64,000 bases of DNA, from NCBI GenBank assembly GCA_043822065.1, contig JBDRCC010000001.1, positions 1 through 64,000 on the forward strand, given 5' to 3'. Within the stretch, counting starts at the first letter, position 1. Each line of letters begins with the position of its first letter. Shown here one piece after another: positions 1 through 64,000 of the stretch. A model generated the notes under the pieces. It made no database searches and was not told where the DNA came from. It was given only the letters and a program-made list of their open reading frames with translations. A program made the translations under genes and the position numbers. The DNA comes from JBDRCC01 sp043822065 [NCBI: archaeon]. GTDB lineage: Archaea; Undinarchaeota; CAZHTU01.

Positions 1-1022
1 CAATAAACCTTGCCAGGTTCGGGAAGAGCGTCAGGGTATTTGAAAAGCGCGGCGACGTAGGAAAGCGGCACGCGAACAGCAGGCAGGCGATATTCGGCGG
101 GGCGGAGTATACGAAAAGCATTCTGAAAAGGTGCAACCTTGCGGACGCGAAGGTGCAGGATGATGAATTTTCAAGATTTAGGATAGCAACAGACAAGCGA
201 GAGGGGGTTTTTGAGCTGAAGCCGCCTGGGCAGCTGATAGAGCGGGGCGGGAAGAATTCGCTTGAGTACTCCCTTTGCAGGATAGCCAGGAAAGAAGGGG
301 TTCAGTTCGAGTTCAACGCGGAAAAGCAGGAGGGCGACGCGGATATTGTCGCGACGGGGCCGTACAGGGCGGACGCGGTTGCATACGGCCAGGTCTTCGA
401 AAACGCAAACCTCCCGAAAGACCAGATAACGCTTGTTTACTCGGACAGGTATTCGCCGCGCGCCTGGTACATGTACGCGATGCCGCACGGGAAGCGCATG
501 GTCGAGATAGTAAACTGCGTGTCAGATCCGCACCTGAAAAAGGTCAAAGAGTTATACCACAGGGGCTTGAAAGAGGTCGCGTGCCTGAAAGAGATAGTCG
601 AAGGCGCCACCCCAATTTATGACGTGGCAGGGATAGGCAACGCAGAAATGCCAAAGACCTGCGTCCATGGTGGAAGGCTTTACGTGGGCGAGGCGGCCGG
701 CTTCCAGGACGCAGCGTATGGGTTCGGCATGGAGTTCGCATTATTGTCAGGGCGGCTTGCGGCAGAGGCGGTTGCACAAGGAAAGGACTACGACGCTCTG
801 TGGAAAAGGGAGTTCATGGACATGCTGAAGCTCAGGTTTGCAAAGAGGTTTATCCTCGCCTCATGCGGAAACTGGCTGATTGACAGATACATCAGCATGA
901 AGCCGGACGGAAGCATCATTGACAATGGAAAGATGCACGAGACGCTCCTGAGGCATAGGGTTCTTCTTAACAGCCTCTTTTACCTCGAAATGGCAAAAAA
1001 GCGCGCAACTGGCTATTGGTAG
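1..1022 (+). CDS. Geranylgeranyl reductase family FAD oxidoreductase (5' end outside window)
   Basis: The frame is open from the first bases of the window, so this is the C-terminal ~340 residues of a longer protein; the GTG at 153 is not the real start. The visible part contains a GGR-type second FAD contact (LYVGEAAGFQDAAYGFGMEF, followed by LLSGRLAAEA) typical of digeranylgeranylglycerophospholipid reductases, which saturate isoprenoid chains of archaeal lipids. The N-terminal Rossmann GxGxxG lies off the window; NLARFGKSVRVFEKR at the very start looks like the beta-2 region of that fold. Substrate (lipid versus another prenyl compound) cannot be decided. Confidence 0.75.
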   Translation, partial: INLARFGKSVRVFEKRGDVGKRHANSRQAIFGGAEYTKSILKRCNLADAKVQDDEFSRFRIATDKREGVFELKPPGQLIERGGKNSLEYSLCRIARKEGVQFEFNAEKQEGDADIVATGPYRADAVAYGQVFENANLPKDQITLVYSDRYSPRAWYMYAMPHGKRMVEIVNCVSDPHLKKVKELYHRGLKEVACLKEIVEGATPIYDVAGIGNAEMPKTCVHGGRLYVGEAAGFQDAAYGFGMEFALLSGRLAAEAVAQGKDYDALWKREFMDMLKLRFAKRFILASCGNWLIDRYISMKPDGSIIDNGKMHETLLRHRVLLNSLFYLEMAKKRATGYW

Positions 1023-1057
1023 AGTAAGCTTATAATAAAAACAGCCATTTTGTTTTT

Positions 1058-2092
1058 ATGGGCGTACAGCTCACCAACATCGTCGAGAGCAGGGGCATCA
1101 GCTTCGAGGAGCTTGCCGGCAGAGTCATAGGGATAGACGCGTTCAACACGATTTACCAGTTTCTTTCAATAATACGGCAGAGGGACGGCACCCCGCTGAT
1201 GGACTCCAAGAGGAGGGTTACGTCCCACTTGTCCGGGCTTTTCTACAGGACTGCGAATTTTGTCGGCTACGGCATAAAGCCGGCATACGTCTTTGATGGG
1301 GAGTCACCCCTGCAAAAGGCAGAGACTCAGAAAGAAAGGCGCAAGGTGCGCGAGGCTGCGGAAGGTAAGTGGAAAGAAGCCAAAGATAGCGGCGACCTTG
1401 CCTCTGCAAGGAAATACGCCCAGGCTGCGAGCAGGCTGACTGGGGAGATGATAACCGGCTCGAAGGAGCTGCTTGACGCCATGGGAATCCCATGGGTGCA
1501 GGCGCCTGGTGAGGGTGAGGCACAGGCGAGTGTCATGTGCATTAAAGGCGACGTCTGGGCTGTCGGCTCGCAGGATTACGATGCACTGGTTTACGGGGCG
1601 CCGCGGCTTTTGAAGAACATGGCGGTCTCAGGAAAGAGGAAGCTCCCAGGCAGGGACCAGTATGTCAATGTCGTGCCGGAGATAATAGAAATAGCGTCTG
1701 TCCTTGGCTCAAACGGGATAAGCCAGCGGCAGCTTGTCCTGATAAGCCTTCTTGTCGGGAATGACTACGAGCCAGGAATAAAGGGCATAGGCCCGAAAAA
1801 GGCGCTTGACCTCGTGAGGAAGTACCCCTCGCTTGAGACGCTTGTGGCATCCTCTGAGGTCGGGGAGAAGCTGAAGGAGATATCGCACCTTGAGGAAATA
1901 GAAAAGATTTTCACAGAGCCTGTTGCCGACGCGGGCTATTCCCTTGCCTGGAACCAGCCTGACCGGGAAAAAATAAAGGGTATATTGTGCGACAGGCACG
2001 AGTTTTCAGAAGAGCGGGTGAAAAACACCCTGGACAAGCTCGAGCACGGAATGAATTCTGGCATACAGTCAAAGCTTGAGAAATGGTTTTAG
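1058..2092 (+). CDS. fen: Flap endonuclease 1
   Basis: Structure-specific nuclease that removes 5' flaps during Okazaki-fragment maturation and repair. The 344-residue length matches archaeal FEN-1. Visible: N-terminal nuclease block with metal-ligand Asp in GIDAFNTIYQF, the YVFDGESP region, the acidic PGEGEAQAS motif, SQDYDALVYG, and the helix-hairpin-helix VGNDYEPGIKGIGPKKA. The last residues QSKLEKWF form a PCNA-interacting PIP box. An A/T-rich box (cttataataaaa) sits about 25 bp before the ATG. The stop overlaps the convergent MFS gene by 4 bp. Confidence 0.95.
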   Translation: MGVQLTNIVESRGISFEELAGRVIGIDAFNTIYQFLSIIRQRDGTPLMDSKRRVTSHLSGLFYRTANFVGYGIKPAYVFDGESPLQKAETQKERRKVREAAEGKWKEAKDSGDLASARKYAQAASRLTGEMITGSKELLDAMGIPWVQAPGEGEAQASVMCIKGDVWAVGSQDYDALVYGAPRLLKNMAVSGKRKLPGRDQYVNVVPEIIEIASVLGSNGISQRQLVLISLLVGNDYEPGIKGIGPKKALDLVRKYPSLETLVASSEVGEKLKEISHLEEIEKIFTEPVADAGYSLAWNQPDREKIKGILCDRHEFSEERVKNTLDKLEHGMNSGIQSKLEKWF

Positions 2093-2658
2093 CCTCCCTT
2101 TGTAGGAGCCTGGGTTTCTTTCTGGCCGGTATCTACGAGCAGAAATAGTGCGCCGGTAAGCAGGTAGGCGCCGGCGATTATTATGAACAGTGTGTCAAAG
2201 CCGAGGGTGTCTACAAGGTACCCGCCTGCGACGGTGCCGCCCGCGCCGGCAATGCCGACAAGCATCCCGAACTTCCCGACTTTTGTGCCGCGCCTTTCGC
2301 CGGAAGTAAGGGAGGCAAGGACTGCCTCGGCAACGGATGTCAGTGCATTTGCAAGTCCTACCACCAGGGCAAGGAAATAGAGCTGCTCCACGCTTGAGAC
2401 AAATAAGTATTGGTAGAATGCCCACGCCCCGACGATGCTCCCGACAACCATCAGCGGCTTCCTGCCAAGCGAGTCGCCAAGAAGGTTTAGGGGAATGGCA
2501 AGGACAACTGTGGAGAACTTCGTTATTGCAAGGGCTATGCCGACGGCTATCAGGCTGCCGCCTGCTATGCCGCTTATGAAAACAGGGAAGAACGGCGCGA
2601 TCAGAGACGCAAACATCGTTGAGACTGCAAGCGCAAATGTCAGGAGTGCGAGGCTCAT
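2089..2658 (-). CDS. Half-size MFS transporter, C-terminal-half-like (six TM)
   Basis: A 189-residue hydrophobic protein with about six membrane segments and the MFS loop motif GDSLGRK near residue 60, as found between TM8 and TM9 of a full carrier. It begins at an ATG that overlaps the stop of the upstream half by ATGA, so the two are translationally coupled and together equal one 12-TM major facilitator. The tail is short and hydrophilic (DTGQKETQAPTKGG). Substrate unknown. Because a run of six A lies exactly at the junction, one missing base in the sequence could also have split a single gene. Confidence 0.7.
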   Translation of the reverse strand: MSLALLTFALAVSTMFASLIAPFFPVFISGIAGGSLIAVGIALAITKFSTVVLAIPLNLLGDSLGRKPLMVVGSIVGAWAFYQYLFVSSVEQLYFLALVVGLANALTSVAEAVLASLTSGERRGTKVGKFGMLVGIAGAGGTVAGGYLVDTLGFDTLFIIIAGAYLLTGALFLLVDTGQKETQAPTKGG

Positions 2659-3200
2659 TTTTTACCCCCGACAAAAAGGATTGGGAACGCGGACAAAAAT
2701 GAAACTGCCGCTGCTGCCTGGAGTAAGAGCTGGATGCTGTACAGCTCTGCAAGGTAGCCGCCGGAAAGGGTGCCGATTGCCATGCCTGCGGTGCTGAACA
2801 GCCGCACCGAGCTGATTAGGGTGCCCTGCCGTTCCCCTTCTGCGATTTCATAGAGCATAGGATGCGCTGCGCCCTGATTTAGGGCGTAGAAGAGGCTTGC
2901 CAGGAGCACGATTAGGTAAAGGTCGGCTATCCTGCTGATGAAGGAAAGCTGGTAGAGCATATAAGCGCCTCCGGCAGAGCCGATGAATATCAGCATCTTC
3001 CTCCCGACAACGTCAGACAGCCAGCCGGCAGGATAGGTAAAAAGGGCTGCAAGGACGAAATAGCCCCCGAGAAGAATGCCTGCGGTGGTCATGCTCCCGC
3101 GCGGCATGTCCTTTATGAAGAAGACAAGAAACGGCATGTACATCCCTATTGCAAACTGCCAGCCGAAGCTTGACAGCGAATACTTGAATAAGTTGCCCAT
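2655..3200 (-). CDS. Half-size MFS transporter, N-terminal-half-like (six TM)
   Basis: A 181-residue protein with about six membrane segments and the canonical MFS motif A (GWLSDVVGRK) after TM2, followed by the GxxSGGYLAE-type region of TM5. It ends VGGKK-stop in a six-A run and overlaps the next ATG by 4 nt. The two ORFs make the two pseudo-symmetric halves of a normal MFS carrier. Either they assemble as a heterodimer, a ribosomal slip on the A run makes a fusion, or a one-base error split the gene. Substrate unknown. Confidence 0.7.
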   Translation of the reverse strand: MGNLFKYSLSSFGWQFAIGMYMPFLVFFIKDMPRGSMTTAGILLGGYFVLAALFTYPAGWLSDVVGRKMLIFIGSAGGAYMLYQLSFISRIADLYLIVLLASLFYALNQGAAHPMLYEIAEGERQGTLISSVRLFSTAGMAIGTLSGGYLAELYSIQLLLQAAAAVSFLSAFPILFVGGKK

Positions 3201-3231
3201 TGGAAATATTTAGACTATCCAGTATATAAGC

Positions 3232-3573
3232 TTAAAAAGTGTCGCAGTGGTGGTCCTCGGGCATGCGGTGGTCGCCGCAAAAGAGCTCGCCGCAATACCT
3301 GCACCTGAACGGCAGGGCTATGTTCTTGCTGCATGATGCACAGACGCCGGAAAGCGGGGCAGACTCCTTAATGTTTCTCGGGCGCGCCGGCTCAATGCTT
3401 GCGGGGCGGCGGGAGGACTGTGAAAACAGGTCGCGCAGCTGGGGGATTGGGTTTAGCTGGTACTGGGCTGCCGGCTGGAGCATGCGGCTCGCAGTCTGCC
3501 TGTCGCGGAAATATGCATAGTAGAAGAGGCCTCCGACTGCCGAGGCTATGGCAATAAACGAAATGTAGTTCAT
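3232..3573 (-). CDS. Membrane-anchored AN1-type zinc-finger protein
   Basis: 113 residues from the ATG at 3573, which overlaps the stop of the upstream exported protein (ATGA); a longer upstream start would run into that gene. One N-terminal TM helix (ISFIAIASAVGGLFYYAYF) is followed by a polar linker and a C-terminal Cys/His cluster: CASC, then CRYC, C, H, H and C. The spacing resembles the AN1 zinc finger. Role unknown; an AN1 finger suggests a protein- or ubiquitin-like interaction module on the cytoplasmic face. Coupled to two upstream membrane or exported proteins. Confidence 0.7.
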   Translation of the reverse strand: MNYISFIAIASAVGGLFYYAYFRDRQTASRMLQPAAQYQLNPIPQLRDLFSQSSRRPASIEPARPRNIKESAPLSGVCASCSKNIALPFRCRYCGELFCGDHRMPEDHHCDTF

Positions 3574-4286
3574 AGCAGGCCGCCAAAAACCTTGCCGAAT
3601 GCGGACTTTATGCCGAGTATCGCCCAAGGCCAGCCCTTCTGGGCTATCTGCTCAGGGATGGCTTTCTCGCGCCACTGCATTGTAAGGGAGCTTATGTCAG
3701 AGGCGTCGCAGGCGAACTTGTTCTCGTTCACGGTGCATGGCTGGGAGATTTCCTTTATTTCCGAGCCGTCCGGGAGGTCAAGGATTATGGTGTAGACGTC
3801 AATGTCTGAGTCGATTTTTGTCTTTGTGTTCTGGACTACCTTCGTGAGTATCGGCTTGACTACGGTCGACTTGGGCTCCATTGTGCCTATCTGGTCTGTC
3901 TTTGAGACCATGTTTTTCTGGGTGTACTGGACTGTCAGGTCGTAAGTCGCGCCGTACGGGGCGATGAGTATTGAGGTTCTCGGATTGACGGATAGAACCC
4001 AGAAGTTGTCCTTTTTCGTGAGCTTGTAGAACTCGGGGTCATCTGTTTCTGGGATAAGCTGGCCGGCTCCGTCCTGGAGAGTTATGTCCTTGACGGTTTC
4101 AGGGAACTGGAAACGGACGTTGGTTATCTGGCCGACATAGGAATCGCTCGTGCAGTCGAACTTGTAAGTGGCTTTTACCCCGGCATTTGAGCCGGAAGGC
4201 GAAAGCTCCGAAACCAGCGAGACCTTGCAGTCTGCCGCAAGGGCTACGCAGGACATCAGGATGACGAAGAGGATTGCGTACTTCAT
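3570..4286 (-). CDS. Exported protein of unknown function
   Basis: The chosen start is the ATG at 4286, giving 238 residues that open with a clear signal peptide (MKYAILFVILMSCVALAADC); a TTG at 4325 overlapping the preceding stop is the alternative. The mature part is rich in beta-prone stretches and has paired cysteines near its start (CKVSL...KFDC) and middle (QPCTVNENKFACD), consistent with an extracellular disulfide-bearing domain. It ends with an amphipathic segment (AILGIKSAFGKVFGGLL) that could hold it to the membrane. No family recognised. Middle gene of a three-gene coupled set. Confidence 0.6.
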   Translation of the reverse strand: MKYAILFVILMSCVALAADCKVSLVSELSPSGSNAGVKATYKFDCTSDSYVGQITNVRFQFPETVKDITLQDGAGQLIPETDDPEFYKLTKKDNFWVLSVNPRTSILIAPYGATYDLTVQYTQKNMVSKTDQIGTMEPKSTVVKPILTKVVQNTKTKIDSDIDVYTIILDLPDGSEIKEISQPCTVNENKFACDASDISSLTMQWREKAIPEQIAQKGWPWAILGIKSAFGKVFGGLL

Positions 4287-4321
4287 ACTGTCTTTATGGG
4301 ATTTGCTCTTTAAGAAGTTTA

Positions 4322-4765
4322 TCAATATCCGATGACCCTGAGAATTATCTGGAATATGAAAACTGAGATGCCAAGGAGGAAGCCGGTCATCAATCCCGAG
4401 GACACGCCAACTGACCAGGTGTCGTTTGATATCGACTCCATTTCCTCAGTAAGGTTGTCGGTCCGCACCGCAAGCCGGGACATGAGGGCGTAAGCGGAGT
4501 TCATGTGGAGGAACGCGTCCTCGAAAAGCCGCCCGCGGATTGCGACCTCCGCCTTTTCAAGCTGATCCAGAGCCCGGTAGAGATGGGCGTCGTGCCTGTA
4601 GTCCCAGAGCTGGTGGCGCAGCTTCCTAAGCTCGTGCACCAGGTAGGACTGGAGCGCGGCTACTTCCTTCTGCTCGCGGTCAACCCCATGGCGGACGCCA
4701 TCCAGGAGATAGTGCACCCTGCGAAGCGCGTGGGTAACTGATTCGGCATAGTCTGAGTTCTTCAT
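4322..4765 (-). CDS. Helical protein with C-terminal membrane anchor
   Basis: 147 residues: mostly alpha-helical, charged N-terminal ~105 residues with heptad-like leucines (coiled-coil likely), then one C-terminal TM helix (GLMTGFLLGISVFIFQIILRVIGY region). First gene of a set with the exported and AN1 proteins; all three are membrane associated, suggesting a shared complex, but this is inference. No recognised family. Its promoter faces that of proC across a ~190-bp region. Confidence 0.55.
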   Translation of the reverse strand: MKNSDYAESVTHALRRVHYLLDGVRHGVDREQKEVAALQSYLVHELRKLRHQLWDYRHDAHLYRALDQLEKAEVAIRGRLFEDAFLHMNSAYALMSRLAVRTDNLTEEMESISNDTWSVGVSSGLMTGFLLGISVFIFQIILRVIGY

Positions 4766-4953
4766 CCTTGTATTAGTTTTATTACGTTTACCAATATAAA
4801 CCTATTCTTGAACGAAAACCGGGAGAAAACTTAAATAAAGCAGCAAGGCATGGAAATATCATGGAAGAAAAAAGTGGTTGCCTTCCGCTTTGAAGGGGTT
4901 TATCCCAGATTTGCCTCTTTTTCCCTTTGTTTGATTGGCTTGGAGGACTGGCT

Positions 4954-5769
4954 ATGATAATTGATAAAAAACTTGGCATGATAGGCATGGGGCATTTCGG
5001 CGAGGCCCTCGTCCGTGCGCTGCTCGACAAGGATGTTTTTGGGGCAGAGAATATAATCGTCTCGGATGCCGATGATAAAAAGCTATCCATCCTCTCTGAA
5101 GAGCTCGGTTTTGTGGCTGCAAAGAGCAACAGGGAAGCAGCCAGGACATCAGACATAATAGTAACGGCAGTAAAGCCGCAGGTGATTGGGGCGGTTTTAG
5201 ACGAGATTCGGGTGGACTCCGCCAAAAAACTGCTGATTTCGCCTGCCGCAGGAGTACTTACTGGATACATGGAGGGGAAGGCTCCCGGAACGCGAGTGAT
5301 ACGGACAATGACCAACATGGGAATCCGGATAGGCTTGGGTGCAACGGCTTACACCCTTGGCAAGACTGCTAACGGAGAGGATGCCCAGCTTTTTGAAAAA
5401 ATGTTCAGCCGGCTGGGAATCTGCCACAAGGTGGATGAGAGCCAGCTGGACATGATAACTGGCATGGCTGGCAACGGCCCTGCGTACATATATTTGATAA
5501 CTGATTCACTGGCACAGTCTGCGGTAAATGCCGGAATGGACAGGGAAACTGCCGTAGAATTCGCCTGCCAGACTGTAAAGGCGGCGGCGACACTGATTGA
5601 AGAAAGCGGCGAAGACCCTGCGAAGCTGATAAATGATGTCGCAACTCCCGGCGGGACGACGGTGGAAGGGCTGAAAGTCCTGGATAAGTACAAAGTCCGG
5701 GAAGCTTTCGTCAGATGCGTCGAAGCAGCGACCAAACGGTCGAAAGAGTTTAATATTCAGGGAGATTAG
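4954..5769 (+). CDS. proC: Pyrroline-5-carboxylate reductase
   Basis: Last step of proline synthesis: NAD(P)H reduction of pyrroline-5-carboxylate. The ATG at 4954 has a good ribosome site (GGAGG, 8 nt spacing); an upstream TTG at 4927 is less likely. Rossmann fold at the N-terminus (LGMIGMGHFGEALVRALL), VKPQV and RTMTNMG motifs, and the C-terminal P5CR signature (MAGNGPAYIYLITDSLAQSAVNAG through NDVATPGGTTVEGLKVL). 271 residues is normal. It is followed 8 bp later by the prolyl-tRNA synthetase gene, so proline supply and charging are probably co-transcribed. Confidence 0.95.
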   Translation: MIIDKKLGMIGMGHFGEALVRALLDKDVFGAENIIVSDADDKKLSILSEELGFVAAKSNREAARTSDIIVTAVKPQVIGAVLDEIRVDSAKKLLISPAAGVLTGYMEGKAPGTRVIRTMTNMGIRIGLGATAYTLGKTANGEDAQLFEKMFSRLGICHKVDESQLDMITGMAGNGPAYIYLITDSLAQSAVNAGMDRETAVEFACQTVKAAATLIEESGEDPAKLINDVATPGGTTVEGLKVLDKYKVREAFVRCVEAATKRSKEFNIQGD

Positions 5770-5777
5770 GTGAATCC

Positions 5778-7214
5778 ATGGTAGAGAGACTCCCCTCCAA
5801 GGAAAAAAGTTTTAGCGAATGGTACACGGAGGTAATAGTCCGCTCCGAGATGGCGGACTACGCACCGATACAGGGGTGCATAGTCTTCAGACCGAATTCA
5901 TACGCCATTTGGGAAAAGATACAGGACTTCGTCAATGCCGAGATAAGGAAGACCGGCCACAGGAATGCCTATTTCCCCATGTTCATACCTGAAAGGTTCC
6001 TGAAGAAGGAGGCGGAGCACTTCGAGGGGTTCATACCCGAAGTCGCATGGGTGACGCACGGGGGAGACACCAAGCTCGGTGAGCGGCTTGCGATAAGGCC
6101 GACGAGCGAAACGATAATCTATTCGATGTACAAGGACTGGATAAAAAGCCACAGGGATTTGCCTGTCCTGCTCAACCAGTGGTGCTCCGTAGTCAGGTGG
6201 GAGACCAAGGCGGTCAAGCCGTTCCTCAGGACCAGGGAGTTCCTCTGGCAGGAGGGGCACACTGCCCACGCCACCAGCGAGGAGGCGGCAAAGGAGGTCA
6301 GGCAGCAGCTTGAATTGTACAGGCGGGTCGCTGAAGAGCTGCTTGCGATACCGGTGGTTGCGGGGATGAAGACGGACAGGGAAAAGTTCGCCGGCGCGCT
6401 TTACACGACGACGATTGAGGCGCTGATGCCAGATGGGAAAGCGCTCCAGATGGGGACGTCCCACCACTTGGGCGACCACTTCGCAAAGGTATTCGAAATA
6501 ACGTTCCTTGACGAAAAGGAGCGCAAGTCACCGGTCTGGCAGACGAGCTGGGGGATTTCCACAAGGATGATAGGCGCGATGATAATGGTCCACGGCGACG
6601 ACAAGGGGCTTGTCGTTCCGCCAAAGGTAGCTGCGACGCAGGTGGTCATAGTCCCGATAACTTATGAAAGCGACAAGGAGGGCGTGCTGAAGAAGGCGCG
6701 GGAGCTTCAGAAGGGGCTCTCAACGAAGTTCAGCGTCCACCTTGACGACCGTGACCTCTACAAGCCCGGCTGGAAGTTCAACGAGTGGGAGCTTCGGGGC
6801 ATCCCGATACGGGTGGAGATAGGCCCGAAGGACCTTGAGAAGAAGCAGGTCGTCCTCGCTAGAAGGGACACTGGGGAGAAAATGGCGGTCAAAATTGCGG
6901 ATGCTGAAAAAGAAGTTGGCAAGCTGATTGACGACATCCAGGCGAACCTGTTCAGAAAAGCCAAGAAGCACCTTGAGGAGAATATTGTCAAGGTCTCGGA
7001 TTACGCTGAGTTTAAGAAGATTTTCGAGGGCAAGCCGAAGCTTGTGAAGTCCTGCTGGTGCGGAGACCCTAATTGTGAGGAGAAAATTGCAGAGGAGACA
7101 GGTGCGACAATCCGGTGCGTGCCGTTCGAGGATGAGAAGGAAAAGGCGTTCGGCAAGTGCGTCAAGTGCGGGAAAGAGGCTAAGATGGTGGCTTACTTCG
7201 GGCGCGCGTACTAG
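5778..7214 (+). CDS. proS: Prolyl-tRNA synthetase (archaeal/eukaryotic type)
   Basis: Class II synthetase that charges tRNA-Pro. 478 residues without the bacterial editing insertion, as in archaea. Motif 2 region (FLRTREFLWQEGHTAHAT), motif 3 (QTSWGISTRMIGAMIMVHGD), then the anticodon-binding domain and a C-terminal zinc-ribbon-like extension with cysteines in CWCGDPNC and CVKCGK, ending in FGRAY as archaeal/eukaryotic ProRS do. Starts 8 bp after proC. A tRNA-Pro(CGG) gene lies at 21.6 kb. Confidence 0.96.
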   Translation: MVERLPSKEKSFSEWYTEVIVRSEMADYAPIQGCIVFRPNSYAIWEKIQDFVNAEIRKTGHRNAYFPMFIPERFLKKEAEHFEGFIPEVAWVTHGGDTKLGERLAIRPTSETIIYSMYKDWIKSHRDLPVLLNQWCSVVRWETKAVKPFLRTREFLWQEGHTAHATSEEAAKEVRQQLELYRRVAEELLAIPVVAGMKTDREKFAGALYTTTIEALMPDGKALQMGTSHHLGDHFAKVFEITFLDEKERKSPVWQTSWGISTRMIGAMIMVHGDDKGLVVPPKVAATQVVIVPITYESDKEGVLKKARELQKGLSTKFSVHLDDRDLYKPGWKFNEWELRGIPIRVEIGPKDLEKKQVVLARRDTGEKMAVKIADAEKEVGKLIDDIQANLFRKAKKHLEENIVKVSDYAEFKKIFEGKPKLVKSCWCGDPNCEEKIAEETGATIRCVPFEDEKEKAFGKCVKCGKEAKMVAYFGRAY

Positions 7215-7280
7215 CATGGCTGTCCGAAAAGTATTTAAGAGATTCTTCCAAATACTACTCACTCGTTCTGGTGACGTTTA

Positions 7281-7898
7281 ATGGACGAAAAACTTAAAGA
7301 ACATTTGAAAGGGACAACGACCGTTGGCATAGCCTGCCAGGAGGGCGTCGTACTTGCGGCAGACAAGAGGAGCACGATGGGCTACCTCGTTGCCGACAAG
7401 GAGGCCCAGAAGGTCTGGAAGATTGACGACCACATAGGGCTCACAATCGCCGGCGGAGTCGGCGACAACCTGACGATAATAAGGCTCATGCGGGCTGAAG
7501 CTGCGCTTTACAAGCTGCAGTACAAGGCGATGCCCGTCGAAGCTGCAGCGACACTGCTCAGCAACATCCTAAACCAGCAGAGGTATTACCCATTGATGAC
7601 CCAGCTCATAATCGGCGGGTATGACACTGAGCCGCGGCTTTTTGAAATGGACATGGTCGGCGGCATGACCCAGAAGGATTACTCGTCAACAGGTTCAGGC
7701 TCTCCGGTAGCGTACGGTGTGCTTGAGGCGGAGTTCAAGAAGGGGCTGACCCTTCCCGAAGCCAAGAAGGTCGCGGTAAGGGCGTTGAAGTCAGCACTCC
7801 AGAGGGACGCCGCAACAGGCAATGACATCGCGATGGCCGTGGTAACTAAGGATGGATTTAAGGTGCTCTCCGACGAGGAGATTAAAGCCCTAAAGTAG
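7281..7898 (+). CDS. psmB: Proteasome beta subunit
   Basis: Catalytic subunit of the archaeal 20S proteasome. A short propeptide of 11 residues ends in Gly before the nucleophilic Thr (GTTTVGIACQEGVVLAADKR). The catalytic Asp (VVLAADKR region: D and K) and the SGDD-like later region (GSGSPVAYGVLE) are visible. 205 residues is typical. A TATA-like box (gtatttaag) lies about 45 bp upstream. No alpha subunit is in the window. Confidence 0.95.
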   Translation: MDEKLKEHLKGTTTVGIACQEGVVLAADKRSTMGYLVADKEAQKVWKIDDHIGLTIAGGVGDNLTIIRLMRAEAALYKLQYKAMPVEAAATLLSNILNQQRYYPLMTQLIIGGYDTEPRLFEMDMVGGMTQKDYSSTGSGSPVAYGVLEAEFKKGLTLPEAKKVAVRALKSALQRDAATGNDIAMAVVTKDGFKVLSDEEIKALK

Positions 7899-7950
7899 CT
7901 GTGTGCTTTGTTTTTAGGCGGAAGTGCCCAGCAGCAGGTTAAGGACAGCA

Positions 7951-7971
7951 TTTTTTTGCTTAGCAAAAAAA
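7951..7971. terminator. Perfect T7GC/GCA7 inverted repeat between psmB and the beta-CASP RNase
   Basis: Nine-base arms (TTTTTTTGC / GCAAAAAAA) around a 3-nt TTA loop, read identically on both strands. It lies 53 bp after the psmB stop and 25 bp before the next start. The U-tract would suit archaeal transcription termination for psmB; it could also be part of the promoter of the following gene. Confidence 0.5.
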
Positions 7972-7995
7972 CGTTGATTGAATAAAGGTGAACGG

Positions 7996-9879
7996 ATGGA
8001 TGTATTAAAACAGGTTAAAGAGAAACTACCCGACAACAGTGAGGTAACCGAGATATACTACGAGGGCCCGCAGGTAATAATCTACAGCAAGAACCCGGAG
8101 TATTTTACGAACGACGTGATACGGGACCTCGTGAAGACCTACAAGAAGAGGGTCGAGGTCAGGCCGGACTCAAGCATACTGATAGACATAGACACCGCTG
8201 AGAAGATGATACGGCAGATTGTCCCGCCTGAGTCAAACATCAGCGACATTTCTTTCATACCAGACTTCAACAAGGTCATAATAGAAGCTGAGAAGCCAGG
8301 CCTTATCATAGGCAAGGCCGGCACGACGCTTTCTGACATAAAGGGAAAAATAAGGTGGCTCCCAGAGGTAAAAAGGACTCCGCTCATCCCATCAAAGGTC
8401 ATTGAGACCATACGCCAGACCCTGATTGCCGAAAGCAAGGACAGGCGCCAGTTCCTCAAGGACATGGGCAAGAAAATCCACGAGGAGAAGGAGTCCGAGA
8501 CTGAGTGGATAAGGCTGTGCGCACTCGGCGGGTTCAGGGAAGTCGGCAGGAGCTGCCTGCTTCTCCAGACGCCAAACAGCAACATAATGCTCGACTGCGG
8601 GCTGAACGTCGCGGCAAGCGGAAAGAACGCCTACCCGCACCTTGACGCCCCGGAATTCGACTTGAAGAAGCTTGATGCAGTGATTGTTACCCACGCGCAC
8701 CTGGACCACTCCGGGTTTGTGCCATACCTGTACAAGTACCAGTACAAGGGGCCGGTATACTGCACACCCCCCACAAGGGACACGATGACGCTTCTCCAGC
8801 TTGATTACCTTGACATAGCGCAGAAGGAAGGCAAAGAAACCCCATACACGAAGAACGACATAAAGAAGGTGATAAAGCACTGCGTCCCGCTCCAGTGGGG
8901 CGAGGTAACGGACATAACAAATGACGCCAAGCTCACGCTTTACAACGCAGGGCACATACTCGGCGCGTCAATCGTACACATACATGTGGGTGACGGGCTG
9001 CACAACATAGTCTACACCGGCGACGTAAAGTACGCATCAAGCAGGCTTCTTGAAAGGGCGCACTCTGATTTCCTGCGTGTTGAGACGCTGATAACCGAAA
9101 GCACCTACGGAGGCGGAAGGGACTTCCAGCCGCCGCGCATGGAGTCTGAGGACGAGCTTGTAAGGATAATAAAAACGACTTTTGAGCGGGGCGGAAAGGT
9201 GCTGATACCTGTGTTGGCAGTCGGAAGGGCGCAGGAGCTTATGGCGTTCCTTGAGGAGTGCTACCTGAGCAAGCTTATACCCCGGCTGAAGTGCTATATC
9301 GACGGGATGATATGGGATTCTAATGCGATCCACACAACGTATCCGGAGTACCTGTCAAGGAGGCTCAGGAACCAGATATTCAGAAAGGACTACAACCCGT
9401 TCCTGTCAGAGGTTTTCCAGAAGGTAGCCGGCCAGGACGAGAGGAAGACGATAGTTGAGGGCACAGACCCGTGCGTAATAATGGCCACATCAGGCATGCT
9501 CACCGGCGGCCCGAGCGTCGAGTACCTCAGGATGCTCGCAGGCGATGCGAAGAGCTCGCTTGTGTTCGTCTCTTACCAGGGAGAGGGAACGATGGGAAGA
9601 AGGATACAAAAGGGATGGAGGCAGGTCCCGATTTCAAACGGGAAGGGCAAGCTCGAAGAGGTAGCTGTCAACATGGACATCTACACCCTTGAGGGGTTCT
9701 CAGGCCACTCAGACAGGAAGCAGCTCATGGGCTACATAATGCGCTCCCACCCGCGGCCGGAACGGGTGATAATAGGCCACGGCGAAAACTCCAAGTGCCT
9801 TGACCTTGCCAGCTCAATAAGGCGGGGCGGGATAGACGCAATAGCGCCGCAGGACCTTGAGATAGTAAGATTGCGATGA
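7996..9879 (+). CDS. KH-domain beta-CASP ribonuclease (aCPSF1 family)
   Basis: Archaeal CPSF73-like RNase that cleaves transcript 3' ends at U-rich sites and drives transcription termination. 627 residues from the ATG at 7996, chosen because AAGGTGA sits just before it; a TTG at 7978 is weaker. Order: N-terminal KH-type RNA-binding domains (first ~145 residues, IIGKAGTTLSDIKGKI), then a metallo-beta-lactamase domain with THAHLDHSG, then beta-CASP, with late motifs TSGMLTGGPS, FSGHSD and IIGHGE. The next gene overlaps by ATGA. Confidence 0.95.
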   Translation: MDVLKQVKEKLPDNSEVTEIYYEGPQVIIYSKNPEYFTNDVIRDLVKTYKKRVEVRPDSSILIDIDTAEKMIRQIVPPESNISDISFIPDFNKVIIEAEKPGLIIGKAGTTLSDIKGKIRWLPEVKRTPLIPSKVIETIRQTLIAESKDRRQFLKDMGKKIHEEKESETEWIRLCALGGFREVGRSCLLLQTPNSNIMLDCGLNVAASGKNAYPHLDAPEFDLKKLDAVIVTHAHLDHSGFVPYLYKYQYKGPVYCTPPTRDTMTLLQLDYLDIAQKEGKETPYTKNDIKKVIKHCVPLQWGEVTDITNDAKLTLYNAGHILGASIVHIHVGDGLHNIVYTGDVKYASSRLLERAHSDFLRVETLITESTYGGGRDFQPPRMESEDELVRIIKTTFERGGKVLIPVLAVGRAQELMAFLEECYLSKLIPRLKCYIDGMIWDSNAIHTTYPEYLSRRLRNQIFRKDYNPFLSEVFQKVAGQDERKTIVEGTDPCVIMATSGMLTGGPSVEYLRMLAGDAKSSLVFVSYQGEGTMGRRIQKGWRQVPISNGKGKLEEVAVNMDIYTLEGFSGHSDRKQLMGYIMRSHPRPERVIIGHGENSKCLDLASSIRRGGIDAIAPQDLEIVRLR

Positions 9880-10718
9880 GTTATAAGATAACCAGAAAGC
9901 GAGAGCTAAACAAGGACATAACTGAAATGGACATAGATGCGCCGCTCGTCGCCAAAAAGGCGGAGGCGGGGCAGTTCATCATTCTGATGGTTGACCGGAC
10001 TGGAGAGAGGATTCCCTTGACGGTCAAAGACGCGAATCCATCCAAGGGAACAGTCACCATAGTTTTCATGAAGGTCGGAAAGACGACCAAGCAGCTTGGC
10101 TCCATGAACGAGGGGGACAGCGTATTCAGCTTTGTCGGTCCGCTTGGGCACCCATTCCAGGACGAGGAGTACGGGCACGTAGTCTGCATTGGCGGAGGCG
10201 TCGGCATTGCGCCGATTTACCCGATTGCAAAGGCGCTGAAGGGCAAAAACAAGGTGACGTCAATCCTTGGCGCGCGCTCGAAAGACCTGCTTATTCTGGA
10301 AGAGGACATGAAATCAGTAAGCGGCGAGGTTATCGTGATGACCGACGACGGCAGCTACGGCAGGAAAGGCTTGGTCACTGACGCGGAAAGGGAGCTGCTG
10401 CAAAAGGGCGGCGTGGATTTGATAATTGCAATAGGCCCGGTCGTAATGATGAAGTACTGCGCCAAGGTTGCGAAGGAGTTTGGGGTGAGGTCAATAGTCA
10501 GCCTGGACTCGATAATGATTGACGGGACTGGAATGTGCGGCGGGTGCCGGGTGATGGTAGGCGGAAAAGCGAAGTTCACCTGCACGGACGGGCCGCATTT
10601 CGATGGCGACCAGATAGACTTTGACGAACTCATGCTAAGGAAGAAGGCGTACATACGCCAGGAAAAAGAGTCGCTTGAAATGCACGAGGGGAGGTGCAGA
10701 ATTGGCCTCACGGACTAA
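9876..10718 (+). CDS. NfnA/SudB-like ferredoxin:NADP reductase subunit (FAD, 2Fe-2S)
   Basis: 280 residues: N-terminal FAD-binding beta barrel, then a nucleotide-binding domain (CIGGGVGIAPIYPIAKALK) and a C-terminal 2Fe-2S motif with cysteines in GMCGGCR and, later, FTCTDGP. This matches the small subunit of NADH-dependent ferredoxin:NADP oxidoreductase or sulfide dehydrogenase. It works with the larger flavoprotein encoded next, whose start lies inside this gene's 3' end. In the family the pair moves electrons between ferredoxin and NAD(P); electron bifurcation is possible but not shown here. Confidence 0.88.
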   Translation: MSYKITRKRELNKDITEMDIDAPLVAKKAEAGQFIILMVDRTGERIPLTVKDANPSKGTVTIVFMKVGKTTKQLGSMNEGDSVFSFVGPLGHPFQDEEYGHVVCIGGGVGIAPIYPIAKALKGKNKVTSILGARSKDLLILEEDMKSVSGEVIVMTDDGSYGRKGLVTDAERELLQKGGVDLIIAIGPVVMMKYCAKVAKEFGVRSIVSLDSIMIDGTGMCGGCRVMVGGKAKFTCTDGPHFDGDQIDFDELMLRKKAYIRQEKESLEMHEGRCRIGLTD

Positions 10719-12063
10719 GATGCCAGAGCAGGAGCCGGAGAAAAGGGGCACGAACTTCGAGGAGGTAAACCTGGGGCTCTCCAAAGACGCGGCAATTGCG
10801 GAGGCATCGCGCTGCATCCAGTGCAAGAACCCGCAGTGCGTAACCGGGTGCCCAGCCGGGCTGAAGATACCCCAGTTCATAAAGGCAGTAAAAGATGGGA
10901 AGTTCGATGACGGGCTCGCCATAATGGAGGAAGACAGCCTGCTTCCTGCCGTCTGCGGAAGAGTCTGCCCGCAGGAAACGCAGTGCGAGGCGAAGTGCGT
11001 CCTTGGCATAAGGGGAGAGCCGGTTGCGATAGGCTATCTTGAAAGGTTCCTGGCAGACCATGGAAAGCCAGGCACGGGTGACGGAAAGCCGACGGGCAAA
11101 AAGGTCGCGGTGATAGGCTCCGGGCCGGCTGGGCTGATGGCTGCAAGCGAGCTTGCGAAGAAGGACTACAAGGTTACTGTTTTTGAGGCGCTGCACGAGC
11201 TTGGTGGGGTGCTGAGGTACGGCATACCGGCGTTCAGGATGCCAAAGGACATTCTGGATAGTACGATTGCTGACATAAGAACGCTTGGTGTGGAGTTCAG
11301 GACTGACGTGGTCGCCGGGAGGACTATAACGGTTGATGAGCTGTTTGACGAGGGTTATGAGGCAGTCTTCATCGGGAGCGGCGCTGGGGCGCCGATGATG
11401 CTTGGAATCCAGGGAGAAAACCTCAACGGCGTGATGACTGCAAACGAGTTCCTGACAAGGTGCAACCTGATGCAGTCCTACAAGTTCCCTGAGTACGACA
11501 CCCCGGTGATAAAGGCGAGAAAGGTCGCAGTGATAGGCGGCGGAAACGTTGCGATGGACTCGGCGCGCTGCTACAAACGGCTCGGAGCAGACGTGACCGT
11601 GGTCTACAGGAGAACTGAAAAGGAGATGCCTGCGCGGGTCGAAGAGGTAAAGCACGCTAAGGAGGAGGGAATCAAATTCCATTTCCTAACCATACCGCTT
11701 GAGATAAAGGGCGAGAGCGGCTGGGTCAAGGGGATAAGGTGCCAGGCTACCGAGCTGAAGGAGATAAACGGCAAACAGCGGCCGGTCCCTATTGAGGGCA
11801 GCGAGTTTGAGATAGAGGCGGACGCGATTGTAACTGCAATCGGGCAGGTCTGCAACAGGCTTATCCAAGATACTACTAAGGGGATTGACACGGACGAGAA
11901 GTCGCACATACAGGTTGACGCTAACGGAAAAACCTCAAGGGAGGGCGTCTTCGCAGGGGGGGACATAACCACTGGCGCGGCGACTGTTATCCAGGCAATA
12001 GGCGCCGGCAAGATTGCTGCCGCTGCGATGGATGAATACCTGAAAAACAAGCAGCCGGATTAA
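10702..12063 (+). CDS. NfnB/GltD-like flavoprotein subunit (two 4Fe-4S, FAD, NADPH)
   Basis: 453 residues from a TTG at 10702 with a strong ribosome site (GGAGGTG, 5 nt away); the frame is open further upstream but without one. N-terminal Fe-S region ([17 protein letters not shown], then [18 protein letters not shown]), then FAD site ([20 protein letters not shown]), an NADPH site ([22 protein letters not shown]), and [19 protein letters not shown] near the end. This is the GltD/NfnB/SudA arrangement. Overlaps its partner by 17 bp. No large glutamate synthase subunit is nearby, favouring the Nfn/Sud assignment over GOGAT. Confidence 0.88.
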
Positions 12064-12203
12064 GCCTTTACGTCTTTGTGCTTCATCCTCAGGCCGGAGT
12101 AATTGCATTTCCTGCAGGTCGTCGCCCTGACTGGGTTTTTAGCATTGCATTTCCTGCAGATCTTCATGCCAAACAGCCTTGCTTCAGCTTCGGGGAATCC
12201 CAT
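12060..12203 (-). CDS. rpl40e: Ribosomal protein eL40
   Basis: A 47-residue ORF, easily missed because of its size. It reads [16 protein letters not shown], then RKCNAKNP and [14 protein letters not shown], i.e. the zinc-ribbon C-x2-C...C-x2-C of archaeal L40e, and ends KHKDVKA, close to the usual archaeal length and termini. A TATA-like element (agtttaaaa on the minus strand) lies about 25-30 bp upstream of the ATG. The stop overlaps the convergent flavoprotein gene by 4 bp. Confidence 0.93.
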
Positions 12204-12256
12204 GTTGGGGATATAGTAGACGGCTGCCTTTTAAACTTTTTCGCCAACGTTTCCAC

Positions 12257-12349
12257 GGCGAGTCTAGCTCGCCGGGGCCCCAAGGATTGCATCCTTGTGG
12301 TTGCCGAGCGAAGCGAAGGAAAAAGGTTGTTTTAAACCTTTTCGTCGGC
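12257..12349. other. Three-hairpin intergenic segment (possible small RNA or terminator)
   Basis: Between the end of the transglutaminase-like gene and the eL40 promoter the sequence can fold into consecutive stems: GGCGAG/CTCGCC (12257-12273), CAAGGAT/ATCCTTG (12281-12297) and AAAAGGTT/AACCTTTT (12321-12342), the last enclosed by GCCGA/TCGGC (12303-12307, 12345-12349). No ORF is convincing here. It may be a structured terminator of the pyrG-transglutaminase operon or an untyped small RNA. Confidence 0.4.
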
Positions 12350-13669
12350 TCAGAACAGTGAAGAGAAAAGCCGCTTGATGGATTCTATAATCCCGGAGAT
12401 AATGCTCGCAGGTGAGGCTCCGCCGCGGACTGAGCCGCCGGAGGACATGGTCGGGTCAACATCTATCTTGGCCTTCTTCTCCTCTGCAATGTTGTGGACT
12501 ACTGTTTCAAAGGAGTAGATGTAACCCTCGTCCAAGCCTTCTGGGGGCTGGAGGGTATAGGAAACATCCTTTGCCCCGGAACATGTCCAGATGAGGGCTG
12601 AGGGCTTGCCTAGCGTGAGCTTAAGGTTCGGGGTGGAGGGGTCTTTGTCTTCATACACTATATTCAGCTCGGAGGCTATGCAGCTTTGGGAGGATAGCTC
12701 GGCGCCGAGCTTAACGGAACTGGCTGGGGAAATCCTTGACTCTTTGGGGGAAAGGATAATCTTTTGTACCGGCTGCGCAAATTCTGACGAGTCCAGTATC
12801 TCTATTGTGTAAGCCAGTGGCTTCAAGTCAGGCTCAAATGTCCTTGGCTTCCAGCTAAGAACGGAAAGGAATTTTTCCTGGTCTGGGCCGTGGGCAAATT
12901 TGATGTGCGTAGCATCCACATACCCATACTCGCCGTATGTCGGGTCAAACGGCACCCATTCCCCAAAGTAGACTTCCGCCCAGCCGTGGTTGTACCAGTC
13001 AGCCTCGCCGCCGCTGTCAACCCCGAAAATCCCGTATGTGATGCCTGAGACGTAGCGCGCAGGGATGCCAAGCGAGCGGACCATTGCTATGAAAAGGTGG
13101 GAGAACTCATCGCATGTGCCCTTCCGGTCCCGCAGGACGGCATCTGCAGGCTCTATTATGGAGCCATAAGACAGCGTGTATTCTATGTTCTGGTTTATCC
13201 AGTAGGCTATCCGTGAAACTGCGTCGAAGGCATTTTCCGAGCCATCGGTTATTTCGCGCGCCTTCTGGGCTATCTCAGGGGTGATTGGGGCGTATTTTGT
13301 TGCTGCAAGGTACTCTGGATAGTCCTCTGGCGCGTATGGAAACGCAGGCGGGACGCTAATGGAGTTGACTGCAGCTTTGTTCTTTACCCTCAGTGAGAGC
13401 GAGTAGGATAGGTCGTTCGTAGACTCCCATTCCCTAACCAGATAGGTGTTGCCATAGGCATCTATCCCTTTTACATACTCGACCGGCGAGAGAACAGTCA
13501 CTTGTGCCACCGGAAACTCGTAAGAGGTGAACGTCGCGCTTGAAATTTCCCGCTCGGCAGTTAGTGTTCTGGTAAAGTCTATCCTTACGTCGATCTCCTG
13601 TGTCTTTGGGGAGTCTATAGCAAATACGCAGGAGGCGAACAGGAGCAATGCGAATAGTGCGTATTTCAT
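12350..13669 (-). CDS. Exported transglutaminase-like protein
   Basis: 439 residues from the ATG at 13669, which overlaps the pyrG stop (ATGA). Signal peptide [18 protein letters not shown] transglutaminase-like (papain-fold) core lies around residues 150-275, with Cys in GTCDEFSHLF, His in YNHGWAEVYF and Asp in FDPTYGEYG, the full triad. A beta-rich C-terminal region follows, and the end is an amphipathic segment (IISGIIESIKRLFSSLF). In this superfamily the core is usually a protease or peptidoglycan-like hydrolase; here probably an extracellular peptidase or cross-linker. Co-transcription with pyrG looks incidental. Confidence 0.8.
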   Translation of the reverse strand: MKYALFALLLFASCVFAIDSPKTQEIDVRIDFTRTLTAEREISSATFTSYEFPVAQVTVLSPVEYVKGIDAYGNTYLVREWESTNDLSYSLSLRVKNKAAVNSISVPPAFPYAPEDYPEYLAATKYAPITPEIAQKAREITDGSENAFDAVSRIAYWINQNIEYTLSYGSIIEPADAVLRDRKGTCDEFSHLFIAMVRSLGIPARYVSGITYGIFGVDSGGEADWYNHGWAEVYFGEWVPFDPTYGEYGYVDATHIKFAHGPDQEKFLSVLSWKPRTFEPDLKPLAYTIEILDSSEFAQPVQKIILSPKESRISPASSVKLGAELSSQSCIASELNIVYEDKDPSTPNLKLTLGKPSALIWTCSGAKDVSYTLQPPEGLDEGYIYSFETVVHNIAEEKKAKIDVDPTMSSGGSVRGGASPASIISGIIESIKRLFSSLF

Positions 13670-15261
13670 TTTTTCTTGGAAGCGGCTTTCAGGAACCCAA
13701 GGAAAAGCGGGAGCGGCTTTTCGAACTTTGACTTGAATTCTGGGTGGAACTGGGATGCGACAAAGAAGTCGTTTTTCGGGCATTCACATATCTCCATCAC
13801 TGGGCTCTGGGGGTTGCGCCCTGAGAAAACCAGCCCGGCGTTTTCAAGCTGGCCTATGTAGTCGGGATTTATCTCATACCTGTGCCTGTGGCGCTCGGAT
13901 ATCCTTGCCCGCCCATAAAGCCTCTTCACAAGGGAGCCCTGCTTGAGGTCGGCAGGGTAAGCGCCTAGCCGCATTGTGCCGCCCATCTTAAGTATGCTCT
14001 TCTGCTCAGGCAGGATGTCGACGACAGGGAACGGCGTCTTTTTGTCGAGCTCGGTTGAGTTCGCGTTCTTTAAGCCGGCTGCATTCCGCGAGTACTCGAC
14101 GACTGCAAGCTGCATCCCAAAGCAGAGCCCCAGGTAGGGGATGTTGTTCTCCCTTGCGTATTTTATCGCCATTATCTTCCCTTCGGTGCCGCGCTTCCCG
14201 AAGCCCCCTGGAACGATTATTCCGTCCACGCCTTTCAGGGTTGAGAGCTTTGACTTGTCCTTTTCGAACTCTTCCGTGTCCACCCAGAGGATGTCCACGT
14301 CCAGGCCAAGCTCCGCAGCCGCATGCGTGAGCGACGCCTCGATGCTGACGTAGGCGTCGTGGAGCTTCATGTATTTGCCAGTCATGGCAATGGTGACCTT
14401 CTTTTTTGGGAATTTGAGCCGGTTGACCCTCTGCTTCCAGTTCTTGAGGTTCGAGCGCCTTGACTTGAGGTGGAACTTGCGAAGGATGACTTCGCCGACC
14501 TTTTGGGCGTCTAGGACAAGCGGCACCTCGTAAATGCTTTCCATGTCCGGGTCGCTGATTACTGCCTCCTCCTTCACATTGCAGAAGAGTGCGATTTTCT
14601 TCTTGGTCTTCTCTTGAAGGGGCTCCTCTGCCCTGCAGATTATCATGTCCGGCTCAACGCCTGCCTCGCGGAGCATCCTAACGGAGTGCTGGGTCGGCTT
14701 TGTCTTTTGCTCCCCGACGACGTCCATCTGGGGGACCAGCGTCAGGTGGCAGACCATGACGTTTCCCGGCTCCTGCGACTTCATCTGGCGGATTGCCTCG
14801 ACGAAGGGCATGGACTCAATGTCGCCGACCGTGCCGCCGAGCTCGACGATTGATATGTCTGCTTTGGACTTCCTGGAGACGCACTTTATCGTGTCGACTA
14901 TCTCGTTGATTATGTGGGGGATTACCTGGACGGTCTGCCCGAGGTAGTCCCCGCGGCGCTCCTTGTCCAGGACGGACTGGTAGATTTTGCCGGTAGTGAT
15001 GTTGTGCTCGCCGGTGAGCTTGACGTCCAGGAACCGCTCATAGTGGCCAAAGTCCATGTCGACCTCTGCGCCGTCGTCGAGGACAAATACCTCGCCGTGC
15101 TCTATTGGGTTCATGGTGCCGGCGTCCTGGTTGAGGTAGGGGTCAATCTTTATCGTGGTGACCTTGTACCCCTTGGATTCCAGTATCTTGCCGACAGAAG
15201 CAGAGACAATACCCTTGCCAAGACCGCTCAAAACCCCACCGGTAATAATCAAGTATTTCAT
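13666..15261 (-). CDS. pyrG: CTP synthase
   Basis: Makes CTP from UTP using ATP and glutamine-derived ammonia. 531 residues. Synthase domain at the N-terminus ([23 protein letters not shown]-type [24 protein letters not shown]), and a C-terminal class I glutamine amidotransferase with the nucleophile Cys in [12 protein letters not shown] and the His/Glu pair in SQFHPEFKS. Ends in KKK and overlaps the transglutaminase-like gene by 4 nt. CTP feeds the CDP-archaeol and CCA enzymes encoded elsewhere in the window. Confidence 0.97.
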
Positions 15262-15313
15262 AGCACCAATGGAAGATTAACATGCGTAGAGTTATTTATA
15301 CAGTTTTCTGAAA

Positions 15314-17095
15314 TCACTCGACTGTGACTGATTTTGCAAGGTTTCGCGGCTTGTCAGGGTCAAGGCCTTTCAGGACTGCGGCGTGGTAGGCTATAAGCTG
15401 GAGCGGGACGATATAGGTCAGCGGGGAGAGGTATTCGTTGGTGAATGGTATCTTGATTGCATTCTTGAGCTCCTTGTTGTCAGGGTCAGTTATCGGGATT
15501 GCGACCGCTCCGCGCGCGAGCGCCTCCTCCATGTTCGACTTTGTCTTCTCGTACATCGGGCCGTGCGGGCAGAGGACGAAGAGCGGAATCCCTTTGCCAA
15601 TGAGGGCAAGAGGGCCGTGCTTGAGCTCGCCTGCGGGGAAGCCCTCGGCATGCACGTAGGCTATCTCCTTAAGCTTAAGGGCGCCCTCTAGGGCGACAGG
15701 GTACATCATCCCGCGCCCGATGAAGAAAAAGCCCTGCTTGTTTATGTTTGAGGCAATAATCTTTTTGAATTCCTGCTCGCGCTCGAGTATCTTCTCTATC
15801 GCCTTCGGCACCTTCTTGAGGTCTGGGATAAAATTCACAGGCTTGCCGTTTAGCTTGGCGAGGTGTGAAATCAGTACGTAGAAGACGACAAGCTGGGCGA
15901 TGAACGTCTTGGTTGCGACGACGCCGACTTCAGGCCCGGCGTAGGTGTACATGTTTATGCCGCACTCGCGGGTTATCGAGCTGCCGAGGACGTTTGTTAT
16001 CGAGAATGTCCGCGCGACCTTTTTCTTTGCAAACCGTACCGCTGCAAGGGTGTCCGCCGTCTCCCCTGACTGTGTTATTGCAAGGACTGCACAGCTCTTG
16101 TCCAAGACGTTGCCGACAGAATTTATGAATTCGGAAGAGATGACAACTTCGGTCGGGATGCCGAGGAACTTCTCAAAGAGGTACTTGCCGACCAGGCCGG
16201 CATGGTGCGAACTCCCCGCAGCGGTGATGTAGAGCCGCTTTATCCCTTTGAACTTTTTGGCAGCTTCACGGAGCTCTGCCGCGCTTCGGAGGGTGTCGGA
16301 GACGACGGTAGGCTGCTCGTGTATCTCCTTTAGTGTGAAGTGGGTAAATCCTGCCTTTTCCGCCTGGGTATGGCTCCAGTTTATCGTGACCGGAATGGCG
16401 TTTACCTTTTTTCCGGAAGAGATTGAGTAGATGGATATTTTTTCCTTTTCAAGGACAGCGTAGTCTCCGTCGCGCAGGTAGATTACGCGCCGGGTGTGCT
16501 TGATAAAAGCAGGGATGTCAGAAGCTGCGAAATTTTCCCCTTTGCCTACGCCCAAAACAAGCGGTGAGAAGTTCCTTGCGACGATTATCTTTTCCGGCTC
16601 CCTTCTTGAGAGGAAAGCCACCGCGTAGCTTCCCCTGACCTGCCGAAGGGCGAGGCGGACTGCAGACTCAAAGCCCGTGTCGAGGTATTTTTCCACTAGG
16701 TGGGAGAATATTTCAGTATCGGTCTCGCTCCGGAACTTGCTCCCTTCATTCTGGAGTTTTGACTTCAATTCGGAGTAGTTCTCGATTATGCCGTTGTGGA
16801 CGGTCACGATGATATTTTTCGGACCGAAGTGCGGGTGCGCGTTGAGCTTGTTCGGGAGCCCGTGAGTAGCCCATCGGGTGTGCGCGATTCCAGCTGTCCC
16901 TGGCAGGTCGGAGAGGTTCAGCTTCTGGTCAATTTCGCTTATTTTGCCCTGGTCCTTCTTTATCGTTATCTTGTTCTTTTCAGAAATCGTGGCGATGCCG
17001 GCGGAGTCATAGCCGCGGTACTCGAGCTTCTTCAGCGCGTTCAGGAGCAGCGGCGCAGCCTTTTGCCCCCCAATATAGGCTATTATTCCGCACAT
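15314..17095 (-). CDS. glmS: Glutamine--fructose-6-phosphate aminotransferase (isomerizing)
   Basis: Makes glucosamine-6-phosphate, the entry to UDP-GlcNAc. 593 residues. MCGIIAYIGG exposes the N-terminal Cys nucleophile of the glutaminase domain after Met removal; TRWATHGLPNKLNAHPH is the glutamine-binding region. Two SIS domains follow (AAGSSHHAGLVGKYLFE...SQSGETADTLAA, and GRGMMYPVALEGALKLKEIAYVHAEGF) and the end LAKSVTVE is the conserved isomerase tail. Its promoter is shared back-to-back with the PIN-domain gene across 54 bp. Confidence 0.97.
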   Translation of the reverse strand: MCGIIAYIGGQKAAPLLLNALKKLEYRGYDSAGIATISEKNKITIKKDQGKISEIDQKLNLSDLPGTAGIAHTRWATHGLPNKLNAHPHFGPKNIIVTVHNGIIENYSELKSKLQNEGSKFRSETDTEIFSHLVEKYLDTGFESAVRLALRQVRGSYAVAFLSRREPEKIIVARNFSPLVLGVGKGENFAASDIPAFIKHTRRVIYLRDGDYAVLEKEKISIYSISSGKKVNAIPVTINWSHTQAEKAGFTHFTLKEIHEQPTVVSDTLRSAAELREAAKKFKGIKRLYITAAGSSHHAGLVGKYLFEKFLGIPTEVVISSEFINSVGNVLDKSCAVLAITQSGETADTLAAVRFAKKKVARTFSITNVLGSSITRECGINMYTYAGPEVGVVATKTFIAQLVVFYVLISHLAKLNGKPVNFIPDLKKVPKAIEKILEREQEFKKIIASNINKQGFFFIGRGMMYPVALEGALKLKEIAYVHAEGFPAGELKHGPLALIGKGIPLFVLCPHGPMYEKTKSNMEEALARGAVAIPITDPDNKELKNAIKIPFTNEYLSPLTYIVPLQLIAYHAAVLKGLDPDKPRNLAKSVTVE

Positions 17096-17149
17096 GTCTG
17101 GAATTGAAGTAAGGAAAATTAATATAGTCTTCTATTTTTAGGATTATCC

Positions 17150-17761
17150 ATGTACTCGCAGAAATTTGTGCTTGACACGACGGCCTTCACGAACGCGACT
17201 TCGCCGAAAAAGTCAAAGGACGTCCTCCAGTACACCAAGAAGCTTGTAAAGATAGTGGCTGACGCGAGGGTGAAGCTCGGGGTAACCTGCTATATCCCGT
17301 ATCCGATGGCTTACAACGAGCTGGTCGCCTGCTTGAAGATGCGGGATGCCAAGGAGGCGCAGCTGATAGACCTAGACACATGGTTCATCAAGAAGACCCC
17401 GAACAGGTACGAGGTCAAGCTAAGCTCGGAGATATTCTACGAATATATAGGGGATATACGAGAGCGCATGAACAAGGGGCTCAGGCTTGCCGAAGATGCT
17501 GTCAAGGAGGCGTCCAGGAAAAAAGACCATGCGCCGCTGATAACCATACTCAGGGACAAGTATAAGTCCGCCCTCCGGGAAGGCGTGCTGGACAGCCGCG
17601 AGGACCTTGATGTCCTCCTGCTGGCTAAGGAGCTTAACGCGGGTGTGGTGACGGCTGACGAAGGCATGATAAAATGGGCAGAGAAAATGGGGCTTGAGAT
17701 AATACCTGCGAACAGGTTCCCGAAAATACTCCAGGACCAGCTCGACATGAGCGAGAAATAA
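17150..17761 (+). CDS. PIN-domain RNA ligase partner protein (MJ0950-like)
   Basis: 203 residues. The N-terminus FVLDTTAFTNATS and the later DLDVLLLAKELNAGVVTADEGMIKWA carry the acidic residues of a PIN nuclease fold. Archaeal proteins of this type co-occur with the Pab1020-type RNA ligase and are named RNA ligase partners; here the ligase gene is the convergent neighbour, with zero spacing between the stops. Its own activity is not established; RNA end-trimming before ligation is an inference from the fold. Confidence 0.82.
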   Translation: MYSQKFVLDTTAFTNATSPKKSKDVLQYTKKLVKIVADARVKLGVTCYIPYPMAYNELVACLKMRDAKEAQLIDLDTWFIKKTPNRYEVKLSSEIFYEYIGDIRERMNKGLRLAEDAVKEASRKKDHAPLITILRDKYKSALREGVLDSREDLDVLLLAKELNAGVVTADEGMIKWAEKMGLEIIPANRFPKILQDQLDMSEK

Positions 17762-18859
17762 TCAATCGGACGCATATTCGCCGTTGAGGAAATTTTTTAT
17801 CCTGTCTTGTGTTGAGATGAACCGCTTCCGGATTGTCAGGCGGTTTCCACTTATCTCTTTTTCAGAGTCTATGCCTAAGTGCTCGAGGTGCTCTGCAAAC
17901 TCGGCAAGCACATCCGGGTCTGCTTCGACCGTAGTGTCCTCAGTGAGCCTCTTGCCAGATGCGACATTGTTTATCGATTCGAGCATCGGCTCGAGGACTG
18001 CTTTTCCAATCCTCAGGGCGCGCGCGTCGCGCTCGCTTTGGGTGCGGTCGAACTCGTAGGACTGGAAGCCCTCGCGAATAAGCCGCCTGAAGAAGAAGTC
18101 ATGGCCGTACTCAAATGGGAAATGGAACGCCGAAGACACGTCGGAGATGTTCGCCCGAGGGAATATGTATTTTGCCTGCTCGGACATGTCCTCCGTCTTG
18201 AAAACCATGCCCTCCCGGTTCTGCCCGTCGAGCTTTTTTATGAGGGAGTAGACCTTCCCAAGCTCATTCGGCTTGAAGCTGCCGAGGTATGGAACCATCT
18301 TCAGCCCGTGCGTTTCACTAAGCCGCCTCTTTTCAGAGAATTTGACTGGCTTGCCGGACTCTTTTTGCCGTATGTCGAAGATGAAGAGCTCTGCATTTTT
18401 GACTTCGGGGTAGTCGTGCGTCACATGCGGGTTGAGCGGGCCTGCTATTTCCCCGCAGAGGACAAGGTCGTTTTCCCTGAAAAAGCTGGCGGTTTTTGCC
18501 GTTGCAAGGTCTGTAGAGAACGGGCAGATGAGCCCGCCGCGGGTTATTGCATAAACCTCTTCTCCGACCTTTGCAACCCGGACATTGTATCCATCGATTT
18601 TTTCCTCAATGTGGAAACCTTTTGGAAACTTGACCGTTAGCCCTGATTTCAGGTATAGGATGCGGCGTATTTTAGGGACGCCGCGGATGATTTCATTGTT
18701 GTCGAAGATGACAGTCCCCTTTTCGATGTGGTGGAGCTCCTTCCTGAACGCAAGATATTTTGTTTTCCCGCAAGTGACTGCAGATATCCCATGGCGTATC
18801 CTCTGCCTAAGGTATTTTTCCTCAATGCCAAGCTTTGCAGCAGCTGCAGATATGTCCAT
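17762..18859 (-). CDS. ATP-dependent RNA ligase (Pab1020 / Rnl3-like family)
   Basis: 365 residues, the usual length for the homodimeric archaeal RNA ligases that join or circularise single-stranded RNA. The adenylated lysine lies in motif I, EEKIDGYNVRV (KxDGxN), near residue 105. Later nucleotidyltransferase motifs are ELFIFDIRQK, EGMVFKTED and AKYIFPRANI. A helical C-terminal domain follows (ERDARALRIGKAVLEPM). The PIN-domain partner is convergent and adjacent. Possible targets are circular RNAs or tRNA/rRNA processing products. Confidence 0.88.
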   Translation of the reverse strand: MDISAAAAKLGIEEKYLRQRIRHGISAVTCGKTKYLAFRKELHHIEKGTVIFDNNEIIRGVPKIRRILYLKSGLTVKFPKGFHIEEKIDGYNVRVAKVGEEVYAITRGGLICPFSTDLATAKTASFFRENDLVLCGEIAGPLNPHVTHDYPEVKNAELFIFDIRQKESGKPVKFSEKRRLSETHGLKMVPYLGSFKPNELGKVYSLIKKLDGQNREGMVFKTEDMSEQAKYIFPRANISDVSSAFHFPFEYGHDFFFRRLIREGFQSYEFDRTQSERDARALRIGKAVLEPMLESINNVASGKRLTEDTTVEADPDVLAEFAEHLEHLGIDSEKEISGNRLTIRKRFISTQDRIKNFLNGEYASD

Positions 18860-18895
18860 GGAAGAAATAAAGAAAAGGTTGTATAAAAGGGATAG

Positions 18896-19303
18896 CTAAA
18901 GCGGCCTGAACTTGTAGCCGTAGTAGATTACGCCTTCCGCGCCGTCAGTTGATATCCGCTTGAAGACTGCCTGCACAGGCATCCCGATTTTTACCTCGTC
19001 AAGGTTGCAGTCGATGACCTGGCCGGTTATGGACGTGCCCTCCTCGAGCTCGATTATTGCCATTGCGTACGGGGTCTGGCCAGCGAATTCCGGAGGTCCG
19101 ACGTGTATGATTGTGTAGGTTTTTATCTTGCCCTTGCCGGACAGCTCGGCATCTTCCATTATCGTCCTTCCGTCTTTCAGCGCTTCCTTGCAGACCGGGC
19201 AGACTATGCGCGGGGGGAAGAAGACGCCCTTGCATCCCCGGCACCGCGTGCCCATCATCTTGTACCGCTGGGGTATCTCCCGCCAGAACCTTGGAACGCT
19301 CAT
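18896..19303 (-). CDS. DUF35 OB-fold zinc-ribbon protein of the thiolase/HMG-CoA synthase complex
   Basis: 135 residues: N-terminal rubredoxin-like zinc ribbon (CRGCKGVFFPPRIVCPVCK) and a C-terminal OB fold. In methanogenic archaea the DUF35 protein bridges acetoacetyl-CoA thiolase and HMG-CoA synthase into one complex and binds CoA, passing acetoacetyl-CoA between them. Here it is the last gene of exactly that set, overlapping the thiolase stop region by 4 nt. Confidence 0.92.
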   Translation of the reverse strand: MSVPRFWREIPQRYKMMGTRCRGCKGVFFPPRIVCPVCKEALKDGRTIMEDAELSGKGKIKTYTIIHVGPPEFAGQTPYAMAIIELEEGTSITGQVIDCNLDEVKIGMPVQAVFKRISTDGAEGVIYYGYKFRPL

Positions 19304-20457
19304 CTTGAGAATATGTGGACGAGGCAGCTTCCACCAGAACCCCCTACATTGTGTGTCATGCCGATTTCAGCTTCCCCGACCTGCCTCTTTCCTGCCTGGT
19401 TGAGGAGCTGCTCCTTAATCTCGAGCACCTGCGCGATTCCTGTCGCGCCTACTGGGTGGCCCTTTGACTTGAGCCCGCCGGATGAGTTTATTGCGATTTT
19501 GCCGTCAAGCGCGGTTTCGCCCTCGAGCGCCGCCCTTCCGCCCTCGCCATTCTCAAAGAAGCCGAGGTCTTCGGTGGCGATTATTTCCGCTATTGAGAAG
19601 CAGTCATGGACTTCAGCCAGGTCTATGTCTTTCGGATGAAGCCCTGCCTGCGTGTAAGCCTGCTTTGACGCGTAGATTGCTGCATTCAGGCTGGTCATTG
19701 TGGGCCTCCCGTGCAGTGCGATTGTGTCGGTTGCGTGGCCAGAGCCCAATATCCAGACCGGAGAGTCGGAGAGCTCCTTCGCCTTTTTCTCGCTGGCGAG
19801 TATTACCGCCGCGCCGCCGTCTGAAAGGGGTGAGCAGTGCAGAAGCCTGAGCGGGTCTGCTACCATAGCGGAACGTAGGACTGCATCAATGCTGACCTCG
19901 TACCTGAACTGGGCATGGGGATTCATTGTGCCGTTGTGGTGGCTTTTCGAGGATACTGCTGAGAGCATCTCCTCTGTGGTGCCATATTTGTTCATGTGCG
20001 CCCTTGCCATCATGGCGTAGACGCCTGGGAAAGTCAGCCCGTAGAATGACTCCCATTCCTGGTCGGCTGCCGTCGCAAGGACCTGGGTTGCAGTCTCGGC
20101 ACTGACATCTGTCATCTTTTCGACCCCGCCGACGACCACAATGTCGTGCATCCCGCTTGCGATGTCCAGGTATGCCTGCCTGAGGGCAAGCCCGCCTGAT
20201 GCGCATGCTGATTCGACTCTGACAGAAGGGACTGGCTGGAGGCATGTCGTGTCTGCGAGGAGCGACGCCAGGTGCTCCTGCTTGACGAAGTTTCCGCCGG
20301 ACATGTTGCCGCCGTACAGCGCCTCAATGTCCCTTGTGGTCACGCCAGCGTCCCTCATTGCAAGGACGCCTGCCTCGACGATGAGGTCCCTGAGCGACTT
20401 GTCCCAAAGTTCGCCGAACTTCGTCATTCCAGTGCCAATTACTGCTACCTTGTTCAT
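19300..20457 (-). CDS. Acetyl-CoA C-acetyltransferase (archaeal thiolase)
   Basis: 385 residues. Condenses two acetyl-CoA to acetoacetyl-CoA, the first step of the mevalonate pathway. Nucleophilic Cys in RVESACASGGLALRQAY; His in EVHDCFSIAEI; the C-terminal GGLKSKGHPVGATG motif and a late GGSGGSCLVHI. Placed between HMG-CoA synthase and the DUF35 scaffold with 4-nt overlaps on both sides, supporting a channelling complex. Confidence 0.94.
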   Translation of the reverse strand: MNKVAVIGTGMTKFGELWDKSLRDLIVEAGVLAMRDAGVTTRDIEALYGGNMSGGNFVKQEHLASLLADTTCLQPVPSVRVESACASGGLALRQAYLDIASGMHDIVVVGGVEKMTDVSAETATQVLATAADQEWESFYGLTFPGVYAMMARAHMNKYGTTEEMLSAVSSKSHHNGTMNPHAQFRYEVSIDAVLRSAMVADPLRLLHCSPLSDGGAAVILASEKKAKELSDSPVWILGSGHATDTIALHGRPTMTSLNAAIYASKQAYTQAGLHPKDIDLAEVHDCFSIAEIIATEDLGFFENGEGGRAALEGETALDGKIAINSSGGLKSKGHPVGATGIAQVLEIKEQLLNQAGKRQVGEAEIGMTHNVGGSGGSCLVHIFSR

Positions 20458-21497
20458 TCGAGCTTGAACTTCCCCCTCATTTTTGCATACTGAGTGTAAT
20501 TGATGTATTCCTTGCGGTCGATATAGTACTGTGTAGTCGGGGCGAGCTTCTGTGCCGCCTTGAGGTGCTTTGTCGTCTTTATGTAGAACGAGTCGCTCCC
20601 TGCGCCTGAGCCGTAGGACGTCATCAGGATTGTCTGGTTTGCGTCTGCCTTGTCAAGGACGTGCGAAAGCGCGAGCGGGGAGCAGCCGGAGTATGTGTTT
20701 CCAACGTCCTGCACTATCATCCCTGGGAGGTACTGCTCTTCGGTGAAGCCGAGCTTTTCAGCGGCTCTCCGCGGGAACTTACCGTTCGGCTGGTGGAAGA
20801 CGACGTAATCGAAATCCTTCGGCTTCTTGCCTATTTTTTGGAGAAGCGCCTCGGTGCAGCTGCAGACGTGCTTGAAGTAAGCCGGGTCGCCCGTGAACCT
20901 CCCACCGTGGGATGGGTATGGCGCGCCTTCCCGCCTCCAAAAGTCCGGAGTGTCGGTAGTGTATGAATGGAATGCCTTTATCTCGGCCAGGACTTTCTTC
21001 TTGCCGATGAGGTACGCCGCGCCGCCGCTTGCGGTGGTGTATTCCAGCGCATCGCCAGGGGCGCCTTGGGCGGTGTCAGCGCCGATTGCAAGGCCGTAGT
21101 CCATATAGCCGCCAGCAACGAGGCCGAGGCAGGTCTGGATTGCTGTCGTGCCCGCCTTGCATGCGAATTCAAAGTCAGCCGCAGTCAGGTGCGGGGTCGA
21201 GCCGAGCGCCTGCGCAACTATTCCTGCAGAAGGCTTTACGGCATACGGGTGGGATTCCGAGCCAACGAAGACTGCTCCGATTGCCGTCCGAGGGATCTGG
21301 GCCCTTGCGAAGGCGTTCTTCGCAGCCTGGACTGAGATTGTGACTGTGTCCTCGTCCACGGAGGCGACCGACTTCTCCCGTATTAGGAGGCCTGCCTTGA
21401 CAGATTCGGCATTGCCGCCCCATACCGCGGCAATCTCTTCGGCTTTTATCCTAAAACGTGGGACATAAGCCCCATAACCAACTATACCTATGCTCAT
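20454..21497 (-). CDS. Hydroxymethylglutaryl-CoA synthase
   Basis: 347 residues, archaeal type. Joins acetyl-CoA and acetoacetyl-CoA to HMG-CoA for isoprenoid lipid synthesis. Starts MSIGIVGYGAYVPRFRI as archaeal members do; catalytic Cys in FEFACKAGTTAIQ; GADTAQGAPGDALEYTTASGGAAYLIG; His in YVVFHQPNGKFP. First gene of the three-gene operon, with a minus-strand TATA-like box (catataaacc) about 30 bp upstream. HMG-CoA reductase, the next step, is at 41.7 kb. Confidence 0.95.
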   Translation of the reverse strand: MSIGIVGYGAYVPRFRIKAEEIAAVWGGNAESVKAGLLIREKSVASVDEDTVTISVQAAKNAFARAQIPRTAIGAVFVGSESHPYAVKPSAGIVAQALGSTPHLTAADFEFACKAGTTAIQTCLGLVAGGYMDYGLAIGADTAQGAPGDALEYTTASGGAAYLIGKKKVLAEIKAFHSYTTDTPDFWRREGAPYPSHGGRFTGDPAYFKHVCSCTEALLQKIGKKPKDFDYVVFHQPNGKFPRRAAEKLGFTEEQYLPGMIVQDVGNTYSGCSPLALSHVLDKADANQTILMTSYGSGAGSDSFYIKTTKHLKAAQKLAPTTQYYIDRKEYINYTQYAKMRGKFKLE

Positions 21498-21636
21498 GGA
21501 GAGAACTCAATAGTAAGGAGGGGTTTATATGTATTGTGGATGCCGATTCGAGTAGCGTATGTAGCGCACCGCATTTGCCAAAAGGGAGCAGACCAAAAGG
21601 TTTTAATTCCGTTTGACTAATCAACTTAGCACCTAT

Positions 21637-21711
21637 GGGGCCGTAGGGTAGCCTGGTCCATCCTTCGGCGTTCGGGACGCCGAGACCCCAATTCAAATTT
21701 GGGCGGCCCCA
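21637..21711 (+). tRNA. tRNA-Pro(CGG)
   Basis: Cloverleaf by hand: acceptor GGGGCCG/CGGCCCC with A73, anticodon stem CGGCG/CGCCG around a 7-base loop TTCGGGA (anticodon CGG), T arm CCCAA-TTCAAAT-TTGGG. No intron, CCA not encoded. A T-rich box (ggttttaattcc) about 35 bp upstream can serve as TATA. Confidence 0.9.
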
Positions 21712-21804
21712 TTTTTGTTTATCTTAGCCAAGCTGAAGCGCTCTTAAGAATAGAAGGGGGCCGCCTTTCGACAGCCCCATGGGTTTGTTGGGTTTTTGGT
21801 TTTT

Positions 21805-22488
21805 TTATGTTGGGTTTTTTGTTTTCCTGCACGTGGCCGCTGTACTACTAACAAGCTCGTAGGCCCTATGTGCATCTGATTTGCTTAGAATGAGAAGGAT
21901 TTCATTGGGGGTGGAAATTACCTCCTCAACTGAGATTCCGGACCGCTCCAGAATCCCAAACAGATAGTAGTACAGGCCTGGTGTTTCCGCTCCTGGGAGC
22001 GAAGTTCTGATAGAAAGAGCGTGAACGTCCGTCTGGTAGTAGAGGATGCCGGGGCGGAGCTGGTCCTTGAGCCGTTCGGCTATTTGCTGGTCGGCGATTA
22101 CTCCGGTCTCGACCTGCCCTTGGACCAGGTACATTGTTTCGCCCTCCGCCCAGCGGACATCCTGCAGTTGGGTGTTCAGCACGGTAAGGGAATTGGGGTT
22201 TTTCTTGAGCGTTATCCTGACGAGCCCGCCCTTGAGGGAGAATGCCGAGCCGGCAAGGGCTTTGAGAATGTTTTCGCCGTATGGCTCTTTTTCTATGCCT
22301 TCAGCATACCTGCGTATTGCAATGACTATTGCCTCCATCGAGCAGCCCTTTATCTGGGCGCGGACTTCAGGGTAGAGCTTCCTTGCCAAGGCTGAGTGGT
22401 TAATTATGTCTTCCTTCAGCCCATCAACAAGAAACGGCTTTGCTTCTATCAGTTCTCTCACCAGGTCAGATACCTTTGATTTTTTCAT
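21805..22488 (-). CDS. ACT-domain protein, possible regulator
   Basis: 227 residues. The N-terminal ~75 look like a helical, HTH-like segment (VSDLVRELIEAKPFLVDGL...NHSALARKLYPEVR). The C-terminal part ends in an ACT-like fold (ETPGLYYYLFGILERSGISVEEVISTPNEILLILSKSDAHRAYELV), usually a sensor for small ligands such as amino acids. It faces the aldehyde dehydrogenase gene across a 256-bp regulatory region with a large inverted repeat, so it may control that gene. Function inferred only. Confidence 0.65.
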   Translation of the reverse strand: MKKSKVSDLVRELIEAKPFLVDGLKEDIINHSALARKLYPEVRAQIKGCSMEAIVIAIRRYAEGIEKEPYGENILKALAGSAFSLKGGLVRITLKKNPNSLTVLNTQLQDVRWAEGETMYLVQGQVETGVIADQQIAERLKDQLRPGILYYQTDVHALSIRTSLPGAETPGLYYYLFGILERSGISVEEVISTPNEILLILSKSDAHRAYELVSSTAATCRKTKNPT

Positions 22489-22610
22489 TCCTCAGGTTTG
22501 TCTAATTTTAGACTTATTGAATGATTTGTTTAGTGAAAAAGGTAGGAAGTATATAAAATAGTAGGGTTTGTTTGAATATTATGAGCGGATATCCGGCTTT
22601 AATCCAAACA

Positions 22611-22652
22611 AATAGTATAGTATTATACATAATTTATGTAATAAATACTATT
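22611..22652. promoter_or_regulatory. Nested inverted repeat in the divergent region before the aldehyde dehydrogenase
   Basis: Outer arms AATAGTAT (22611-22618) and ATACTATT (22645-22652) flank an inner palindrome TACATAATTTATGTA (22626-22640; 7-bp arms, one centre base). The segment is strongly AT-rich compared with the genes on both sides and lies 92 bp before the dehydrogenase start. It resembles an operator. Confidence 0.5.
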
Positions 22653-22744
22653 GTGCACGCATTCGATAGTTAGCAGTATCCGAGAAAATTATATACCACT
22701 AGGTTTTAAGGGCAGGCAGGAAAGATGGAGTTGGGGTGAATTTA

Positions 22745-24205
22745 ATGGATTACAAGATGTACATTAACGGCGAGTGGGTCGAGAGCGCGTCAGGCAAGAC
22801 TTTTGAGAGCGTAAATCCCGCCAATAAAAAATCACTTGGCACATTCCAGAAGGGAACTAAAGAAGATGTCAATGCCGCGATTGACGCGGCAGAGGGCGCA
22901 TTTGAAAAATGGAGCTCCACCCCGGCGCCGAGGCGCGGCGAGATACTGTTCAAGGTCGCAGAAATTCTGAAGAGACGGAAAGAGGAGCTGTCCAAGCTCG
23001 TGACCATCGAGATGGGGAAGGCCATCAAGGAGGGCAGGGGCGACGTGCAGGAGGCAATTGACACTGCAGAGTACTTCGCAGGCGAGGGACGGCGGCTGTT
23101 CGGGCACACCACGCCGTCAGAGCTGCCGGACAAGTTCGCGATGACTATAAGGCAGCCAGTCGGGGTCATGGGGCTGATTACGCCGTGGAACTTCCCGATT
23201 GCTATTCCATCATGGAAGGTACTGCCTGCACTGATTTGCGGCAACACCATGGTGTTAAAGCCGGCGAGCGACACGCCGCTGTGCGCGACAAAGTTCGTCG
23301 AAGTTCTCGCGGAGGCTGGCGTGCCCAAGGGCGTGGTAAACATGGTCACGGGCTCCGGCGGCGAAGTCGGCGACCCGATTGTTGAGAGCAAAAAGATTAG
23401 GGGGATATCATTCACGGGCTCGCACGAGGTTGGCGAAGCCATCACAAGGAAGATTGGAATACGGAAGCTCGGGCTTGAGCTCGGCGGGAAGAACGCGATA
23501 ATAGTAATGGACGACGCAAAGCTCGACCTTGTGGTCGAAGGCATAATATGGGGCGGATACGGGACGACAGGGCAGAGATGCACCGCCGCGAGCAGGGTCA
23601 TAGTCCACGAGAAGGTAAAGGGCAGGCTGGAAAAGATGCTCGTTGAGAGGATTTCGAAGCTCAGGCTCGGAGACGGGCTTGACCTGAAGACTGATGTCGG
23701 CCCGCTGGTGAATGAGAAAGCGGCCCAGAAGACCCACAAGTACACAGAGATAGCGGGCAAGGAGGGCGCAAAGCTCCTGATAGGCGCAGAGTTCGGGCCG
23801 AAGACTGGATTCTTCTACAAGCCGACGCTGTACTCCGACTGCACCTGTGACATGAAGTGCTGCCAGGAGGAGATATTCGGGCCTTTTGTCTCGATGATAC
23901 CTGTCAAGGGGCTTGGCGAAGCCATAGAGGTTTGCAACAACATCGAGTACGGGCTGAGCTCGTCGATATACACTGAGAATATGAGGAACGCGTTCAAGGC
24001 GATTTACGGTATAGAGGCTGGAATAACCTACATCAACTCATCGACAATCGGCGCGGAAGCCCACCTTCCGTTCGGCGGGGTCAAGGGCACTGGCAACGGC
24101 ACAAGGGAAGCCGGGATTGAGGGGATACACGAGTTTTCCGAGACGAAAACTGTGTACTTTGATTATTCTGGCAAACTACAAAAAGCCCAGATTGATGTAG
24201 ACTAA
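22745..24205 (+). CDS. NAD(P)-dependent aldehyde dehydrogenase
   Basis: 486 residues from the ATG at 22745 (GGGGTGA about 8 nt upstream; a GTG at 22736 is possible). ALDH superfamily: ITPWNFPIAIPSWK, cofactor loop GSGGEVGDPIV and FTGSHEVGEAI, general base Glu in LGLELGGKNAII, and nucleophilic Cys in GQRCTAASRVIV. The end (FGGVKGTGNGTREAG, VYFDYSGKLQKAQID) is typical of a widely spread group annotated as ketoglutaric-semialdehyde or generic aldehyde dehydrogenases. Substrate undecided. Followed 3 bp later by an AEC transporter. Confidence 0.9.
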   Translation: MDYKMYINGEWVESASGKTFESVNPANKKSLGTFQKGTKEDVNAAIDAAEGAFEKWSSTPAPRRGEILFKVAEILKRRKEELSKLVTIEMGKAIKEGRGDVQEAIDTAEYFAGEGRRLFGHTTPSELPDKFAMTIRQPVGVMGLITPWNFPIAIPSWKVLPALICGNTMVLKPASDTPLCATKFVEVLAEAGVPKGVVNMVTGSGGEVGDPIVESKKIRGISFTGSHEVGEAITRKIGIRKLGLELGGKNAIIVMDDAKLDLVVEGIIWGGYGTTGQRCTAASRVIVHEKVKGRLEKMLVERISKLRLGDGLDLKTDVGPLVNEKAAQKTHKYTEIAGKEGAKLLIGAEFGPKTGFFYKPTLYSDCTCDMKCCQEEIFGPFVSMIPVKGLGEAIEVCNNIEYGLSSSIYTENMRNAFKAIYGIEAGITYINSSTIGAEAHLPFGGVKGTGNGTREAGIEGIHEFSETKTVYFDYSGKLQKAQIDVD

Positions 24206-24208
24206 GCC

Positions 24209-25114
24209 ATGGGCGTGCTTGCGGGATTTGCAGGAGTTTGGGCTCTGATTGCCTTAGGGAAGATTGTCCAGCTAAAGGGGATACTGAACGAGGACGCTGC
24301 GAAGCAGATTAACGTTTTTGTCCTGATGGTCGCGATGCCTGCGCTAAGCTTCGAGGCGATGTACAATATTGAAAGCTTCACAGGGCTTTACTGGCTTCCG
24401 GTTGGCGGGCTGCTTGTGGCGCTTGTAGTTACTGCGATTGCGTTCCCTGCAGCCAAGATGATGAAGCTTAAGAAGCAGGAGACGGGAAGCTTTGTGATAA
24501 GCAGCCTTCTGCCGAATGTCGGATTCCTCGGCCTGCCGATTATGGCAGCCTTCTTTGGGCAGGCAGGGGTTGAGGCGGCTGTCGTGTACATAATCTCGTT
24601 CAACATTCTTTCGCCGACGGTTGTGAATTACATTTCCGAGTGCTATGGCGGGGCATGCCCTGCGAGCGGAAAGCAGATGCTCAAGAAAGTCCTGCTGTTC
24701 CCGCTTTTTATCGCATTCATCCTTGGGATAGCCTTCAACTTTTCAGGCATCGCCCTCCCTGAGATTCTAATGACACTCGTTGGCGATGTTGGAAGCATAA
24801 CCATCCCGCTGATTCTGGTTTCCATCGGCGTCCTGCTGAAGATGGAAAAGGCTGACGCGTTCAAGGCGGTCGGGGCGATAGGCGCCCTCAGATTCATTGT
24901 TGCGCCGCTGGTTGCTTACGCCTTCGGGGTTTCGGTTGGGCTTTCGGGAGTCATACTTGCGGTGCTGGTACTGGAGAGCGCGATGCCGCCTGCGATTGCA
25001 AACCTGTCGTACAGCATAGAACGGAAACTTGACGTCAAGCTGACGCTCAATGCGATATTCTACCTGACCCTCGCGAGCATGGTTGCCCTGCCAGTCATTG
25101 CATGGCTGCTGTAG
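24209..25114 (+). CDS. AEC-family membrane transporter
   Basis: 301 residues, about ten membrane segments arranged as two five-helix halves. Motif-like stretches LLPNVGFLGLPIMAAFFG in the first half and LVLESAMPPAIANLSY in the second fit the auxin efflux carrier / malonate-type permease family, which exports organic acids. Immediately follows the aldehyde dehydrogenase (3-bp gap), so it may export the acid that enzyme makes; that link is inference. Confidence 0.82.
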   Translation: MGVLAGFAGVWALIALGKIVQLKGILNEDAAKQINVFVLMVAMPALSFEAMYNIESFTGLYWLPVGGLLVALVVTAIAFPAAKMMKLKKQETGSFVISSLLPNVGFLGLPIMAAFFGQAGVEAAVVYIISFNILSPTVVNYISECYGGACPASGKQMLKKVLLFPLFIAFILGIAFNFSGIALPEILMTLVGDVGSITIPLILVSIGVLLKMEKADAFKAVGAIGALRFIVAPLVAYAFGVSVGLSGVILAVLVLESAMPPAIANLSYSIERKLDVKLTLNAIFYLTLASMVALPVIAWLL

Positions 25115-25158
25115 GCGGCTGCTAAATTATTTAAATACAAATTATATCTTGGGTAGGC

Positions 25159-25791
25159 ATGTACGCAGAGTTCCTCAAGGTGTTTCTGGCGATATTCGTA
25201 ATAGTTAACCCCATAGGCATACTGCCAAGGTTCATCGCGCTCACTGCGGGCCAGAAGAAGAGCGAGATATTGAGGACCACAAGGGTTTCAGTATTCATCG
25301 GGTGCGCCCTGCTCATCCTATTCGCACTTGCTGGCAAGTACATACTTTCGTTCTACGGAATAACCACTGACGGGCTGAGGATAGCCGGCGGAGTCCTGCT
25401 TTTTGCTGTTGCTTTCGAGATGGTCTTCAAGGGAGTGCCCAGGACCAAGCACCATCCGGAGGGCGTAGTGTTCAAGGCGACCGACGACGTCGCCGTTTTC
25501 CCGCTGGCGATGCCGATGCTCACTGGCCCGGGCGCGATTACCACGGTCATAATACTGATGCAGGGGCAGATCGGATACGCCGGGTATTCAAGCATAATTG
25601 CGGCGATTCTCCTGACTTATGCAATAGCGTTCTTCCTGTTCAGCTTTTCAGAGCCGGTGCACCGCCTCCTGGGAGAAACTGGCACGAACGTACTGACCAA
25701 GGTTTTCGGCATCCTGATGGCTGCGATATCAGTCGAATACATAGCGACCGGCGTCCAGAACAAGGCGCTTGCCCTGATGAGCCGCTGCTGA
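25159..25791 (+). CDS. MarC-family integral membrane protein
   Basis: 210 residues with six predicted TM helices. The opening FLAIFVIVNPIGILPRFIALT and the centre AVFPLAMPMLTGPGAITTVI are hallmarks of MarC/UPF0056 proteins. Function in the family remains unclear (not a multidrug pump despite the name). A TATA-like run (attatttaaatacaaat) precedes the ATG by about 30 bp, so it has its own promoter. Confidence 0.88.
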   Translation: MYAEFLKVFLAIFVIVNPIGILPRFIALTAGQKKSEILRTTRVSVFIGCALLILFALAGKYILSFYGITTDGLRIAGGVLLFAVAFEMVFKGVPRTKHHPEGVVFKATDDVAVFPLAMPMLTGPGAITTVIILMQGQIGYAGYSSIIAAILLTYAIAFFLFSFSEPVHRLLGETGTNVLTKVFGILMAAISVEYIATGVQNKALALMSRC

Positions 25792-25843
25792 GAGCTGGGA
25801 AATTGTTTTAAGGTTAGACCTACTAATTCAAAGGGTGCCTGAT

Positions 25844-25917
25844 GCCCGGATGGGGTAGTCTGGATATCCTGACGGCTTGCGGAGCCGTTGACCCGAGTTC
25901 AAATCTCGGCCCGGGCA
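25844..25917 (+). tRNA. tRNA-Arg(GCG)
   Basis: Acceptor GCCCGGA/CCCGGGC (A7-C66 mismatch) with A73; anticodon stem ACGGC/GCCGT around TTGCGGA (anticodon GCG); T arm CCGAG-TTCAAAT-CTCGG. CCA not encoded, no intron. It lies 32 bp upstream of the arginyl-tRNA synthetase start and probably shares its transcript; the TATA-like box gttttaagg is about 35 bp upstream of the tRNA. Confidence 0.9.
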
Positions 25918-25949
25918 CTTATTTAAAAATAGGGGAGTTTAGGGAAATC

Positions 25950-27647
25950 ATGTGGGATGACTTCAAAGCCGAGGTAAAGAAAGAGGTAAATTTTGCGCTT
26001 AAGGAGCTCGACGCGAGCCTGTCAATTGACTCGTTTGAGCAGCCGCCGGGAGGCTTCGGCGACCTCAGCACGACGGCGCCGCTCGTCCTTGCCAAAGAGC
26101 TCGGCAGGAAGCCGCGGGACATCGCAAAGGATATGCTTGACATAATCTCGACCAGGAAACACAAGCTTATTTCAAAGGTTGAGGTTGCTGGGCCCGGGTA
26201 TTTGAATTTCTATTTAGATTATGACAAGTCCGCAGGCGTGCTAATTGCGGATGTCCTGAAGAAAAAGGACAACTACGGCAAGAGCGCAGTTGGAAAGAAA
26301 AAGAAGACGCTTGTCGAACACACTTCGGCAAACCCAGACGGTCCTCTGCACGTCGGGCATTTTAGGAACTCTGTCATCGGCGACTGCCTTGCCAGGCTGC
26401 TGAATTTTGGGGGATATGACGCGTCCACCGAGTTTTACGTTAATGACGGCGGAAGGCAGATGGGAGTCTGCCTCTGGTCGTATATGAATTTCCACGCAGG
26501 GGAGAAGCCTGACGGAAAGAAGGACCACTGGGTTGCCAAGGTCTATATTGACGGGAACAAGAGGCTTGAGGGAAATGAGGAAGGGGAAAAGCAGGTTGCG
26601 CAGCTCCTTTTGGATTATGCCGCAGGAAAGCACCAGGAAACCTGGAGCAAGGTAGTCGACTGGTGCCTTGAGGGGCACAAGCAGACGCTTGAGGGGCTTG
26701 GGATATCCGTAGACGCTTACCACAAGGAAAGCCGTGAGGTGTGGGACGGCTCCGTAAAAAAGATGATAAAGCTCGTGGAGAAGAGCAAGAATGCGCTGAA
26801 GGATGGGGAGCTCCTCGGAATGGACCTGAAGGAGCACGGCTTCGAAAAGGAGTTCCTGGTCAGGAGGTCGGACGGGACGATACTGTACGGCGCAAAGGAC
26901 CTGGCGTATCATTTTTTCCATAAGGCTGGGCAGGCGGATTGGATGATAAATGTCCTCGGCTCAGACCACAAGCTGTATTACGGGCAGCTGAGGACGGCGC
27001 TGAACCTCCTTGGCGTAAAGCAGAAATTTGACGTCGTGCACTACGAGTTCCTCACCCTGCCGGAAGGGCAGATGAGCACGCGGAGGGGGACATATATCGC
27101 GGTCGACGATCTAATCGCAGAGGCGCGGAAGAGGGCGCTTGCCGAAGTAAAGAAGAGGCGGAGCGACCTTTCGGAGAAGGAGATGCTCAAGATTGCGGAC
27201 GGGGTCGCGGTCGGCGCGCTGAGGTACTCTATAGCCTCGATTTCCCCGGAGAAGCCGATATTTTTCAAATGGGAGGACGCGCTGAACTTTGACAAGAGCT
27301 CCGCCCCCGCGCTCCAGTATACTTTTGCAAGGACGACGAGGATACTTGAAAAGTCGAAGGAGAAGCCGGACCCAAAGGTAAAGTCGCTTGAGGAAAGCGA
27401 AAAGATGCTCGTCAGGAAGATTGCAAGGTTCCAGGAGACTGTTGAAAAGGCGGCGAGCGAGCTCCGACCGCACGTAATCGCTAACTACGCCGACGAGCTG
27501 AACACGGCGTTCAAGGATTTTTACGCAAAGTGCCAGGTCATTGGCTCTGACAAGGAGGCGCAGCGGCTTGCAATAGTAAAGGCAGTCAACCAGGTAATGA
27601 AGAACTGCCTGAATATCCTGGGCATTGAGCCGCTGGCGGTGATGTAA
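25950..27647 (+). CDS. argS: Arginyl-tRNA synthetase
   Basis: 565 residues from the ATG at 25950; the frame is open further upstream, but that stretch is the tRNA-Arg gene. Class I synthetase: EHTSANPDGPLHVGHFRNSVIGD carries the HxGH motif, and YEFLTLPEGQMSTRRGTYI stands for the KMSK region, degenerate as often in ArgRS. The anticodon-binding domain is at the C-terminus (SSAPALQYTFARTTRILEK). Preceded by tRNA-Arg(GCG) and followed with no gap by a PfkB kinase. Confidence 0.96.
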   Translation: MWDDFKAEVKKEVNFALKELDASLSIDSFEQPPGGFGDLSTTAPLVLAKELGRKPRDIAKDMLDIISTRKHKLISKVEVAGPGYLNFYLDYDKSAGVLIADVLKKKDNYGKSAVGKKKKTLVEHTSANPDGPLHVGHFRNSVIGDCLARLLNFGGYDASTEFYVNDGGRQMGVCLWSYMNFHAGEKPDGKKDHWVAKVYIDGNKRLEGNEEGEKQVAQLLLDYAAGKHQETWSKVVDWCLEGHKQTLEGLGISVDAYHKESREVWDGSVKKMIKLVEKSKNALKDGELLGMDLKEHGFEKEFLVRRSDGTILYGAKDLAYHFFHKAGQADWMINVLGSDHKLYYGQLRTALNLLGVKQKFDVVHYEFLTLPEGQMSTRRGTYIAVDDLIAEARKRALAEVKKRRSDLSEKEMLKIADGVAVGALRYSIASISPEKPIFFKWEDALNFDKSSAPALQYTFARTTRILEKSKEKPDPKVKSLEESEKMLVRKIARFQETVEKAASELRPHVIANYADELNTAFKDFYAKCQVIGSDKEAQRLAIVKAVNQVMKNCLNILGIEPLAVM

Positions 27648-28514
27648 ATGATAGTCTCCTGCGGGCACACGGCTTACGACAATATCTTTCGGCTCAAGGT
27701 CCTTCCTGAGCTGAACGGCTCCTGCGTCGTCGACCAGTTTGGCAGGCACTTTGGCGGCGGCGGGGCAAACGTCGCAGTGGCACTGGCAAAGCTTGGACTG
27801 AAGGTGAAGCTGTTCTCAACCGCCGGAGAGGACTTCACGGGGTCGGAATACGAGAAGTCGCTAATCAAGAGCAAGGTGGACATTGAGCACGTGACCATAG
27901 CCGACGAGAAGACTGCCGAAAGCTGGATGTACTTCGACGAAATGCAGCGCTACAAATGCTTCTTTTACTGGGGCGCGTCAAGGTTTTTGCAGTACTTCAA
28001 GGTCCCGACGGACATACGGAAGCACGACTTCTTTTTCAACGCCCTTGACCCGCAGTTTGTCAGGGCGAACATAGGGCTTGTCAAGGGGAAAGTCGCGTTC
28101 GACCCGTCGTATGACATATACCTCTACACGAAGGAGGACTTCGCTAAGATACTGCCGAGGGTGGACTACCTTTTCCTCAACGAGCACGAGTACCCGATTG
28201 TTATGAAGAACAGCGGCCTGACGAAGAACAAGATACTAAGGAAAGTGGGCACAATGGTTGTCTCAAAAGGCTCCGCCGGCTGCGAGGTCCACACCGAGAG
28301 CCATGTCCGGATGGTCCCAACTCCGCCAGTCGACGTCGTTGACACAGTCGGCGCAGGCGACGCGCACCGAGCAGGCTTTATGGCCGGCATAGAGAAGGGC
28401 TACAGCGAAGTGGAAGCAGCCAAAATTGGAAACTTCGTCGCGTCATTTTCCATACAGGAATTCGGGGCGCAGGCGCGGCTCCCCACGTGGGAAGAAGTCG
28501 AAAAGCTCCTTTAG
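27648..28514 (+). CDS. PfkB-family carbohydrate/nucleoside kinase
   Basis: 288 residues. Ribokinase fold: GGGGANVAVALAKLGLKV near the N-terminus, and the C-terminal signature VDVVDTVGAGDAHRAGFMAG, with the catalytic Asp in GAGDA. Starts at the base after the argS stop. Substrate undecided: small archaeal members phosphorylate ribose, nucleosides, or sugars. Confidence 0.87.
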   Translation: MIVSCGHTAYDNIFRLKVLPELNGSCVVDQFGRHFGGGGANVAVALAKLGLKVKLFSTAGEDFTGSEYEKSLIKSKVDIEHVTIADEKTAESWMYFDEMQRYKCFFYWGASRFLQYFKVPTDIRKHDFFFNALDPQFVRANIGLVKGKVAFDPSYDIYLYTKEDFAKILPRVDYLFLNEHEYPIVMKNSGLTKNKILRKVGTMVVSKGSAGCEVHTESHVRMVPTPPVDVVDTVGAGDAHRAGFMAGIEKGYSEVEAAKIGNFVASFSIQEFGAQARLPTWEEVEKLL

Positions 28515-28566
28515 GCTACTGCCCCGCAGAAACTAATTTAAGCCGGCTTAGTCTTATAGGTATTAC

Positions 28567-28643
28567 GGGCCTGTAGCGCAGACTGGAAGCGCGAGTGGCT
28601 TCGGACCACTAGGTCGGGGGTTCAAATCCCTCCAGGCCCGCCA
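28567..28643 (+). tRNA. tRNA-Arg(TCG)
   Basis: Acceptor GGGCCTG/CAGGCCC, G73 and an encoded CCA; anticodon stem AGTGG/CCACT around CTTCGGA (anticodon TCG); T arm GGGGG-TTCAAAT-CCCTC. No intron. TATA-like aatttaagc about 30 bp upstream. Followed by a duplicated copy of its own 3' end. Confidence 0.9.
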
Positions 28644-28733
28644 TAATATTTGTAGGTGGTTTTCTTTGGGGTAATGCATAGACCTTTCTTTTTCTAAAAG
28701 AAAGGGATTCGCTGAAAATCCCTCCAGGCCCGC
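28644..28733 (+). repeat. tRNA-Arg(TCG)-associated element: palindrome plus 18-bp copy of the tRNA 3' end
   Basis: After the tRNA come GGTTTTCTTT, a 10-bp stem-loop CCTTTCTTTT-TCT-AAAAGAAAGG, and then an exact copy (28716-28733) of the tRNA's last 18 bases AAATCCCTCCAGGCCCGC (28624-28641). Same order as the element after tRNA-Arg(TCT) at 37505. Could be a remnant of site-specific integration at the tRNA 3' end, or a small repeat family. Confidence 0.7.
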
Positions 28734-28746
28734 TTATTTTCAGTTT

Positions 28747-29997
28747 TTATGCCGTTGGGTCTGCGACCTTTCCGATGAAAATGATGTTCCCGGTCTCTGT
28801 TTCCTGTATGATAAAGAGGAAGGGGTGGTCCGCGCGGAATATTTTAGGGGGCATGGGAAACCCCGTAAACTTCATTGCGACACCCGTTGCTGCTGCGACC
28901 TCGGTTCCCTCTTCGTTGACATCGATGTAAGCCTGGTGGAGCACTATGCCAATGTAAAGGTTCCGCGTGCCGTCCATCCCAGAAAAGTCTGCCTTGGCTG
29001 GCGAGAACGCCGTTGGCATTCCCATGGAGATTAGGCTGTTTGTCAGGTCGTATTTGGTCTCAAAGGTGAACTTCGGGAGATAAACATCGACATCTTCGGC
29101 TTGCAGCTTGGCTCTCCACTCGCTTAGTTTCTCAAGGGACAGTGAATTTTCTAAGGCGGAAATATCCCCATCTTTTGGCAGGAGAACCAGCATGGAGAGC
29201 TGCTCTCCCACGTAGGGCATTTCAAGTATCTGGAGGTCATCCGTTTCTGTATATTTAAAGTTGGCTTCTTCCCCCGTCAGCTTCATCATTGGAACCTTGA
29301 CAGTTTTGTAAGGGCTGACGCGGAAGTCTTCGTCCCTGGTGTCCGCCTTGTCAAACTGCTTGAGCCAGTCGCCCTTGAAGTAAACCGCATTTGTAAGCAC
29401 GAAGCTTGTGTCTGGGGTTATTGTGCCCTCTGGAAACAGGTCTTTTATTTTGTTGTTAGTCTGACCTTCGACCCATGTGTTGATTGTGATGCGCGATTTC
29501 TCGGTTTCCCGGAGAAAGTCAACATTGGTTGCCTTCCCGCCATAGTATGATTCGACTGTGGTGAGGTACCCGTCCAGGAACTTGTAATCCTGCTGGGCCC
29601 AGAGGGCATTCGCAGTGTGGAGCTTGTACGCCTTGCCCTCTGCATTTAGCCGGTTGTAAAGGCTGGCGAAGGATGAGCGGCGGGCGGTGTCGTCTTCTGG
29701 AAAGTGGAATACGCCCAGCATCTCCTCTGCTGTCTCGCCGCGGGCGCCTTCGTATGCCATGGCTAACGCCGTGGAAATGCTCCAGGGGGAAATGAATAGG
29801 TTCTCGCCATCGGCTTTCAGTTCAGAATACGCGGCCAGGGCAAATTGCGTATTTGAGCCTATAAGCCCGCTGACCCCCTCCGGTGTTGCCTGGCTATCGT
29901 CTGCTGGTTGAGGGGAGGCTGGCGGCCTATCGCCGGTGCAGCCCATTGCAAGAACAAGGGCAAGCAGAAGCCATACGGGGAGGATTCCATTCTTCAT
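28747..29997 (-). CDS. Lipoprotein serpin (serine protease inhibitor)
   Basis: 416 residues. Lipoprotein-like signal (LLLALVLAMGC) and a Pro/Ser-rich linker place it outside the membrane. Serpin fold: FAAY-type start, FLTNAVYFKGDWLKQF, then the hinge of the reactive loop EEGTEVAAATGVAMKFTGFP, then ADHPFLFIIQETETGNIIFIGKV. The small residues of the hinge fit an inhibitory serpin; counting from the hinge puts P1 near the Lys-Phe-Thr stretch, so specificity is uncertain. Serpins are patchy in archaea. Transcribed alone. Confidence 0.93.
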   Translation of the reverse strand: MKNGILPVWLLLALVLAMGCTGDRPPASPQPADDSQATPEGVSGLIGSNTQFALAAYSELKADGENLFISPWSISTALAMAYEGARGETAEEMLGVFHFPEDDTARRSSFASLYNRLNAEGKAYKLHTANALWAQQDYKFLDGYLTTVESYYGGKATNVDFLRETEKSRITINTWVEGQTNNKIKDLFPEGTITPDTSFVLTNAVYFKGDWLKQFDKADTRDEDFRVSPYKTVKVPMMKLTGEEANFKYTETDDLQILEMPYVGEQLSMLVLLPKDGDISALENSLSLEKLSEWRAKLQAEDVDVYLPKFTFETKYDLTNSLISMGMPTAFSPAKADFSGMDGTRNLYIGIVLHQAYIDVNEEGTEVAAATGVAMKFTGFPMPPKIFRADHPFLFIIQETETGNIIFIGKVADPTA

Positions 29998-30137
29998 TGT
30001 ACCTAGTAGATAAGCGCGGCGTTATATAATTTTTTTGTTTTGCAGGGCGGCAGGGGAAAAGCTTAGCTAGGGGATGCGGGCTGGTTTCAGAGTTTAGAAA
30101 CCAGCATATTTATTAATGACTCTGAGTATCCTAAATT

Positions 30138-30809
30138 ATGATAAAGCTAAAGGACTGGATAACCCTTGCAAACCTTGCGTTTGGGTTTGCCGCGATAATA
30201 TTTATTCTAGAGGGGGACTACCAGACGGGCACCAGGTTCATACTCCTCGCCGCGCTTGCGGACGGAAGCGACGGATTCATCTCAAGGAAGTTCTCAAAGC
30301 CTGACGACTACGGGCGTGAGCTTGACTCGCTATGCGACTTAGTCTCATTCGGCGTCGCGCCGGCTCTTTTGATATACAAGTCGATTGTGGGCGGGTTCCT
30401 CGGGATATTCGTCGGGCTCGCGCTCCTTTCAGCAGCAGCCCTGCGGCTTGCGAGGTTCAACCTGGTTTCAGGAGGGGACCGCTCGCTTTTCATCGGTCTC
30501 CCGGTTCCGGCATCCGCGATACTTGTCGTGACCTACTTCAATACTCACATAGTGCTTGAGAGGTACCTCATAACCGCGTTCCTGCTTTTCCTTGCCCTGC
30601 TTAACATAAGCGAGTTCAGGTACCCAAGCCAGAAGAGGGGCCTGAAGAAGCGGCAGGTTCTTGCGCTGGTCATAATTATCGGGTTCTTCCTGTACTATGT
30701 AAAGGAGGGGCTCATGTGGAACTTCCTGTTTGTGTCTGGCGTGATATACCTGATGGCGCCGCTGTATTACGGCATAAGAAAGTATATTCCGCCTAGGCTC
30801 CAGCTATAA
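30138..30809 (+). CDS. pssA: CDP-alcohol phosphatidyltransferase, probable archaetidylserine synthase
   Basis: 223 residues, six to eight TM helices. The CDP-alcohol transferase signature is seen as DGSDGFISRKFSKPDDYGRE followed by LDSLCDLVSFGVAPALL, matching PssA-type enzymes (Ser replaces the usual Ala before Arg). It would join CDP-archaeol and serine. Its 3' end overlaps the convergent decarboxylase gene by 17 bp, and CDP-archaeol synthase is next to that, forming a lipid head-group cluster. Confidence 0.87.
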   Translation: MIKLKDWITLANLAFGFAAIIFILEGDYQTGTRFILLAALADGSDGFISRKFSKPDDYGRELDSLCDLVSFGVAPALLIYKSIVGGFLGIFVGLALLSAAALRLARFNLVSGGDRSLFIGLPVPASAILVVTYFNTHIVLERYLITAFLLFLALLNISEFRYPSQKRGLKKRQVLALVIIIGFFLYYVKEGLMWNFLFVSGVIYLMAPLYYGIRKYIPPRLQL

Positions 30810-31395
30810 CTGAGATTCCTGCCTTCAGCTTGTCCCCTTTGGAAACTTTTGGCTTAAGCCTTGGAGGGAGGGTGACATCGCACCGCGAGCCGAAGCGTAT
30901 CATGCCGAAGCGCTGGCCTTGCGAGAGCGTATCGTTTTCTGAAACCCAGGTGACAATCCGCCTTGCAAGGATTCCGGCAAAGCGCTCGATTTTTAGGTTC
31001 CCTGATTTTGTTTTGAGGGTTATTGCCTCCCTCTCGTTTTCTGAGGATTTTTTCGAGAATGCCGGGGCAAATGTACCTCTCTGGTAGGATATCTTGAGGA
31101 CCTTTCCATCACAGGGCATGCGGCTTATGTGGACGTTGAACGGCGACAAGAAGACGGATATCCTGTTCTTTGAAACAGAAACGACAGTTCCGTCCGTCGG
31201 CGAGAGCAAGCCAGGGATTTTTTTAATCCTGCGCTCAGGGTCGCGGAAAAAGTAGATTGTAAAACAGAGGAACGCGAAAGAAAGCCAGAATATGTACCTT
31301 GAAATGGCTGTTTGGAATGCGTAATACGCTAAGCCTATGGAGGCAGTTAGCGCAAGGACTGGGATGATGATTACGGAGGAGCCCCTCGCGAGCAT
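30793..31395 (-). CDS. asd: Archaetidylserine decarboxylase proenzyme (PSD type)
   Basis: 200 residues. Two N-terminal TM segments, YFFRDPERRI, LSPTDGTVVSV, and HISRMPCDGKV are PSD-family landmarks. The self-cleavage site is FGSR (Gly-Ser), where the Ser becomes the pyruvoyl group. Turns archaetidylserine into archaetidylethanolamine. The ATG overlaps the CDP-archaeol synthase stop by one base (TGATG), so they are coupled. Confidence 0.9.
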   Translation of the reverse strand: MLARGSSVIIIPVLALTASIGLAYYAFQTAISRYIFWLSFAFLCFTIYFFRDPERRIKKIPGLLSPTDGTVVSVSKNRISVFLSPFNVHISRMPCDGKVLKISYQRGTFAPAFSKKSSENEREAITLKTKSGNLKIERFAGILARRIVTWVSENDTLSQGQRFGMIRFGSRCDVTLPPRLKPKVSKGDKLKAGISVIAGA

Positions 31396-31895
31396 CAGTA
31401 TGGAACCTCCTTGAGCTTGGCAAGGTACGCGAGTATGTTGAAGCTCCTGTGGATGAGGGGGGTTACAAGGATTAGGAAAGCGGCCTGCACCGGGTTCACA
31501 TGTATCCGGATGCTTACAAAGAGAAGTGCGAATATTATAAACATAATCTGGTCAAGGATACTCGCATTTGCGCCTGACGTGAAGCCGAGCCGCCTTTTGA
31601 TGAAGCTGCCGAAGATATCACCAAATATCGTTCCAGACGCGAGCAGGAAGGCTGAGCCGGCTGTAAGCTGGCTTGCGAGAGGATATGCTGCGAGGAACGG
31701 CGCCGATAGGAAGTATGCGGCAGTGCCGCAGAGTATTCCAAGGACTGTGCCGCGGATGGTCTTTCCCTTTCCAAGTATAGGCCTGCCGTCGCGGAATTTT
31801 TTCCCGAAGTCGAGCGGCCTGCCTCCGCCAAAAAGGACGGGGGAGGCGTTAGCAACGTAGGCAGGGATGATAAACAGGAATGCGTCAACGAGCAT
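31395..31895 (-). CDS. carS: CDP-archaeol synthase (CarS/DUF46)
   Basis: 166 residues from the ATG at 31895, favoured because a TATA-like tttaaatc lies ~25-30 bp upstream; an upstream TTG (31910) is possible. Polytopic membrane enzyme that activates digeranylgeranylglycerol phosphate with CTP. Signature AYVANASPVLFGGGRPLDFG and DGRPILGKGKTIRG are well conserved. First gene of the carS-asd pair; provides the substrate of both CDP-alcohol transferases nearby. Confidence 0.92.
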   Translation of the reverse strand: MLVDAFLFIIPAYVANASPVLFGGGRPLDFGKKFRDGRPILGKGKTIRGTVLGILCGTAAYFLSAPFLAAYPLASQLTAGSAFLLASGTIFGDIFGSFIKRRLGFTSGANASILDQIMFIIFALLFVSIRIHVNPVQAAFLILVTPLIHRSFNILAYLAKLKEVPY

Positions 31896-31965
31896 GGCTT
31901 GGCTAAGCAAATTATTGATTTAAAGGTTTGGGTAAATATTTAATAAGGCTGGGTTTAGTCGTATT

Positions 31966-32667
31966 ATGCCCCTAAACGACTACAGGAAGCAGGCGGACGT
32001 GGTTCTCATGCCGCTTGCAAGGCGATGGATCGACATAAGCCCCAACAAATTCAGCGCCATGTCGATGTTCTGCGCAGTCCTCGCCGGGCTGTGCTTTTAC
32101 CTTGGCGGGTGGCTGCTTGTTGGCGCGGCTGTTTTTGTTTTCCTAAACGCGCTGTTTGACGCCGTTGACGGGAAGATAGCAAGGCTGACAAAGAACACGA
32201 CCCAGAGGGGGGACTTTTTGGACCATATAATCGACAGGTATTCTGACATCGTCATCCTGCTTGGGATAATGTACTCTGCCTACGGGCACGTGGGGCTCGG
32301 AGTGTTCGCGATAATAGGCACCGTAATGACAAGCTACATAGGCACCCAGGCTGAGGCGAGCGGCGGAAAGCGCGAACGGGGAGGCCTGCTAGGGAGGGCG
32401 GACCGGATTGTGATAGTAATGTTCCTGCCGCTGGTGCAGGGAGCCATGCTGATGTACGGTACGCTGGTGCAGGGATTCATGCTGATGTACGGTACGCTGG
32501 TGCCGGGATTCATGCTGATGTACGGCATTGGGCAATTTTACGGGCTTTACCTGACCGGCTGGGTCCTGCTGCTTCTTGCATTAACAGGAAACTACACTGC
32601 GTTCAGGAGGTTCCAGCTGACCTGGTCGCGGATTGGCGGGAAGAAGTATAGGGGGGAAAAACTGTGA
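31966..32667 (+). CDS. CDP-alcohol phosphatidyltransferase with internal repeat (archaetidylinositol-phosphate-synthase-like)
   Basis: 233 residues. Signature FDAVDGKIARLTKNTTQRGD then FLDHIIDRYSD, the complete DG-AR-G-D-D motif with both Asp pairs. Closest in style to archaeal archaetidylinositol-phosphate or archaetidylglycerol-phosphate synthases; head group not decided. Residues ~156-188 contain three tandem copies of an 11-residue unit (LVQGFMLMYGT) in a membrane region, coded by nearly identical DNA. TATA-like aaatatttaataagg upstream. Overlaps the CBS gene by 4 nt (GTGA). Confidence 0.87.
   Translation: MPLNDYRKQADVVLMPLARRWIDISPNKFSAMSMFCAVLAGLCFYLGGWLLVGAAVFVFLNALFDAVDGKIARLTKNTTQRGDFLDHIIDRYSDIVILLGIMYSAYGHVGLGVFAIIGTVMTSYIGTQAEASGGKRERGGLLGRADRIVIVMFLPLVQGAMLMYGTLVQGFMLMYGTLVPGFMLMYGIGQFYGLYLTGWVLLLLALTGNYTAFRRFQLTWSRIGGKKYRGEKL
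32431..32529 (+). repeat. Three 33-bp tandem repeats inside the CDP-alcohol transferase gene
   Basis: Units at 32431-32463, 32464-32496 and 32497-32529 each begin CTGGTGC and continue CATGCTGATGTACGG. They differ at only a few bases and keep the frame, adding 11 residues each. Near-identity at DNA level means a recent expansion. Confidence 0.9.
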
Positions 32668-33095
32668 ACGTTGAAGAGGTAATGACCAAGGACGTCGTCG
32701 TCATAACAAAGGGCGCCAGTGTGAAAGACGCAATAGACTCGATTGTCCAGTTCCACGTCGGCTGCGTGCTTGTCATTGAGAACAGCACCGCAATCGGCAT
32801 AGTGACCGAGCGGGACGTCCTCAAGAAGGTCATCTCGCCAGGGAAGGACCCCAACCTCCTAAAGGTGGAGGACATAATGTCCACGCCACTGGTCACGGTT
32901 GAGCCAGACAGCAGCATAGAAGCGGCAGGGGCACTGATGGTCGAGAACAATATCAAGAAGCTGCCCGTAGTAAGAGATGGGGAGCTGGTAGGCATACTGA
33001 CTGCGACGGACATCGTAGCTAACGAGCCGCGACATGTCATTGAGCTTTCCGAGCTGATGCTGAAAAGCGGCGTTGAAGCAGGCGTTGGTGGCTAA
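32664..33095 (+). CDS. Tandem CBS-domain protein
   Basis: 143 residues from a GTG that overlaps the preceding stop (GGGGGG ribosome site). Two CBS motifs: MTKDVVVITKGASVKDAID with GIVTERDVLKKVI, and MSTPLVTVEPDSSIEAAG with LVGILTATDIV. Such stand-alone pairs bind adenosine nucleotides and act as energy sensors; target unknown. Overlaps the HtpX start by one base. Confidence 0.9.
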   Translation: MNVEEVMTKDVVVITKGASVKDAIDSIVQFHVGCVLVIENSTAIGIVTERDVLKKVISPGKDPNLLKVEDIMSTPLVTVEPDSSIEAAGALMVENNIKKLPVVRDGELVGILTATDIVANEPRHVIELSELMLKSGVEAGVGG

Positions 33096-34060
33096 TGGGA
33101 ACCCTAAAACTGAAGGCGACAATGCTTTTGACGTTTTTTCTGGTATTTGGCGTCCTATTTGCGTTCCTGTCTATTGTTTCGCTTTACTTCGGCTTTGGCG
33201 CATACGGGGCGCTTTTCATAAGCCTATTTTTTGTCACGGCGCAATGGTATTTCAGCCCCAAGCTGATAAGATGGTCCACCAAGATGCAGCCGCTCCAAAA
33301 GGGCGAGAACGCCTTTCTTGAGAACGCTGTCGAAGACCTTGCCAGGGAGGCTGGAATCCCGGCGCCGCAGATTGCAATAGTCCCGGACCCGACGCCAAAC
33401 GCGTTTGTCTTCGGAAGGACTGTGAAGAGCTCCATGCTGGCAGTCCACCAGGGGCTTTTGAACACGCTCAGCAAGGATGAGGTCAAGGCAGTGCTCGCCC
33501 ACGAGATAGGGCACCTGAAGCACAGGGACTGCCAGCTGATGACTGTTGTCTCTGCCATTCCGCTGGTGGCATACATGATGTGGAGGAGCACGTTCTTCAC
33601 CAGGCGGCGGAGCAAGGGGGGCGGAGCAATGATTGCGGTGGGGATAGCCTCGCTCCTGGTTTATTTCCTTTCACAGCTTCTTGTCCTTTCCCTGAGCCGG
33701 CTTAGGGAGTATTATGCCGACGCATATTCGGCGAAGGCGACGGGAAAGCCGTCCGACCTCGGAAGCGCACTTACCAAGATAAGCCTCGGGCTTTCAAGGG
33801 CGGAGAAGACCGGGAACTTGAGGGCTTTTTACATAGGGGACCCGATAACCGCAAGGCGGGAAATATCTGCCGTGGCAAACCGCTCAAGCCAGTATGATGT
33901 GAACGGGGACGGAGTCCTGGACGACGCGGAGCTCCAGCGCGCCCTGAAGGAGGAGTCTGCGAGCAGGGGCGCAAGGCTGCTTGAGCTTTTCTCGACCCAT
34001 CCAAGGGTATTCAGGCGCCTGGACGCGCTTAAAAAAATAGAAGGGGAGTTAGCCGCTTAG
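33095..34060 (+). CDS. htpX: HtpX-like M48 membrane metalloprotease with an EF-hand-like insert
   Basis: 321 residues. Two N-terminal TM helices, catalytic LAHEIGHLKHRD (HExxH), two further TM helices and the third zinc ligand Glu in LREYYADAYSA. Membrane protein quality control. Between the protease core and the conserved STHPRVFRRLDAL tail lies DVNGDGVLDDAELQ, a full EF-hand calcium-loop pattern (D-x-N-x-D-G-x-x-D-x-x-E), unusual for HtpX and possibly a calcium-sensing insert. Confidence 0.93.
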   Translation: MGTLKLKATMLLTFFLVFGVLFAFLSIVSLYFGFGAYGALFISLFFVTAQWYFSPKLIRWSTKMQPLQKGENAFLENAVEDLAREAGIPAPQIAIVPDPTPNAFVFGRTVKSSMLAVHQGLLNTLSKDEVKAVLAHEIGHLKHRDCQLMTVVSAIPLVAYMMWRSTFFTRRRSKGGGAMIAVGIASLLVYFLSQLLVLSLSRLREYYADAYSAKATGKPSDLGSALTKISLGLSRAEKTGNLRAFYIGDPITARREISAVANRSSQYDVNGDGVLDDAELQRALKEESASRGARLLELFSTHPRVFRRLDALKKIEGELAA

Positions 34061-34077
34061 GCTAACCCGCTATTTTC

Positions 34078-35418
34078 TTATTTCAGGTGTTTCTCAACAA
34101 ACTCGTCGAGGACCTGCTCGATTGAGGGGTTGCTTATTGACGTAATGTCATAGGATACCCTGACAATCGGCTTGTTGCACTTCACGAGCTTGGCGAGGTC
34201 AATTGGGCTCCCGTCGACAACGACGTCGCATTTGGCGGCGTTTATTGTTGTCTCCAGGTCCTTGAGCTGCTCCTCATTGTACCCCATTGCCGGGACGATT
34301 TCTTTCAGTTGGGGGAACTCCTCGAAGATTGCCTTCATCGTCCCAACCAAATAGGGCGTTGGGTCGATGATTTGAGCCCCGCCTTCCTTGGCGGCGACAT
34401 AGCCCGCGCCGAAGCTCATCCCGCCGTGGGTGAGGGTTGGGCCGTCTTCCACGACGAGAACCTTCTTTCCTTTGATGCTTTGGGGGTCTTCGACGCTCAC
34501 TGTGGAATTCGTCCGTATTATCTTCGCTTGCGGGTTTATCCTCTTGATGTTCCTTTCGACGGTTTTCACGTCCTCCGGCTTGGCGTTGTTCATCTTGTTG
34601 ATGATTACTGCGTCTGCGACGCGCACGTTCACTTCACCGGGGTGGTACTTGATCTCATGGCCGGGCCTGAGCGGGTCTGCGACCACGAATTCCAGGTCAG
34701 GCACGTAGAAAGAAACCTCGTTGTTTCCGCCGTCGAACACTATCACGTCAGCCTCTTTTTCTGCCTGGCGGACGATTTTCTCATAGTCGACGCCTGAGTA
34801 GATTACAAGGCCCTGTTCGATGTAGGGCTCGTACTCTTCCCGCTCCTCGATGGTGCAGTGGTTCTTTTCGAGGTCTGCGTATTCTGCAAACCTCATGACT
34901 TCCTGCTCGACGAGGTCTGCATAGGGCATCGGCTCCCGAATTGCTACGACCTTGAACCCTTTGCCCTTGAGGTAGCGGTAAACCGCCCTGGAGACCTGGC
35001 TCTTTCCGCAGCCGGTCCTGACAGCGGTAACCGCGACTACCGGCTTGGTTGACTTAACCATTGTGTTATTCCTGCTGATTAGGCGGTAATTTGCTCCGGC
35101 GGCGAGTGCTATTGAGCCCTTGTGAACGACTTCCTCGTGGGAAACGTCGGAGTATGCTAAAATGACTTCGTCAATTTTGTTTTTCTTGACAAATTCGCTG
35201 AGCTTTGCCTCCGGAATCATCGGGATGCCGTTCGGGTAAAGCTTCCCTGCCAGCGCGGGCGGGTATTTCCGCTCGGCTTCCTCAATCGTTCCGACGTTCT
35301 GTTCGCCCGCAACGGTGAAGGCTTTCACGTCGTAGTCCTCATTGTCCCTGAAAACGGTGTTGAAGGTGTGGAAGTCCATACCCAGTGCACCGATAATAAC
35401 AACACTAGTCTTTTTCAA
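34078..35418 (-). CDS. Cyclic 2,3-diphosphoglycerate synthetase-like P-loop protein
   Basis: 446 residues. A Rossmann-like N-terminus, then a P-loop AVRTGCGKSQVSRAVYRYLK around residue 130, DVIVFDGGNNE as a Walker-B-like site and VADAVIINKMNNA as a base-recognition-like motif. This is the family named after methanogen cyclic 2,3-DPG synthetase. Most members are uncharacterised; in this window it lies beside carbamate kinase and ornithine carbamoyltransferase, so an arginine/carbamoyl-phosphate link is possible instead of a thermoprotectant role. Confidence 0.8.
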   Translation of the reverse strand: MKKTSVVIIGALGMDFHTFNTVFRDNEDYDVKAFTVAGEQNVGTIEEAERKYPPALAGKLYPNGIPMIPEAKLSEFVKKNKIDEVILAYSDVSHEEVVHKGSIALAAGANYRLISRNNTMVKSTKPVVAVTAVRTGCGKSQVSRAVYRYLKGKGFKVVAIREPMPYADLVEQEVMRFAEYADLEKNHCTIEEREEYEPYIEQGLVIYSGVDYEKIVRQAEKEADVIVFDGGNNEVSFYVPDLEFVVADPLRPGHEIKYHPGEVNVRVADAVIINKMNNAKPEDVKTVERNIKRINPQAKIIRTNSTVSVEDPQSIKGKKVLVVEDGPTLTHGGMSFGAGYVAAKEGGAQIIDPTPYLVGTMKAIFEEFPQLKEIVPAMGYNEEQLKDLETTINAAKCDVVVDGSPIDLAKLVKCNKPIVRVSYDITSISNPSIEQVLDEFVEKHLK

Positions 35419-35468
35419 TTTGAAACCCCCTTACATTTCATAACTAGAATATAGGGATATGGCTGATG

Positions 35469-36401
35469 TTATTTAAACTTTTCCTTGAAAATCTGAGTTC
35501 CAGCGCTTCCGGAGACTGCAGCCTCGAGGTTGTCTATCGAGGTGATGACCGCACGCTTGCCGCCTGACTCGAGGAATTCTATCGCCGCCTCCACCTTTGG
35601 GCCCATGCTCCCTGGGGGGAAGTGCCCCGCAGCAAGGTATTTTTTCGCCTCTGCGGCGGTCAGGCTGTTCAGCTCGACCTCGGTAGGCTTCCCGTAGTTG
35701 AGCGACACCTTGTCGACGTCGGTCAGGAGAATCATTGCGTCCGCCTTTATCTCCTGCGCAAGCTTTGAGGTCGCAAGGTCCTTGTCAATGACTGCCTCCA
35801 CCCCGCGAATTTTCTCGCCGCGCTCAATCATCGGTATCCCTCCGCCGCCGCAGGCAATGACAATTATGCCCATGCGGACGAGCCGCCTTATCTCCTCGCG
35901 CTCTAATATCCTCAGGGGCTTTGGCGAAGGGACGACGCGCCGGTAGCCCTTGCCGTGGATTGGTATCGTCTGGAAGGGAAGCTTTTCGGCCTCCCCTTTG
36001 GAGTAGTACGGCCCTATCGGCTTTGTCGGGTTCTTGAAGGCGGGGTCGTTTTCGTCGACGACGACGCCGGTGACTATCGTGGCAATCAGCTTGTCGACTT
36101 TCAGCTTGCGGAACTCGTTTTCGAGCGCACGCTCTATGAGATAGCCGAGCAGGCCCTGGCTTTCCGCGACGAGGACTTCAAGCGGCATTTTCGGGACGGC
36201 GTGGGCCGCCTCCTGCTGGAGGAGGAGGTAGCCAATCTGCGGGCCGTTGCCGTGAGTGAGCGCAATGTTGTACTTGGCGGCTAAGTGCGCTATCTGGCGG
36301 CATGGCTCCGAGAGGTTCTTCCTCTGCTCGTCAAACGTGCCCTTCTGTCCGTGCTTTATCAGGGCATTTCCGCCGAGCGCGATAACAATAGTTTCACCCA
36401 T
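35469..36401 (-). CDS. arcC: Carbamate kinase
   Basis: 310 residues from the ATG at 36401 (MGETIVIALGGNALI, the family's usual start); longer upstream frame is rejected as it overlaps the divergent promoter. Amino acid kinase fold with GNGPQIGYLL, CGGGGIP, DKDLATSKLA, and GSMGPKVEAA. Catalyses carbamoyl phosphate + ADP to ATP + carbamate (or the reverse). Divergent from ornithine carbamoyltransferase, the other half of citrulline fermentation; no arginine deiminase is in the window. Confidence 0.95.
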   Translation of the reverse strand: MGETIVIALGGNALIKHGQKGTFDEQRKNLSEPCRQIAHLAAKYNIALTHGNGPQIGYLLLQQEAAHAVPKMPLEVLVAESQGLLGYLIERALENEFRKLKVDKLIATIVTGVVVDENDPAFKNPTKPIGPYYSKGEAEKLPFQTIPIHGKGYRRVVPSPKPLRILEREEIRRLVRMGIIVIACGGGGIPMIERGEKIRGVEAVIDKDLATSKLAQEIKADAMILLTDVDKVSLNYGKPTEVELNSLTAAEAKKYLAAGHFPPGSMGPKVEAAIEFLESGGKRAVITSIDNLEAAVSGSAGTQIFKEKFK

Positions 36402-36440
36402 GGGAAAATATAAAGCTTCGTTCTTTATTAACCATGCGAA
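36402..36440. promoter_or_regulatory. Compact divergent promoter of arcC and argF
   Basis: Only 39 bp separate the two starts. On the plus strand AAAATATAAAG (about 30 bp before argF) fits a TATA box; on the minus strand TTAATAAAG (about 25-30 bp before arcC) does. The boxes overlap the opposite gene's start region, so the two genes may compete or be co-regulated. Confidence 0.55.
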
Positions 36441-37355
36441 ATGGTGCGGCATTTACTTTCTATAAACGACATGACCAAAGAGAGGGTAGAGAAGATACTC
36501 GACAAAGCCTCCGAGCTTAAGGCTGGACGGAAGAGACTTGCAGGCAGGGACGCGCTGCCCGGGAAAAACCTGGCGATGATTTTCGAGCGGGCTTCGACCA
36601 GGACGAGAATAAGCTTTGACCTGGCGATAACCGAGCTCGGCGGGCATGCGATGGAATTGAGCCCGAGCACCCTGGCGATGAGCAAGGGGGAGAGCCTCGA
36701 GGACACTGCGCATGTCATGGAGCGGTTCTACGACGCGATAATGATACGGACCTACAGCCACGAGACGCTGAAGAGGTGGGCGTCGGTCGCAAAAATCCCG
36801 ATAATAAACGGGCTTGACGACGTCGAGCACCCATGCCAGGCGATATGCGACATGCTCACCGTAAGGGAGCACTTTGGCAAGCTGAAGGGGCTGAACTTCG
36901 TCTTCGTTGGGGACTGCGACCAGAACATGGCAACTTCTCTGGCGCTCATTTGCGGCATGATGGGCCTGAACTTCACCGCCGCATGCCCGAAGGAATACCA
37001 GACCAAGGGCTGGGTCCAGAAGCAGATAAAGGGCAAGATAAACTTCAGAATCGAGCACGACCTCAAGAAGGCGGCAAAGGATGCAGATGTGATATACACT
37101 GACATCTGGGTGAACCCAGGCTTCGAGAAGGAGAAGGAAGCGAGGCTGAAAATCCTGAGACCGTACCAGGTGAACGAGGAAGTGGCGAAAAGCGCTCCGG
37201 ACGACTACGTTTTCATGCACTGCCTGCCAGCCAACAGGGGGCAGGAGGTCACGGACGAGGTAATCGACAGCAAGAACTCGATAGTCTTCGAGCAGGCTGA
37301 AAACAGATTGCACGGGCAGAAGGGCATATTGATTGATTTGATTACGGGGCTATAG
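36441..37355 (+). CDS. argF: Ornithine carbamoyltransferase
   Basis: 304 residues. Carbamoyl-phosphate site STRT in FERASTRTRISFD, catalytic HPCQ in VEHPCQAICD, ornithine-binding region and HCLPANRGQEVTDEV near the end. Interconverts ornithine + carbamoyl phosphate and citrulline. With carbamate kinase next door a catabolic, ATP-yielding direction is as plausible as arginine synthesis. A tRNA-Arg gene follows 39 bp downstream. Confidence 0.95.
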   Translation: MVRHLLSINDMTKERVEKILDKASELKAGRKRLAGRDALPGKNLAMIFERASTRTRISFDLAITELGGHAMELSPSTLAMSKGESLEDTAHVMERFYDAIMIRTYSHETLKRWASVAKIPIINGLDDVEHPCQAICDMLTVREHFGKLKGLNFVFVGDCDQNMATSLALICGMMGLNFTAACPKEYQTKGWVQKQIKGKINFRIEHDLKKAAKDADVIYTDIWVNPGFEKEKEARLKILRPYQVNEEVAKSAPDDYVFMHCLPANRGQEVTDEVIDSKNSIVFEQAENRLHGQKGILIDLITGL

Positions 37356-37394
37356 AGAAAAGTTTTAAACTGCAGAATTGATTAGTCGGTTTAG

Positions 37395-37504
37395 GCTCCG
37401 GTAGCCTAGTTTGGATAAGGCGTCAACGGAAATTGGAAAAACCCAAATCCGGCGCAAGCCTTCTAAGCTGAAGACCGCGGGTTCAAATCCCGCCCGGAGC
37501 GCCA
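37395..37504 (+). tRNA. tRNA-Arg(TCT) with an intron in the anticodon stem
   Basis: Acceptor GCTCCGG/CCGGAGC, G73, encoded CCA; T arm GCGGG-TTCAAAT-CCCGC. The 3' half holds CTTCTAA-GCTGA, i.e. loop with anticodon TCT and the 3' strand of the stem, but the 5' strand TCAGC is only restored by removing 32 bases. TATA-like gttttaaac about 25-30 bp upstream. A near-copy of the 3' end lies 104 bp further on. Confidence 0.85.
37426..37457 (+). other. tRNA intron (32 nt, non-canonical position in the 5' anticodon stem)
   Basis: Joining ...GTCA (ending 37425) to GCCTTCTAAGC (from 37458) gives a perfect stem TCAGC/GCTGA; shifting by one base is equivalent. A relaxed bulge-helix-bulge can be drawn: central helix CGTC/GGCG with one G-U pair, bulges AAC and CAA(G), inner pairs GGA/TCC, outer AAGG/CCTT. 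The position is between stem residues 29 and 30, not the usual 37/38. Confidence 0.75.
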
Positions 37505-37606
37505 CTTTATAGTTCTGAGCGGAGCGAAGACTAAGGTAGTTTTCTTTTTCGTCGACGTTTTTCTTTTTCTAAAAGAAAAAGGCCGTGAGAATCCCACCCG
37601 GAGCGC
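37505..37606 (+). repeat. tRNA-Arg(TCT)-associated element: palindrome plus 17-bp copy of the tRNA 3' end
   Basis: Contains GTAGTTTTCTTTTT, a 10-bp stem-loop TTTTTCTTTT-TCT-AAAAGAAAAA, then AATCCCACCCGGAGCGC (37590-37606), a copy of the tRNA 3' end (37486-37502) with one mismatch. The stem differs from the one after tRNA-Arg(TCG) at its two terminal pairs, changed on both arms, so pairing is preserved. Confidence 0.7.
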
Positions 37607-37611
37607 TTATT

Positions 37612-38292
37612 TTATTCAGAGGCGCCGAATGTGTTTTGAGTATTTTTTGCTGGCGGCTTTTTTTCAGTAGGTGCAGGCTTTGCCTTTTCAGGCTCCTCCT
37701 CGTCCATGCCGCCGAAGCTACCAAAGTCATCTTTTTCCACTGCCCCTGGCAACGGCTCCTCAGTTTTTGGAGCCGGGAGAACCTTGGTCACTATGAACTC
37801 CACGCCGAAATAGAAAATGACGAAGAAAAGCAGGATGCCGACAAGGGTCGGTATCGTGTCTACCGGGCGGATGAGGTAGGGTGAGTAAATGAACGGGGTG
37901 AACACTATCAGGAAGTAGGACACCTCGCGTATTCGCCCTATCGCCTTCGCGACCTCACGCCCCTGGATTGCCATACGCATTATGATTAGCCCGTAGATGA
38001 GCATTGCAACTGCAACGCCGACCTTGAACGCGACGAGGGGAGTTATCCTGGCGATGTTGAGCCGCGAGAACATTGTCCTAATCCAGTCAATCCCTACCCA
38101 CAGGGCAGTAAGCCCGTTTGCGGCGGCGTTGCCCAAGTCGGTCCCCCTCCGCTCCTGGTAGTAGTCGTTGACAATCCAGTTTAGGTATACTGGGATAAGT
38201 ATCCAAAGCATCTCCGGGTTGTCGTATGGGCCGTAAACAAAGACCTTCCAAAGCCCCTGGGGGATGAGAATGAGGAACTCTACAAATTCCAT
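37612..38292 (-). CDS. Polytopic membrane protein with acidic/proline-rich tail, unknown
   Basis: 226 residues: about four or five TM helices in the first ~165 residues, with an early cytosolic NDYYQERRGTDLGNAAANG segment, then a hydrophilic tail rich in Pro, Glu and Lys (LPAPKTEEPLPG onwards) that may be disordered. No family recognised. Its stop is 6 bp from the duplicated tRNA end, so the insertion of that element could have set this gene's present C-terminus. Confidence 0.6.
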   Translation of the reverse strand: MEFVEFLILIPQGLWKVFVYGPYDNPEMLWILIPVYLNWIVNDYYQERRGTDLGNAAANGLTALWVGIDWIRTMFSRLNIARITPLVAFKVGVAVAMLIYGLIIMRMAIQGREVAKAIGRIREVSYFLIVFTPFIYSPYLIRPVDTIPTLVGILLFFVIFYFGVEFIVTKVLPAPKTEEPLPGAVEKDDFGSFGGMDEEEPEKAKPAPTEKKPPAKNTQNTFGASE

Positions 38293-38337
38293 CGTGCAGG
38301 TAACCGTTTTATACTTAATATTCTTTTCTACCTATAC

Positions 38338-38928
38338 ATGAACTTCATTAAGGCAAGCCTCTCAAAGATGAGGCGGTACAGGAAGATTTCAGCAGTTGAC
38401 GAGATATCCAGGCGCTACTTTGTTATGAACGGCTTCGACGGCGCCCTCGTGACGCTTGGCGTGATAATGGGCTCGTATTTCTCCGGTGTCCATGACGCGT
38501 ATCTCATAATCGGCGCAGTTTTGGGCGGGGCGCTTGCGATGGCGCTCTCTGGGGCATCCGGTGCGTTCTTCACGGAAAGGGCGGAGCGGAGGTTCAAGCT
38601 CAGGAGGATTGAGCGCGCGATGCTCACGAAGCTCAAGGACACCCAGCACGGCAGGGCATCGGTTTTTGCGTACTACTGGACTGCATTCATAAACAGTTCA
38701 TCGTCGGCAGCGGCTTCAGTCATCATACTTATACCAATCATGCTGAACGCAGCGGGCTTAGTCCAGATTTCTACGGCAGTGTACGGCTCCATTGGAATTG
38801 CATTTGCAATGATTTTCGCACTTGGCGTCTACCTTGCCAAGCTATCGAAGGATAATGCAGTCGCACAGGGGCTTAAGATGGTGTTTGTCGGGCTAATCTG
38901 CGCGGGGATTATTCTTCTTTTTGCCTGA
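38338..38928 (+). CDS. VIT1/CCC1-like transporter
   Basis: 196 residues with about five TM helices. MNGFDGALVTLGVIMGSYFSG, ALAMALSGASGAFFTERAERR and the following charged loop match the VIT family of Fe2+/Mn2+ transporters (the vacuolar iron transporter signature GxxDG...G and the second-helix SGxSG). Direction and metal not known. The 3' end overlaps the convergent DUF357 gene by 20 bp. Confidence 0.8.
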   Translation: MNFIKASLSKMRRYRKISAVDEISRRYFVMNGFDGALVTLGVIMGSYFSGVHDAYLIIGAVLGGALAMALSGASGAFFTERAERRFKLRRIERAMLTKLKDTQHGRASVFAYYWTAFINSSSSAAASVIILIPIMLNAAGLVQISTAVYGSIGIAFAMIFALGVYLAKLSKDNAVAQGLKMVFVGLICAGIILLFA

Positions 38929-39193
38929 GAATGCTGTTGTTGAGGCCGATTTCGTACCAGGACCATGCCCAGATTATCGCCTCGAATGAGTTTACGTAAT
39001 CGCCCTTTTCCATGAAGTGCTTGCAGTCGTGGACGTAGGCTAATATGTTTGCCATGAATTCGCCGCCCTTCTCCCCCATCGGCTCGATGCCGGGAAGCAG
39101 GGGCTCGAGCTTGTCAAGCCATTTGAGTATCTCTTCCTTGGTGACCCTGTCCTTTATCTTTGCCCCGGTTTCGCTTTTAAATCCAGCGCCCAT
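38909..39193 (-). CDS. DUF357-family helical protein
   Basis: 94 residues from the ATG at 39193; an upstream in-frame Met would overlap the divergent CCA gene. All-helical, with FMANILAYVHDCKHFMEKGDYVNSFEAIIWAWSWYEIG, the recognisable core of the archaeal DUF357 family. Function unknown. Only 10 bp separate its start from that of the divergent CCA enzyme. Confidence 0.78.
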   Translation of the reverse strand: MGAGFKSETGAKIKDRVTKEEILKWLDKLEPLLPGIEPMGEKGGEFMANILAYVHDCKHFMEKGDYVNSFEAIIWAWSWYEIGLNNSILRQKEE

Positions 39194-39203
39194 ATAGGGT
39201 AGT

Positions 39204-40496
39204 ATGAAAGAAGTCTTAGATAAGATTACCCCTTCCAAAGAGGAGCGGGAGAGGGTCCACAGGCTTGCGCAGGAGATGGTCGCGGAGATACGGAAGCTTG
39301 GCTACCATGCAGAGGTGATGGGCTCAATCGCGAAGGAGACCTGGGTCTCAGGCGAGGCTGACATCGACATATTTGTTTTCTTCAGCCAGAAGACGACAAA
39401 GCAGGAGCTAGAAAGGAAAGGCCTGGAGCTCGGGAAGAAAATATTCAAGAAGCTCGGGGGGAGCTTTGAGATTGGGTTTGCCGAGCACCCTTACGTCAAG
39501 GGCGAGATAAGGGGAATAGGCGCGGACATTGTACCTTGCTACAAGCTCAAGAAGGTCGAGATAAAGAGCGCGGTGGACCGGACGCCGTTCCACACGCATT
39601 ACGTCAACAAAAGGCTGAAGAAGCCCCAGAGGAAAGAAGTCCTCCTGCTCAAGCAGTTCTGCCGCGGGCAGGAGATATACGGCTCCGAGCTGAAGACGGA
39701 GGGGCTTTCCGGCTACCTCTGCGAGATTCTCATACTCAGGTACGGGACGTTCTCAGACTGCATCGACGCGATTTCGAAGTGGAAGGAGGGCAAGATAATA
39801 GACATTGAGGAGCATTACCTCAAGGACGAAGCCGAAAAGCTCAGGCAGCAGTTCAGGGCCCCGCTGATAGCCATAGACCCTGTCGACCTGAACAGGAACG
39901 TTGCCGCGGTGCTAAGCAGGAAGAACCTGCTCAAACTGATAAAAGCTGCAAAGGGGTACAGGCAGAAGCCGTCTGAAAAGTTCTTTTTCCAGGGAAGGGT
40001 TGAGCCCATGAGCCCAAGGAGAATAAAGGGCTGCATGTTTGTCGTCTTCCCGCGGGAAAAGGTGCTTGACGACATAATCTACCCGCAGATGAGGTCGACT
40101 GCCAAGAAGATATCCACCGCGCTCATGATTAACGGGTTTGAGGTGCTGAAGGAGGGCGCCTGGGCGAACGGGAGCTGCGTCCTTGTGTTCAGGCTCAAGT
40201 CTGCAAGGATTCCAAAGAAGTACAAGCACTACGGCCCCCCGCTTGAGATGAAGGAGCACACCGCAAGGTTCCGGAAGAAGTACAAGTCTGTGAAAAAGGA
40301 AGGAAAGCGGCTTGTCGTCCTGAGGGAAAGGAAGTACCAGGAGGCTGACGCCTTCCTTAAGGCTTACCTGAGGAAGGAAAAAGGCATCGCAAGCCACCTT
40401 GACGCAAAAAAGGCGAAGATGGTAACGGATGCCAAAAGCATTTTCAGGGAGGATTTCGGCCAGTGGCTCACAAAGTGGTACAATGAAAAAGACTAA
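39204..40496 (+). CDS. cca: CCA-adding enzyme, class I
   Basis: 430 residues. Adds or repairs the 3' CCA of tRNA using CTP and ATP. Class I polymerase-beta core: GSIAKETWVSGEADIDIFVFF with the metal Asp pair, third Asp in GADIVPCYKL; then the YGSELKTEGLSGYLCEIL region, and the C-terminal archaeal body domains. Relevant locally since two of four tRNAs here do not encode CCA. Overlaps the next gene by 14 bp. Confidence 0.95.
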   Translation: MKEVLDKITPSKEERERVHRLAQEMVAEIRKLGYHAEVMGSIAKETWVSGEADIDIFVFFSQKTTKQELERKGLELGKKIFKKLGGSFEIGFAEHPYVKGEIRGIGADIVPCYKLKKVEIKSAVDRTPFHTHYVNKRLKKPQRKEVLLLKQFCRGQEIYGSELKTEGLSGYLCEILILRYGTFSDCIDAISKWKEGKIIDIEEHYLKDEAEKLRQQFRAPLIAIDPVDLNRNVAAVLSRKNLLKLIKAAKGYRQKPSEKFFFQGRVEPMSPRRIKGCMFVVFPREKVLDDIIYPQMRSTAKKISTALMINGFEVLKEGAWANGSCVLVFRLKSARIPKKYKHYGPPLEMKEHTARFRKKYKSVKKEGKRLVVLRERKYQEADAFLKAYLRKEKGIASHLDAKKAKMVTDAKSIFREDFGQWLTKWYNEKD

Positions 40497-40956
40497 TAAA
40501 ATGAAGCTTGCTGGCAAATGCCCGGTCTGCGGAAGCGACCTTGAGTACAGCTGGAGCGAAGAGAACATACCCTACTTTGGAAACATACTCATAACCCTGC
40601 TCAAGTGCAAGTGCGGGTACAAGTCGTCGGACGCCATCTCAACTGATGAAAAGGCGCCCTACCACGGAGAGCTGAAGGTCTCGAAAAAGACACTGAACAC
40701 TAGGATAGTGAAATCGAGCACGGGAAACGTCAGAATCCCTGAGCTCGGGGTGGACATCAGCTCAGGCCCCGCATCTGAAGGATACGTCAGCAATGCGGAG
40801 GGTGTGTTGAACAGGATAGAAGAGGCGATAGGGAGCAGGAGGGGCGGGGCGAAAGTGAAGAAGATGATGGCTGACGTAAGGGCTGGAAAAAAGACAGTTA
40901 CCCTGATAATCGACGATCCCAAGGGGAACTCTTTCATCGTGAAGGCTGAGAGATAA
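40483..40956 (+). CDS. ZPR1-type zinc-finger protein
   Basis: 157 residues from ATG 40483 (ATG 40501 is an alternative). N-terminal zinc finger CPVCGSDLEY ... CKCGYKS, followed by the ZPR1 beta-barrel (STGNVRIPELGVDISSGPASEGYVSNAEGVLNRIEEAI). Archaeal homologue of eukaryotic ZPR1, which works with translation elongation factor 1A folding; an archaeal role in translation is inferred. Overlaps the cca 3' end. Confidence 0.88.
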   Translation: MKKTNKMKLAGKCPVCGSDLEYSWSEENIPYFGNILITLLKCKCGYKSSDAISTDEKAPYHGELKVSKKTLNTRIVKSSTGNVRIPELGVDISSGPASEGYVSNAEGVLNRIEEAIGSRRGGAKVKKMMADVRAGKKTVTLIIDDPKGNSFIVKAER

Positions 40957-41209
40957 TTCGTTCAATTTCTGCCTTTTTCGACATATTGAGGTAGTAGGCG
41001 TCGCCGTGACGGGTTTTTCCATAACAGCAGACAAGACGCTGCTGCATCAGGTCGTGAAGGACGTACTTTACATAGCCCCTCAGGTGCGCATCAATGCCGG
41101 ATTGGAGCCGTTCGAATAATAGATGACCTTTCCCCCATGCCGTTTCGCGGTAAAGCCTCCTAAGGACCGCCTTCCGGATTTCATTGTAATTCTCTGGCGA
41201 GATTCCCAT
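40934..41209 (-). CDS. Small winged-helix-like protein
   Basis: 91 residues: helical with a likely wing (GYVKYVLHDLMQQRLVCCYGKTRHGDAYYLN), resembling a winged helix-turn-helix DNA-binding protein. Convergent with the ZPR1 gene and overlapping it by 23 bp. Its promoter faces the next HTH gene. Specific function unknown. Confidence 0.55.
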   Translation of the reverse strand: MGISPENYNEIRKAVLRRLYRETAWGKGHLLFERLQSGIDAHLRGYVKYVLHDLMQQRLVCCYGKTRHGDAYYLNMSKKAEIERIISQPSR

Positions 41210-41323
41210 AAAATCACTGGCGGGTTTGTTTGTATTTAAAGTTTCCTGAAGAGACTTTCTAAAAATAGCCGCTACGGGCTAAAAATAGAAAAGCTTATAA
41301 ATTCTGAAACCTAAGTATGAAGC

Positions 41324-41668
41324 ATGAGTGAAGTGCCCGAATCAATATTCATAGAAACCTTCGGCAATTCGCCGATGAACAGGGTGCTTGATTTTTTAGT
41401 CACCTATGAGGGGTTTGACTACTCCATGACGCAGATTGCCGAGTATTCTGAAATCGGATACGCCACCTTAAAACTGTTCTGGAAGAACCTCGAAGAGAAC
41501 GGAATAGTGAAGATGACGAGGAAGGTCGGGAACGCAAAGATGTACAAACTGAACCTTGATAGTCCCGTCGTCCAGAAGTTCTGGGATTTCTACTGGGCAG
41601 TCGCCAAAATCAAGACTGATGATTACTTCAGGAAAGAGGGGCTCCTCCAAGCCGCCAAAAAGGTTTAA
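41324..41668 (+). CDS. Winged helix-turn-helix protein, putative regulator
   Basis: 114 residues. HTH core FLVTYEGFDYSMTQIAEYSEIGYATLKLFWKNLEENGIVKMTRKVGNAK with a wing and a helical C-terminus, as in small archaeal transcription factors. Preceded by a TATA-like aagcttataaattc. Directly upstream of HMG-CoA reductase by 23 bp, so it may share its transcript or control it. Confidence 0.72.
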   Translation: MSEVPESIFIETFGNSPMNRVLDFLVTYEGFDYSMTQIAEYSEIGYATLKLFWKNLEENGIVKMTRKVGNAKMYKLNLDSPVVQKFWDFYWAVAKIKTDDYFRKEGLLQAAKKV

Positions 41669-41691
41669 ATCCCACGAGGGTTAGTTTTCTT

Positions 41692-42954
41692 ATGAAGTCC
41701 TCAAAAATATCCGGGTTCTACAAGCTCCCAATAGGGGAGCGGCTGAGGATTGTAAAGGAGTTTGCCGGGCTGTCTGACGAGGAGGCCGGGCTGCTGGCGA
41801 AGGCGTCGGCGCTTCCCTTTGAGACTGCGGACAGGATGGTGGAGAATGCGCTTGGCTCATTCCCGCTGCCGCTCGGGGTTGCAGTGAATTTTACAGTAAA
41901 CGGCAGGGACTACCTTATCCCAATGGCGACTGAAGAGCCGTCCGTGATTGCAGCCGCGTCGAATGCTGCAAAGATTGCCAGTGCAAATGGCGGGTTCAAG
42001 GCGAAGGCTGACGCGCCCGTGATGATAGGGCAGGTCCAGGTCACCGGGCTGAAGAGCCTTGCCGCTGCGAAGCGGAAGATACTCGCATCCAAAACGGAAA
42101 TAATCAAAGCCTGCAACGAGAAGGACCCGATGCTCGTCAAGTTCGGCGGCGGGTGCAAGGGCGTAGAGGTCAGGATGTTTGAAAAGGAGAAGATGCTCGT
42201 TGTCCACCTGCTTGTGGACTGCAGGGACGCGATGGGCGCGAACGCGGTAAACACGATGGCAGAAGCGGTTTCGCCGCTGATTGAGAAATTGTCCGGCGGG
42301 AGAGTCTACCTCCGGATACTGTCGAATTATGCTGACAAAAGGCTTGTCCGCGCAGAAGCAGTCTTCGGCAAGGAGGCGCTCGGCGGAAAGGACTCTGTCG
42401 ACGGGATAATCTGGGCGTACAAGTTTGCAAAGGCAGACCCCTACCGGGCGGCGACGCACAACAAGGGGATAATGAACGGCATTTCGGCAGCCATAATCGC
42501 AACCGGGAACGACTTCAGGGCAATCGAAGCCGGGGCGCACGCCTTTGCCTCAAAGAGCGGGAAGTACATGCCGCTGACAAGGTATGAAAAGACAAAAAGC
42601 GGGGACCTTAAGGGGTATATCGAAATACCGATGGCGGTCGGAACAGTGGGCGGGGCGACGAAGGTCCACCCTGTCGCGAAGGTCAACATGAAGATTCTTG
42701 GGGTTAAGTCCGCCACCGAGCTGGCAGAGGTCATTGCATCGCTTGGGCTTGCACAGAACCTGGCCGCGCTCAGGGCGCTGGCGAACGAGGGCATCCAGCG
42801 GGGGCACATGGGCCTGCACGCGAGGAATGTCGCCGCCACGGCCGGCGCGAAGGGGAAGGACATAGACAGGATTGCAGAGCTGATGATTAAGGAGAAAAAT
42901 ATCAGCATAGAGCGGGCAACGAAACTGCTTGAGAGTTCTAGTCGACTGCAATGA
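41692..42954 (+). CDS. hmgA: Hydroxymethylglutaryl-CoA reductase (class I, NADPH)
   Basis: 420 residues. Reduces HMG-CoA to mevalonate, the committed step of archaeal lipid synthesis. Landmarks: MATEEPSVIAAASNAAKIA, VDCRDAMGANAVNTMAEAV, the NNKG-type THNKGIMNGISA, the GTVGGATKVHPVA region and the conserved late His in RGHMGLHARNVA. Follows a small HTH protein. Completes, with the 18.9-21.5 kb operon, all steps from acetyl-CoA to mevalonate in this window. Confidence 0.96.
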   Translation: MKSSKISGFYKLPIGERLRIVKEFAGLSDEEAGLLAKASALPFETADRMVENALGSFPLPLGVAVNFTVNGRDYLIPMATEEPSVIAAASNAAKIASANGGFKAKADAPVMIGQVQVTGLKSLAAAKRKILASKTEIIKACNEKDPMLVKFGGGCKGVEVRMFEKEKMLVVHLLVDCRDAMGANAVNTMAEAVSPLIEKLSGGRVYLRILSNYADKRLVRAEAVFGKEALGGKDSVDGIIWAYKFAKADPYRAATHNKGIMNGISAAIIATGNDFRAIEAGAHAFASKSGKYMPLTRYEKTKSGDLKGYIEIPMAVGTVGGATKVHPVAKVNMKILGVKSATELAEVIASLGLAQNLAALRALANEGIQRGHMGLHARNVAATAGAKGKDIDRIAELMIKEKNISIERATKLLESSSRLQ

Positions 42955-42971
42955 GAGGATTTTTCTGACAA

Positions 42972-43106
42972 TTAGTATACTAAACATATCACACGTTTTT
43001 TTATAGTAATACATCCTAAATAAACGCTACACTCTAAAAAAATAGATATTTTGTATACTATCGATATATGAAAAAATATATAAATTAGTATACTAAATTG
43101 TATACA
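42972..43106. promoter_or_regulatory. Four GTATAC-centred palindromes before the fic gene
   Basis: GTATAC occurs at 42975, 43053, 43088 and 43100. The first and third are in TTAGTATACTAA, the fourth in TTGTATACAA, the second in TTGTATACTA. Such clustering in an AT-rich 178-bp region just upstream of a self-standing Fic gene looks like an operator array; a TATA-like run (aaaatatataaatt) overlaps it. Confidence 0.6.
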
Positions 43107-43132
43107 AAACAATTAATCTTATTAAAAAGACG

Positions 43133-44185
43133 ATGAGACACATAGTTAAGAAAAATATTAGCGGAAACGAGTATTATTATTTTCAACTCAAGCTAGCGTC
43201 GATAGACCCAAAAAAGGAGCCGTATCTGTACAGCAAGTACATTGGCGAGTATTTGCCGTCAGAGTCTGTTCTAAAAAACTTTTTAATGAAGCGGGCGGAA
43301 GATTTGGCGATAATTACTGCGAGTAACCTTGGTAAGGGCATACGTACATATTTCAGAAATGGACCGGATATTAAAGAAGTAGAAAGGGATAGATGGTGGT
43401 TTTATTTTATTAACAATTACGATCTTTTTGAGGATCAAAATTCTACGTATCAGTCATTATTTGCCATACTATTTACGCTCCATACAAATGTAATAGAGGG
43501 CTCCAAAATGAGACAAGACGATATTATCGCCATGACTAGTGACTCCCGGAAGAAAGTAGTCACCTTCGAAGAGAAAGAGGTCACAAATACCCTGGATGCA
43601 CTCAAGTTTTCAGTTTCTAATGAAATGAAGTGGAATGTATCTTCAATAAAAAAACTTCATAGTAAGATATTGCCGGATGACCCCTTGGCCGGAAAATTTA
43701 GGATACGGGAGGTGGAGGTTGGTGATGCGACGCGAACGCGACTGTACAATACCGTGGAACCGCAAAAAATTAGAAAAGAACTTAGAGAGTTACTTTACTG
43801 GTTCAACAGGGAACATAACAAGGTATATCCTCCTCAACTAGCTCTTGAATTCCATTGGAGATTTGAGAGAATCCACCCATTTCAAGATGGAAATGGGCGA
43901 GTAGGGAGATTACTGCTAAATAGAATACTAATTGAGCACCACTTCATGCCAGTGATTTTCTTTTCGGAAAACGTTAGACAGTATTACGATGCAATAGCGC
44001 AAGCTAGAAACGGTAATTCTAGCAAGTTAGCTACGTTTTTCCTTAGGCAAAATAAAAAAACAAAGGAAGCCATGGAGCGTTTTAAAAGGGAAGGTATTGT
44101 CTCAGGACGGCGCTCTAGGATAGGTAGATGGACGATTAAAAGAGGAAAAACACCGAAAGAGTACGACGTAGAGGCCGAGGAATAA
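43133..44185 (+). CDS. Fic-domain protein (putative AMP transferase)
   Basis: 350 residues, visibly AT-richer than its neighbours. Active-site motif FERIHPFQDGNGRVGRLLLNR (HPFxxGNGRxGR) is intact. Upstream TNVIEGS fits the inhibitory helix motif ([ST]xxxE[GN]), so this is a class II, self-inhibited Fic. A C-terminal basic segment (KREGIVSGRRSRIGRWTIKRG) may bind nucleic acid or target. Fic enzymes usually transfer AMP to a protein; target unknown. No obvious antitoxin ORF beside it. Confidence 0.92.
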   Translation: MRHIVKKNISGNEYYYFQLKLASIDPKKEPYLYSKYIGEYLPSESVLKNFLMKRAEDLAIITASNLGKGIRTYFRNGPDIKEVERDRWWFYFINNYDLFEDQNSTYQSLFAILFTLHTNVIEGSKMRQDDIIAMTSDSRKKVVTFEEKEVTNTLDALKFSVSNEMKWNVSSIKKLHSKILPDDPLAGKFRIREVEVGDATRTRLYNTVEPQKIRKELRELLYWFNREHNKVYPPQLALEFHWRFERIHPFQDGNGRVGRLLLNRILIEHHFMPVIFFSENVRQYYDAIAQARNGNSSKLATFFLRQNKKTKEAMERFKREGIVSGRRSRIGRWTIKRGKTPKEYDVEAEE

Positions 44186-44213
44186 TCTAACTTTTTGACA
44201 TAAAGTTTAATGT

Positions 44214-45875
44214 TTACTTCTGGCCTAAGTACAGCTGGTCGATATAGCTAAGGTCGCTGCAGTCCTCCGGCTTCCGGTCGTCCCTGAGGCAGACGAGCCG
44301 AGGAAAGCGGAGGGCGTAGCCTGACGAGTATGTCGGAGATTTCTGTATCTCCTCGTAAGCGATTTCAAAGACAACTTCCGGCTTGATTTCAATCTTCTGG
44401 CCTTTCTCCGAGATTGCCAGGGGCTTGAGGAGCGCGGTCAGCTCCCTGAACTGGTCGTCGGACAGTCCCGTCGCCATTTTGCCGATTTCCAAAAACTCGC
44501 CGGTCTGGGCGTCCCGGCAGGCAAGGTAGAACGAGCCGAACCAGGACGTCCTCCTCCCTTCGCCCCAGTCGGCGCCGATGACGACGAGGTCGAGGTTTTC
44601 CATTGTAGGCTTGATTTTGAGCATGTACCCGACCCGCGAGCCAGGCTTGTACCCGGCGTCGAGGTTTTTCGCCATTATGCCCTCCTGCCTGTCCTTCAGG
44701 GCGGCGTCATAGAATTTCTGTATCTCCTTTTCATTGTCTGACACTATCTTTGTGGAGAGCCTTAGGCGGTCTGACTGTGACACAATCTTTTCAAGGGCTT
44801 CCCTGCGCCTTTTGAGCGGCTCGGAGAGGTAGTTCTTCCCGTCGAGGTAGAGGAGGTCGAATAGGTGGAGGGTGACCGGGTGGGACTTGGCTACCTCGTC
44901 GATGTCGTACTTCCGCTTTATCCGCTTTGAAAGCATCTGGAAGGGTAGCGCCTTCCCCGTCTTTGGGTCGGTGGCGACGGCTTCGCCTTCGATAATTGCG
45001 TTTTTTGCCTTGACTCCGTGCGAGACCATCTTGACTATGTCCGGGAACTGTTTTGTCACATCCTCAAGGCGGCGGGTATAAACTGTGATTTTTTTGTCAA
45101 CGATGTGTATCTGGGTGCGGGCGCCGTCGAACTTGTACTCGTACTGCGCCTTGCCTATGCGCTGGACCGCGTCCTTGATTCCATCTGCCTTCTGGGCGAG
45201 CATTACCTTGAGCGCCCTGCCTGGCTCGAGCTTGGACTTGAGGAGGCCGGGTTCCCCTGAGGACTTTGCAATCTTTGAGACCTCACTGAAGTCGTTGAGG
45301 ATGTCGTATGAGTGCTGGACCGCCTGCGGCGAGACTTCGAACGCCTTTGCAATGGCGTCGCGGACTATGCCCTCGCCGACCCCAATTCTCAGGGTGCCGA
45401 GTATCGTCCTCACTATGTAGCATGCTTCCGCCGGGCTGGCGGAGGAGAGGAGCTTTGAGACGACAGCCATTTTCCTGTCCACCGACTTCGCCCCGGAGAT
45501 TTCAGCAAGGCGTTTCAGTTCGGAGTGGACGCCTGCGGTGTCAAGGGTCGCAGATGCAAGCGTCTGCTGCCTTTTGAATTTAAGGAGCTCCCGCGCGGTT
45601 AGCCCGTGGTCCCCGGTCTTTTTCATGGCTTCGTCAAACTTTGCCTTTGGCGCGCCCGAGACCCGGAGGATTGCCTTCTCGACGAGCTTTGAGGCGATTC
45701 CTATCTCCTTGTCTGAGTGCGGGGGAAAGACCCTGCCCTGGGAGAGGAGGACTACCGAGCCGAGGACTGCAGAAGGCGTTTTTGCTAGGAACTCAGCCAG
45801 TAGGGCAGTCTTTTCCAAAGTCTTTGGCGTGGACTCAAGGCGCCCGTATAAGCCTGCCAGTTCGGAGTACCGCAT
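44214..45875 (-). CDS. lig: ATP-dependent DNA ligase
   Basis: 553 residues, standard archaeal replicative ligase. N-terminal DNA-binding domain, adenylation motif YEYKFDGARTQIH (KxDG lysine near residue 245), YTRRLEDVTKQFPDI, AIIEGEAVA, EGIMAKNLDAGYKPG and the C-terminal OB motif FPRLVCLRDDR. Acts with FEN-1 on Okazaki fragments. No PIP box is obvious. Confidence 0.96.
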   Translation of the reverse strand: MRYSELAGLYGRLESTPKTLEKTALLAEFLAKTPSAVLGSVVLLSQGRVFPPHSDKEIGIASKLVEKAILRVSGAPKAKFDEAMKKTGDHGLTARELLKFKRQQTLASATLDTAGVHSELKRLAEISGAKSVDRKMAVVSKLLSSASPAEACYIVRTILGTLRIGVGEGIVRDAIAKAFEVSPQAVQHSYDILNDFSEVSKIAKSSGEPGLLKSKLEPGRALKVMLAQKADGIKDAVQRIGKAQYEYKFDGARTQIHIVDKKITVYTRRLEDVTKQFPDIVKMVSHGVKAKNAIIEGEAVATDPKTGKALPFQMLSKRIKRKYDIDEVAKSHPVTLHLFDLLYLDGKNYLSEPLKRRREALEKIVSQSDRLRLSTKIVSDNEKEIQKFYDAALKDRQEGIMAKNLDAGYKPGSRVGYMLKIKPTMENLDLVVIGADWGEGRRTSWFGSFYLACRDAQTGEFLEIGKMATGLSDDQFRELTALLKPLAISEKGQKIEIKPEVVFEIAYEEIQKSPTYSSGYALRFPRLVCLRDDRKPEDCSDLSYIDQLYLGQK

Positions 45876-45957
45876 GAGCCTCTATAAGCTCAGCACGTTT
45901 TTAATGCTTTAGAGGGCAAGATAGAATTTTAAACCGGTGCTCTATTAGCATATTAAG

Positions 45958-47682
45958 TTGCTAGGGATATCTGCAAGCAAGACAAAGAGAATTTTGGCCT
46001 ACGCAAAGCCGCATCTAGGGCTGATGGCGCTTGTCTTCCTGGTTATGATAGTCGCCACGGCGCTCGGGCTCGTCAACCCGTACCTTATGAAGATATTAAT
46101 CGACGACGTCCTCGTCGCCGGAAACCTCAGGCTCTTTGCATACGTGCTCGGCGCGTATATTGTGGTGATGGTGATTGCGATAGGGGTTACCATCGCGCTC
46201 AGCTATTATTCCACGCTCCTGACTGAGCGGATTGCACTTGACGTGAGGAGGCAGCTGTTCAACCACATTGAGTCGATGTCCCTCGGCTTCTTCAAGGAGC
46301 GCAAGACGGGGGACATAGTGTCGCGGCTGATGACAGACGTCTATGGGGTGCAGTCGTACATAACGACGTTCATGAACGGCATAGTGCTGAACATCATAAC
46401 CCTGGTGATAATATTCGCAATAACGATGTCAATCAACTGGCAGATTACGCTGATTTCCCTCTACATCGTGCCGTTTTATATCTGGGCTGAGAAGTACTAC
46501 GGCAACCTGATGCGGAAGCAGAGGAGGAAGCTGCGGGAGCAAAGCGCAGACATGCTGGGCTTCCTTGAGGAGAACATAAACTTCGTCAAGCTGGTCAAGA
46601 GGTTCCACAGGGAGGAGTATGCCGAGGCGGACTTCAAGAGGCGGGCGGAGAAGATGCTCAAGCTGGACGTCAAGGCGTCGCTCACGGGCGGGCTGGCTTC
46701 AAGCTTCATCGCGCTTGTGACATTCCTGCCCCTACTTGTCATCTTGGGGATTGGCGGCTACCAGGTGATAAAGGGGATGCTTACCATCGGCGGGATGATT
46801 GCGATATACACTTATATCGGCAAGCTGTTCGAGCCGATTGACAGCCTGAACTCCTCGGTCATGTCCCTCCAGGGCGCGCTTGCGTCCGTGGACCGCGTGT
46901 TTGAGTTCCTCGACAAGAAGGAAAAGATAGTGGACGCCCCTGACAGCGTGGCTGTCAAGTCCCTGAAGGGGGAGATAGAGTTCAAGAAAGTCAGCTTCAA
47001 GTTCAAGGACAAGGTCATCCTGGACAACGCAAGCTTCAGGATAAAGCCTGGCGAGCAGGCTTATCTCATCGGCGCCAGCGGGAGCGGGAAGAGCACGATT
47101 GGCGACCTGATATTCAGGTTCTACGACCCGGACAAGGGGCAGGTGCTCATTGACGGCATGGATGTAAAAAAAATCAAGATTGGCTCCCTGCGCGAGCGGC
47201 TGGGGATTGGCTCGCAGGAGCTGATACTCTTCAATACCACGATTGCCGACAACATCCGCTTTGGCAAGACGCACGCAAAAATGGAGGAGGTAAAGGCGGC
47301 GGCGAAGACTGCGCAGGCTGCGGACTTCATCGAAAAAATGCCGGAAGGCTACGAGACAGTAGTAGGGCCTGGCGGCGGGCTTCTTTCCGGCGGGCAAAAG
47401 CAGAGGATATCCCTATCGAGGACGATTCTGCACAACCCGGACATCTACATACTTGACGAGGTAACGACCGGGCTTGACCCGGAGTCTGAGAAAAAGATAG
47501 AAAGCGCCCTGCGGGAAGTGACCAAAGGCAAGACGACGGTGTACATAACTCACAAGCTCCGCTCTGCAAAAGGCGCGAAGAGGATTCTCTTCTTGAGGGA
47601 CGGGAAAATAGTAGAGGATGGAAGCTTCGACGCGTTGCTCAAGAAGAAAGGAGATTTTTACAAGTTCTACAAAGAAGGATAA
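45958..47682 (+). CDS. ABC exporter (fused membrane and ATPase domains)
   Basis: 574 residues from a TTG with no Shine-Dalgarno site, TATA-like gaattttaaacc about 30 bp upstream (probably leaderless). Six-TM type I exporter domain, then an ATPase: Walker A GASGSGKST, signature LLSGGQKQRISLSRT, Walker B IYILDEVTTGLD. No peptidase domain. Composition is that of the GC-richer backbone, but it ends 54 bp before the radical SAM cluster, so a role exporting its product cannot be excluded. Confidence 0.92.
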   Translation: MLGISASKTKRILAYAKPHLGLMALVFLVMIVATALGLVNPYLMKILIDDVLVAGNLRLFAYVLGAYIVVMVIAIGVTIALSYYSTLLTERIALDVRRQLFNHIESMSLGFFKERKTGDIVSRLMTDVYGVQSYITTFMNGIVLNIITLVIIFAITMSINWQITLISLYIVPFYIWAEKYYGNLMRKQRRKLREQSADMLGFLEENINFVKLVKRFHREEYAEADFKRRAEKMLKLDVKASLTGGLASSFIALVTFLPLLVILGIGGYQVIKGMLTIGGMIAIYTYIGKLFEPIDSLNSSVMSLQGALASVDRVFEFLDKKEKIVDAPDSVAVKSLKGEIEFKKVSFKFKDKVILDNASFRIKPGEQAYLIGASGSGKSTIGDLIFRFYDPDKGQVLIDGMDVKKIKIGSLRERLGIGSQELILFNTTIADNIRFGKTHAKMEEVKAAAKTAQAADFIEKMPEGYETVVGPGGGLLSGGQKQRISLSRTILHNPDIYILDEVTTGLDPESEKKIESALREVTKGKTTVYITHKLRSAKGAKRILFLRDGKIVEDGSFDALLKKKGDFYKFYKEG

Positions 47683-47735
47683 GAATAAGTAGGAATGCAT
47701 AATCTAAATAAAGAAACTAAAGCATATAAGCCATT

Positions 47736-49526
47736 ATGAAAATTCTGCTAATAGAGCCCAATGTACAAACATCAAATTACGTGTCCCAACGGGACTACAG
47801 GGACAATGGTGAGTTGGAGTCACCATGGGCAGGCTATCTAGCCGCAGTTATAGGTAGAAGGCATGATATAAAGTTCATAAATTGCTCGTTTCCCCCAACG
47901 GATAGTAGCGGATACTTTAGTATTAAAAGAAAGAAGAGCATTACCGATATTGAAATTTTGAACAACTTTAGAAAGTTCTCACCTTCGGTAGTCGCGTTTA
48001 CATCTTATGAAAAATCATTTGAGAGAGTAGTAAAATTGGCAAAAAAGTTCAAGAGGACAAACCCAGCGTGCAAGATAGTCTTAGGTGGGCATTACCCAAC
48101 GTTCACCTATACGCAATTGTTAGATGGGACGTGGTGCGATATCGTGGTTGTTGGTGAGGGATTCATTACCATAAAAGAATTAGTGTCATGTATAAACGCT
48201 GGAAAAAGCTTTGATGAAGTTAAAGGAATAGCCTATTTAGAGAATAATAGGATAGTTTATACTGGACGACGGGAGCCATTAAAAGATTTGGACGTTTTAC
48301 CGTTTCCAGATAGGCAGATATACCCAAAATGCAAGGAGCTTACGGATAGCAGCATACTAATTATATCGTCGATGGGCTGCCCGTGGGGAAAATGCACATT
48401 TTGCAGTATTGGGGCGTTTTATAATGGGCGACATTATGCAACACGATCGGCTAAAAACATTCTTGACGAGATTGAGTCAGTAGCTAGGGTAAGGGAAGTA
48501 AAATCAGTCCATTTTGTCACGGAAGGGGCACTTTATCAGCTAAAAAGCATTATAAATGAAAAAGTAAAACGAGGGCTAAATTTTAAATTTACATTAGAGG
48601 CAAGGATTGATGAGATCCTAAGATTTAAAGACAGTATAAGCTACGCAAAAAAAAATGGATTGGACGGGTTTCTTATAGGCATAGAAGTATTTTCCGACAG
48701 GATTTTAAAAATATTTAATAAAGGTTTGACCTGTGACAAAATAATATCTGCGCTCGACTACTTAGATGATTTGAGGATACCTAAATTGCTAGCATTTATT
48801 CCGTTTTCACCCTGGATAACCCGGGAAGAATTTTTATACAATCTTAGAATGATGCTAAATTGCGCAGTCTGGAAAGATCCAAGACTGTATTATATCCCGT
48901 TAAACGAAATCTTTCAAGAGGTTGAGTTTTACGCTGGAACTGAATTGCGAAAGCAGTATGGTAGGAGTTTAGATTATGAGAATGCGGACCTAAAAAAGGC
49001 GCTAGATAGGATGACTCATATACGAAGTATCAATAAACGCGTAGGGGATGCGGACACTGGCTCAGTAAGACTAAAATGGATCTCACTTGCGAGATATGTA
49101 GCTGGCAGTATTAGGGCGAAGAGTAAGTATCATGGTAAGGGGATACCTGGGATCGGCCTAAATGCACAATACATAACAATAAACAAAGAAGACACGCCTT
49201 GCTTAATAAACAAAGATAGGACAATATATCGCCTTAATGGAAAGGAGTTGCGCGCAATGAGGGAATTAAAGCAAAAATCGCCTAATTTGTATGAAGAGAT
49301 AGGGATGGTGATACTGCCCAGCAAGTCATATTTAGTAGATGTTATGCGCAAGAGGGCCGCGCCTATAACAAAAGAACAGCTTGTTTTTGCGCAGTATTCT
49401 CTAATGGGGTTGACTGAAGGGGAGATACGCAAGCAATTCGAGTATGAAAAACTGAGGTACGCCCCGGGCAACATAAAAAGGTATTTAAATATAAAGAGAG
49501 ATAGTTTGTATCGGAGGGAGGTATAA
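47736..49526 (+). CDS. B12-binding-type radical SAM protein 1 of the peptide cluster
   Basis: 596 residues, AT-rich. N-terminal cobalamin-binding-like Rossmann region (VVAFTSYEKSF, KIVLGGHYPTFTYTQLLDG, VVGEGFITIKELV), then the radical SAM core with the 4Fe-4S cysteines in GCPWGKCTFCSIGAF (C-x4-C-x2-C) and later ALDYLDDLRIPKLLAF. A long C-terminal region (~200 residues) is unassigned. Such enzymes do methylations or C-C bond chemistry. Transcribed with its own TATA-like box (ctaaataaag ~30 bp upstream) and followed by a 60-codon ORF one base after its stop. Confidence 0.85.
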   Translation: MKILLIEPNVQTSNYVSQRDYRDNGELESPWAGYLAAVIGRRHDIKFINCSFPPTDSSGYFSIKRKKSITDIEILNNFRKFSPSVVAFTSYEKSFERVVKLAKKFKRTNPACKIVLGGHYPTFTYTQLLDGTWCDIVVVGEGFITIKELVSCINAGKSFDEVKGIAYLENNRIVYTGRREPLKDLDVLPFPDRQIYPKCKELTDSSILIISSMGCPWGKCTFCSIGAFYNGRHYATRSAKNILDEIESVARVREVKSVHFVTEGALYQLKSIINEKVKRGLNFKFTLEARIDEILRFKDSISYAKKNGLDGFLIGIEVFSDRILKIFNKGLTCDKIISALDYLDDLRIPKLLAFIPFSPWITREEFLYNLRMMLNCAVWKDPRLYYIPLNEIFQEVEFYAGTELRKQYGRSLDYENADLKKALDRMTHIRSINKRVGDADTGSVRLKWISLARYVAGSIRAKSKYHGKGIPGIGLNAQYITINKEDTPCLINKDRTIYRLNGKELRAMRELKQKSPNLYEEIGMVILPSKSYLVDVMRKRAAPITKEQLVFAQYSLMGLTEGEIRKQFEYEKLRYAPGNIKRYLNIKRDSLYRREV

Positions 49527-49527
49527 A

Positions 49528-49710
49528 ATGCCAGAAATTAAAAAACTTAATCCGCCAACAGTTGACAAAATAGTGACTAACATGGGGAAAGTGAATTTAG
49601 CTCCAGAGTCAATAACGGCTATTCGTGGGGTTATAAAGGAACAGAAAGATGGCGCCGACACAAATATTGTTGACTGCAAAGGCAACCCGAACATGCTGGG
49701 TCAGAAATAG
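49528..49710 (+). CDS. Putative RiPP precursor peptide A
   Basis: 60 residues, ATG with an excellent ribosome site (GGAGGGAGGT) one base after the radical SAM gene stop. Residues 11-26 (TVDKIVTNMGKVNLAP) closely match residues 12-27 of peptide B (51203), giving a leader-like motif. The C-terminal half is Gly/Asn/Asp-rich with one Cys (DTNIVDCKGNPN) and would be the core. The short length, coupling to a radical SAM gene and paralogue support a modified-peptide precursor; no function is proven. Confidence 0.65.
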   Translation: MPEIKKLNPPTVDKIVTNMGKVNLAPESITAIRGVIKEQKDGADTNIVDCKGNPNMLGQK

Positions 49711-49758
49711 TTAGGATAGTTGTAGTAACATACGCTTTACGCGCTACTTGGCTTTATG

Positions 49759-51129
49759 CTAGTAGCAATTTTTTATTTTTGGCAGGGTATCCTCGATTAG
49801 CACGTCATACTCGGCTATATCTATGGGTTTGGTAAGAAGTCTGCCGAGGAAATATTTCACAACGTCTTTCATTGGGGTGCATATCTCCTTAGACGGTTTG
49901 AATAATGATCCTGTGAAGCTAAGATTATTATACGGACAATAGCCCGCGCATATGTACTTACAAAAACAGGAAGCGCAGGCATTTATACGATGGACAGTAA
50001 TATTTCGTATTAAATTAAGCTTCTTGGGATTTATGCGCACCTTGTTGCCGTTTATTGAGCCATAAACAAAAGTATTGCATACGCTATCGGTAAGATCGGA
50101 TGCAACCAAACAAGAGAGTATTTTACCTCTGGGGTGAACCACAAACAAAGGGCCACTTGAGTTGCATCCATAAATGGTCAACCCAAATGGGCTCATCTGC
50201 AGACCCGACAGATAGATGCCATGTTTCTCAGCAAACTCTATGCAGCGCAATGATTCGTGCACAAACTTTTCAAGATCAGGTAGTTGCAAGGCAGATGCCC
50301 TGCCAAACTGCCGGCATGGAGCGAAAGAAACCCGCTTTATCTTTAGGGAAACAAAATGCTTAAGAATTTCCATCATACGCCCCTCACAGTATTTTGTAAA
50401 GGTTGCAGATACCCCATAGGAAACGCCGTATTTATTAAACATGGCTATAGTTCGTCTAACGGAGTGGTATGATTTGTTTCCAGACAGCAAAGGCCGCTGT
50501 GCATTCTGAATAGAGGGGGGACCGTCAAAAGAAAGCTGGACATGCGCGCCGATTTTTTTAAACCATTTAACCTGCGATTCATTCAATGTCCCGTTAGTGG
50601 TAGAGCTAACCCTGAGTTCAATCCCTCGTGCATCACACTCCTTTTTTGCATAAGAGTAACAGCGTTTCATTAAATCAAACGCAAGGCTGGGTTCGCCTGC
50701 AGAAAAAAGCGATAGAAGGAAGGTTTTGTCACTTTTTTTAATTCCGTAGTCTATTGCTGTCTTTGCTATGCTCCACGGCATGTAATAAACCGTAGTACTG
50801 CCAGTATTGGAACAACAATAAGTACAGCGCATATTGCAATCAGTAGTCAATAGGAGAGTTACAGTAGGTATGGTAGATAACGCCGCCCTCAAGGTAGGCA
50901 CGGTATCTTGGGAGTCAACGAATTTGAAAAATCCTGTGACTAATCGGTGATTAGTATTTCTTTGCTCTACAAATTCCTTGTTTACGAGCGCAAGTATTCC
51001 CTTTTTTGGGACATAAATTATGTACTTGTTCGATTCGTAGGGAATAGTAAAGTGTTTGGATTTTGTTTTTGAAGGAACTGTCTTAGAATAACATATTTTC
51101 ACGCTTTTGTATATCTTAGGCGCAGCCAT
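49759..51129 (-). CDS. Radical SAM/SPASM peptide maturase
   Basis: 456 residues. Radical SAM cysteines in TTDCNMRCTYCCSN (C-x3-C-x2-C), SAGEPSLAFDL (GEP-type region), STTNGTL, SFDGPPSIQN; C-terminal SPASM Fe-S cluster cysteines around CASCFCKYICAGYCPYNN. The ~95 residues before the core are extra and could bind a leader. This architecture is the usual peptide-modifying maturase. Convergent with peptide A and divergent from peptide B. A minus-strand TATA (tatttaaag) ~27 bp upstream suggests a leaderless transcript. Confidence 0.87.
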   Translation of the reverse strand: MAAPKIYKSVKICYSKTVPSKTKSKHFTIPYESNKYIIYVPKKGILALVNKEFVEQRNTNHRLVTGFFKFVDSQDTVPTLRAALSTIPTVTLLLTTDCNMRCTYCCSNTGSTTVYYMPWSIAKTAIDYGIKKSDKTFLLSLFSAGEPSLAFDLMKRCYSYAKKECDARGIELRVSSTTNGTLNESQVKWFKKIGAHVQLSFDGPPSIQNAQRPLLSGNKSYHSVRRTIAMFNKYGVSYGVSATFTKYCEGRMMEILKHFVSLKIKRVSFAPCRQFGRASALQLPDLEKFVHESLRCIEFAEKHGIYLSGLQMSPFGLTIYGCNSSGPLFVVHPRGKILSCLVASDLTDSVCNTFVYGSINGNKVRINPKKLNLIRNITVHRINACASCFCKYICAGYCPYNNLSFTGSLFKPSKEICTPMKDVVKYFLGRLLTKPIDIAEYDVLIEDTLPKIKNCY

Positions 51130-51202
51130 TGAAGTGTAGTACCTACCTAACTTTAAATAGTATTTGACAATATTTATATCCTATTGCCATATTATATTAT
51201 TG
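51130..51202. promoter_or_regulatory. Divergent promoter of the SPASM maturase and peptide B
   Basis: 73 bp. On the minus strand TATTTAAAG lies about 27 bp before the maturase ATG; on the plus strand ATATTTATA lies about 26-34 bp before the peptide ATG. Neither start has a ribosome site, so both are probably leaderless. Confidence 0.55.
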
Positions 51203-51334
51203 ATGGTTTCAGTAGTGCACCCACTATTAAAAAAGGATGTAGAACGGATTGTTTCAAACTTGAAGAACTTGCATTTGGAGGATGCAGAGGCTAATGAGTT
51301 TATTGAACAGATAAGTGATCTATGTAGTGGCTAA
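51203..51334 (+). CDS. Putative RiPP precursor peptide B
   Basis: 43 residues. Residues 12-27 (DVERIVSNLKNLHLED) match the peptide A motif nearly position by position (V, acidic, basic, I-V, S/T, N, then L six residues on). The C-terminus is short, ending SDLCSG, with one Cys three residues from the end. Its stop overlaps the convergent kinase-like gene by 4 bp. Too short for most gene finders. Promoter shared with the SPASM maturase. Confidence 0.6.
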   Translation: MVSVVHPLLKKDVERIVSNLKNLHLEDAEANEFIEQISDLCSG

Positions 51335-52341
51335 GAGAGTTGATTGATAAGATACGCTATTCTTTGTCTTTGTGTTTCTGTTTTTGATTGAGCCAACTCG
51401 TGTTTCAATATCTGGATGGCAGTATCGAAGTTTTCACGAGGGGGAAATTCTATAAACAGATTTTTTTTCGTCAGCTTTTTTCCAATATACGCCTCGACGA
51501 TCTTCTTTTCTGATTGTTTAGCTGGGATGGGTCTATCGCTCTGTAAAAAAGCGCGTGCAAAGGAAGTTATAAAATATTTTTTTCTGTTTGGGAGAATGTG
51601 GTCGATATCTGAAAATAAGCGATATAACGCCAACACTCTAAAACGAGGCTCAGTATTTGGCATTACGCCCTCCCAGGTACCGCCATACGTAGGTTCAAAA
51701 TCAGCTATTTCCCCTTCAGTCGTTATGTTGTTTAATTCCATAGCACCATGGTATAGCCCAATATCAAACATTTTTCTTATGCTCTTGCCAAGGGTACTTG
51801 CGAGATAGTTGCAGTATTCCTTTTCAGTTTGTTTGCGGATCGCAAGATAGGCGTTTAGTATATCTGTTTCGAAGAGGAAGTCTGAGAGCCGCAACGGAGA
51901 AGCGAATGTTCTGGCAATAACTGCTAGTTTCTTCCCCTCGAAGGTACCATAATCGTAGCAACCAACTGGCCTCTGGCAAAAGACCCCTGCGTTAAATGCT
52001 ATTTTAGAGAGATTATGTTCTGCTAATGCTGTGGGGAGTTCAACTCCGCCCCATGCAAACCGGTTTAGTAGCCGTATCTTTTGCCCCTCAAAACCAATCC
52101 CTTTGTATTCTATTCCAGGATACCATTGGTCCCCAGATCTCCACGGGACATAGAACCAAGCTGATCTTGATGAGTGGCTTTCAAGGCAGGTAATGTTCCC
52201 AGGGCGTACTGACAAGGCTGGAACGGGAATCTGCACATGTTCTTTAAAATAGAATTTTGTTTTTGCAGTTGAAAAATTATAACACTTGGGGTAGACCCTC
52301 CGGCTTAGTTTCCATACGTCCTCCAAAAAGTTCTTGACCAT
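51331..52341 (-). CDS. SelO-like kinase-fold protein of the peptide cluster
   Basis: 336 residues. GVELPTALAEHNLSKIAFNAG with FCQRPVGCYDYG resembles the alpha-C/beta region of SelO (YdiU) proteins, and LYHGAMELNNI with EIADFEPTYGG looks like their catalytic loop, where the usual HGD Asp is replaced (here Ala) and Asn and Asp metal ligands remain. SelO enzymes AMPylate proteins. Role in this cluster unknown: phosphorylation or adenylylation of a peptide or enzyme. Leaderless-type promoter (TATA ~30 bp upstream). Confidence 0.5.
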   Translation of the reverse strand: MVKNFLEDVWKLSRRVYPKCYNFSTAKTKFYFKEHVQIPVPALSVRPGNITCLESHSSRSAWFYVPWRSGDQWYPGIEYKGIGFEGQKIRLLNRFAWGGVELPTALAEHNLSKIAFNAGVFCQRPVGCYDYGTFEGKKLAVIARTFASPLRLSDFLFETDILNAYLAIRKQTEKEYCNYLASTLGKSIRKMFDIGLYHGAMELNNITTEGEIADFEPTYGGTWEGVMPNTEPRFRVLALYRLFSDIDHILPNRKKYFITSFARAFLQSDRPIPAKQSEKKIVEAYIGKKLTKKNLFIEFPPRENFDTAIQILKHELAQSKTETQRQRIAYLINQLS

Positions 52342-52452
52342 GTCTGTGCACTTAGAAGTACCAATAGGGGATTTATATAGCTTACTTTGCAGAATACGAA
52401 CACTTCATCTTGAGGCAAATGTTAAATAAATGTAGCTATAAGAGAGTATACG
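52342..52452. promoter_or_regulatory. Divergent promoter of the SelO-like gene and radical SAM protein 2
   Basis: 111 bp. GATTTATATAG read on the minus strand is about 30 bp before the SelO-like ATG; TGTTAAATAAATG on the plus strand is about 28 bp before the radical SAM ATG. AT-rich, no other ORF seen. Confidence 0.5.
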
Positions 52453-53760
52453 ATGAGAATAGCTTTGATAACCCCAGTCCAGACGTTTAATAGGGCAGTT
52501 GAGATTATTCCATACCCAAGTCTTGGATTACTATATCTCGCAGCGTATCTTGAAAAAAAAGGACATAAGGTAAGAATAATAGACCTGCCTTTTTTAATGA
52601 TAAAAAACAAGGAGAATATGACTTTTTCTAGGGTTAGAGAGATTCTCAAAGAGTACAACCCAGATGTGATTGGGATAACCACACGGTGCCTGGATTATCC
52701 TTTTGATATACTGCTAGCACGGAATATAAAGAGGTTCATCAAAAAACCAATAATCTTTGGAGGTGTGCAGGCAACGCATACTGCTTACGACACGATAAAG
52801 GAGTTCAAGTGGGTAGATTTTGTTGTGAAGGGGGAGGGAGAGGTAACATTTATTGAACTCTTGACCGCCATTAAGGAAGGCAGACCATTCAATGAGGTGA
52901 GAGGTATTGTGTATAGAGAGGGCAACCGCGTAATTGAAACGAAAGACCGCCCATTCATTGAGGATATTGACTGTCTTCCTTTGCCAGCGTATCATTTGAT
53001 ACCAAAAGTAAAGAAGTACGGTTTAGACGCAATCCCTCTCATAACAACACGTGGGTGCCCCTTCAACTGCGCTTTCTGTTCGGTCTCAACAATGTGGAAA
53101 AGGACATTACGATGTAGGGGTGTACGCAGCATTATGCAGGAGATTAAACGGGAAAGAAAACGGCAGGGATTGAACCATGTTTCAATAAAGGATGACACGT
53201 TTACAGTAGATAATAGACGGCTCAAGATTTTGTGTAGAGAGTTCAAAAAAGAGGGAGTTACGTGGACTTGCTTTTCAAGGGTAGACACGATAGATGAAGA
53301 TATGCTTGAGCTTATGAAGGATAGTGGGTGTAACGGTATTTTTTATGGTGTTGAGTCAGCTTCGGTAAGAATACTGAAAAAAATAAGAAAGGGTGATAAA
53401 AGATTTTTGGAGAATGCCAGAAAAAATATTAAGAAGTGCCATGAGCTAGGTTTAGAACAGATTGTGTCGTTTATAATAGGATTTCCTAGTGAAACTGAGA
53501 AAGAAATCGCTAAAACGGTTGATATGGCGGAGAAAATGAAAAAACGGGGTTGCTCTACACAAGTTCATTTCCTCAGCCCGCTCTCTGGGTCGGACATCTA
53601 TAAGAGCAATAAGAACAATTTAATATTTGTAGGCCACTCGTCAGACGTATCTAGTGTCCGTGGCTTGAGTAAGAAATATGTGGATTTGATAAAGAAGTAC
53701 CCACATATTTTCCCTCAATTTTATATTATTAAAAACAGTGCACTTGCGAAATGGATTTAG
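52453..53760 (+). CDS. B12-binding-type radical SAM protein 2 of the peptide cluster
   Basis: 435 residues. N-terminal cobalamin-binding-like domain (PSLGLLYLAAYLEKKGHKV, PDVIGITTRCLDYPF, PIIFGGVQATHTAYDTI, VKGEGEVTFIELL) and radical SAM core with RGCPFNCAFCSVS (C-x3-C-x2-C), GIFYGVESASVRILKKI and IIGFPSETEKEI. Shorter and different in its C-terminus from protein 1, so the two are not recent duplicates. Substrate unknown; methylation or other radical chemistry on a peptide is inferred from context. Confidence 0.87.
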   Translation: MRIALITPVQTFNRAVEIIPYPSLGLLYLAAYLEKKGHKVRIIDLPFLMIKNKENMTFSRVREILKEYNPDVIGITTRCLDYPFDILLARNIKRFIKKPIIFGGVQATHTAYDTIKEFKWVDFVVKGEGEVTFIELLTAIKEGRPFNEVRGIVYREGNRVIETKDRPFIEDIDCLPLPAYHLIPKVKKYGLDAIPLITTRGCPFNCAFCSVSTMWKRTLRCRGVRSIMQEIKRERKRQGLNHVSIKDDTFTVDNRRLKILCREFKKEGVTWTCFSRVDTIDEDMLELMKDSGCNGIFYGVESASVRILKKIRKGDKRFLENARKNIKKCHELGLEQIVSFIIGFPSETEKEIAKTVDMAEKMKKRGCSTQVHFLSPLSGSDIYKSNKNNLIFVGHSSDVSSVRGLSKKYVDLIKKYPHIFPQFYIIKNSALAKWI

Positions 53761-53774
53761 GCGTTTTACGCGAT

Positions 53775-55400
53775 TCAATTAAAAAATTTATCAAAGTTGA
53801 TTAGCAGTTCTTGTGAGTCTTCATCCTTGAGCAATACTCCTTTTCCGACTGTGTTGTAGACCAAGTCGATATGCATACTGCAAGAGATGTCACCGTAAAA
53901 ATTTGTATTCCGACCAAGTGCAATATGGAATGAGTTTCTTTGCTTTTCATCGAGTAATGGGCTGCCAATTGGTCTATTGCCAAGGAAACCTATGCCAAAC
54001 TCACCCATGTACGGGAAGCTATCAGTATCCCCAAAGCTCTTTGCTTGGTCAAACATTTCCGCAACCACTTTAGAATTGCGAGCTGCAGACCATTTGGCTA
54101 CCTTTCCGTTTTTAAAAGTAAGATGCAGACCTTCAATTTTTTTTCCAAAGTAGAATACCTCATCGAATAGTATTTTGCCATTTGTTTTTTCTTTTAGCGG
54201 TGCGATAAAGACTTCTCCTGATGGGATATTAAGGGAATATTTGGCGCCTTCTTTCTGCTCGTCATCTATCAAAGCCCTGCGACCGTCCGTACTAAACCTC
54301 AGCTCAAGCGAACCATCTTTAGAGGACAACAAGAGATTTTTGCGATTTCCTATAAGAAGTTTAGCGTTATGCATTTTTTCGCGAGGCAGATTTAAAAAAA
54401 TAGAGAGGGCGTCCTCGAGAACCCTGCAAAGGTCAGTATAATTAGAATAACTTAGTGCTGATCTGTTTGCTTTGAAATCAGAATAGCTAGGGTAATCCAC
54501 TAGTATATGTGTGGCATGCCTGTGCCTTTTTTCGATAACCTCCTTAAGAGTATCAGAAAACCTTTGCGGTTTCCATTTGATTTCGTGGCCAGATGCATTA
54601 TCCTCTTTCATAAAGTTTATCGTCCCGTTGACATAAGCTGCCCGGTTGTAGTCCGACTTTCGCATCACATTGAGTATAGCATTATGCGCATCGCGGTTTA
54701 AGGCTACAAAATATTTTAGGTCCCCAGCATCACCAGTCCCATGGCAGCCTTTCTTCCAAAGGGCATCTAAAAGAGAATACGCCATTTGTAGAATAGCTGG
54801 AACGCCAAATTCAGTACCTATACTTACCCAAGACTTTTTGGGGTAGTCATAAAAATCGTTAACTATGTAATCCGCAAGCTTTGCATGATTTGGATAAGCA
54901 AATTCCATAAGACGAGCGCGCTGTTTGGCAGTGTAGGTGTAATAAATCCGTTTCCCATTTTTTAATTTCAAGAAGCGAGTTCGAGGATATCCTGGAAAAG
55001 CAGGTTGGAATATGGTTAGTAGGTCTTGACCGGCTACATTTGTATGGTTAAGATATTGTGAAAAGTTTTTTGATTTTTCTTTGTTTAGATCATTTTCATC
55101 AAAACGCGAAAAAACTATTCTTTTATTGAAATCGGACTTCAATTTTTCCGAAAAAATGGAGTCATAGCGCCTATCGTCAAAAATGCAGATTTTGGAAAGG
55201 GCGCCCACTTTAGCAAATTTCTCGGTCAGGGAGTACGCAAGTTCTATTTGAGCTAAAACATTTGGGTTGATTTCAAAGAGGATGTCATCCTTTTCAGATG
55301 GATCTATTCTGGTGACTATTTCCTCTTCTAGCCCCATTGGGTAACAGTACCTGCTAGTTGCTTTTGTGAGTGAGGGGCTGTAGGATATGTACGGATCCAT
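53775..55400 (-). CDS. M29-type (AmpS-like) aminopeptidase of the peptide cluster
   Basis: 541 residues from ATG 55400; a TTG at 55418 is possible, but the minus-strand TATA (tttttatag) places the likely transcript start near the ATG. The C-terminal third shows the family's metal and catalytic sites in order: SGEVFIAP (Glu), GEFGIGF (Glu), FHIALGRNTNFYG (His and Tyr), and MHIDLVYN (His and Asp). The N-terminal ~250 residues are longer and unlike usual M29 members. In this setting it could trim the leader from the modified peptide; it is also a possible general aminopeptidase. Confidence 0.78.
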   Translation of the reverse strand: MDPYISYSPSLTKATSRYCYPMGLEEEIVTRIDPSEKDDILFEINPNVLAQIELAYSLTEKFAKVGALSKICIFDDRRYDSIFSEKLKSDFNKRIVFSRFDENDLNKEKSKNFSQYLNHTNVAGQDLLTIFQPAFPGYPRTRFLKLKNGKRIYYTYTAKQRARLMEFAYPNHAKLADYIVNDFYDYPKKSWVSIGTEFGVPAILQMAYSLLDALWKKGCHGTGDAGDLKYFVALNRDAHNAILNVMRKSDYNRAAYVNGTINFMKEDNASGHEIKWKPQRFSDTLKEVIEKRHRHATHILVDYPSYSDFKANRSALSYSNYTDLCRVLEDALSIFLNLPREKMHNAKLLIGNRKNLLLSSKDGSLELRFSTDGRRALIDDEQKEGAKYSLNIPSGEVFIAPLKEKTNGKILFDEVFYFGKKIEGLHLTFKNGKVAKWSAARNSKVVAEMFDQAKSFGDTDSFPYMGEFGIGFLGNRPIGSPLLDEKQRNSFHIALGRNTNFYGDISCSMHIDLVYNTVGKGVLLKDEDSQELLINFDKFFN

Positions 55401-55487
55401 AGAATATACTTGTACCAAGGGCTATAAAAAGAATAGCATGGAGGGATAAACGTTAAATAAGCGCAGATACTTCTTACCTGCGGGGAC

Positions 55488-56126
55488 ATGGAAGTAAAGA
55501 TTGCGCCATCGATTTTATCAGCGGATTTTGCAAGGCTAGAGGACGAGATAAAGCGCATCGAGGACGTGGCGGATTGGATTCATGTCGATGTGATGGACGG
55601 GCACTTTGTGCCGAACATATCAATCGGCGTACCTGTGGTGCGGAGCGTAAGCAGGATTACCGACCTGCCGATTGACACCCACCTGATGATAAGCAACCCG
55701 ATGGGCTTCCTAAAGCCGTTTTCGGAGGCGGGGTCGGACTACATATCCGTGCACGCGGAGGTGTGCAAGGACCTTTCAGAGCCGATAGCTGCTATACACG
55801 GGCTTGGCAGGAAGGCAGGGGTGGTATTCAACCCCAATACGGGGGTCAAGCCGCTCTGGAATGTGATTGACGAGGTGGATTACGTGCTTGTTATGGCGGT
55901 CATGCCGGGCTTCTCCGGGCAGAAGTTCATGCCCGAGGTCCTGAAGAAGGTCGAGGAGATAAGGAACCGGTCCGACATCGACATCCAGGTGGACGGCGGG
56001 ATAAATATTAATAATGCGAAGTCATGTGTAGAAGCTGGGGCAAACATTCTCGTTGCCGGAAACGCTGTCTTCAAGGCGGAGGACCCGCGGAAGGCGGTGT
56101 TAGAGCTTAAAGAGTGCGCTGAATGA
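55488..56126 (+). CDS. rpe: Ribulose-phosphate 3-epimerase
   Basis: 212 residues. TIM barrel with APSILSADFARLEDEI, DWIHVDVMDGHFVPNI (metal Asp/His), VLVMAVMPGFSGQKF and IQVDGGINI. Interconverts ribulose- and xylulose-5-phosphate. First of a non-oxidative pentose phosphate operon, overlapping the next gene by 4 nt; backbone composition resumes here. Confidence 0.96.
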   Translation: MEVKIAPSILSADFARLEDEIKRIEDVADWIHVDVMDGHFVPNISIGVPVVRSVSRITDLPIDTHLMISNPMGFLKPFSEAGSDYISVHAEVCKDLSEPIAAIHGLGRKAGVVFNPNTGVKPLWNVIDEVDYVLVMAVMPGFSGQKFMPEVLKKVEEIRNRSDIDIQVDGGININNAKSCVEAGANILVAGNAVFKAEDPRKAVLELKECAE

Positions 56127-56932
56127 GGGTTGAGGAACTCGAGATAAAGGCAAGAGAGATACGGCGCGACATCATCGGGATGCTCGCCGAAGCCGGCTCA
56201 GGCCACCCCGGCGGCTCGCTGTCAATAGCTGATATTCTTACGGTTCTTTATTTCCACAAGATGCGCCACAGGCCGAAGGAGCCGAAGTGGCAGGACAGGG
56301 ACAGGTTCGTCCTGAGCAAGGGGCACGGCGCGCCTGCGCTGTATGCCGTTCTTGCGGAGGCTGGCTATTTCCCGAAGGATGACTTGAAGACCCTGCGGAA
56401 GCTTGGCTCGCACCTCCAGGGGCACCCGGCCCAGCACAAGACGCCAGGCGTCGAGGCTTCGACCGGCTCGCTCGGGACTGGGTTGTCGCAGGCGTGCGGG
56501 ATGGCGCTTGCCGGAAAGCTCGACAAAAAGGATTATAGGGTTTATGCCGTGGTCGGGGACGGCGAATGCGACGAAGGGCAGATTTGGGAAGCCGCGATGT
56601 CGGCGGCGCACTACAAGCTCGACAATTTATGCGTTTTCCTTGACAGGAACTGCATCCAGCTTGACGGGTTCACGGACAAGGTGATGTGCCTGGGCGATAT
56701 TTCTGCAAAGTGGAAGGCGTTCGGCTGGAATGTCGTTGGGATTGACGGGCATGACGTCAGGCAGATAGTAAAGGCGCTCGATGATGCTGAAACGGTGAAG
56801 GGAAAGCCGACGATGATTGTTGCAAAGACTGTCAAGGGGAAGGGTGTCTCGTTCATGGAGAACAAACCCGAGTGGCACGGCGTAGCCCCGAACAAGGAGC
56901 AGACTGCAAAGGCGCTGGAGGATCTGAAATGA
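56123..56932 (+). CDS. Transketolase, N-terminal (TPP-binding) subunit
   Basis: 269 residues, half-size transketolase as in many archaea. SGHPGGSLSIADIL, SKGHGAPALYAVLAE, TGSLGTGLSQACGMAL and the TPP/Mg motif GDGECDEGQIWEAAMSAAHYKLDNL. Pairs with the C-terminal subunit encoded next, coupled by ATGA. Confidence 0.95.
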   Translation: MRVEELEIKAREIRRDIIGMLAEAGSGHPGGSLSIADILTVLYFHKMRHRPKEPKWQDRDRFVLSKGHGAPALYAVLAEAGYFPKDDLKTLRKLGSHLQGHPAQHKTPGVEASTGSLGTGLSQACGMALAGKLDKKDYRVYAVVGDGECDEGQIWEAAMSAAHYKLDNLCVFLDRNCIQLDGFTDKVMCLGDISAKWKAFGWNVVGIDGHDVRQIVKALDDAETVKGKPTMIVAKTVKGKGVSFMENKPEWHGVAPNKEQTAKALEDLK

Positions 56933-57873
56933 AGGGCACGAAGACCTCTATCAGGGACGTCTACGGGGACACCCTCGTCGAGCTAGGGAAGTCAAACAGG
57001 GACATAGTCGTTCTTGACGCCGACCTTTCGTGCTCGACGAAGACTGAGAAGTTCGGAAAGGCTTACCCGGAGAGGTTCTTTAATATGGGAATCTCAGAGG
57101 CGAACATGATAGGATATGCCGCCGGGCTGAGCCTCTGCGGGAAGATACCGTTTGCCTCGTCTTTTGCAATGTTTGCGGCGGAGAAGTGCTTTGAGCAGAT
57201 AAGGAACACCCTCTGCTATTCTAGCCTGAATGTCAAAATAGTCGCGACGCATTCCGGGATAAGCGTCGGCCCTGACGGCGTGTCGCACCAGGCGATTGAG
57301 GACATCGGAATAATGCGCGGATTGCCGAACATGAAAGTATGGGTGCCTGCGGACGGAATCCAGACGCGCGAGATGATACACGAGGCGGCTAAGGTCAAGG
57401 GTCCGCAGTACATCCGCTTAAGCAGGGTAAAGTTCCCTGATCTGTATGATGAGGGATACAAGCTGAAGGACAAATGTGATGTCCTAAGGGAAGGGAAAGA
57501 CGTTACGATTATCGCCTGCGGGCTTGAGGTTTCAGAAGCCCTGAAAGCGGCTGACAAGCTCAAGGAAAAGAAAATAGACGCTGCCGTCCTGAACATGCAC
57601 TCGATAAAGCCGCTGTGCGAAGGGTGCGCCGTGAAGTGGGCGAAGAAGACAGGACGGGTCGTGACTGCTGAGGAGCATAGCATAATAAACGGGCTCGGGA
57701 GCGCGGTTTCAGAGGTCCTTGCCGAAAAGTATCCTGTGCCGGTCGGAAGGGTCGGGCTGAGGGACGCATTCGCAGAATCCGGCGAGCAGGAAGAGCTATT
57801 CAGGAAGTACGGGCTGGATTCTGACGCAATAGCTAAAAAGGTCGTCGAGATAATGAAGGCGGGGGAGAAATGA
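56929..57873 (+). CDS. Transketolase, C-terminal subunit
   Basis: 314 residues from the ATG at 56929 (4-nt overlap with its partner). Pyrimidine-domain Glu region GISEANMIGYAAGLSL, THSGISVGPDGVSHQAIEDI and the C-terminal domain with GVVTAEEHSIINGLGSAV. With the previous gene forms the transketolase heterotetramer. Confidence 0.95.
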   Translation: MKGTKTSIRDVYGDTLVELGKSNRDIVVLDADLSCSTKTEKFGKAYPERFFNMGISEANMIGYAAGLSLCGKIPFASSFAMFAAEKCFEQIRNTLCYSSLNVKIVATHSGISVGPDGVSHQAIEDIGIMRGLPNMKVWVPADGIQTREMIHEAAKVKGPQYIRLSRVKFPDLYDEGYKLKDKCDVLREGKDVTIIACGLEVSEALKAADKLKEKKIDAAVLNMHSIKPLCEGCAVKWAKKTGRVVTAEEHSIINGLGSAVSEVLAEKYPVPVGRVGLRDAFAESGEQEELFRKYGLDSDAIAKKVVEIMKAGEK

Positions 57874-58517
57874 AGATATTCCTGGACACTGCAAACATAG
57901 ACCAAATCCGCGAAATGGCTGCGCTCGGCATGGTCGACGGCGTTACAACCAACCCGACGCTGATTGCGAAGGAAGGAGTCAACTACAAGAAGAGGCTTGC
58001 CGAGATTGCCAAGGTCGTGAAGGGCCCGATATCCGCCGAGGCTGTTTCTGAGAAGGCGGAAGGCATGGTGAAAGAGGGGATTGAGTACTCAAAGATAGCG
58101 AAGAACATCATAATCAAGATAACGATGACCGAGGAGGGCATGAAGGCTGTAAGGGTGCTTGAGAAGCGCGGGATAAGGACGAACGTCACCCTTGTCTTCA
58201 CCCCGAACCAGGCGCTTGTTGCCGCGAAGGCAGGGGCGAGCTACGTCAGCCCGTTTGTCGGGAGGCTAGACGACAGGGGCGAGGACGGGATGAAGGTCGT
58301 CGAGGACATCATGGAGATTCTCGGGAACTACAGGTTCAAGACCCAGGTCATCGTCGCAAGCGTCAGGAACGCGGAGCACATGGTAAGGGCGGGCAGGTGC
58401 GGGGCGCCGATTGCAACCGTGCCGTACCAGATACTCAAGGAGATGTTCAGGCACGAGCTGACCGACGCTGGCATAAAGAAATTTCTCGAAGACTGGGAGA
58501 AAGTAAAGAACAAATAA
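57870..58517 (+). CDS. tal: Transaldolase (TalC/F6P-aldolase-like, small type)
   Basis: 215 residues. MKIFLDTANIDQIREMAALGMVDGVTTNPTLIAKEG is the family start; the Schiff-base Lys is in NIIIKITMTEEG, and ASYVSPFVGRLDD follows. Small archaeal transaldolases complete the non-oxidative pentose phosphate pathway; some are fructose-6-phosphate aldolases. Fourth gene of the operon, ATGA overlap upstream, TAATG overlap downstream. Confidence 0.94.
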   Translation: MKIFLDTANIDQIREMAALGMVDGVTTNPTLIAKEGVNYKKRLAEIAKVVKGPISAEAVSEKAEGMVKEGIEYSKIAKNIIIKITMTEEGMKAVRVLEKRGIRTNVTLVFTPNQALVAAKAGASYVSPFVGRLDDRGEDGMKVVEDIMEILGNYRFKTQVIVASVRNAEHMVRAGRCGAPIATVPYQILKEMFRHELTDAGIKKFLEDWEKVKNK

Positions 58518-59455
58518 TGTACGGAATTCTGCTGGAAAAGGTGCATCCCGAGCTTCCTTTAGCTGAGGTAATAGCCCTGTGCGAAACCTGCGGATGCAGC
58601 GTCGTTGGCAGGGCGGACGACCTAGTTCTTGTAGATGGAAAGCTTGACTGGGGGCGGCTCGCGCTTAGCAAGCGGGTTTTCAAGATTGAGTATGTTGGCT
58701 CGGAGCGGCTTGAGGGCTTTAAGCGGATGCGGGCGGACAACTTTGCAGTAAGGACTGGCAAAAAGGCGCTTGACATCGAGATTGCAAAGAAAATAAAGGG
58801 AACGGTCAACCTCGGGAGCCCGAAGATGGTTTTCATAGGGGTGAAAAAGCGGAAGTTTTATTTTGGCAGGCAGGTGTTCGAGAGGGGAAGCTTTGAGTCG
58901 AGAAAGGGCAGGTACAGGGAGTACTCGAAGCCAATTTCAATCCACCCGAAGTTTGCAAGGTGCCTTGTCAATTTGGCAAGGGTAAGAACCGGGCAGAGGA
59001 TTCTTGACCCGTTCTGCGGCACTGGCGGAATCCTGATTGAGGCGTCGATGATGGGGCTGAAGGCTGTCGGGTACGATATCGACCCTGAGATGGTCGAGGG
59101 CACCAAGACAAACCTCAGAGGCCTTGGGCTAAAAGGCGTGGTGCTGCGGGGGGACGCCCGCAGGCTGACGGCTCCAAAAGTCAACGCAATTGTGACCGAT
59201 CCGCCATACGGGAGGTCTTCGAGCTTCACTGGAAGCGAGCTAAAAGACCTGTACCGGGACTCCCTGAAGAATATGGCTGGGCTGCTGAAGAATGGGGGGT
59301 ATCTCGCGATAATCTGCCCTGCGGAGATTGAGCTTGAGAAGATTGCGCCGCCGGGGCTGAAACTTGCAGAAAAATACTACCAGCGGGTGCACAAGAGCCT
59401 GGCTAAGAATTTCTACGTCTTTAGAGCAAGTAGTAGGCTGCAAAAGCCGCCATAG
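58517..59455 (+). CDS. trmG10: tRNA (guanine10-N2)-dimethyltransferase (TrmG10)
   Basis: 312 residues from the ATG at 58517, overlapping the transaldolase stop by one base. N-terminal THUMP/ferredoxin-like region, then a Rossmann methyltransferase: ILDPFCGTGGILIEASMMG, VGYDIDPEMVEGTKTNL and the N-methylation motif VTDPPYGRSS. Modifies G10 of archaeal tRNAs. 3' end overlaps the convergent membrane protein by 35 bp. Confidence 0.92.
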   Translation: MYGILLEKVHPELPLAEVIALCETCGCSVVGRADDLVLVDGKLDWGRLALSKRVFKIEYVGSERLEGFKRMRADNFAVRTGKKALDIEIAKKIKGTVNLGSPKMVFIGVKKRKFYFGRQVFERGSFESRKGRYREYSKPISIHPKFARCLVNLARVRTGQRILDPFCGTGGILIEASMMGLKAVGYDIDPEMVEGTKTNLRGLGLKGVVLRGDARRLTAPKVNAIVTDPPYGRSSSFTGSELKDLYRDSLKNMAGLLKNGGYLAIICPAEIELEKIAPPGLKLAEKYYQRVHKSLAKNFYVFRASSRLQKPP

Positions 59456-59996
59456 GGACTGCCGTGTTTATTAAGGGGTAGAAGACCCAAACGGTGATAA
59501 TGCTTTTTATGTAGCCGATGGGCATGGTGACCCCGAGATATAAGCGCGGGAGGTAGAGGATTGACTGCTCGATGACGACTGCTATGGCGACGAGCTTGAC
59601 AAGGTTCCCATAGTGGTGGGTCAGAAAGACAAACGCGTAGACGGCAACTATCCATCCTATGAACCGCAGGAGGCACTTCAGGCCGTCGTCGACGTTGTTA
59701 AGCTGTATCCACCTTGCAACGTAGATGTTCAGGAATATGATTGGAATCGCCCATTTCGGCCCGAACCAAAAGGCGATGTAATATGGCGTATATGTCTGGA
59801 TGTCTATGGTGTGCGGGAGCTCGGGTATCTGCATTAGATAGCACTTCGTAGTTAGCCCAAGCCAGACAAGAAATGCGCCCACGCCCCACCTTGTGTCCCA
59901 CATAGAGGCTGCGAGGAAGAGGCAGACTGCAGTAATCCCAAAGTAGAGCCTCTCGGAGGTCTTGTTTTGGGACCATATTGAGACTGGGAATTTCAT
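59421..59996 (-). CDS. Polytopic membrane protein, unknown
   Basis: 191 residues with five to six hydrophobic segments; landmarks WFGPKWAIPIIFLNIYVARWIQ, then NVDDGLKCLLRFIGWIVAVYAF and LTHHYGNLVKLVAIAVVIEQ. The His and Asp residues next to membrane segments could be functional, but no family is recognised. It overlaps trmG10 by 35 bp tail to tail and faces rnz across 93 bp. Confidence 0.6.
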   Translation of the reverse strand: MKFPVSIWSQNKTSERLYFGITAVCLFLAASMWDTRWGVGAFLVWLGLTTKCYLMQIPELPHTIDIQTYTPYYIAFWFGPKWAIPIIFLNIYVARWIQLNNVDDGLKCLLRFIGWIVAVYAFVFLTHHYGNLVKLVAIAVVIEQSILYLPRLYLGVTMPIGYIKSIITVWVFYPLINTAVPMAAFAAYYLL

Positions 59997-60089
59997 ATTC
60001 TCCCGGAGTATGCTTAAGCCGGCAATCAGCTTAAACCCTGTGGCTGGAGCATAGAAGCCTATAAAAGTGAAAAACGGCTAAAAAAGCCC

Positions 60090-60992
60090 ATGTTTGAGGT
60101 ATTCTTTCTCGGCACCGGGGCTGCAATCCCATCGAAGGACAGGGGGCACACGACCATCGCTGTCAGGCGGAACGGCGAGATAACCCTCCTTGACTGCGGC
60201 GAGGGCGCACAGCGCGAGATGATAAAAAACGGCCTGAGCATCATGAAGGTCAGGCGCATACTCATAACCCACCTGCACGCGGACCATGCCGCCGGGCTTT
60301 TTTCCCTCCCGCAGAGCCTTTACCTGCTGAACAGGCGGGAGCCGCTCGACATCTACGGGCCGAAGGGCATAAAGTCGATGGGAACTGCATTCGAGAAGTT
60401 CTTCTTCTTTGAGCCGGACTATGCGATAAGGTACCACGAGCTGCCGGAGGAAGAGGCGCTTGTCTATTCCGACAGCGAGATTGAAATCAGGTCGGTCGGC
60501 GTCGAGCACAGCCTCCCGACGGTTGCATATTCCATAAGGGAGAAAGACAGGCTGCACCTGGACGCCAAGAAGGCGAACGGGCTTGGGGTGAAGCCTGGGC
60601 CGCTGAGGAAAAATCTGACGGACGGGAAGGACATAGTGGTCAACGGGAAAAAGGTAAGGTCGAAGGACGTGACCAAGCTTGAGAAGGGGCTGAAGATTTC
60701 GTATTCCGGGGACACCGCGCCCTGCCAGTCATTCAAGAAGCTTGCAAGGGATTCGGACCTGCTTATCCACGAGGCGACTTTCAGGGCGGAGAAGGAGGCA
60801 GAGTCCAAGGAGTACGGGCATTCGACTTCGGTCGGCGCGGCAAAGGTCGCGAAGGAGACGAATTCGAAAAAGCTTGCCCTTGTGCACATCAGCCCCAGGT
60901 ACGAGGAGCCCAAAGAGCTGGAGAAAGAGGCGAAAGCGGTGTTCAGGAACACGGTTGCCTCCAAAGACGGCATGAAGCTTGTGCTAAAATGA
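60090..60992 (+). CDS. rnz: Ribonuclease Z (tRNA 3' endonuclease)
   Basis: 300 residues. Metallo-beta-lactamase fold with LITHLHADHAAGLFSLP (HxHxDH), GVEHSLPTVAYSI, ISYSGDTAPCQSF and HSTSVGAAKVAKE (late His in LVHISPRY). Cuts pre-tRNA 3' trailers, needed here for tRNAs without encoded CCA. Its stop overlaps an ATG that begins the remnant of the original taw1 gene. Confidence 0.95.
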   Translation: MFEVFFLGTGAAIPSKDRGHTTIAVRRNGEITLLDCGEGAQREMIKNGLSIMKVRRILITHLHADHAAGLFSLPQSLYLLNRREPLDIYGPKGIKSMGTAFEKFFFFEPDYAIRYHELPEEEALVYSDSEIEIRSVGVEHSLPTVAYSIREKDRLHLDAKKANGLGVKPGPLRKNLTDGKDIVVNGKKVRSKDVTKLEKGLKISYSGDTAPCQSFKKLARDSDLLIHEATFRAEKEAESKEYGHSTSVGAAKVAKETNSKKLALVHISPRYEEPKELEKEAKAVFRNTVASKDGMKLVLK

Positions 60993-61015
60993 AGCCGGAG
61001 CTTGAGGAAGAGTGA
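60989..61015 (+). pseudogene. Remnant of the original taw1 start (8 codons)
   Basis: ATG overlaps the rnz stop (ATGA), reads MKPELEEE and then hits TGA where host-like GC-rich sequence turns AT-rich. Archaeal taw1 proteins typically open with a helix of this kind followed by LKKxxY; the complete gene at 62483 reads ELQEALKKQHY at the equivalent place. So this is probably the 5' end of taw1 cut off by the insertion that follows. Confidence 0.6.
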
Positions 61016-61093
61016 GTTTTCCTAAAGTATTACTGGCAATCTACTATCTCGAGACGTGTATAACTCATGAAACAAAAGAGTTATTAAAAGCTT

Positions 61094-62479
61094 ATGAGAT
61101 ATCCCATTCAGTTCGTTGCAAAAATATGTTACGATAAGAGGTCGCACTACTGCGTTGTTATGCCAAAGAAATTATGTGTAGACAACTCTCTGCACTCCGG
61201 TGACATTCTTAAGCTGAGAATCGGTGAAAAGACTATATTTGTAAAGTTAAAAAGACGGTGCAAATCACTTACATTTACTATTAGCGCTAAGATAGGTAGA
61301 ATGTTTGATACAAAGGAAAATGTTACAATTATGGAAAAGTTGGAACTTAGAAAACCTGATAGTGAGGATATTGTTTTTGAAGGGGGTAATGTAGACCTTT
61401 ATAGGTCACTGCCAATATACTCCACTAGAGCTAAATTAGAATGGAATTACTGTTTATTGGACGATTCTCTACTACTATGCATAGAACCTAAACATGTACG
61501 CGGAACGGAATTTAAATACATAATAGTTCCTCAGTACCTTGATGTCGAAAAGCTAGGTTTGATGTGTGGGTTGATCTTTTCTGATGGTTTCAAAAAATTT
61601 GGCTTTGAGGATTTCTATGGTGAAAAATGTAAGACTACTACTACGTTTCAATTCACCAATGGAGATCCTTGTGTAATAAAATTATTTACGACATTAACGA
61701 GAGATTTACTCGAGATAGAACCATCTGAGTACAACGGAAATTTGTCATTTCCGCAGAAACTTTCTGAAGAGAAGACAGATAAAATTAGAAGATTCTGGGA
61801 AGATTCTTATGGTGTTAGGATTAAGTTAATATCTTTTAGAGATACTAAGAATAATAAGTGTCCGTGGGGGATAGCTACTATTAGGATACATAAAATGGTA
61901 TTGGCAGAATTCGTCGTGAGTCTGCTCAGAAAATTGTTGAAGTGGACACTCTGCTCTCAAGACAAATTGGCGTACATTTTTAAGAAAGAGTTTATCAGAG
62001 GCGCATTAATAGGTGATGGCTCACCGATACTCGACAAAGGTGTATTGAGACGGTATATGATAAGTATCGAAACTAAAAAAGAGGGCGAACTTTACGTAGA
62101 ACTGCTGAATTCTCTTGGAATAGAATCTCGGCTGTTATGGACGAAAGATGAGAAGGTAGCACCATATTTGAGGAAGGTTGATCTGCGAGGAGAATATAAA
62201 TTCCTAGAAAAAATAGTTTATGCCTTTCCGCTTGGCATATTTATTAACGGCGACTTTTTAGGGTCTTTAGAGAAAGAACTAAAAGCGCTTCATGGATTGT
62301 TTCGACATTCTAAGTGCCATGTTAAAGATCACAAAAAGTTAATAGACCTTGCTGAGAAGATAGATGTGAGGTTTAAAGCTGATTTATATAAACTTAAAGA
62401 AGCTGGTATTCAACTCCCAAAAGTTTATGAGGAGTACTGCCTAAATAGAATACCATTGCCTATCAAAAGTAGAAAATAA
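61094..62479 (+). CDS. LAGLIDADG homing endonuclease (free-standing)
   Basis: 461 residues, strongly AT-rich. Two LAGLIDADG-type motifs: LGLMCGLIFSDG (about 154-165) and FIRGALIGDGSP (about 300-311), both with the acidic catalytic residue. The N-terminal ~80 residues (FVAKICYDKRSHYCVVMPKK...SGDILKLRI) look like an AbrB-type swapped-hairpin DNA-binding fold. The stop is 3 bp before the taw1 ATG. Not an intein or intron ORF as it has its own start and stop. Its likely target is taw1. Confidence 0.82.
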   Translation: MRYPIQFVAKICYDKRSHYCVVMPKKLCVDNSLHSGDILKLRIGEKTIFVKLKRRCKSLTFTISAKIGRMFDTKENVTIMEKLELRKPDSEDIVFEGGNVDLYRSLPIYSTRAKLEWNYCLLDDSLLLCIEPKHVRGTEFKYIIVPQYLDVEKLGLMCGLIFSDGFKKFGFEDFYGEKCKTTTTFQFTNGDPCVIKLFTTLTRDLLEIEPSEYNGNLSFPQKLSEEKTDKIRRFWEDSYGVRIKLISFRDTKNNKCPWGIATIRIHKMVLAEFVVSLLRKLLKWTLCSQDKLAYIFKKEFIRGALIGDGSPILDKGVLRRYMISIETKKEGELYVELLNSLGIESRLLWTKDEKVAPYLRKVDLRGEYKFLEKIVYAFPLGIFINGDFLGSLEKELKALHGLFRHSKCHVKDHKKLIDLAEKIDVRFKADLYKLKEAGIQLPKVYEEYCLNRIPLPIKSRK

Positions 62480-62482
62480 GAG

Positions 62483-63406
62483 ATGTATAAAAGTTTTGCT
62501 GGAGAGTTACAAGAAGCATTGAAAAAGCAACACTATGGTATATTCGGTAAACATTCTGCCGTAAAAGTTTGCGAATGGACGAAAAAAAGTTTGACGGAGA
62601 ATAATGTATGTTATAAAGAATCCTTCTATAAAATAAAGAGCCACCAGTGCATGGAGATGACTCCTGCCGCCGGCTTCTGCAACTTCAGGTGCACGTACTG
62701 CTGGAGGAAGCACGAGCTGAACCAAGGTGCAGATATGGAGGGGATTAAGATAGACGAGCCGGCTGGCATTATTGACGGCCTTGTCCAGGAGCGGAAAAAG
62801 CTGCTTATCGGGTTCAAGGGGAATGATAAGGTTGACCAAAAAAAGCTGCAGGAGGCGATGAGCCCGAAGCACGCCGCGATTTCGCTGACGGGGGAGCCTA
62901 CGCTTTACCCGAAGATTGGGGAGATGATTGATGAGTTCCATAAGAGGAAGATGACGACGTATTTGGTTACGAACTGCTCGCGGCCGGATGTGCTTGAAAA
63001 AATACCGGAGCCGACCCAGCTGTACCTGAGCGTGACATCGCCGACTGAGGAGGCATTCAAGCGGATTAATGTTCCGCTGGAACGGGGCGCCTGGAGTAAG
63101 GTGCAAAAGACGCTGGAGCTTGTGCCGAGCTTCTCATGCCCGACCGTGATGCGGCTGACCATGATTGCAGGGCACAACATGGGCTTGGGCAGGGAGTTCG
63201 CGAAGGTCGTCAGCAGGGCTCAGCCGAGGTATGTGGAGGTAAAAAGCTTTATGCTGATTGGCGGGGCGAGGCACAGGAACCTGACCCTGGACAACATGCC
63301 GAAGCATGAGGAGCTCAGGGAATTCTCAAGGAAGCTTGCGGAAGAGACATCATATAGTATTAAGGACGAAAAGGCAGACTCGAGAGTAGTGCTACTTAGC
63401 AAGTGA
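62483..63406 (+). CDS. taw1: tRNA 4-demethylwyosine synthase (Taw1/TYW1), chimeric in composition
   Basis: 307 residues. Radical SAM enzyme that builds the wyosine tricycle on tRNA-Phe G37. Three cysteines of the second cluster are present (KVCEW, NVCYK, HQCMEM), then the SAM cluster GFCNFRCTYCWR. Conserved KSHQCMEMTP in between. The first ~50 codons (62483-62635) are AT-rich like the endonuclease gene; from there on composition is that of the host. The gene is intact and should be functional. Confidence 0.93.
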   Translation: MYKSFAGELQEALKKQHYGIFGKHSAVKVCEWTKKSLTENNVCYKESFYKIKSHQCMEMTPAAGFCNFRCTYCWRKHELNQGADMEGIKIDEPAGIIDGLVQERKKLLIGFKGNDKVDQKKLQEAMSPKHAAISLTGEPTLYPKIGEMIDEFHKRKMTTYLVTNCSRPDVLEKIPEPTQLYLSVTSPTEEAFKRINVPLERGAWSKVQKTLELVPSFSCPTVMRLTMIAGHNMGLGREFAKVVSRAQPRYVEVKSFMLIGGARHRNLTLDNMPKHEELREFSRKLAEETSYSIKDEKADSRVVLLSK

Positions 63407-63437
63407 GCAGCTGGGGCTGCCAGATTTTTTGGTGTAT

Positions 63438-63578
63438 GTTTGGTGTAGGTTGGTGTATGTTCACCTACACCAGCATTTTACCTACACCAACCTATTTTTC
63501 AGGATATGGGGGTGTAGTTTGTGTAGTTAGTGCAGTTAGTGTAGTTATGCGCCTTTAAGCCCCTATAGTGCTATAGTG
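63438..63578. repeat. GGTGTA inverted repeats and 9-bp/8-bp tandem repeats
   Basis: GTTTGGTGTAGGT (63438-63450) faces ACCTACACCAACC (63480-63492; 12 of 13 pair). Then four 9-bp units GTGTAGTTT, GTGTAGTTA, GTGCAGTTA, GTGTAGTTA (63512-63547) and two 8-bp units CTATAGTG (63563-63578). No gene is seen. This begins the ~590-bp non-coding end of the window. Confidence 0.8.
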
Positions 63579-63605
63579 CAGTAGCGATTTCTTGCTGCGG
63601 CACGC

Positions 63606-63726
63606 CAGCCAAACGCCCGGTCCGGGCGCCATTTGCCGGCTTGGCTGCGCAGGTGCGGAAACGCCTATCATGCGGGCGCAGCCCGCATGAACGTCCCCCC
63701 CGATAATATGGGGAGCTTTGCTCCCC
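63606..63726. other. GC-rich series of stem-loops
   Basis: CGCCCGG-T-CCGGGCG (63614-63628) sits inside CAGCCAA/TTGGCTG arms (63606-63612, 63641-63647). Next are TCATGCGGGC-GCA-GCCCGCATGA (63668-63690, 10-bp stem) and GGGGAGC-TTT-GCTCCCC (63710-63726). It may be a structured RNA, a terminator group, an origin-like region or the end of a mobile element. I cannot choose between these. Confidence 0.6.
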
Positions 63727-63851
63727 TAGATTTGATTGTTAGGCTCGCGGCGCGCGCGGCCAGGCGGGCGCTGGCGCTTATGAAAAACCTGGGAATTTGG
63801 CGCCCGAAGCGCGCTTTTGGAAGCCGGGCGGAAGGTGCAAATACAATTTTA

Positions 63852-63867
63852 CGTAAATATATTTACG
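63852..63867. repeat. Perfect 16-bp palindrome CGTAAATATATTTACG
   Basis: Reads the same on both strands, in an AT-rich patch after the GC-rich hairpins. A protein-binding site or bidirectional TATA element is possible. From here to 64000 no gene is supported. Confidence 0.7.
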
Positions 63868-64000
63868 GAAGAAAATTAACAACGAAATAATTAGGTGGAT
63901 TTTGTCAGATCGATGTCGCCTCTTCATCGCCCGAAGATGCAGCAGGCATGATGGGCATCAGTGGGTGTACACGTCGTCATCCAAAACCCATTATGTTTTG

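What the first reader, a model, noticed from the sequence alone, without database searches (positions are those of the whole stretch)
47736..55400. Candidate undescribed RiPP-like system with three radical SAM enzymes, SelO-like protein, M29 peptidase and two tiny precursors
Seen: seven consecutive ORFs with AT-rich composition between GC-richer housekeeping genes. They encode two B12-type radical SAM proteins, a SPASM maturase, a kinase-fold SelO-like protein, an M29 aminopeptidase, and 60- and 43-codon ORFs placed next to the maturase. Known: SPASM and B12 radical SAM enzymes commonly modify ribosomal peptides, and peptidases remove leaders. Inference: a modified-peptide pathway in an archaeon with an unusual enzyme set and single-gene leaderless promoters on alternating strands.
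Basis: partly seen in the sequence, partly recalled or inferred. Interest (0 to 1): 0.92.

Follow-up and report, generated by a model that had tools for sequence, protein, structure and literature searches.

The report
Archaeal modified-peptide cassette with two radical enzymes
A deep-branching archaeon carries genes that very probably make, chemically modify and export a small peptide; four of them occur in the same order in one distant archaeon, while the other genes nearby may not belong.

Summary
The seven ORFs exist as described, at about 40% GC between genes at 54-58%. A modified-peptide (RiPP) reading is well supported for part of the block. Relatives of the SPASM gene abut Cys-rich small ORFs at 9 of 15 Nanoarchaeota loci, against 6 of 85 control genes (criterion chosen afterwards). 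The closest relative found (38%, Aenigmatarchaeota) has the window's layout: ABC exporter > B12 radical SAM > 56-60 aa ORF, tail to tail with SPASM. P1 abuts rSAM1; P2 is weaker. The two P1-position ORFs are not significantly similar, nor are the B12 enzymes shown to be orthologues. SelO-like and M29 had no match at 31 related loci (P2 is too short for that test). "SelO" fails Pfam; M29 relatives occur in 8 of 19 other genomes. Inferred mechanism: SPASM cross-links and the B12 enzyme methylates a one-cysteine C-terminal core, which the ABC protein exports. New variant of a known kind; no chemistry shown.

The parts
45958..47682 (+). ABC half-exporter (574 aa), probable exporter of the cassette
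   Evidence: ABC_membrane and ABC_tran Pfam; 39% identity over 564 aa, E 4e-151, to the ABC gene in the same position in G605. Its GC3 (0.76) is host-like, unlike the rest of the block.
47736..49526 (+). rSAM1: B12-binding radical SAM protein, 596 aa, CX4CX2C motif, C-terminal extension
   Evidence: Pfam PF02310 and PF04055; best NCBIfam BchE, HpnR, ApyD, all far below cut-off; best PDB match OxsB, E 7e-11
49528..49710 (+). P1: 60-aa candidate precursor, single Cys with 10 residues after it
   Evidence: GGAGG beginning 11 nt upstream, start 1 nt after the rSAM1 stop; coding score above all 45 spurious ORFs; a 56-aa ORF sits in the same position in G605
49759..51129 (-). SPASM radical SAM peptide maturase, 456 aa
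   Evidence: NCBIfam nif11-maturase 140 bits, PapB 125.5 bits, SCIFF maturase 111.9 bits, all below cut-off; PDB 5wgg E 6.6e-22; relative in G605 at 38%
51203..51334 (+). P2: 43-aa second candidate precursor, single Cys, divergent from SPASM
   Evidence: coding score above 44 of 45 spurious ORFs; TATA-like 8-mer at -30; contains LHLED, resembling a motif in 7 of 17 related peptides. No match on the G605 contig at E <= 0.1
51331..52341 (-). 336-aa protein with a kinase-like/SelO-like catalytic-loop motif; membership in the system uncertain
   Evidence: No Pfam hit for SelO; hhalign of A1 to E. coli SelO E 0.0072, Prob 5.4%; two weak relatives in the phylum of G002, no radical SAM gene in the 1.8 and 3.0 kb seen around them
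52453..53760 (+). rSAM2: B12-binding radical SAM protein, 435 aa; membership uncertain
   Evidence: Pfam; nearest NCBIfam ApyD 256.9 bits, cut-off 750
53775..55418 (-). M29-type metallopeptidase (ATG at 55400); candidate leader peptidase or unrelated
   Evidence: PF02073 62.7 bits, cut-off 27; E402, E473, H498, H516, D518 invariant with three annotated aminopeptidases; M29 relatives in 8 of 19 genomes of the phylum of G002

Best explanation
The core is a four-gene RiPP-type cassette: ABC exporter > B12 radical SAM (rSAM1) > precursor P1, tail to tail with a SPASM radical SAM maturase. Shown: the genes, their composition, the abutting start of P1 behind rSAM1, and the same four-gene layout in one genome of the Aenigmatarchaeota-titled phylum. 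Inferred: P1 is translated together with rSAM1; its N-terminal part is a leader recognised by the SPASM enzyme; that enzyme forms a cross-link at the single C-terminal cysteine (thioether by analogy with PapB/SCIFF maturases) and rSAM1 adds a methyl group or makes another B12-dependent change in the C-terminal core; the peptide is cut and exported by the ABC protein. P2 may be a second substrate. rSAM2, the SelO-like protein and M29 (possibly the leader peptidase) are optional accessories or passengers in the same AT-rich block.
For: The SPASM protein, five relatives and the G605 relative score best with peptide-maturase models, and the window protein matches PDB 5wgg. At 15 Nanoarchaeota loci, 9 have an abutting ORF (<=300 nt) with >=5 Cys, against 6 of 85 control genes, Fisher p 9e-6, criterion set. 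Same order and orientation of ABC, B12 radical SAM, 56-aa ORF and SPASM on G605 contig C8; this SPASM is the closest found among 27 genomes with a match at E <= 1e-20 of 614 searched (15 of 371, 6 of 87, 6 of 156); a further 19 genomes gave only two with weaker matches. P1 coding signal and Shine-Dalgarno word. Both small ORFs carry one Cys followed by NP within 4 residues; shuffles give this at 3.3% (P1) and 1.6% (G605), post hoc.
Against: P1 and the G605 ORF are not significantly similar (local score p 0.15; last 22 residues p 0.44). rSAM1 is not shown to be orthologous to the G605 B12 enzyme: 25% global identity against 33% for rSAM2, 39 against 104 bits by tblastn, tree unresolved. Only one syntenic relative was found. 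P1 and P2 have one Cys each, while 13 of 17 small ORFs taken from the Nanoarchaeota loci have five or more. ABC has host-like GC3 while the rest is AT-rich. P1-P2 similarity is weak (120 of 5000 shuffles reach it). The window SPASM has no resolved place in the tree of its relatives (G605 not in that tree).
Confidence: 0.62

Rival explanations
1. The whole AT-rich block (rSAM1, P1, SPASM, P2, SelO-like, rSAM2, M29) is one pathway, with three radical SAM enzymes, an AMP- or phosphate-transferring kinase-fold enzyme and a dedicated leader peptidase.
For: Common base composition distinct from the flanks, also in P1 and P2; tight packing with short gaps or overlapping ends; aligned M29 catalytic positions intact.
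Against: 0 of 31 SPASM-relative loci carry a SelO-like or M29 match at E <= 1e-5, and none at E <= 0.1 on the G605 contig of 48,420 bases; genes alternate strands; two other AT-rich genes in the window lie outside the block; M29 relatives occur in 8 of 19 genomes of another phylum.
Confidence: 0.2
2. The AT-rich block is a patchwork of independently acquired or poorly conserved genes; SPASM and the B12 proteins act on other substrates (cofactor, lipid or protein maturation), and P1/P2 are unrelated small proteins.
For: B12 radical SAM proteins are common (172 of 371 genomes match rSAM1 at E <= 1e-15); precursor sequences are not demonstrably conserved; SPASM relatives in the phylum of G013 are mostly 611-667 aa proteins with no obvious precursor.
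Against: Four-gene layout shared with G605; P1 abuts rSAM1 with its own Shine-Dalgarno word; Cys-rich small ORFs next to relatives of the SPASM gene.
Confidence: 0.15
3. The product is a redox cofactor-like peptide (as PQQ or mycofactocin) rather than an exported peptide.
For: SPASM enzymes also serve such pathways (recalled); M29 could trim the peptide; weak matches to the quinohemoprotein (93.9/453 bits) and mycofactocin (39.2/265 bits) maturase models.
Against: Higher-scoring curated models are peptide cross-link maturases; an exporter gene is syntenic.
Confidence: 0.06

Closest known systems
PapB / nif11-type / SCIFF SPASM maturases and their peptides (NF047865, TIGR04064, TIGR03974)
   Same: Radical SAM plus SPASM architecture, Cys ligands, small adjacent precursor candidate
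   Different: Scores 125.5, 140 and 111.9 bits against cut-offs 340, 518.7 and 425; precursor candidates here have one Cys each
Archaeal radical SAM-modified RiPP clusters reported by genome mining, DPANN included (PMC12144867, passages seen)
   Same: Kind of cluster and part of the host range
   Different: The passages seen give counts and classes, not this gene arrangement
ApyD, B12 radical SAM RiPP Tyr beta-C-methyltransferase (NF050148; PMC10635010, passages seen)
   Same: rSAM2 matches this model best (256.9 bits); B12 radical SAM acting on a precursor peptide
   Different: Below the cut-off of 750; no P450 or MNIO gene recognised in the block
SelO protein adenylyltransferase (PF02696)
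   Same: HG-x-M-x-x-x-N loop and an R-x(4)-(P/H)-LR stretch in register with E. coli SelO
   Different: No Pfam match; E. coli SelO scores 513 bits in the same library
M29 aminopeptidases (PF02073)
   Same: C-terminal catalytic half with five aligned Glu/His/Asp positions
   Different: Longer N-terminal half that the Pfam model does not match

Membership tests
RiPP biosynthetic cluster | Precursor gene next to a peptide-modifying enzyme gene | tested here: met
   Candidate genes in place: P1 1 nt after rSAM1 and 48 nt from the SPASM end; P2 73 nt from the SPASM start
RiPP biosynthetic cluster | Precursor conserved across related loci (leader or core) | tested here: inconclusive
   Position conserved in G605; sequence similarity not significant; short post hoc core pattern
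RiPP biosynthetic cluster | Precursor is modified post-translationally | not testable with these tools
   Needs expression and mass spectrometry
Radical SAM/SPASM maturase | CX3CX2C plus seven SPASM cysteines (motif recalled) | tested here: met
   C98, C102, C105 and C322, C340, C385, C388, C394, C398, C417 invariant in the pair alignment
PapB, nif11 or SCIFF maturase equivalog | Curated NCBIfam cut-off reached | tested here: not met
   125.5/340, 140/518.7, 111.9/425 bits
Ranthipeptide/SCIFF-type precursor | Several cysteines in the core (recalled) | tested here: not met
   One Cys in P1 and one in P2
RiPP B12 radical SAM C-methyltransferase (TIGR03975, ApyD) | Curated cut-off reached | tested here: not met
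   rSAM1 with TIGR03975 81.7/281.85; rSAM2 with ApyD 256.9/750 and TIGR03975 116.6/281.85 bits
SelO (PF02696) | Pfam gathering score | tested here: not met
   No hit at E <= 1; positive control E. coli SelO 513 bits
SelO / kinase fold | Predicted fold | tested here: inconclusive
   Single-sequence model, mean pLDDT 36
M29 peptidase | Pfam score and metal-ligand positions | tested here: met
   62.7 bits against 27; E402, E473, H498, H516, D518 aligned; their role as ligands is recalled

The most novel reading that the evidence does not exclude
A RiPP class in DPANN archaea in which a SPASM enzyme and a B12 radical SAM enzyme both act on one short, single-cysteine C-terminal core, exported by a dedicated ABC protein, and in this organism further elaborated by a second B12 enzyme and an AMP-transferring SelO-like pseudokinase.
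Probability: 0.2. Interest if true: 0.82.

Novelty: new variant of a known kind. Interest (0 to 1): 0.58.

Why it matters
Archaeal RiPPs are mostly predictions: PMC12144867 (passages seen) says that only two lanthipeptides, from Haloarchaea, had been validated before it, and points to radical SAM-modified ones as unexplored. A compact four-gene cassette with a precursor candidate, seen in two deep archaeal lineages, can be expressed directly. The wider set of Nanoarchaeota SPASM loci with cysteine-rich small ORFs, and one three-repeat ORF, suggests that such peptides are diverse in small archaea, many of which are thought to live attached to a host (recalled).

Tried and rejected
SelO membership: rejected as a label; Pfam gave no hit, BLASTP nothing, and only a motif-level hhalign signal was found. 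SelO-like gene search: 2 of 19 genomes in the phylum of G002 (weak), 0 of 115, 0 of 87, 0 of 371; the tool warns that such empty answers lack a positive control. The phylum of G003 was searched with SPASM only, so the SelO-like protein and M29 were not sought there outside the fetched stretches. M29 was searched in the phylum of G002 only. Full-length rSAM1 orthologue: none seen; 1 of 19 and 172 of 371 genomes match, but the rows listed (list cut) end at residue 432 of 596 or before. P1-P2 paralogy: shuffle p 0.024, and against P1 the P2 ORF ranks behind two random ORFs, so not claimed. Leader motif in P2: 4% of P2 shuffles and 2 of 245 protein windows contain it, and it lies further from the N-terminus than in the 7 of 17 peptides that have it; P1 lacks it. 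Mobile-element evidence: no direct repeats of 16 nt or more found in 43000-57000, no tRNA near the block. Structure models of the SelO-like protein and M29 were unusable, mean pLDDT 36 and 34. Genome-contig scan with the SelO-like protein: nothing. Viral-contig scans with SelO-like, M29, A1 and the SPASM pair: nothing; with SPASM one partial 27% relative. Plasmid and phage tblastn: only distant radical SAM or M29 relatives, none for the SelO-like protein, E >= 4 for P1. PDB search with the SelO-like profile: three chance-level hits. PADLOC and PHROGs: nothing of weight.

Rows dropped: one search left B12 ORFs of 800 aa or more, and rows without a BLAST match at 1e-12, out of the tree. One search used only the 15 Nanoarchaeota loci, not the 8 + 8 loci of the other two phyla; in the phylum of G013 most SPASM relatives are 611-667 aa long and no obvious precursor was seen.
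Full report
Names used.

What is there. The block 47736-55418 holds, in order, rSAM1 (+), P1 (+), SPASM (-), P2 (+), a SelO-like protein (-), rSAM2 (+) and M29 (-). Pfam confirms B12-binding plus radical SAM domains in rSAM1 and rSAM2, radical SAM in the SPASM protein and M29 in the last. GC3 of the five large genes is 0.39-0.43, P1 0.43, P2 0.36; 22 of 24 other genes measured have 0.56-0.77, the exceptions being the genes at 43133 (0.41) and 61094 (0.34). By codon usage of the block P1 beats all 45 spurious ORFs and P2 beats 44 of 45. P1 starts 1 nt after the rSAM1 stop with GGAGG beginning 11 nt upstream; of nine genes scanned it is the only one with a listed Shine-Dalgarno word. TATA-like 8-mers (7 of 8) were found upstream of 7 of 9, without a chance control.

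Where it comes from. No genome is held for the window. A tree of aCPSF1 with 16 archaeal genomes puts it at the base of seven rows titled Nano-, Woese-, Aenigmat-, Nanohalo- and Nanoanaerosalina archaea (node 95/93); highest identity is 54%. It is a deep DPANN-type archaeon without a close relative in what I searched.

The SPASM family sits beside small peptides elsewhere. The window SPASM protein scores best with nif11-type, PapB and SCIFF maturase models, all below their cut-offs, and matches PDB 5wgg. Relatives at E <= 1e-20 occur in 15 of 371 Nanoarchaeota (drawn from a larger group), 6 of 87 genomes of the phylum of G013 and 6 of 156 Aenigmatarchaeota; in Iainarchaeota 2 of 19 match, at E <= 1e-10 only. 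In the Nanoarchaeota loci small ORFs with many cysteines abut the gene: 9 of 15 loci have one with at least 5 Cys within 300 nt, against 6 of 85 control genes of the same loci, Fisher p 9e-6. The criterion was chosen after seeing the loci. Five further loci have other plausible candidates: L065 two, 350-700 nt away; L064 ending in KCCI; L067, L068 and L070 sharing an LTGA(A/S)HPGCCKQ end; at L071 none was found. Nine such peptides and P2 gave no NCBIfam hit better than E 0.06.

A shared cassette. The closest relative (G605 contig C8, 38% over nearly the whole protein, E 4e-87) lies tail to tail with a 56-aa ORF, followed on that ORF's strand, reading outward, by a 597-aa B12 radical SAM gene and an ABC exporter gene with 39% identity over 564 residues to the window ABC gene. 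The window has the same order and orientation: ABC, rSAM1 (596 aa), P1, then SPASM tail to tail. Of 31 SPASM-relative loci only L127 (this one) and L064 (about 5 kb away) have a B12 radical SAM match at E <= 1e-5, and only L127, L063 and L129 an ABC match; several loci are short contigs, so absence is weak evidence there.

What does not follow. P1 and the G605 ORF are not similar beyond chance (p 0.15; last 22 residues p 0.44). Both have a single Cys followed within four residues by NP, which shuffles give at 3.3% (P1) and 1.6% (G605), a pattern noticed by eye. rSAM1 and the G605 B12 enzyme share 25% global identity, rSAM2 and the G605 enzyme 33%, rSAM1 and rSAM2 33%; by tblastn the G605 enzyme is nearer rSAM2 (104 bits) than rSAM1 (39 bits), and the tree of B12 proteins does not resolve them. 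So position, not orthology, is what is shown for that gene. P1-P2 similarity is weak, and P2 has no match on the G605 contig, though a 43-aa query has little power.

The outer genes. The SelO-like protein has no Pfam hit for SelO; in the same library E. coli SelO scores 513 bits. A three-sequence profile aligns to E. coli SelO with the HG-x-M-x-x-x-N loop in register (E 0.0072 for one comparison, probability 5.4%). Where active kinases have the Asp of HRD (recalled), Ala stands here and Val in E. coli SelO. Two weak relatives exist in Iainarchaeota, with no radical SAM gene in the 1.8 and 3.0 kb seen. The M29 protein keeps five Glu/His/Asp positions invariant with three annotated aminopeptidases, but relatives occur in 8 of 19 Iainarchaeota. 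rSAM2 is nearest ApyD, which methylates Tyr of a RiPP (PMC10635010, passages seen), but far below the cut-off. Neither the SelO-like protein nor M29 has a match at the 31 loci at E <= 1e-5.

Mechanism. Most likely P1 is made together with rSAM1, modified at its C-terminal Cys-containing segment by SPASM and by rSAM1, trimmed and exported by the ABC protein. The steps after gene order and the abutting start are inference by analogy with the named families.

Literature. Searches of the held library for Woesearchaeota + RiPP + radical SAM, 'archaeal RiPP' + radical SAM and SPASM + cobalamin-dependent radical SAM + precursor peptide + ABC transporter returned no papers. Broader searches were seen as listings only, except passages of PMC12144867, PMC9902471 and PMC10635010. 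PMC12144867 reports radical SAM-type RiPP clusters across archaea including DPANN, so the kind is known; this arrangement was not seen in what I read.

Verdict. Observation confirmed; interpretation partly supported; a new variant of a known kind, with one syntenic relative as the main new evidence.

Noticed in passing
L072:10092-10415 (-): A 107-aa ORF next to a SPASM gene whose best model is the FibroRumin maturase carries three copies of LRC(Q/L)GWCH(D/G)(S/T)P, which looks like a multi-core precursor.
   Followed up: partly
L067:9516-9698, L068:9157-9375, L070:8726-8944 (all -): Small ORFs beside SPASM genes in three genomes of the phylum of G007 share a C-terminal LTGA(A/S)HPGCCKQ: a conserved precursor-like family with a CC end.
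   Followed up: partly
L059:5938-6494 (+), L065:7146-7807 (-), L055:574-756 and 2330-2491 (-): Two different Cys-rich small ORFs per SPASM gene; those of L059 and L065 share an N-terminal (F/Y)RL(E/D)(D/S) motif.
   Followed up: partly
L132:6648-9700; L133 about 8650-12700; L134 about 2900-8000: In three genomes of the phylum of G003 SPASM-type genes neighbour a low-complexity repeat protein (His-Ser-rich in L132, Thr/Ser-rich in L133 and L134; part of L133 is masked), recalling the His-Xaa-Ser system.
   Followed up: no
window 43133-44185 and 61094-62479: Two further AT-rich genes (Fic-like and homing-endonuclease-like by eye, not scanned) among GC-rich neighbours, so AT-rich genes in this genome are not confined to the block.
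   Followed up: partly
L060:9712-10185 (+): A sub-threshold Peptidase_C39-like ORF lies divergently next to a SPASM gene with a Cys-rich small ORF.
   Followed up: no
window 47736-49526: rSAM1 has CX4CX2C spacing of the cluster cysteines, as OxsB does in the alignment, while rSAM2 and the G605 B12 enzyme have CX3CX2C.
   Followed up: no
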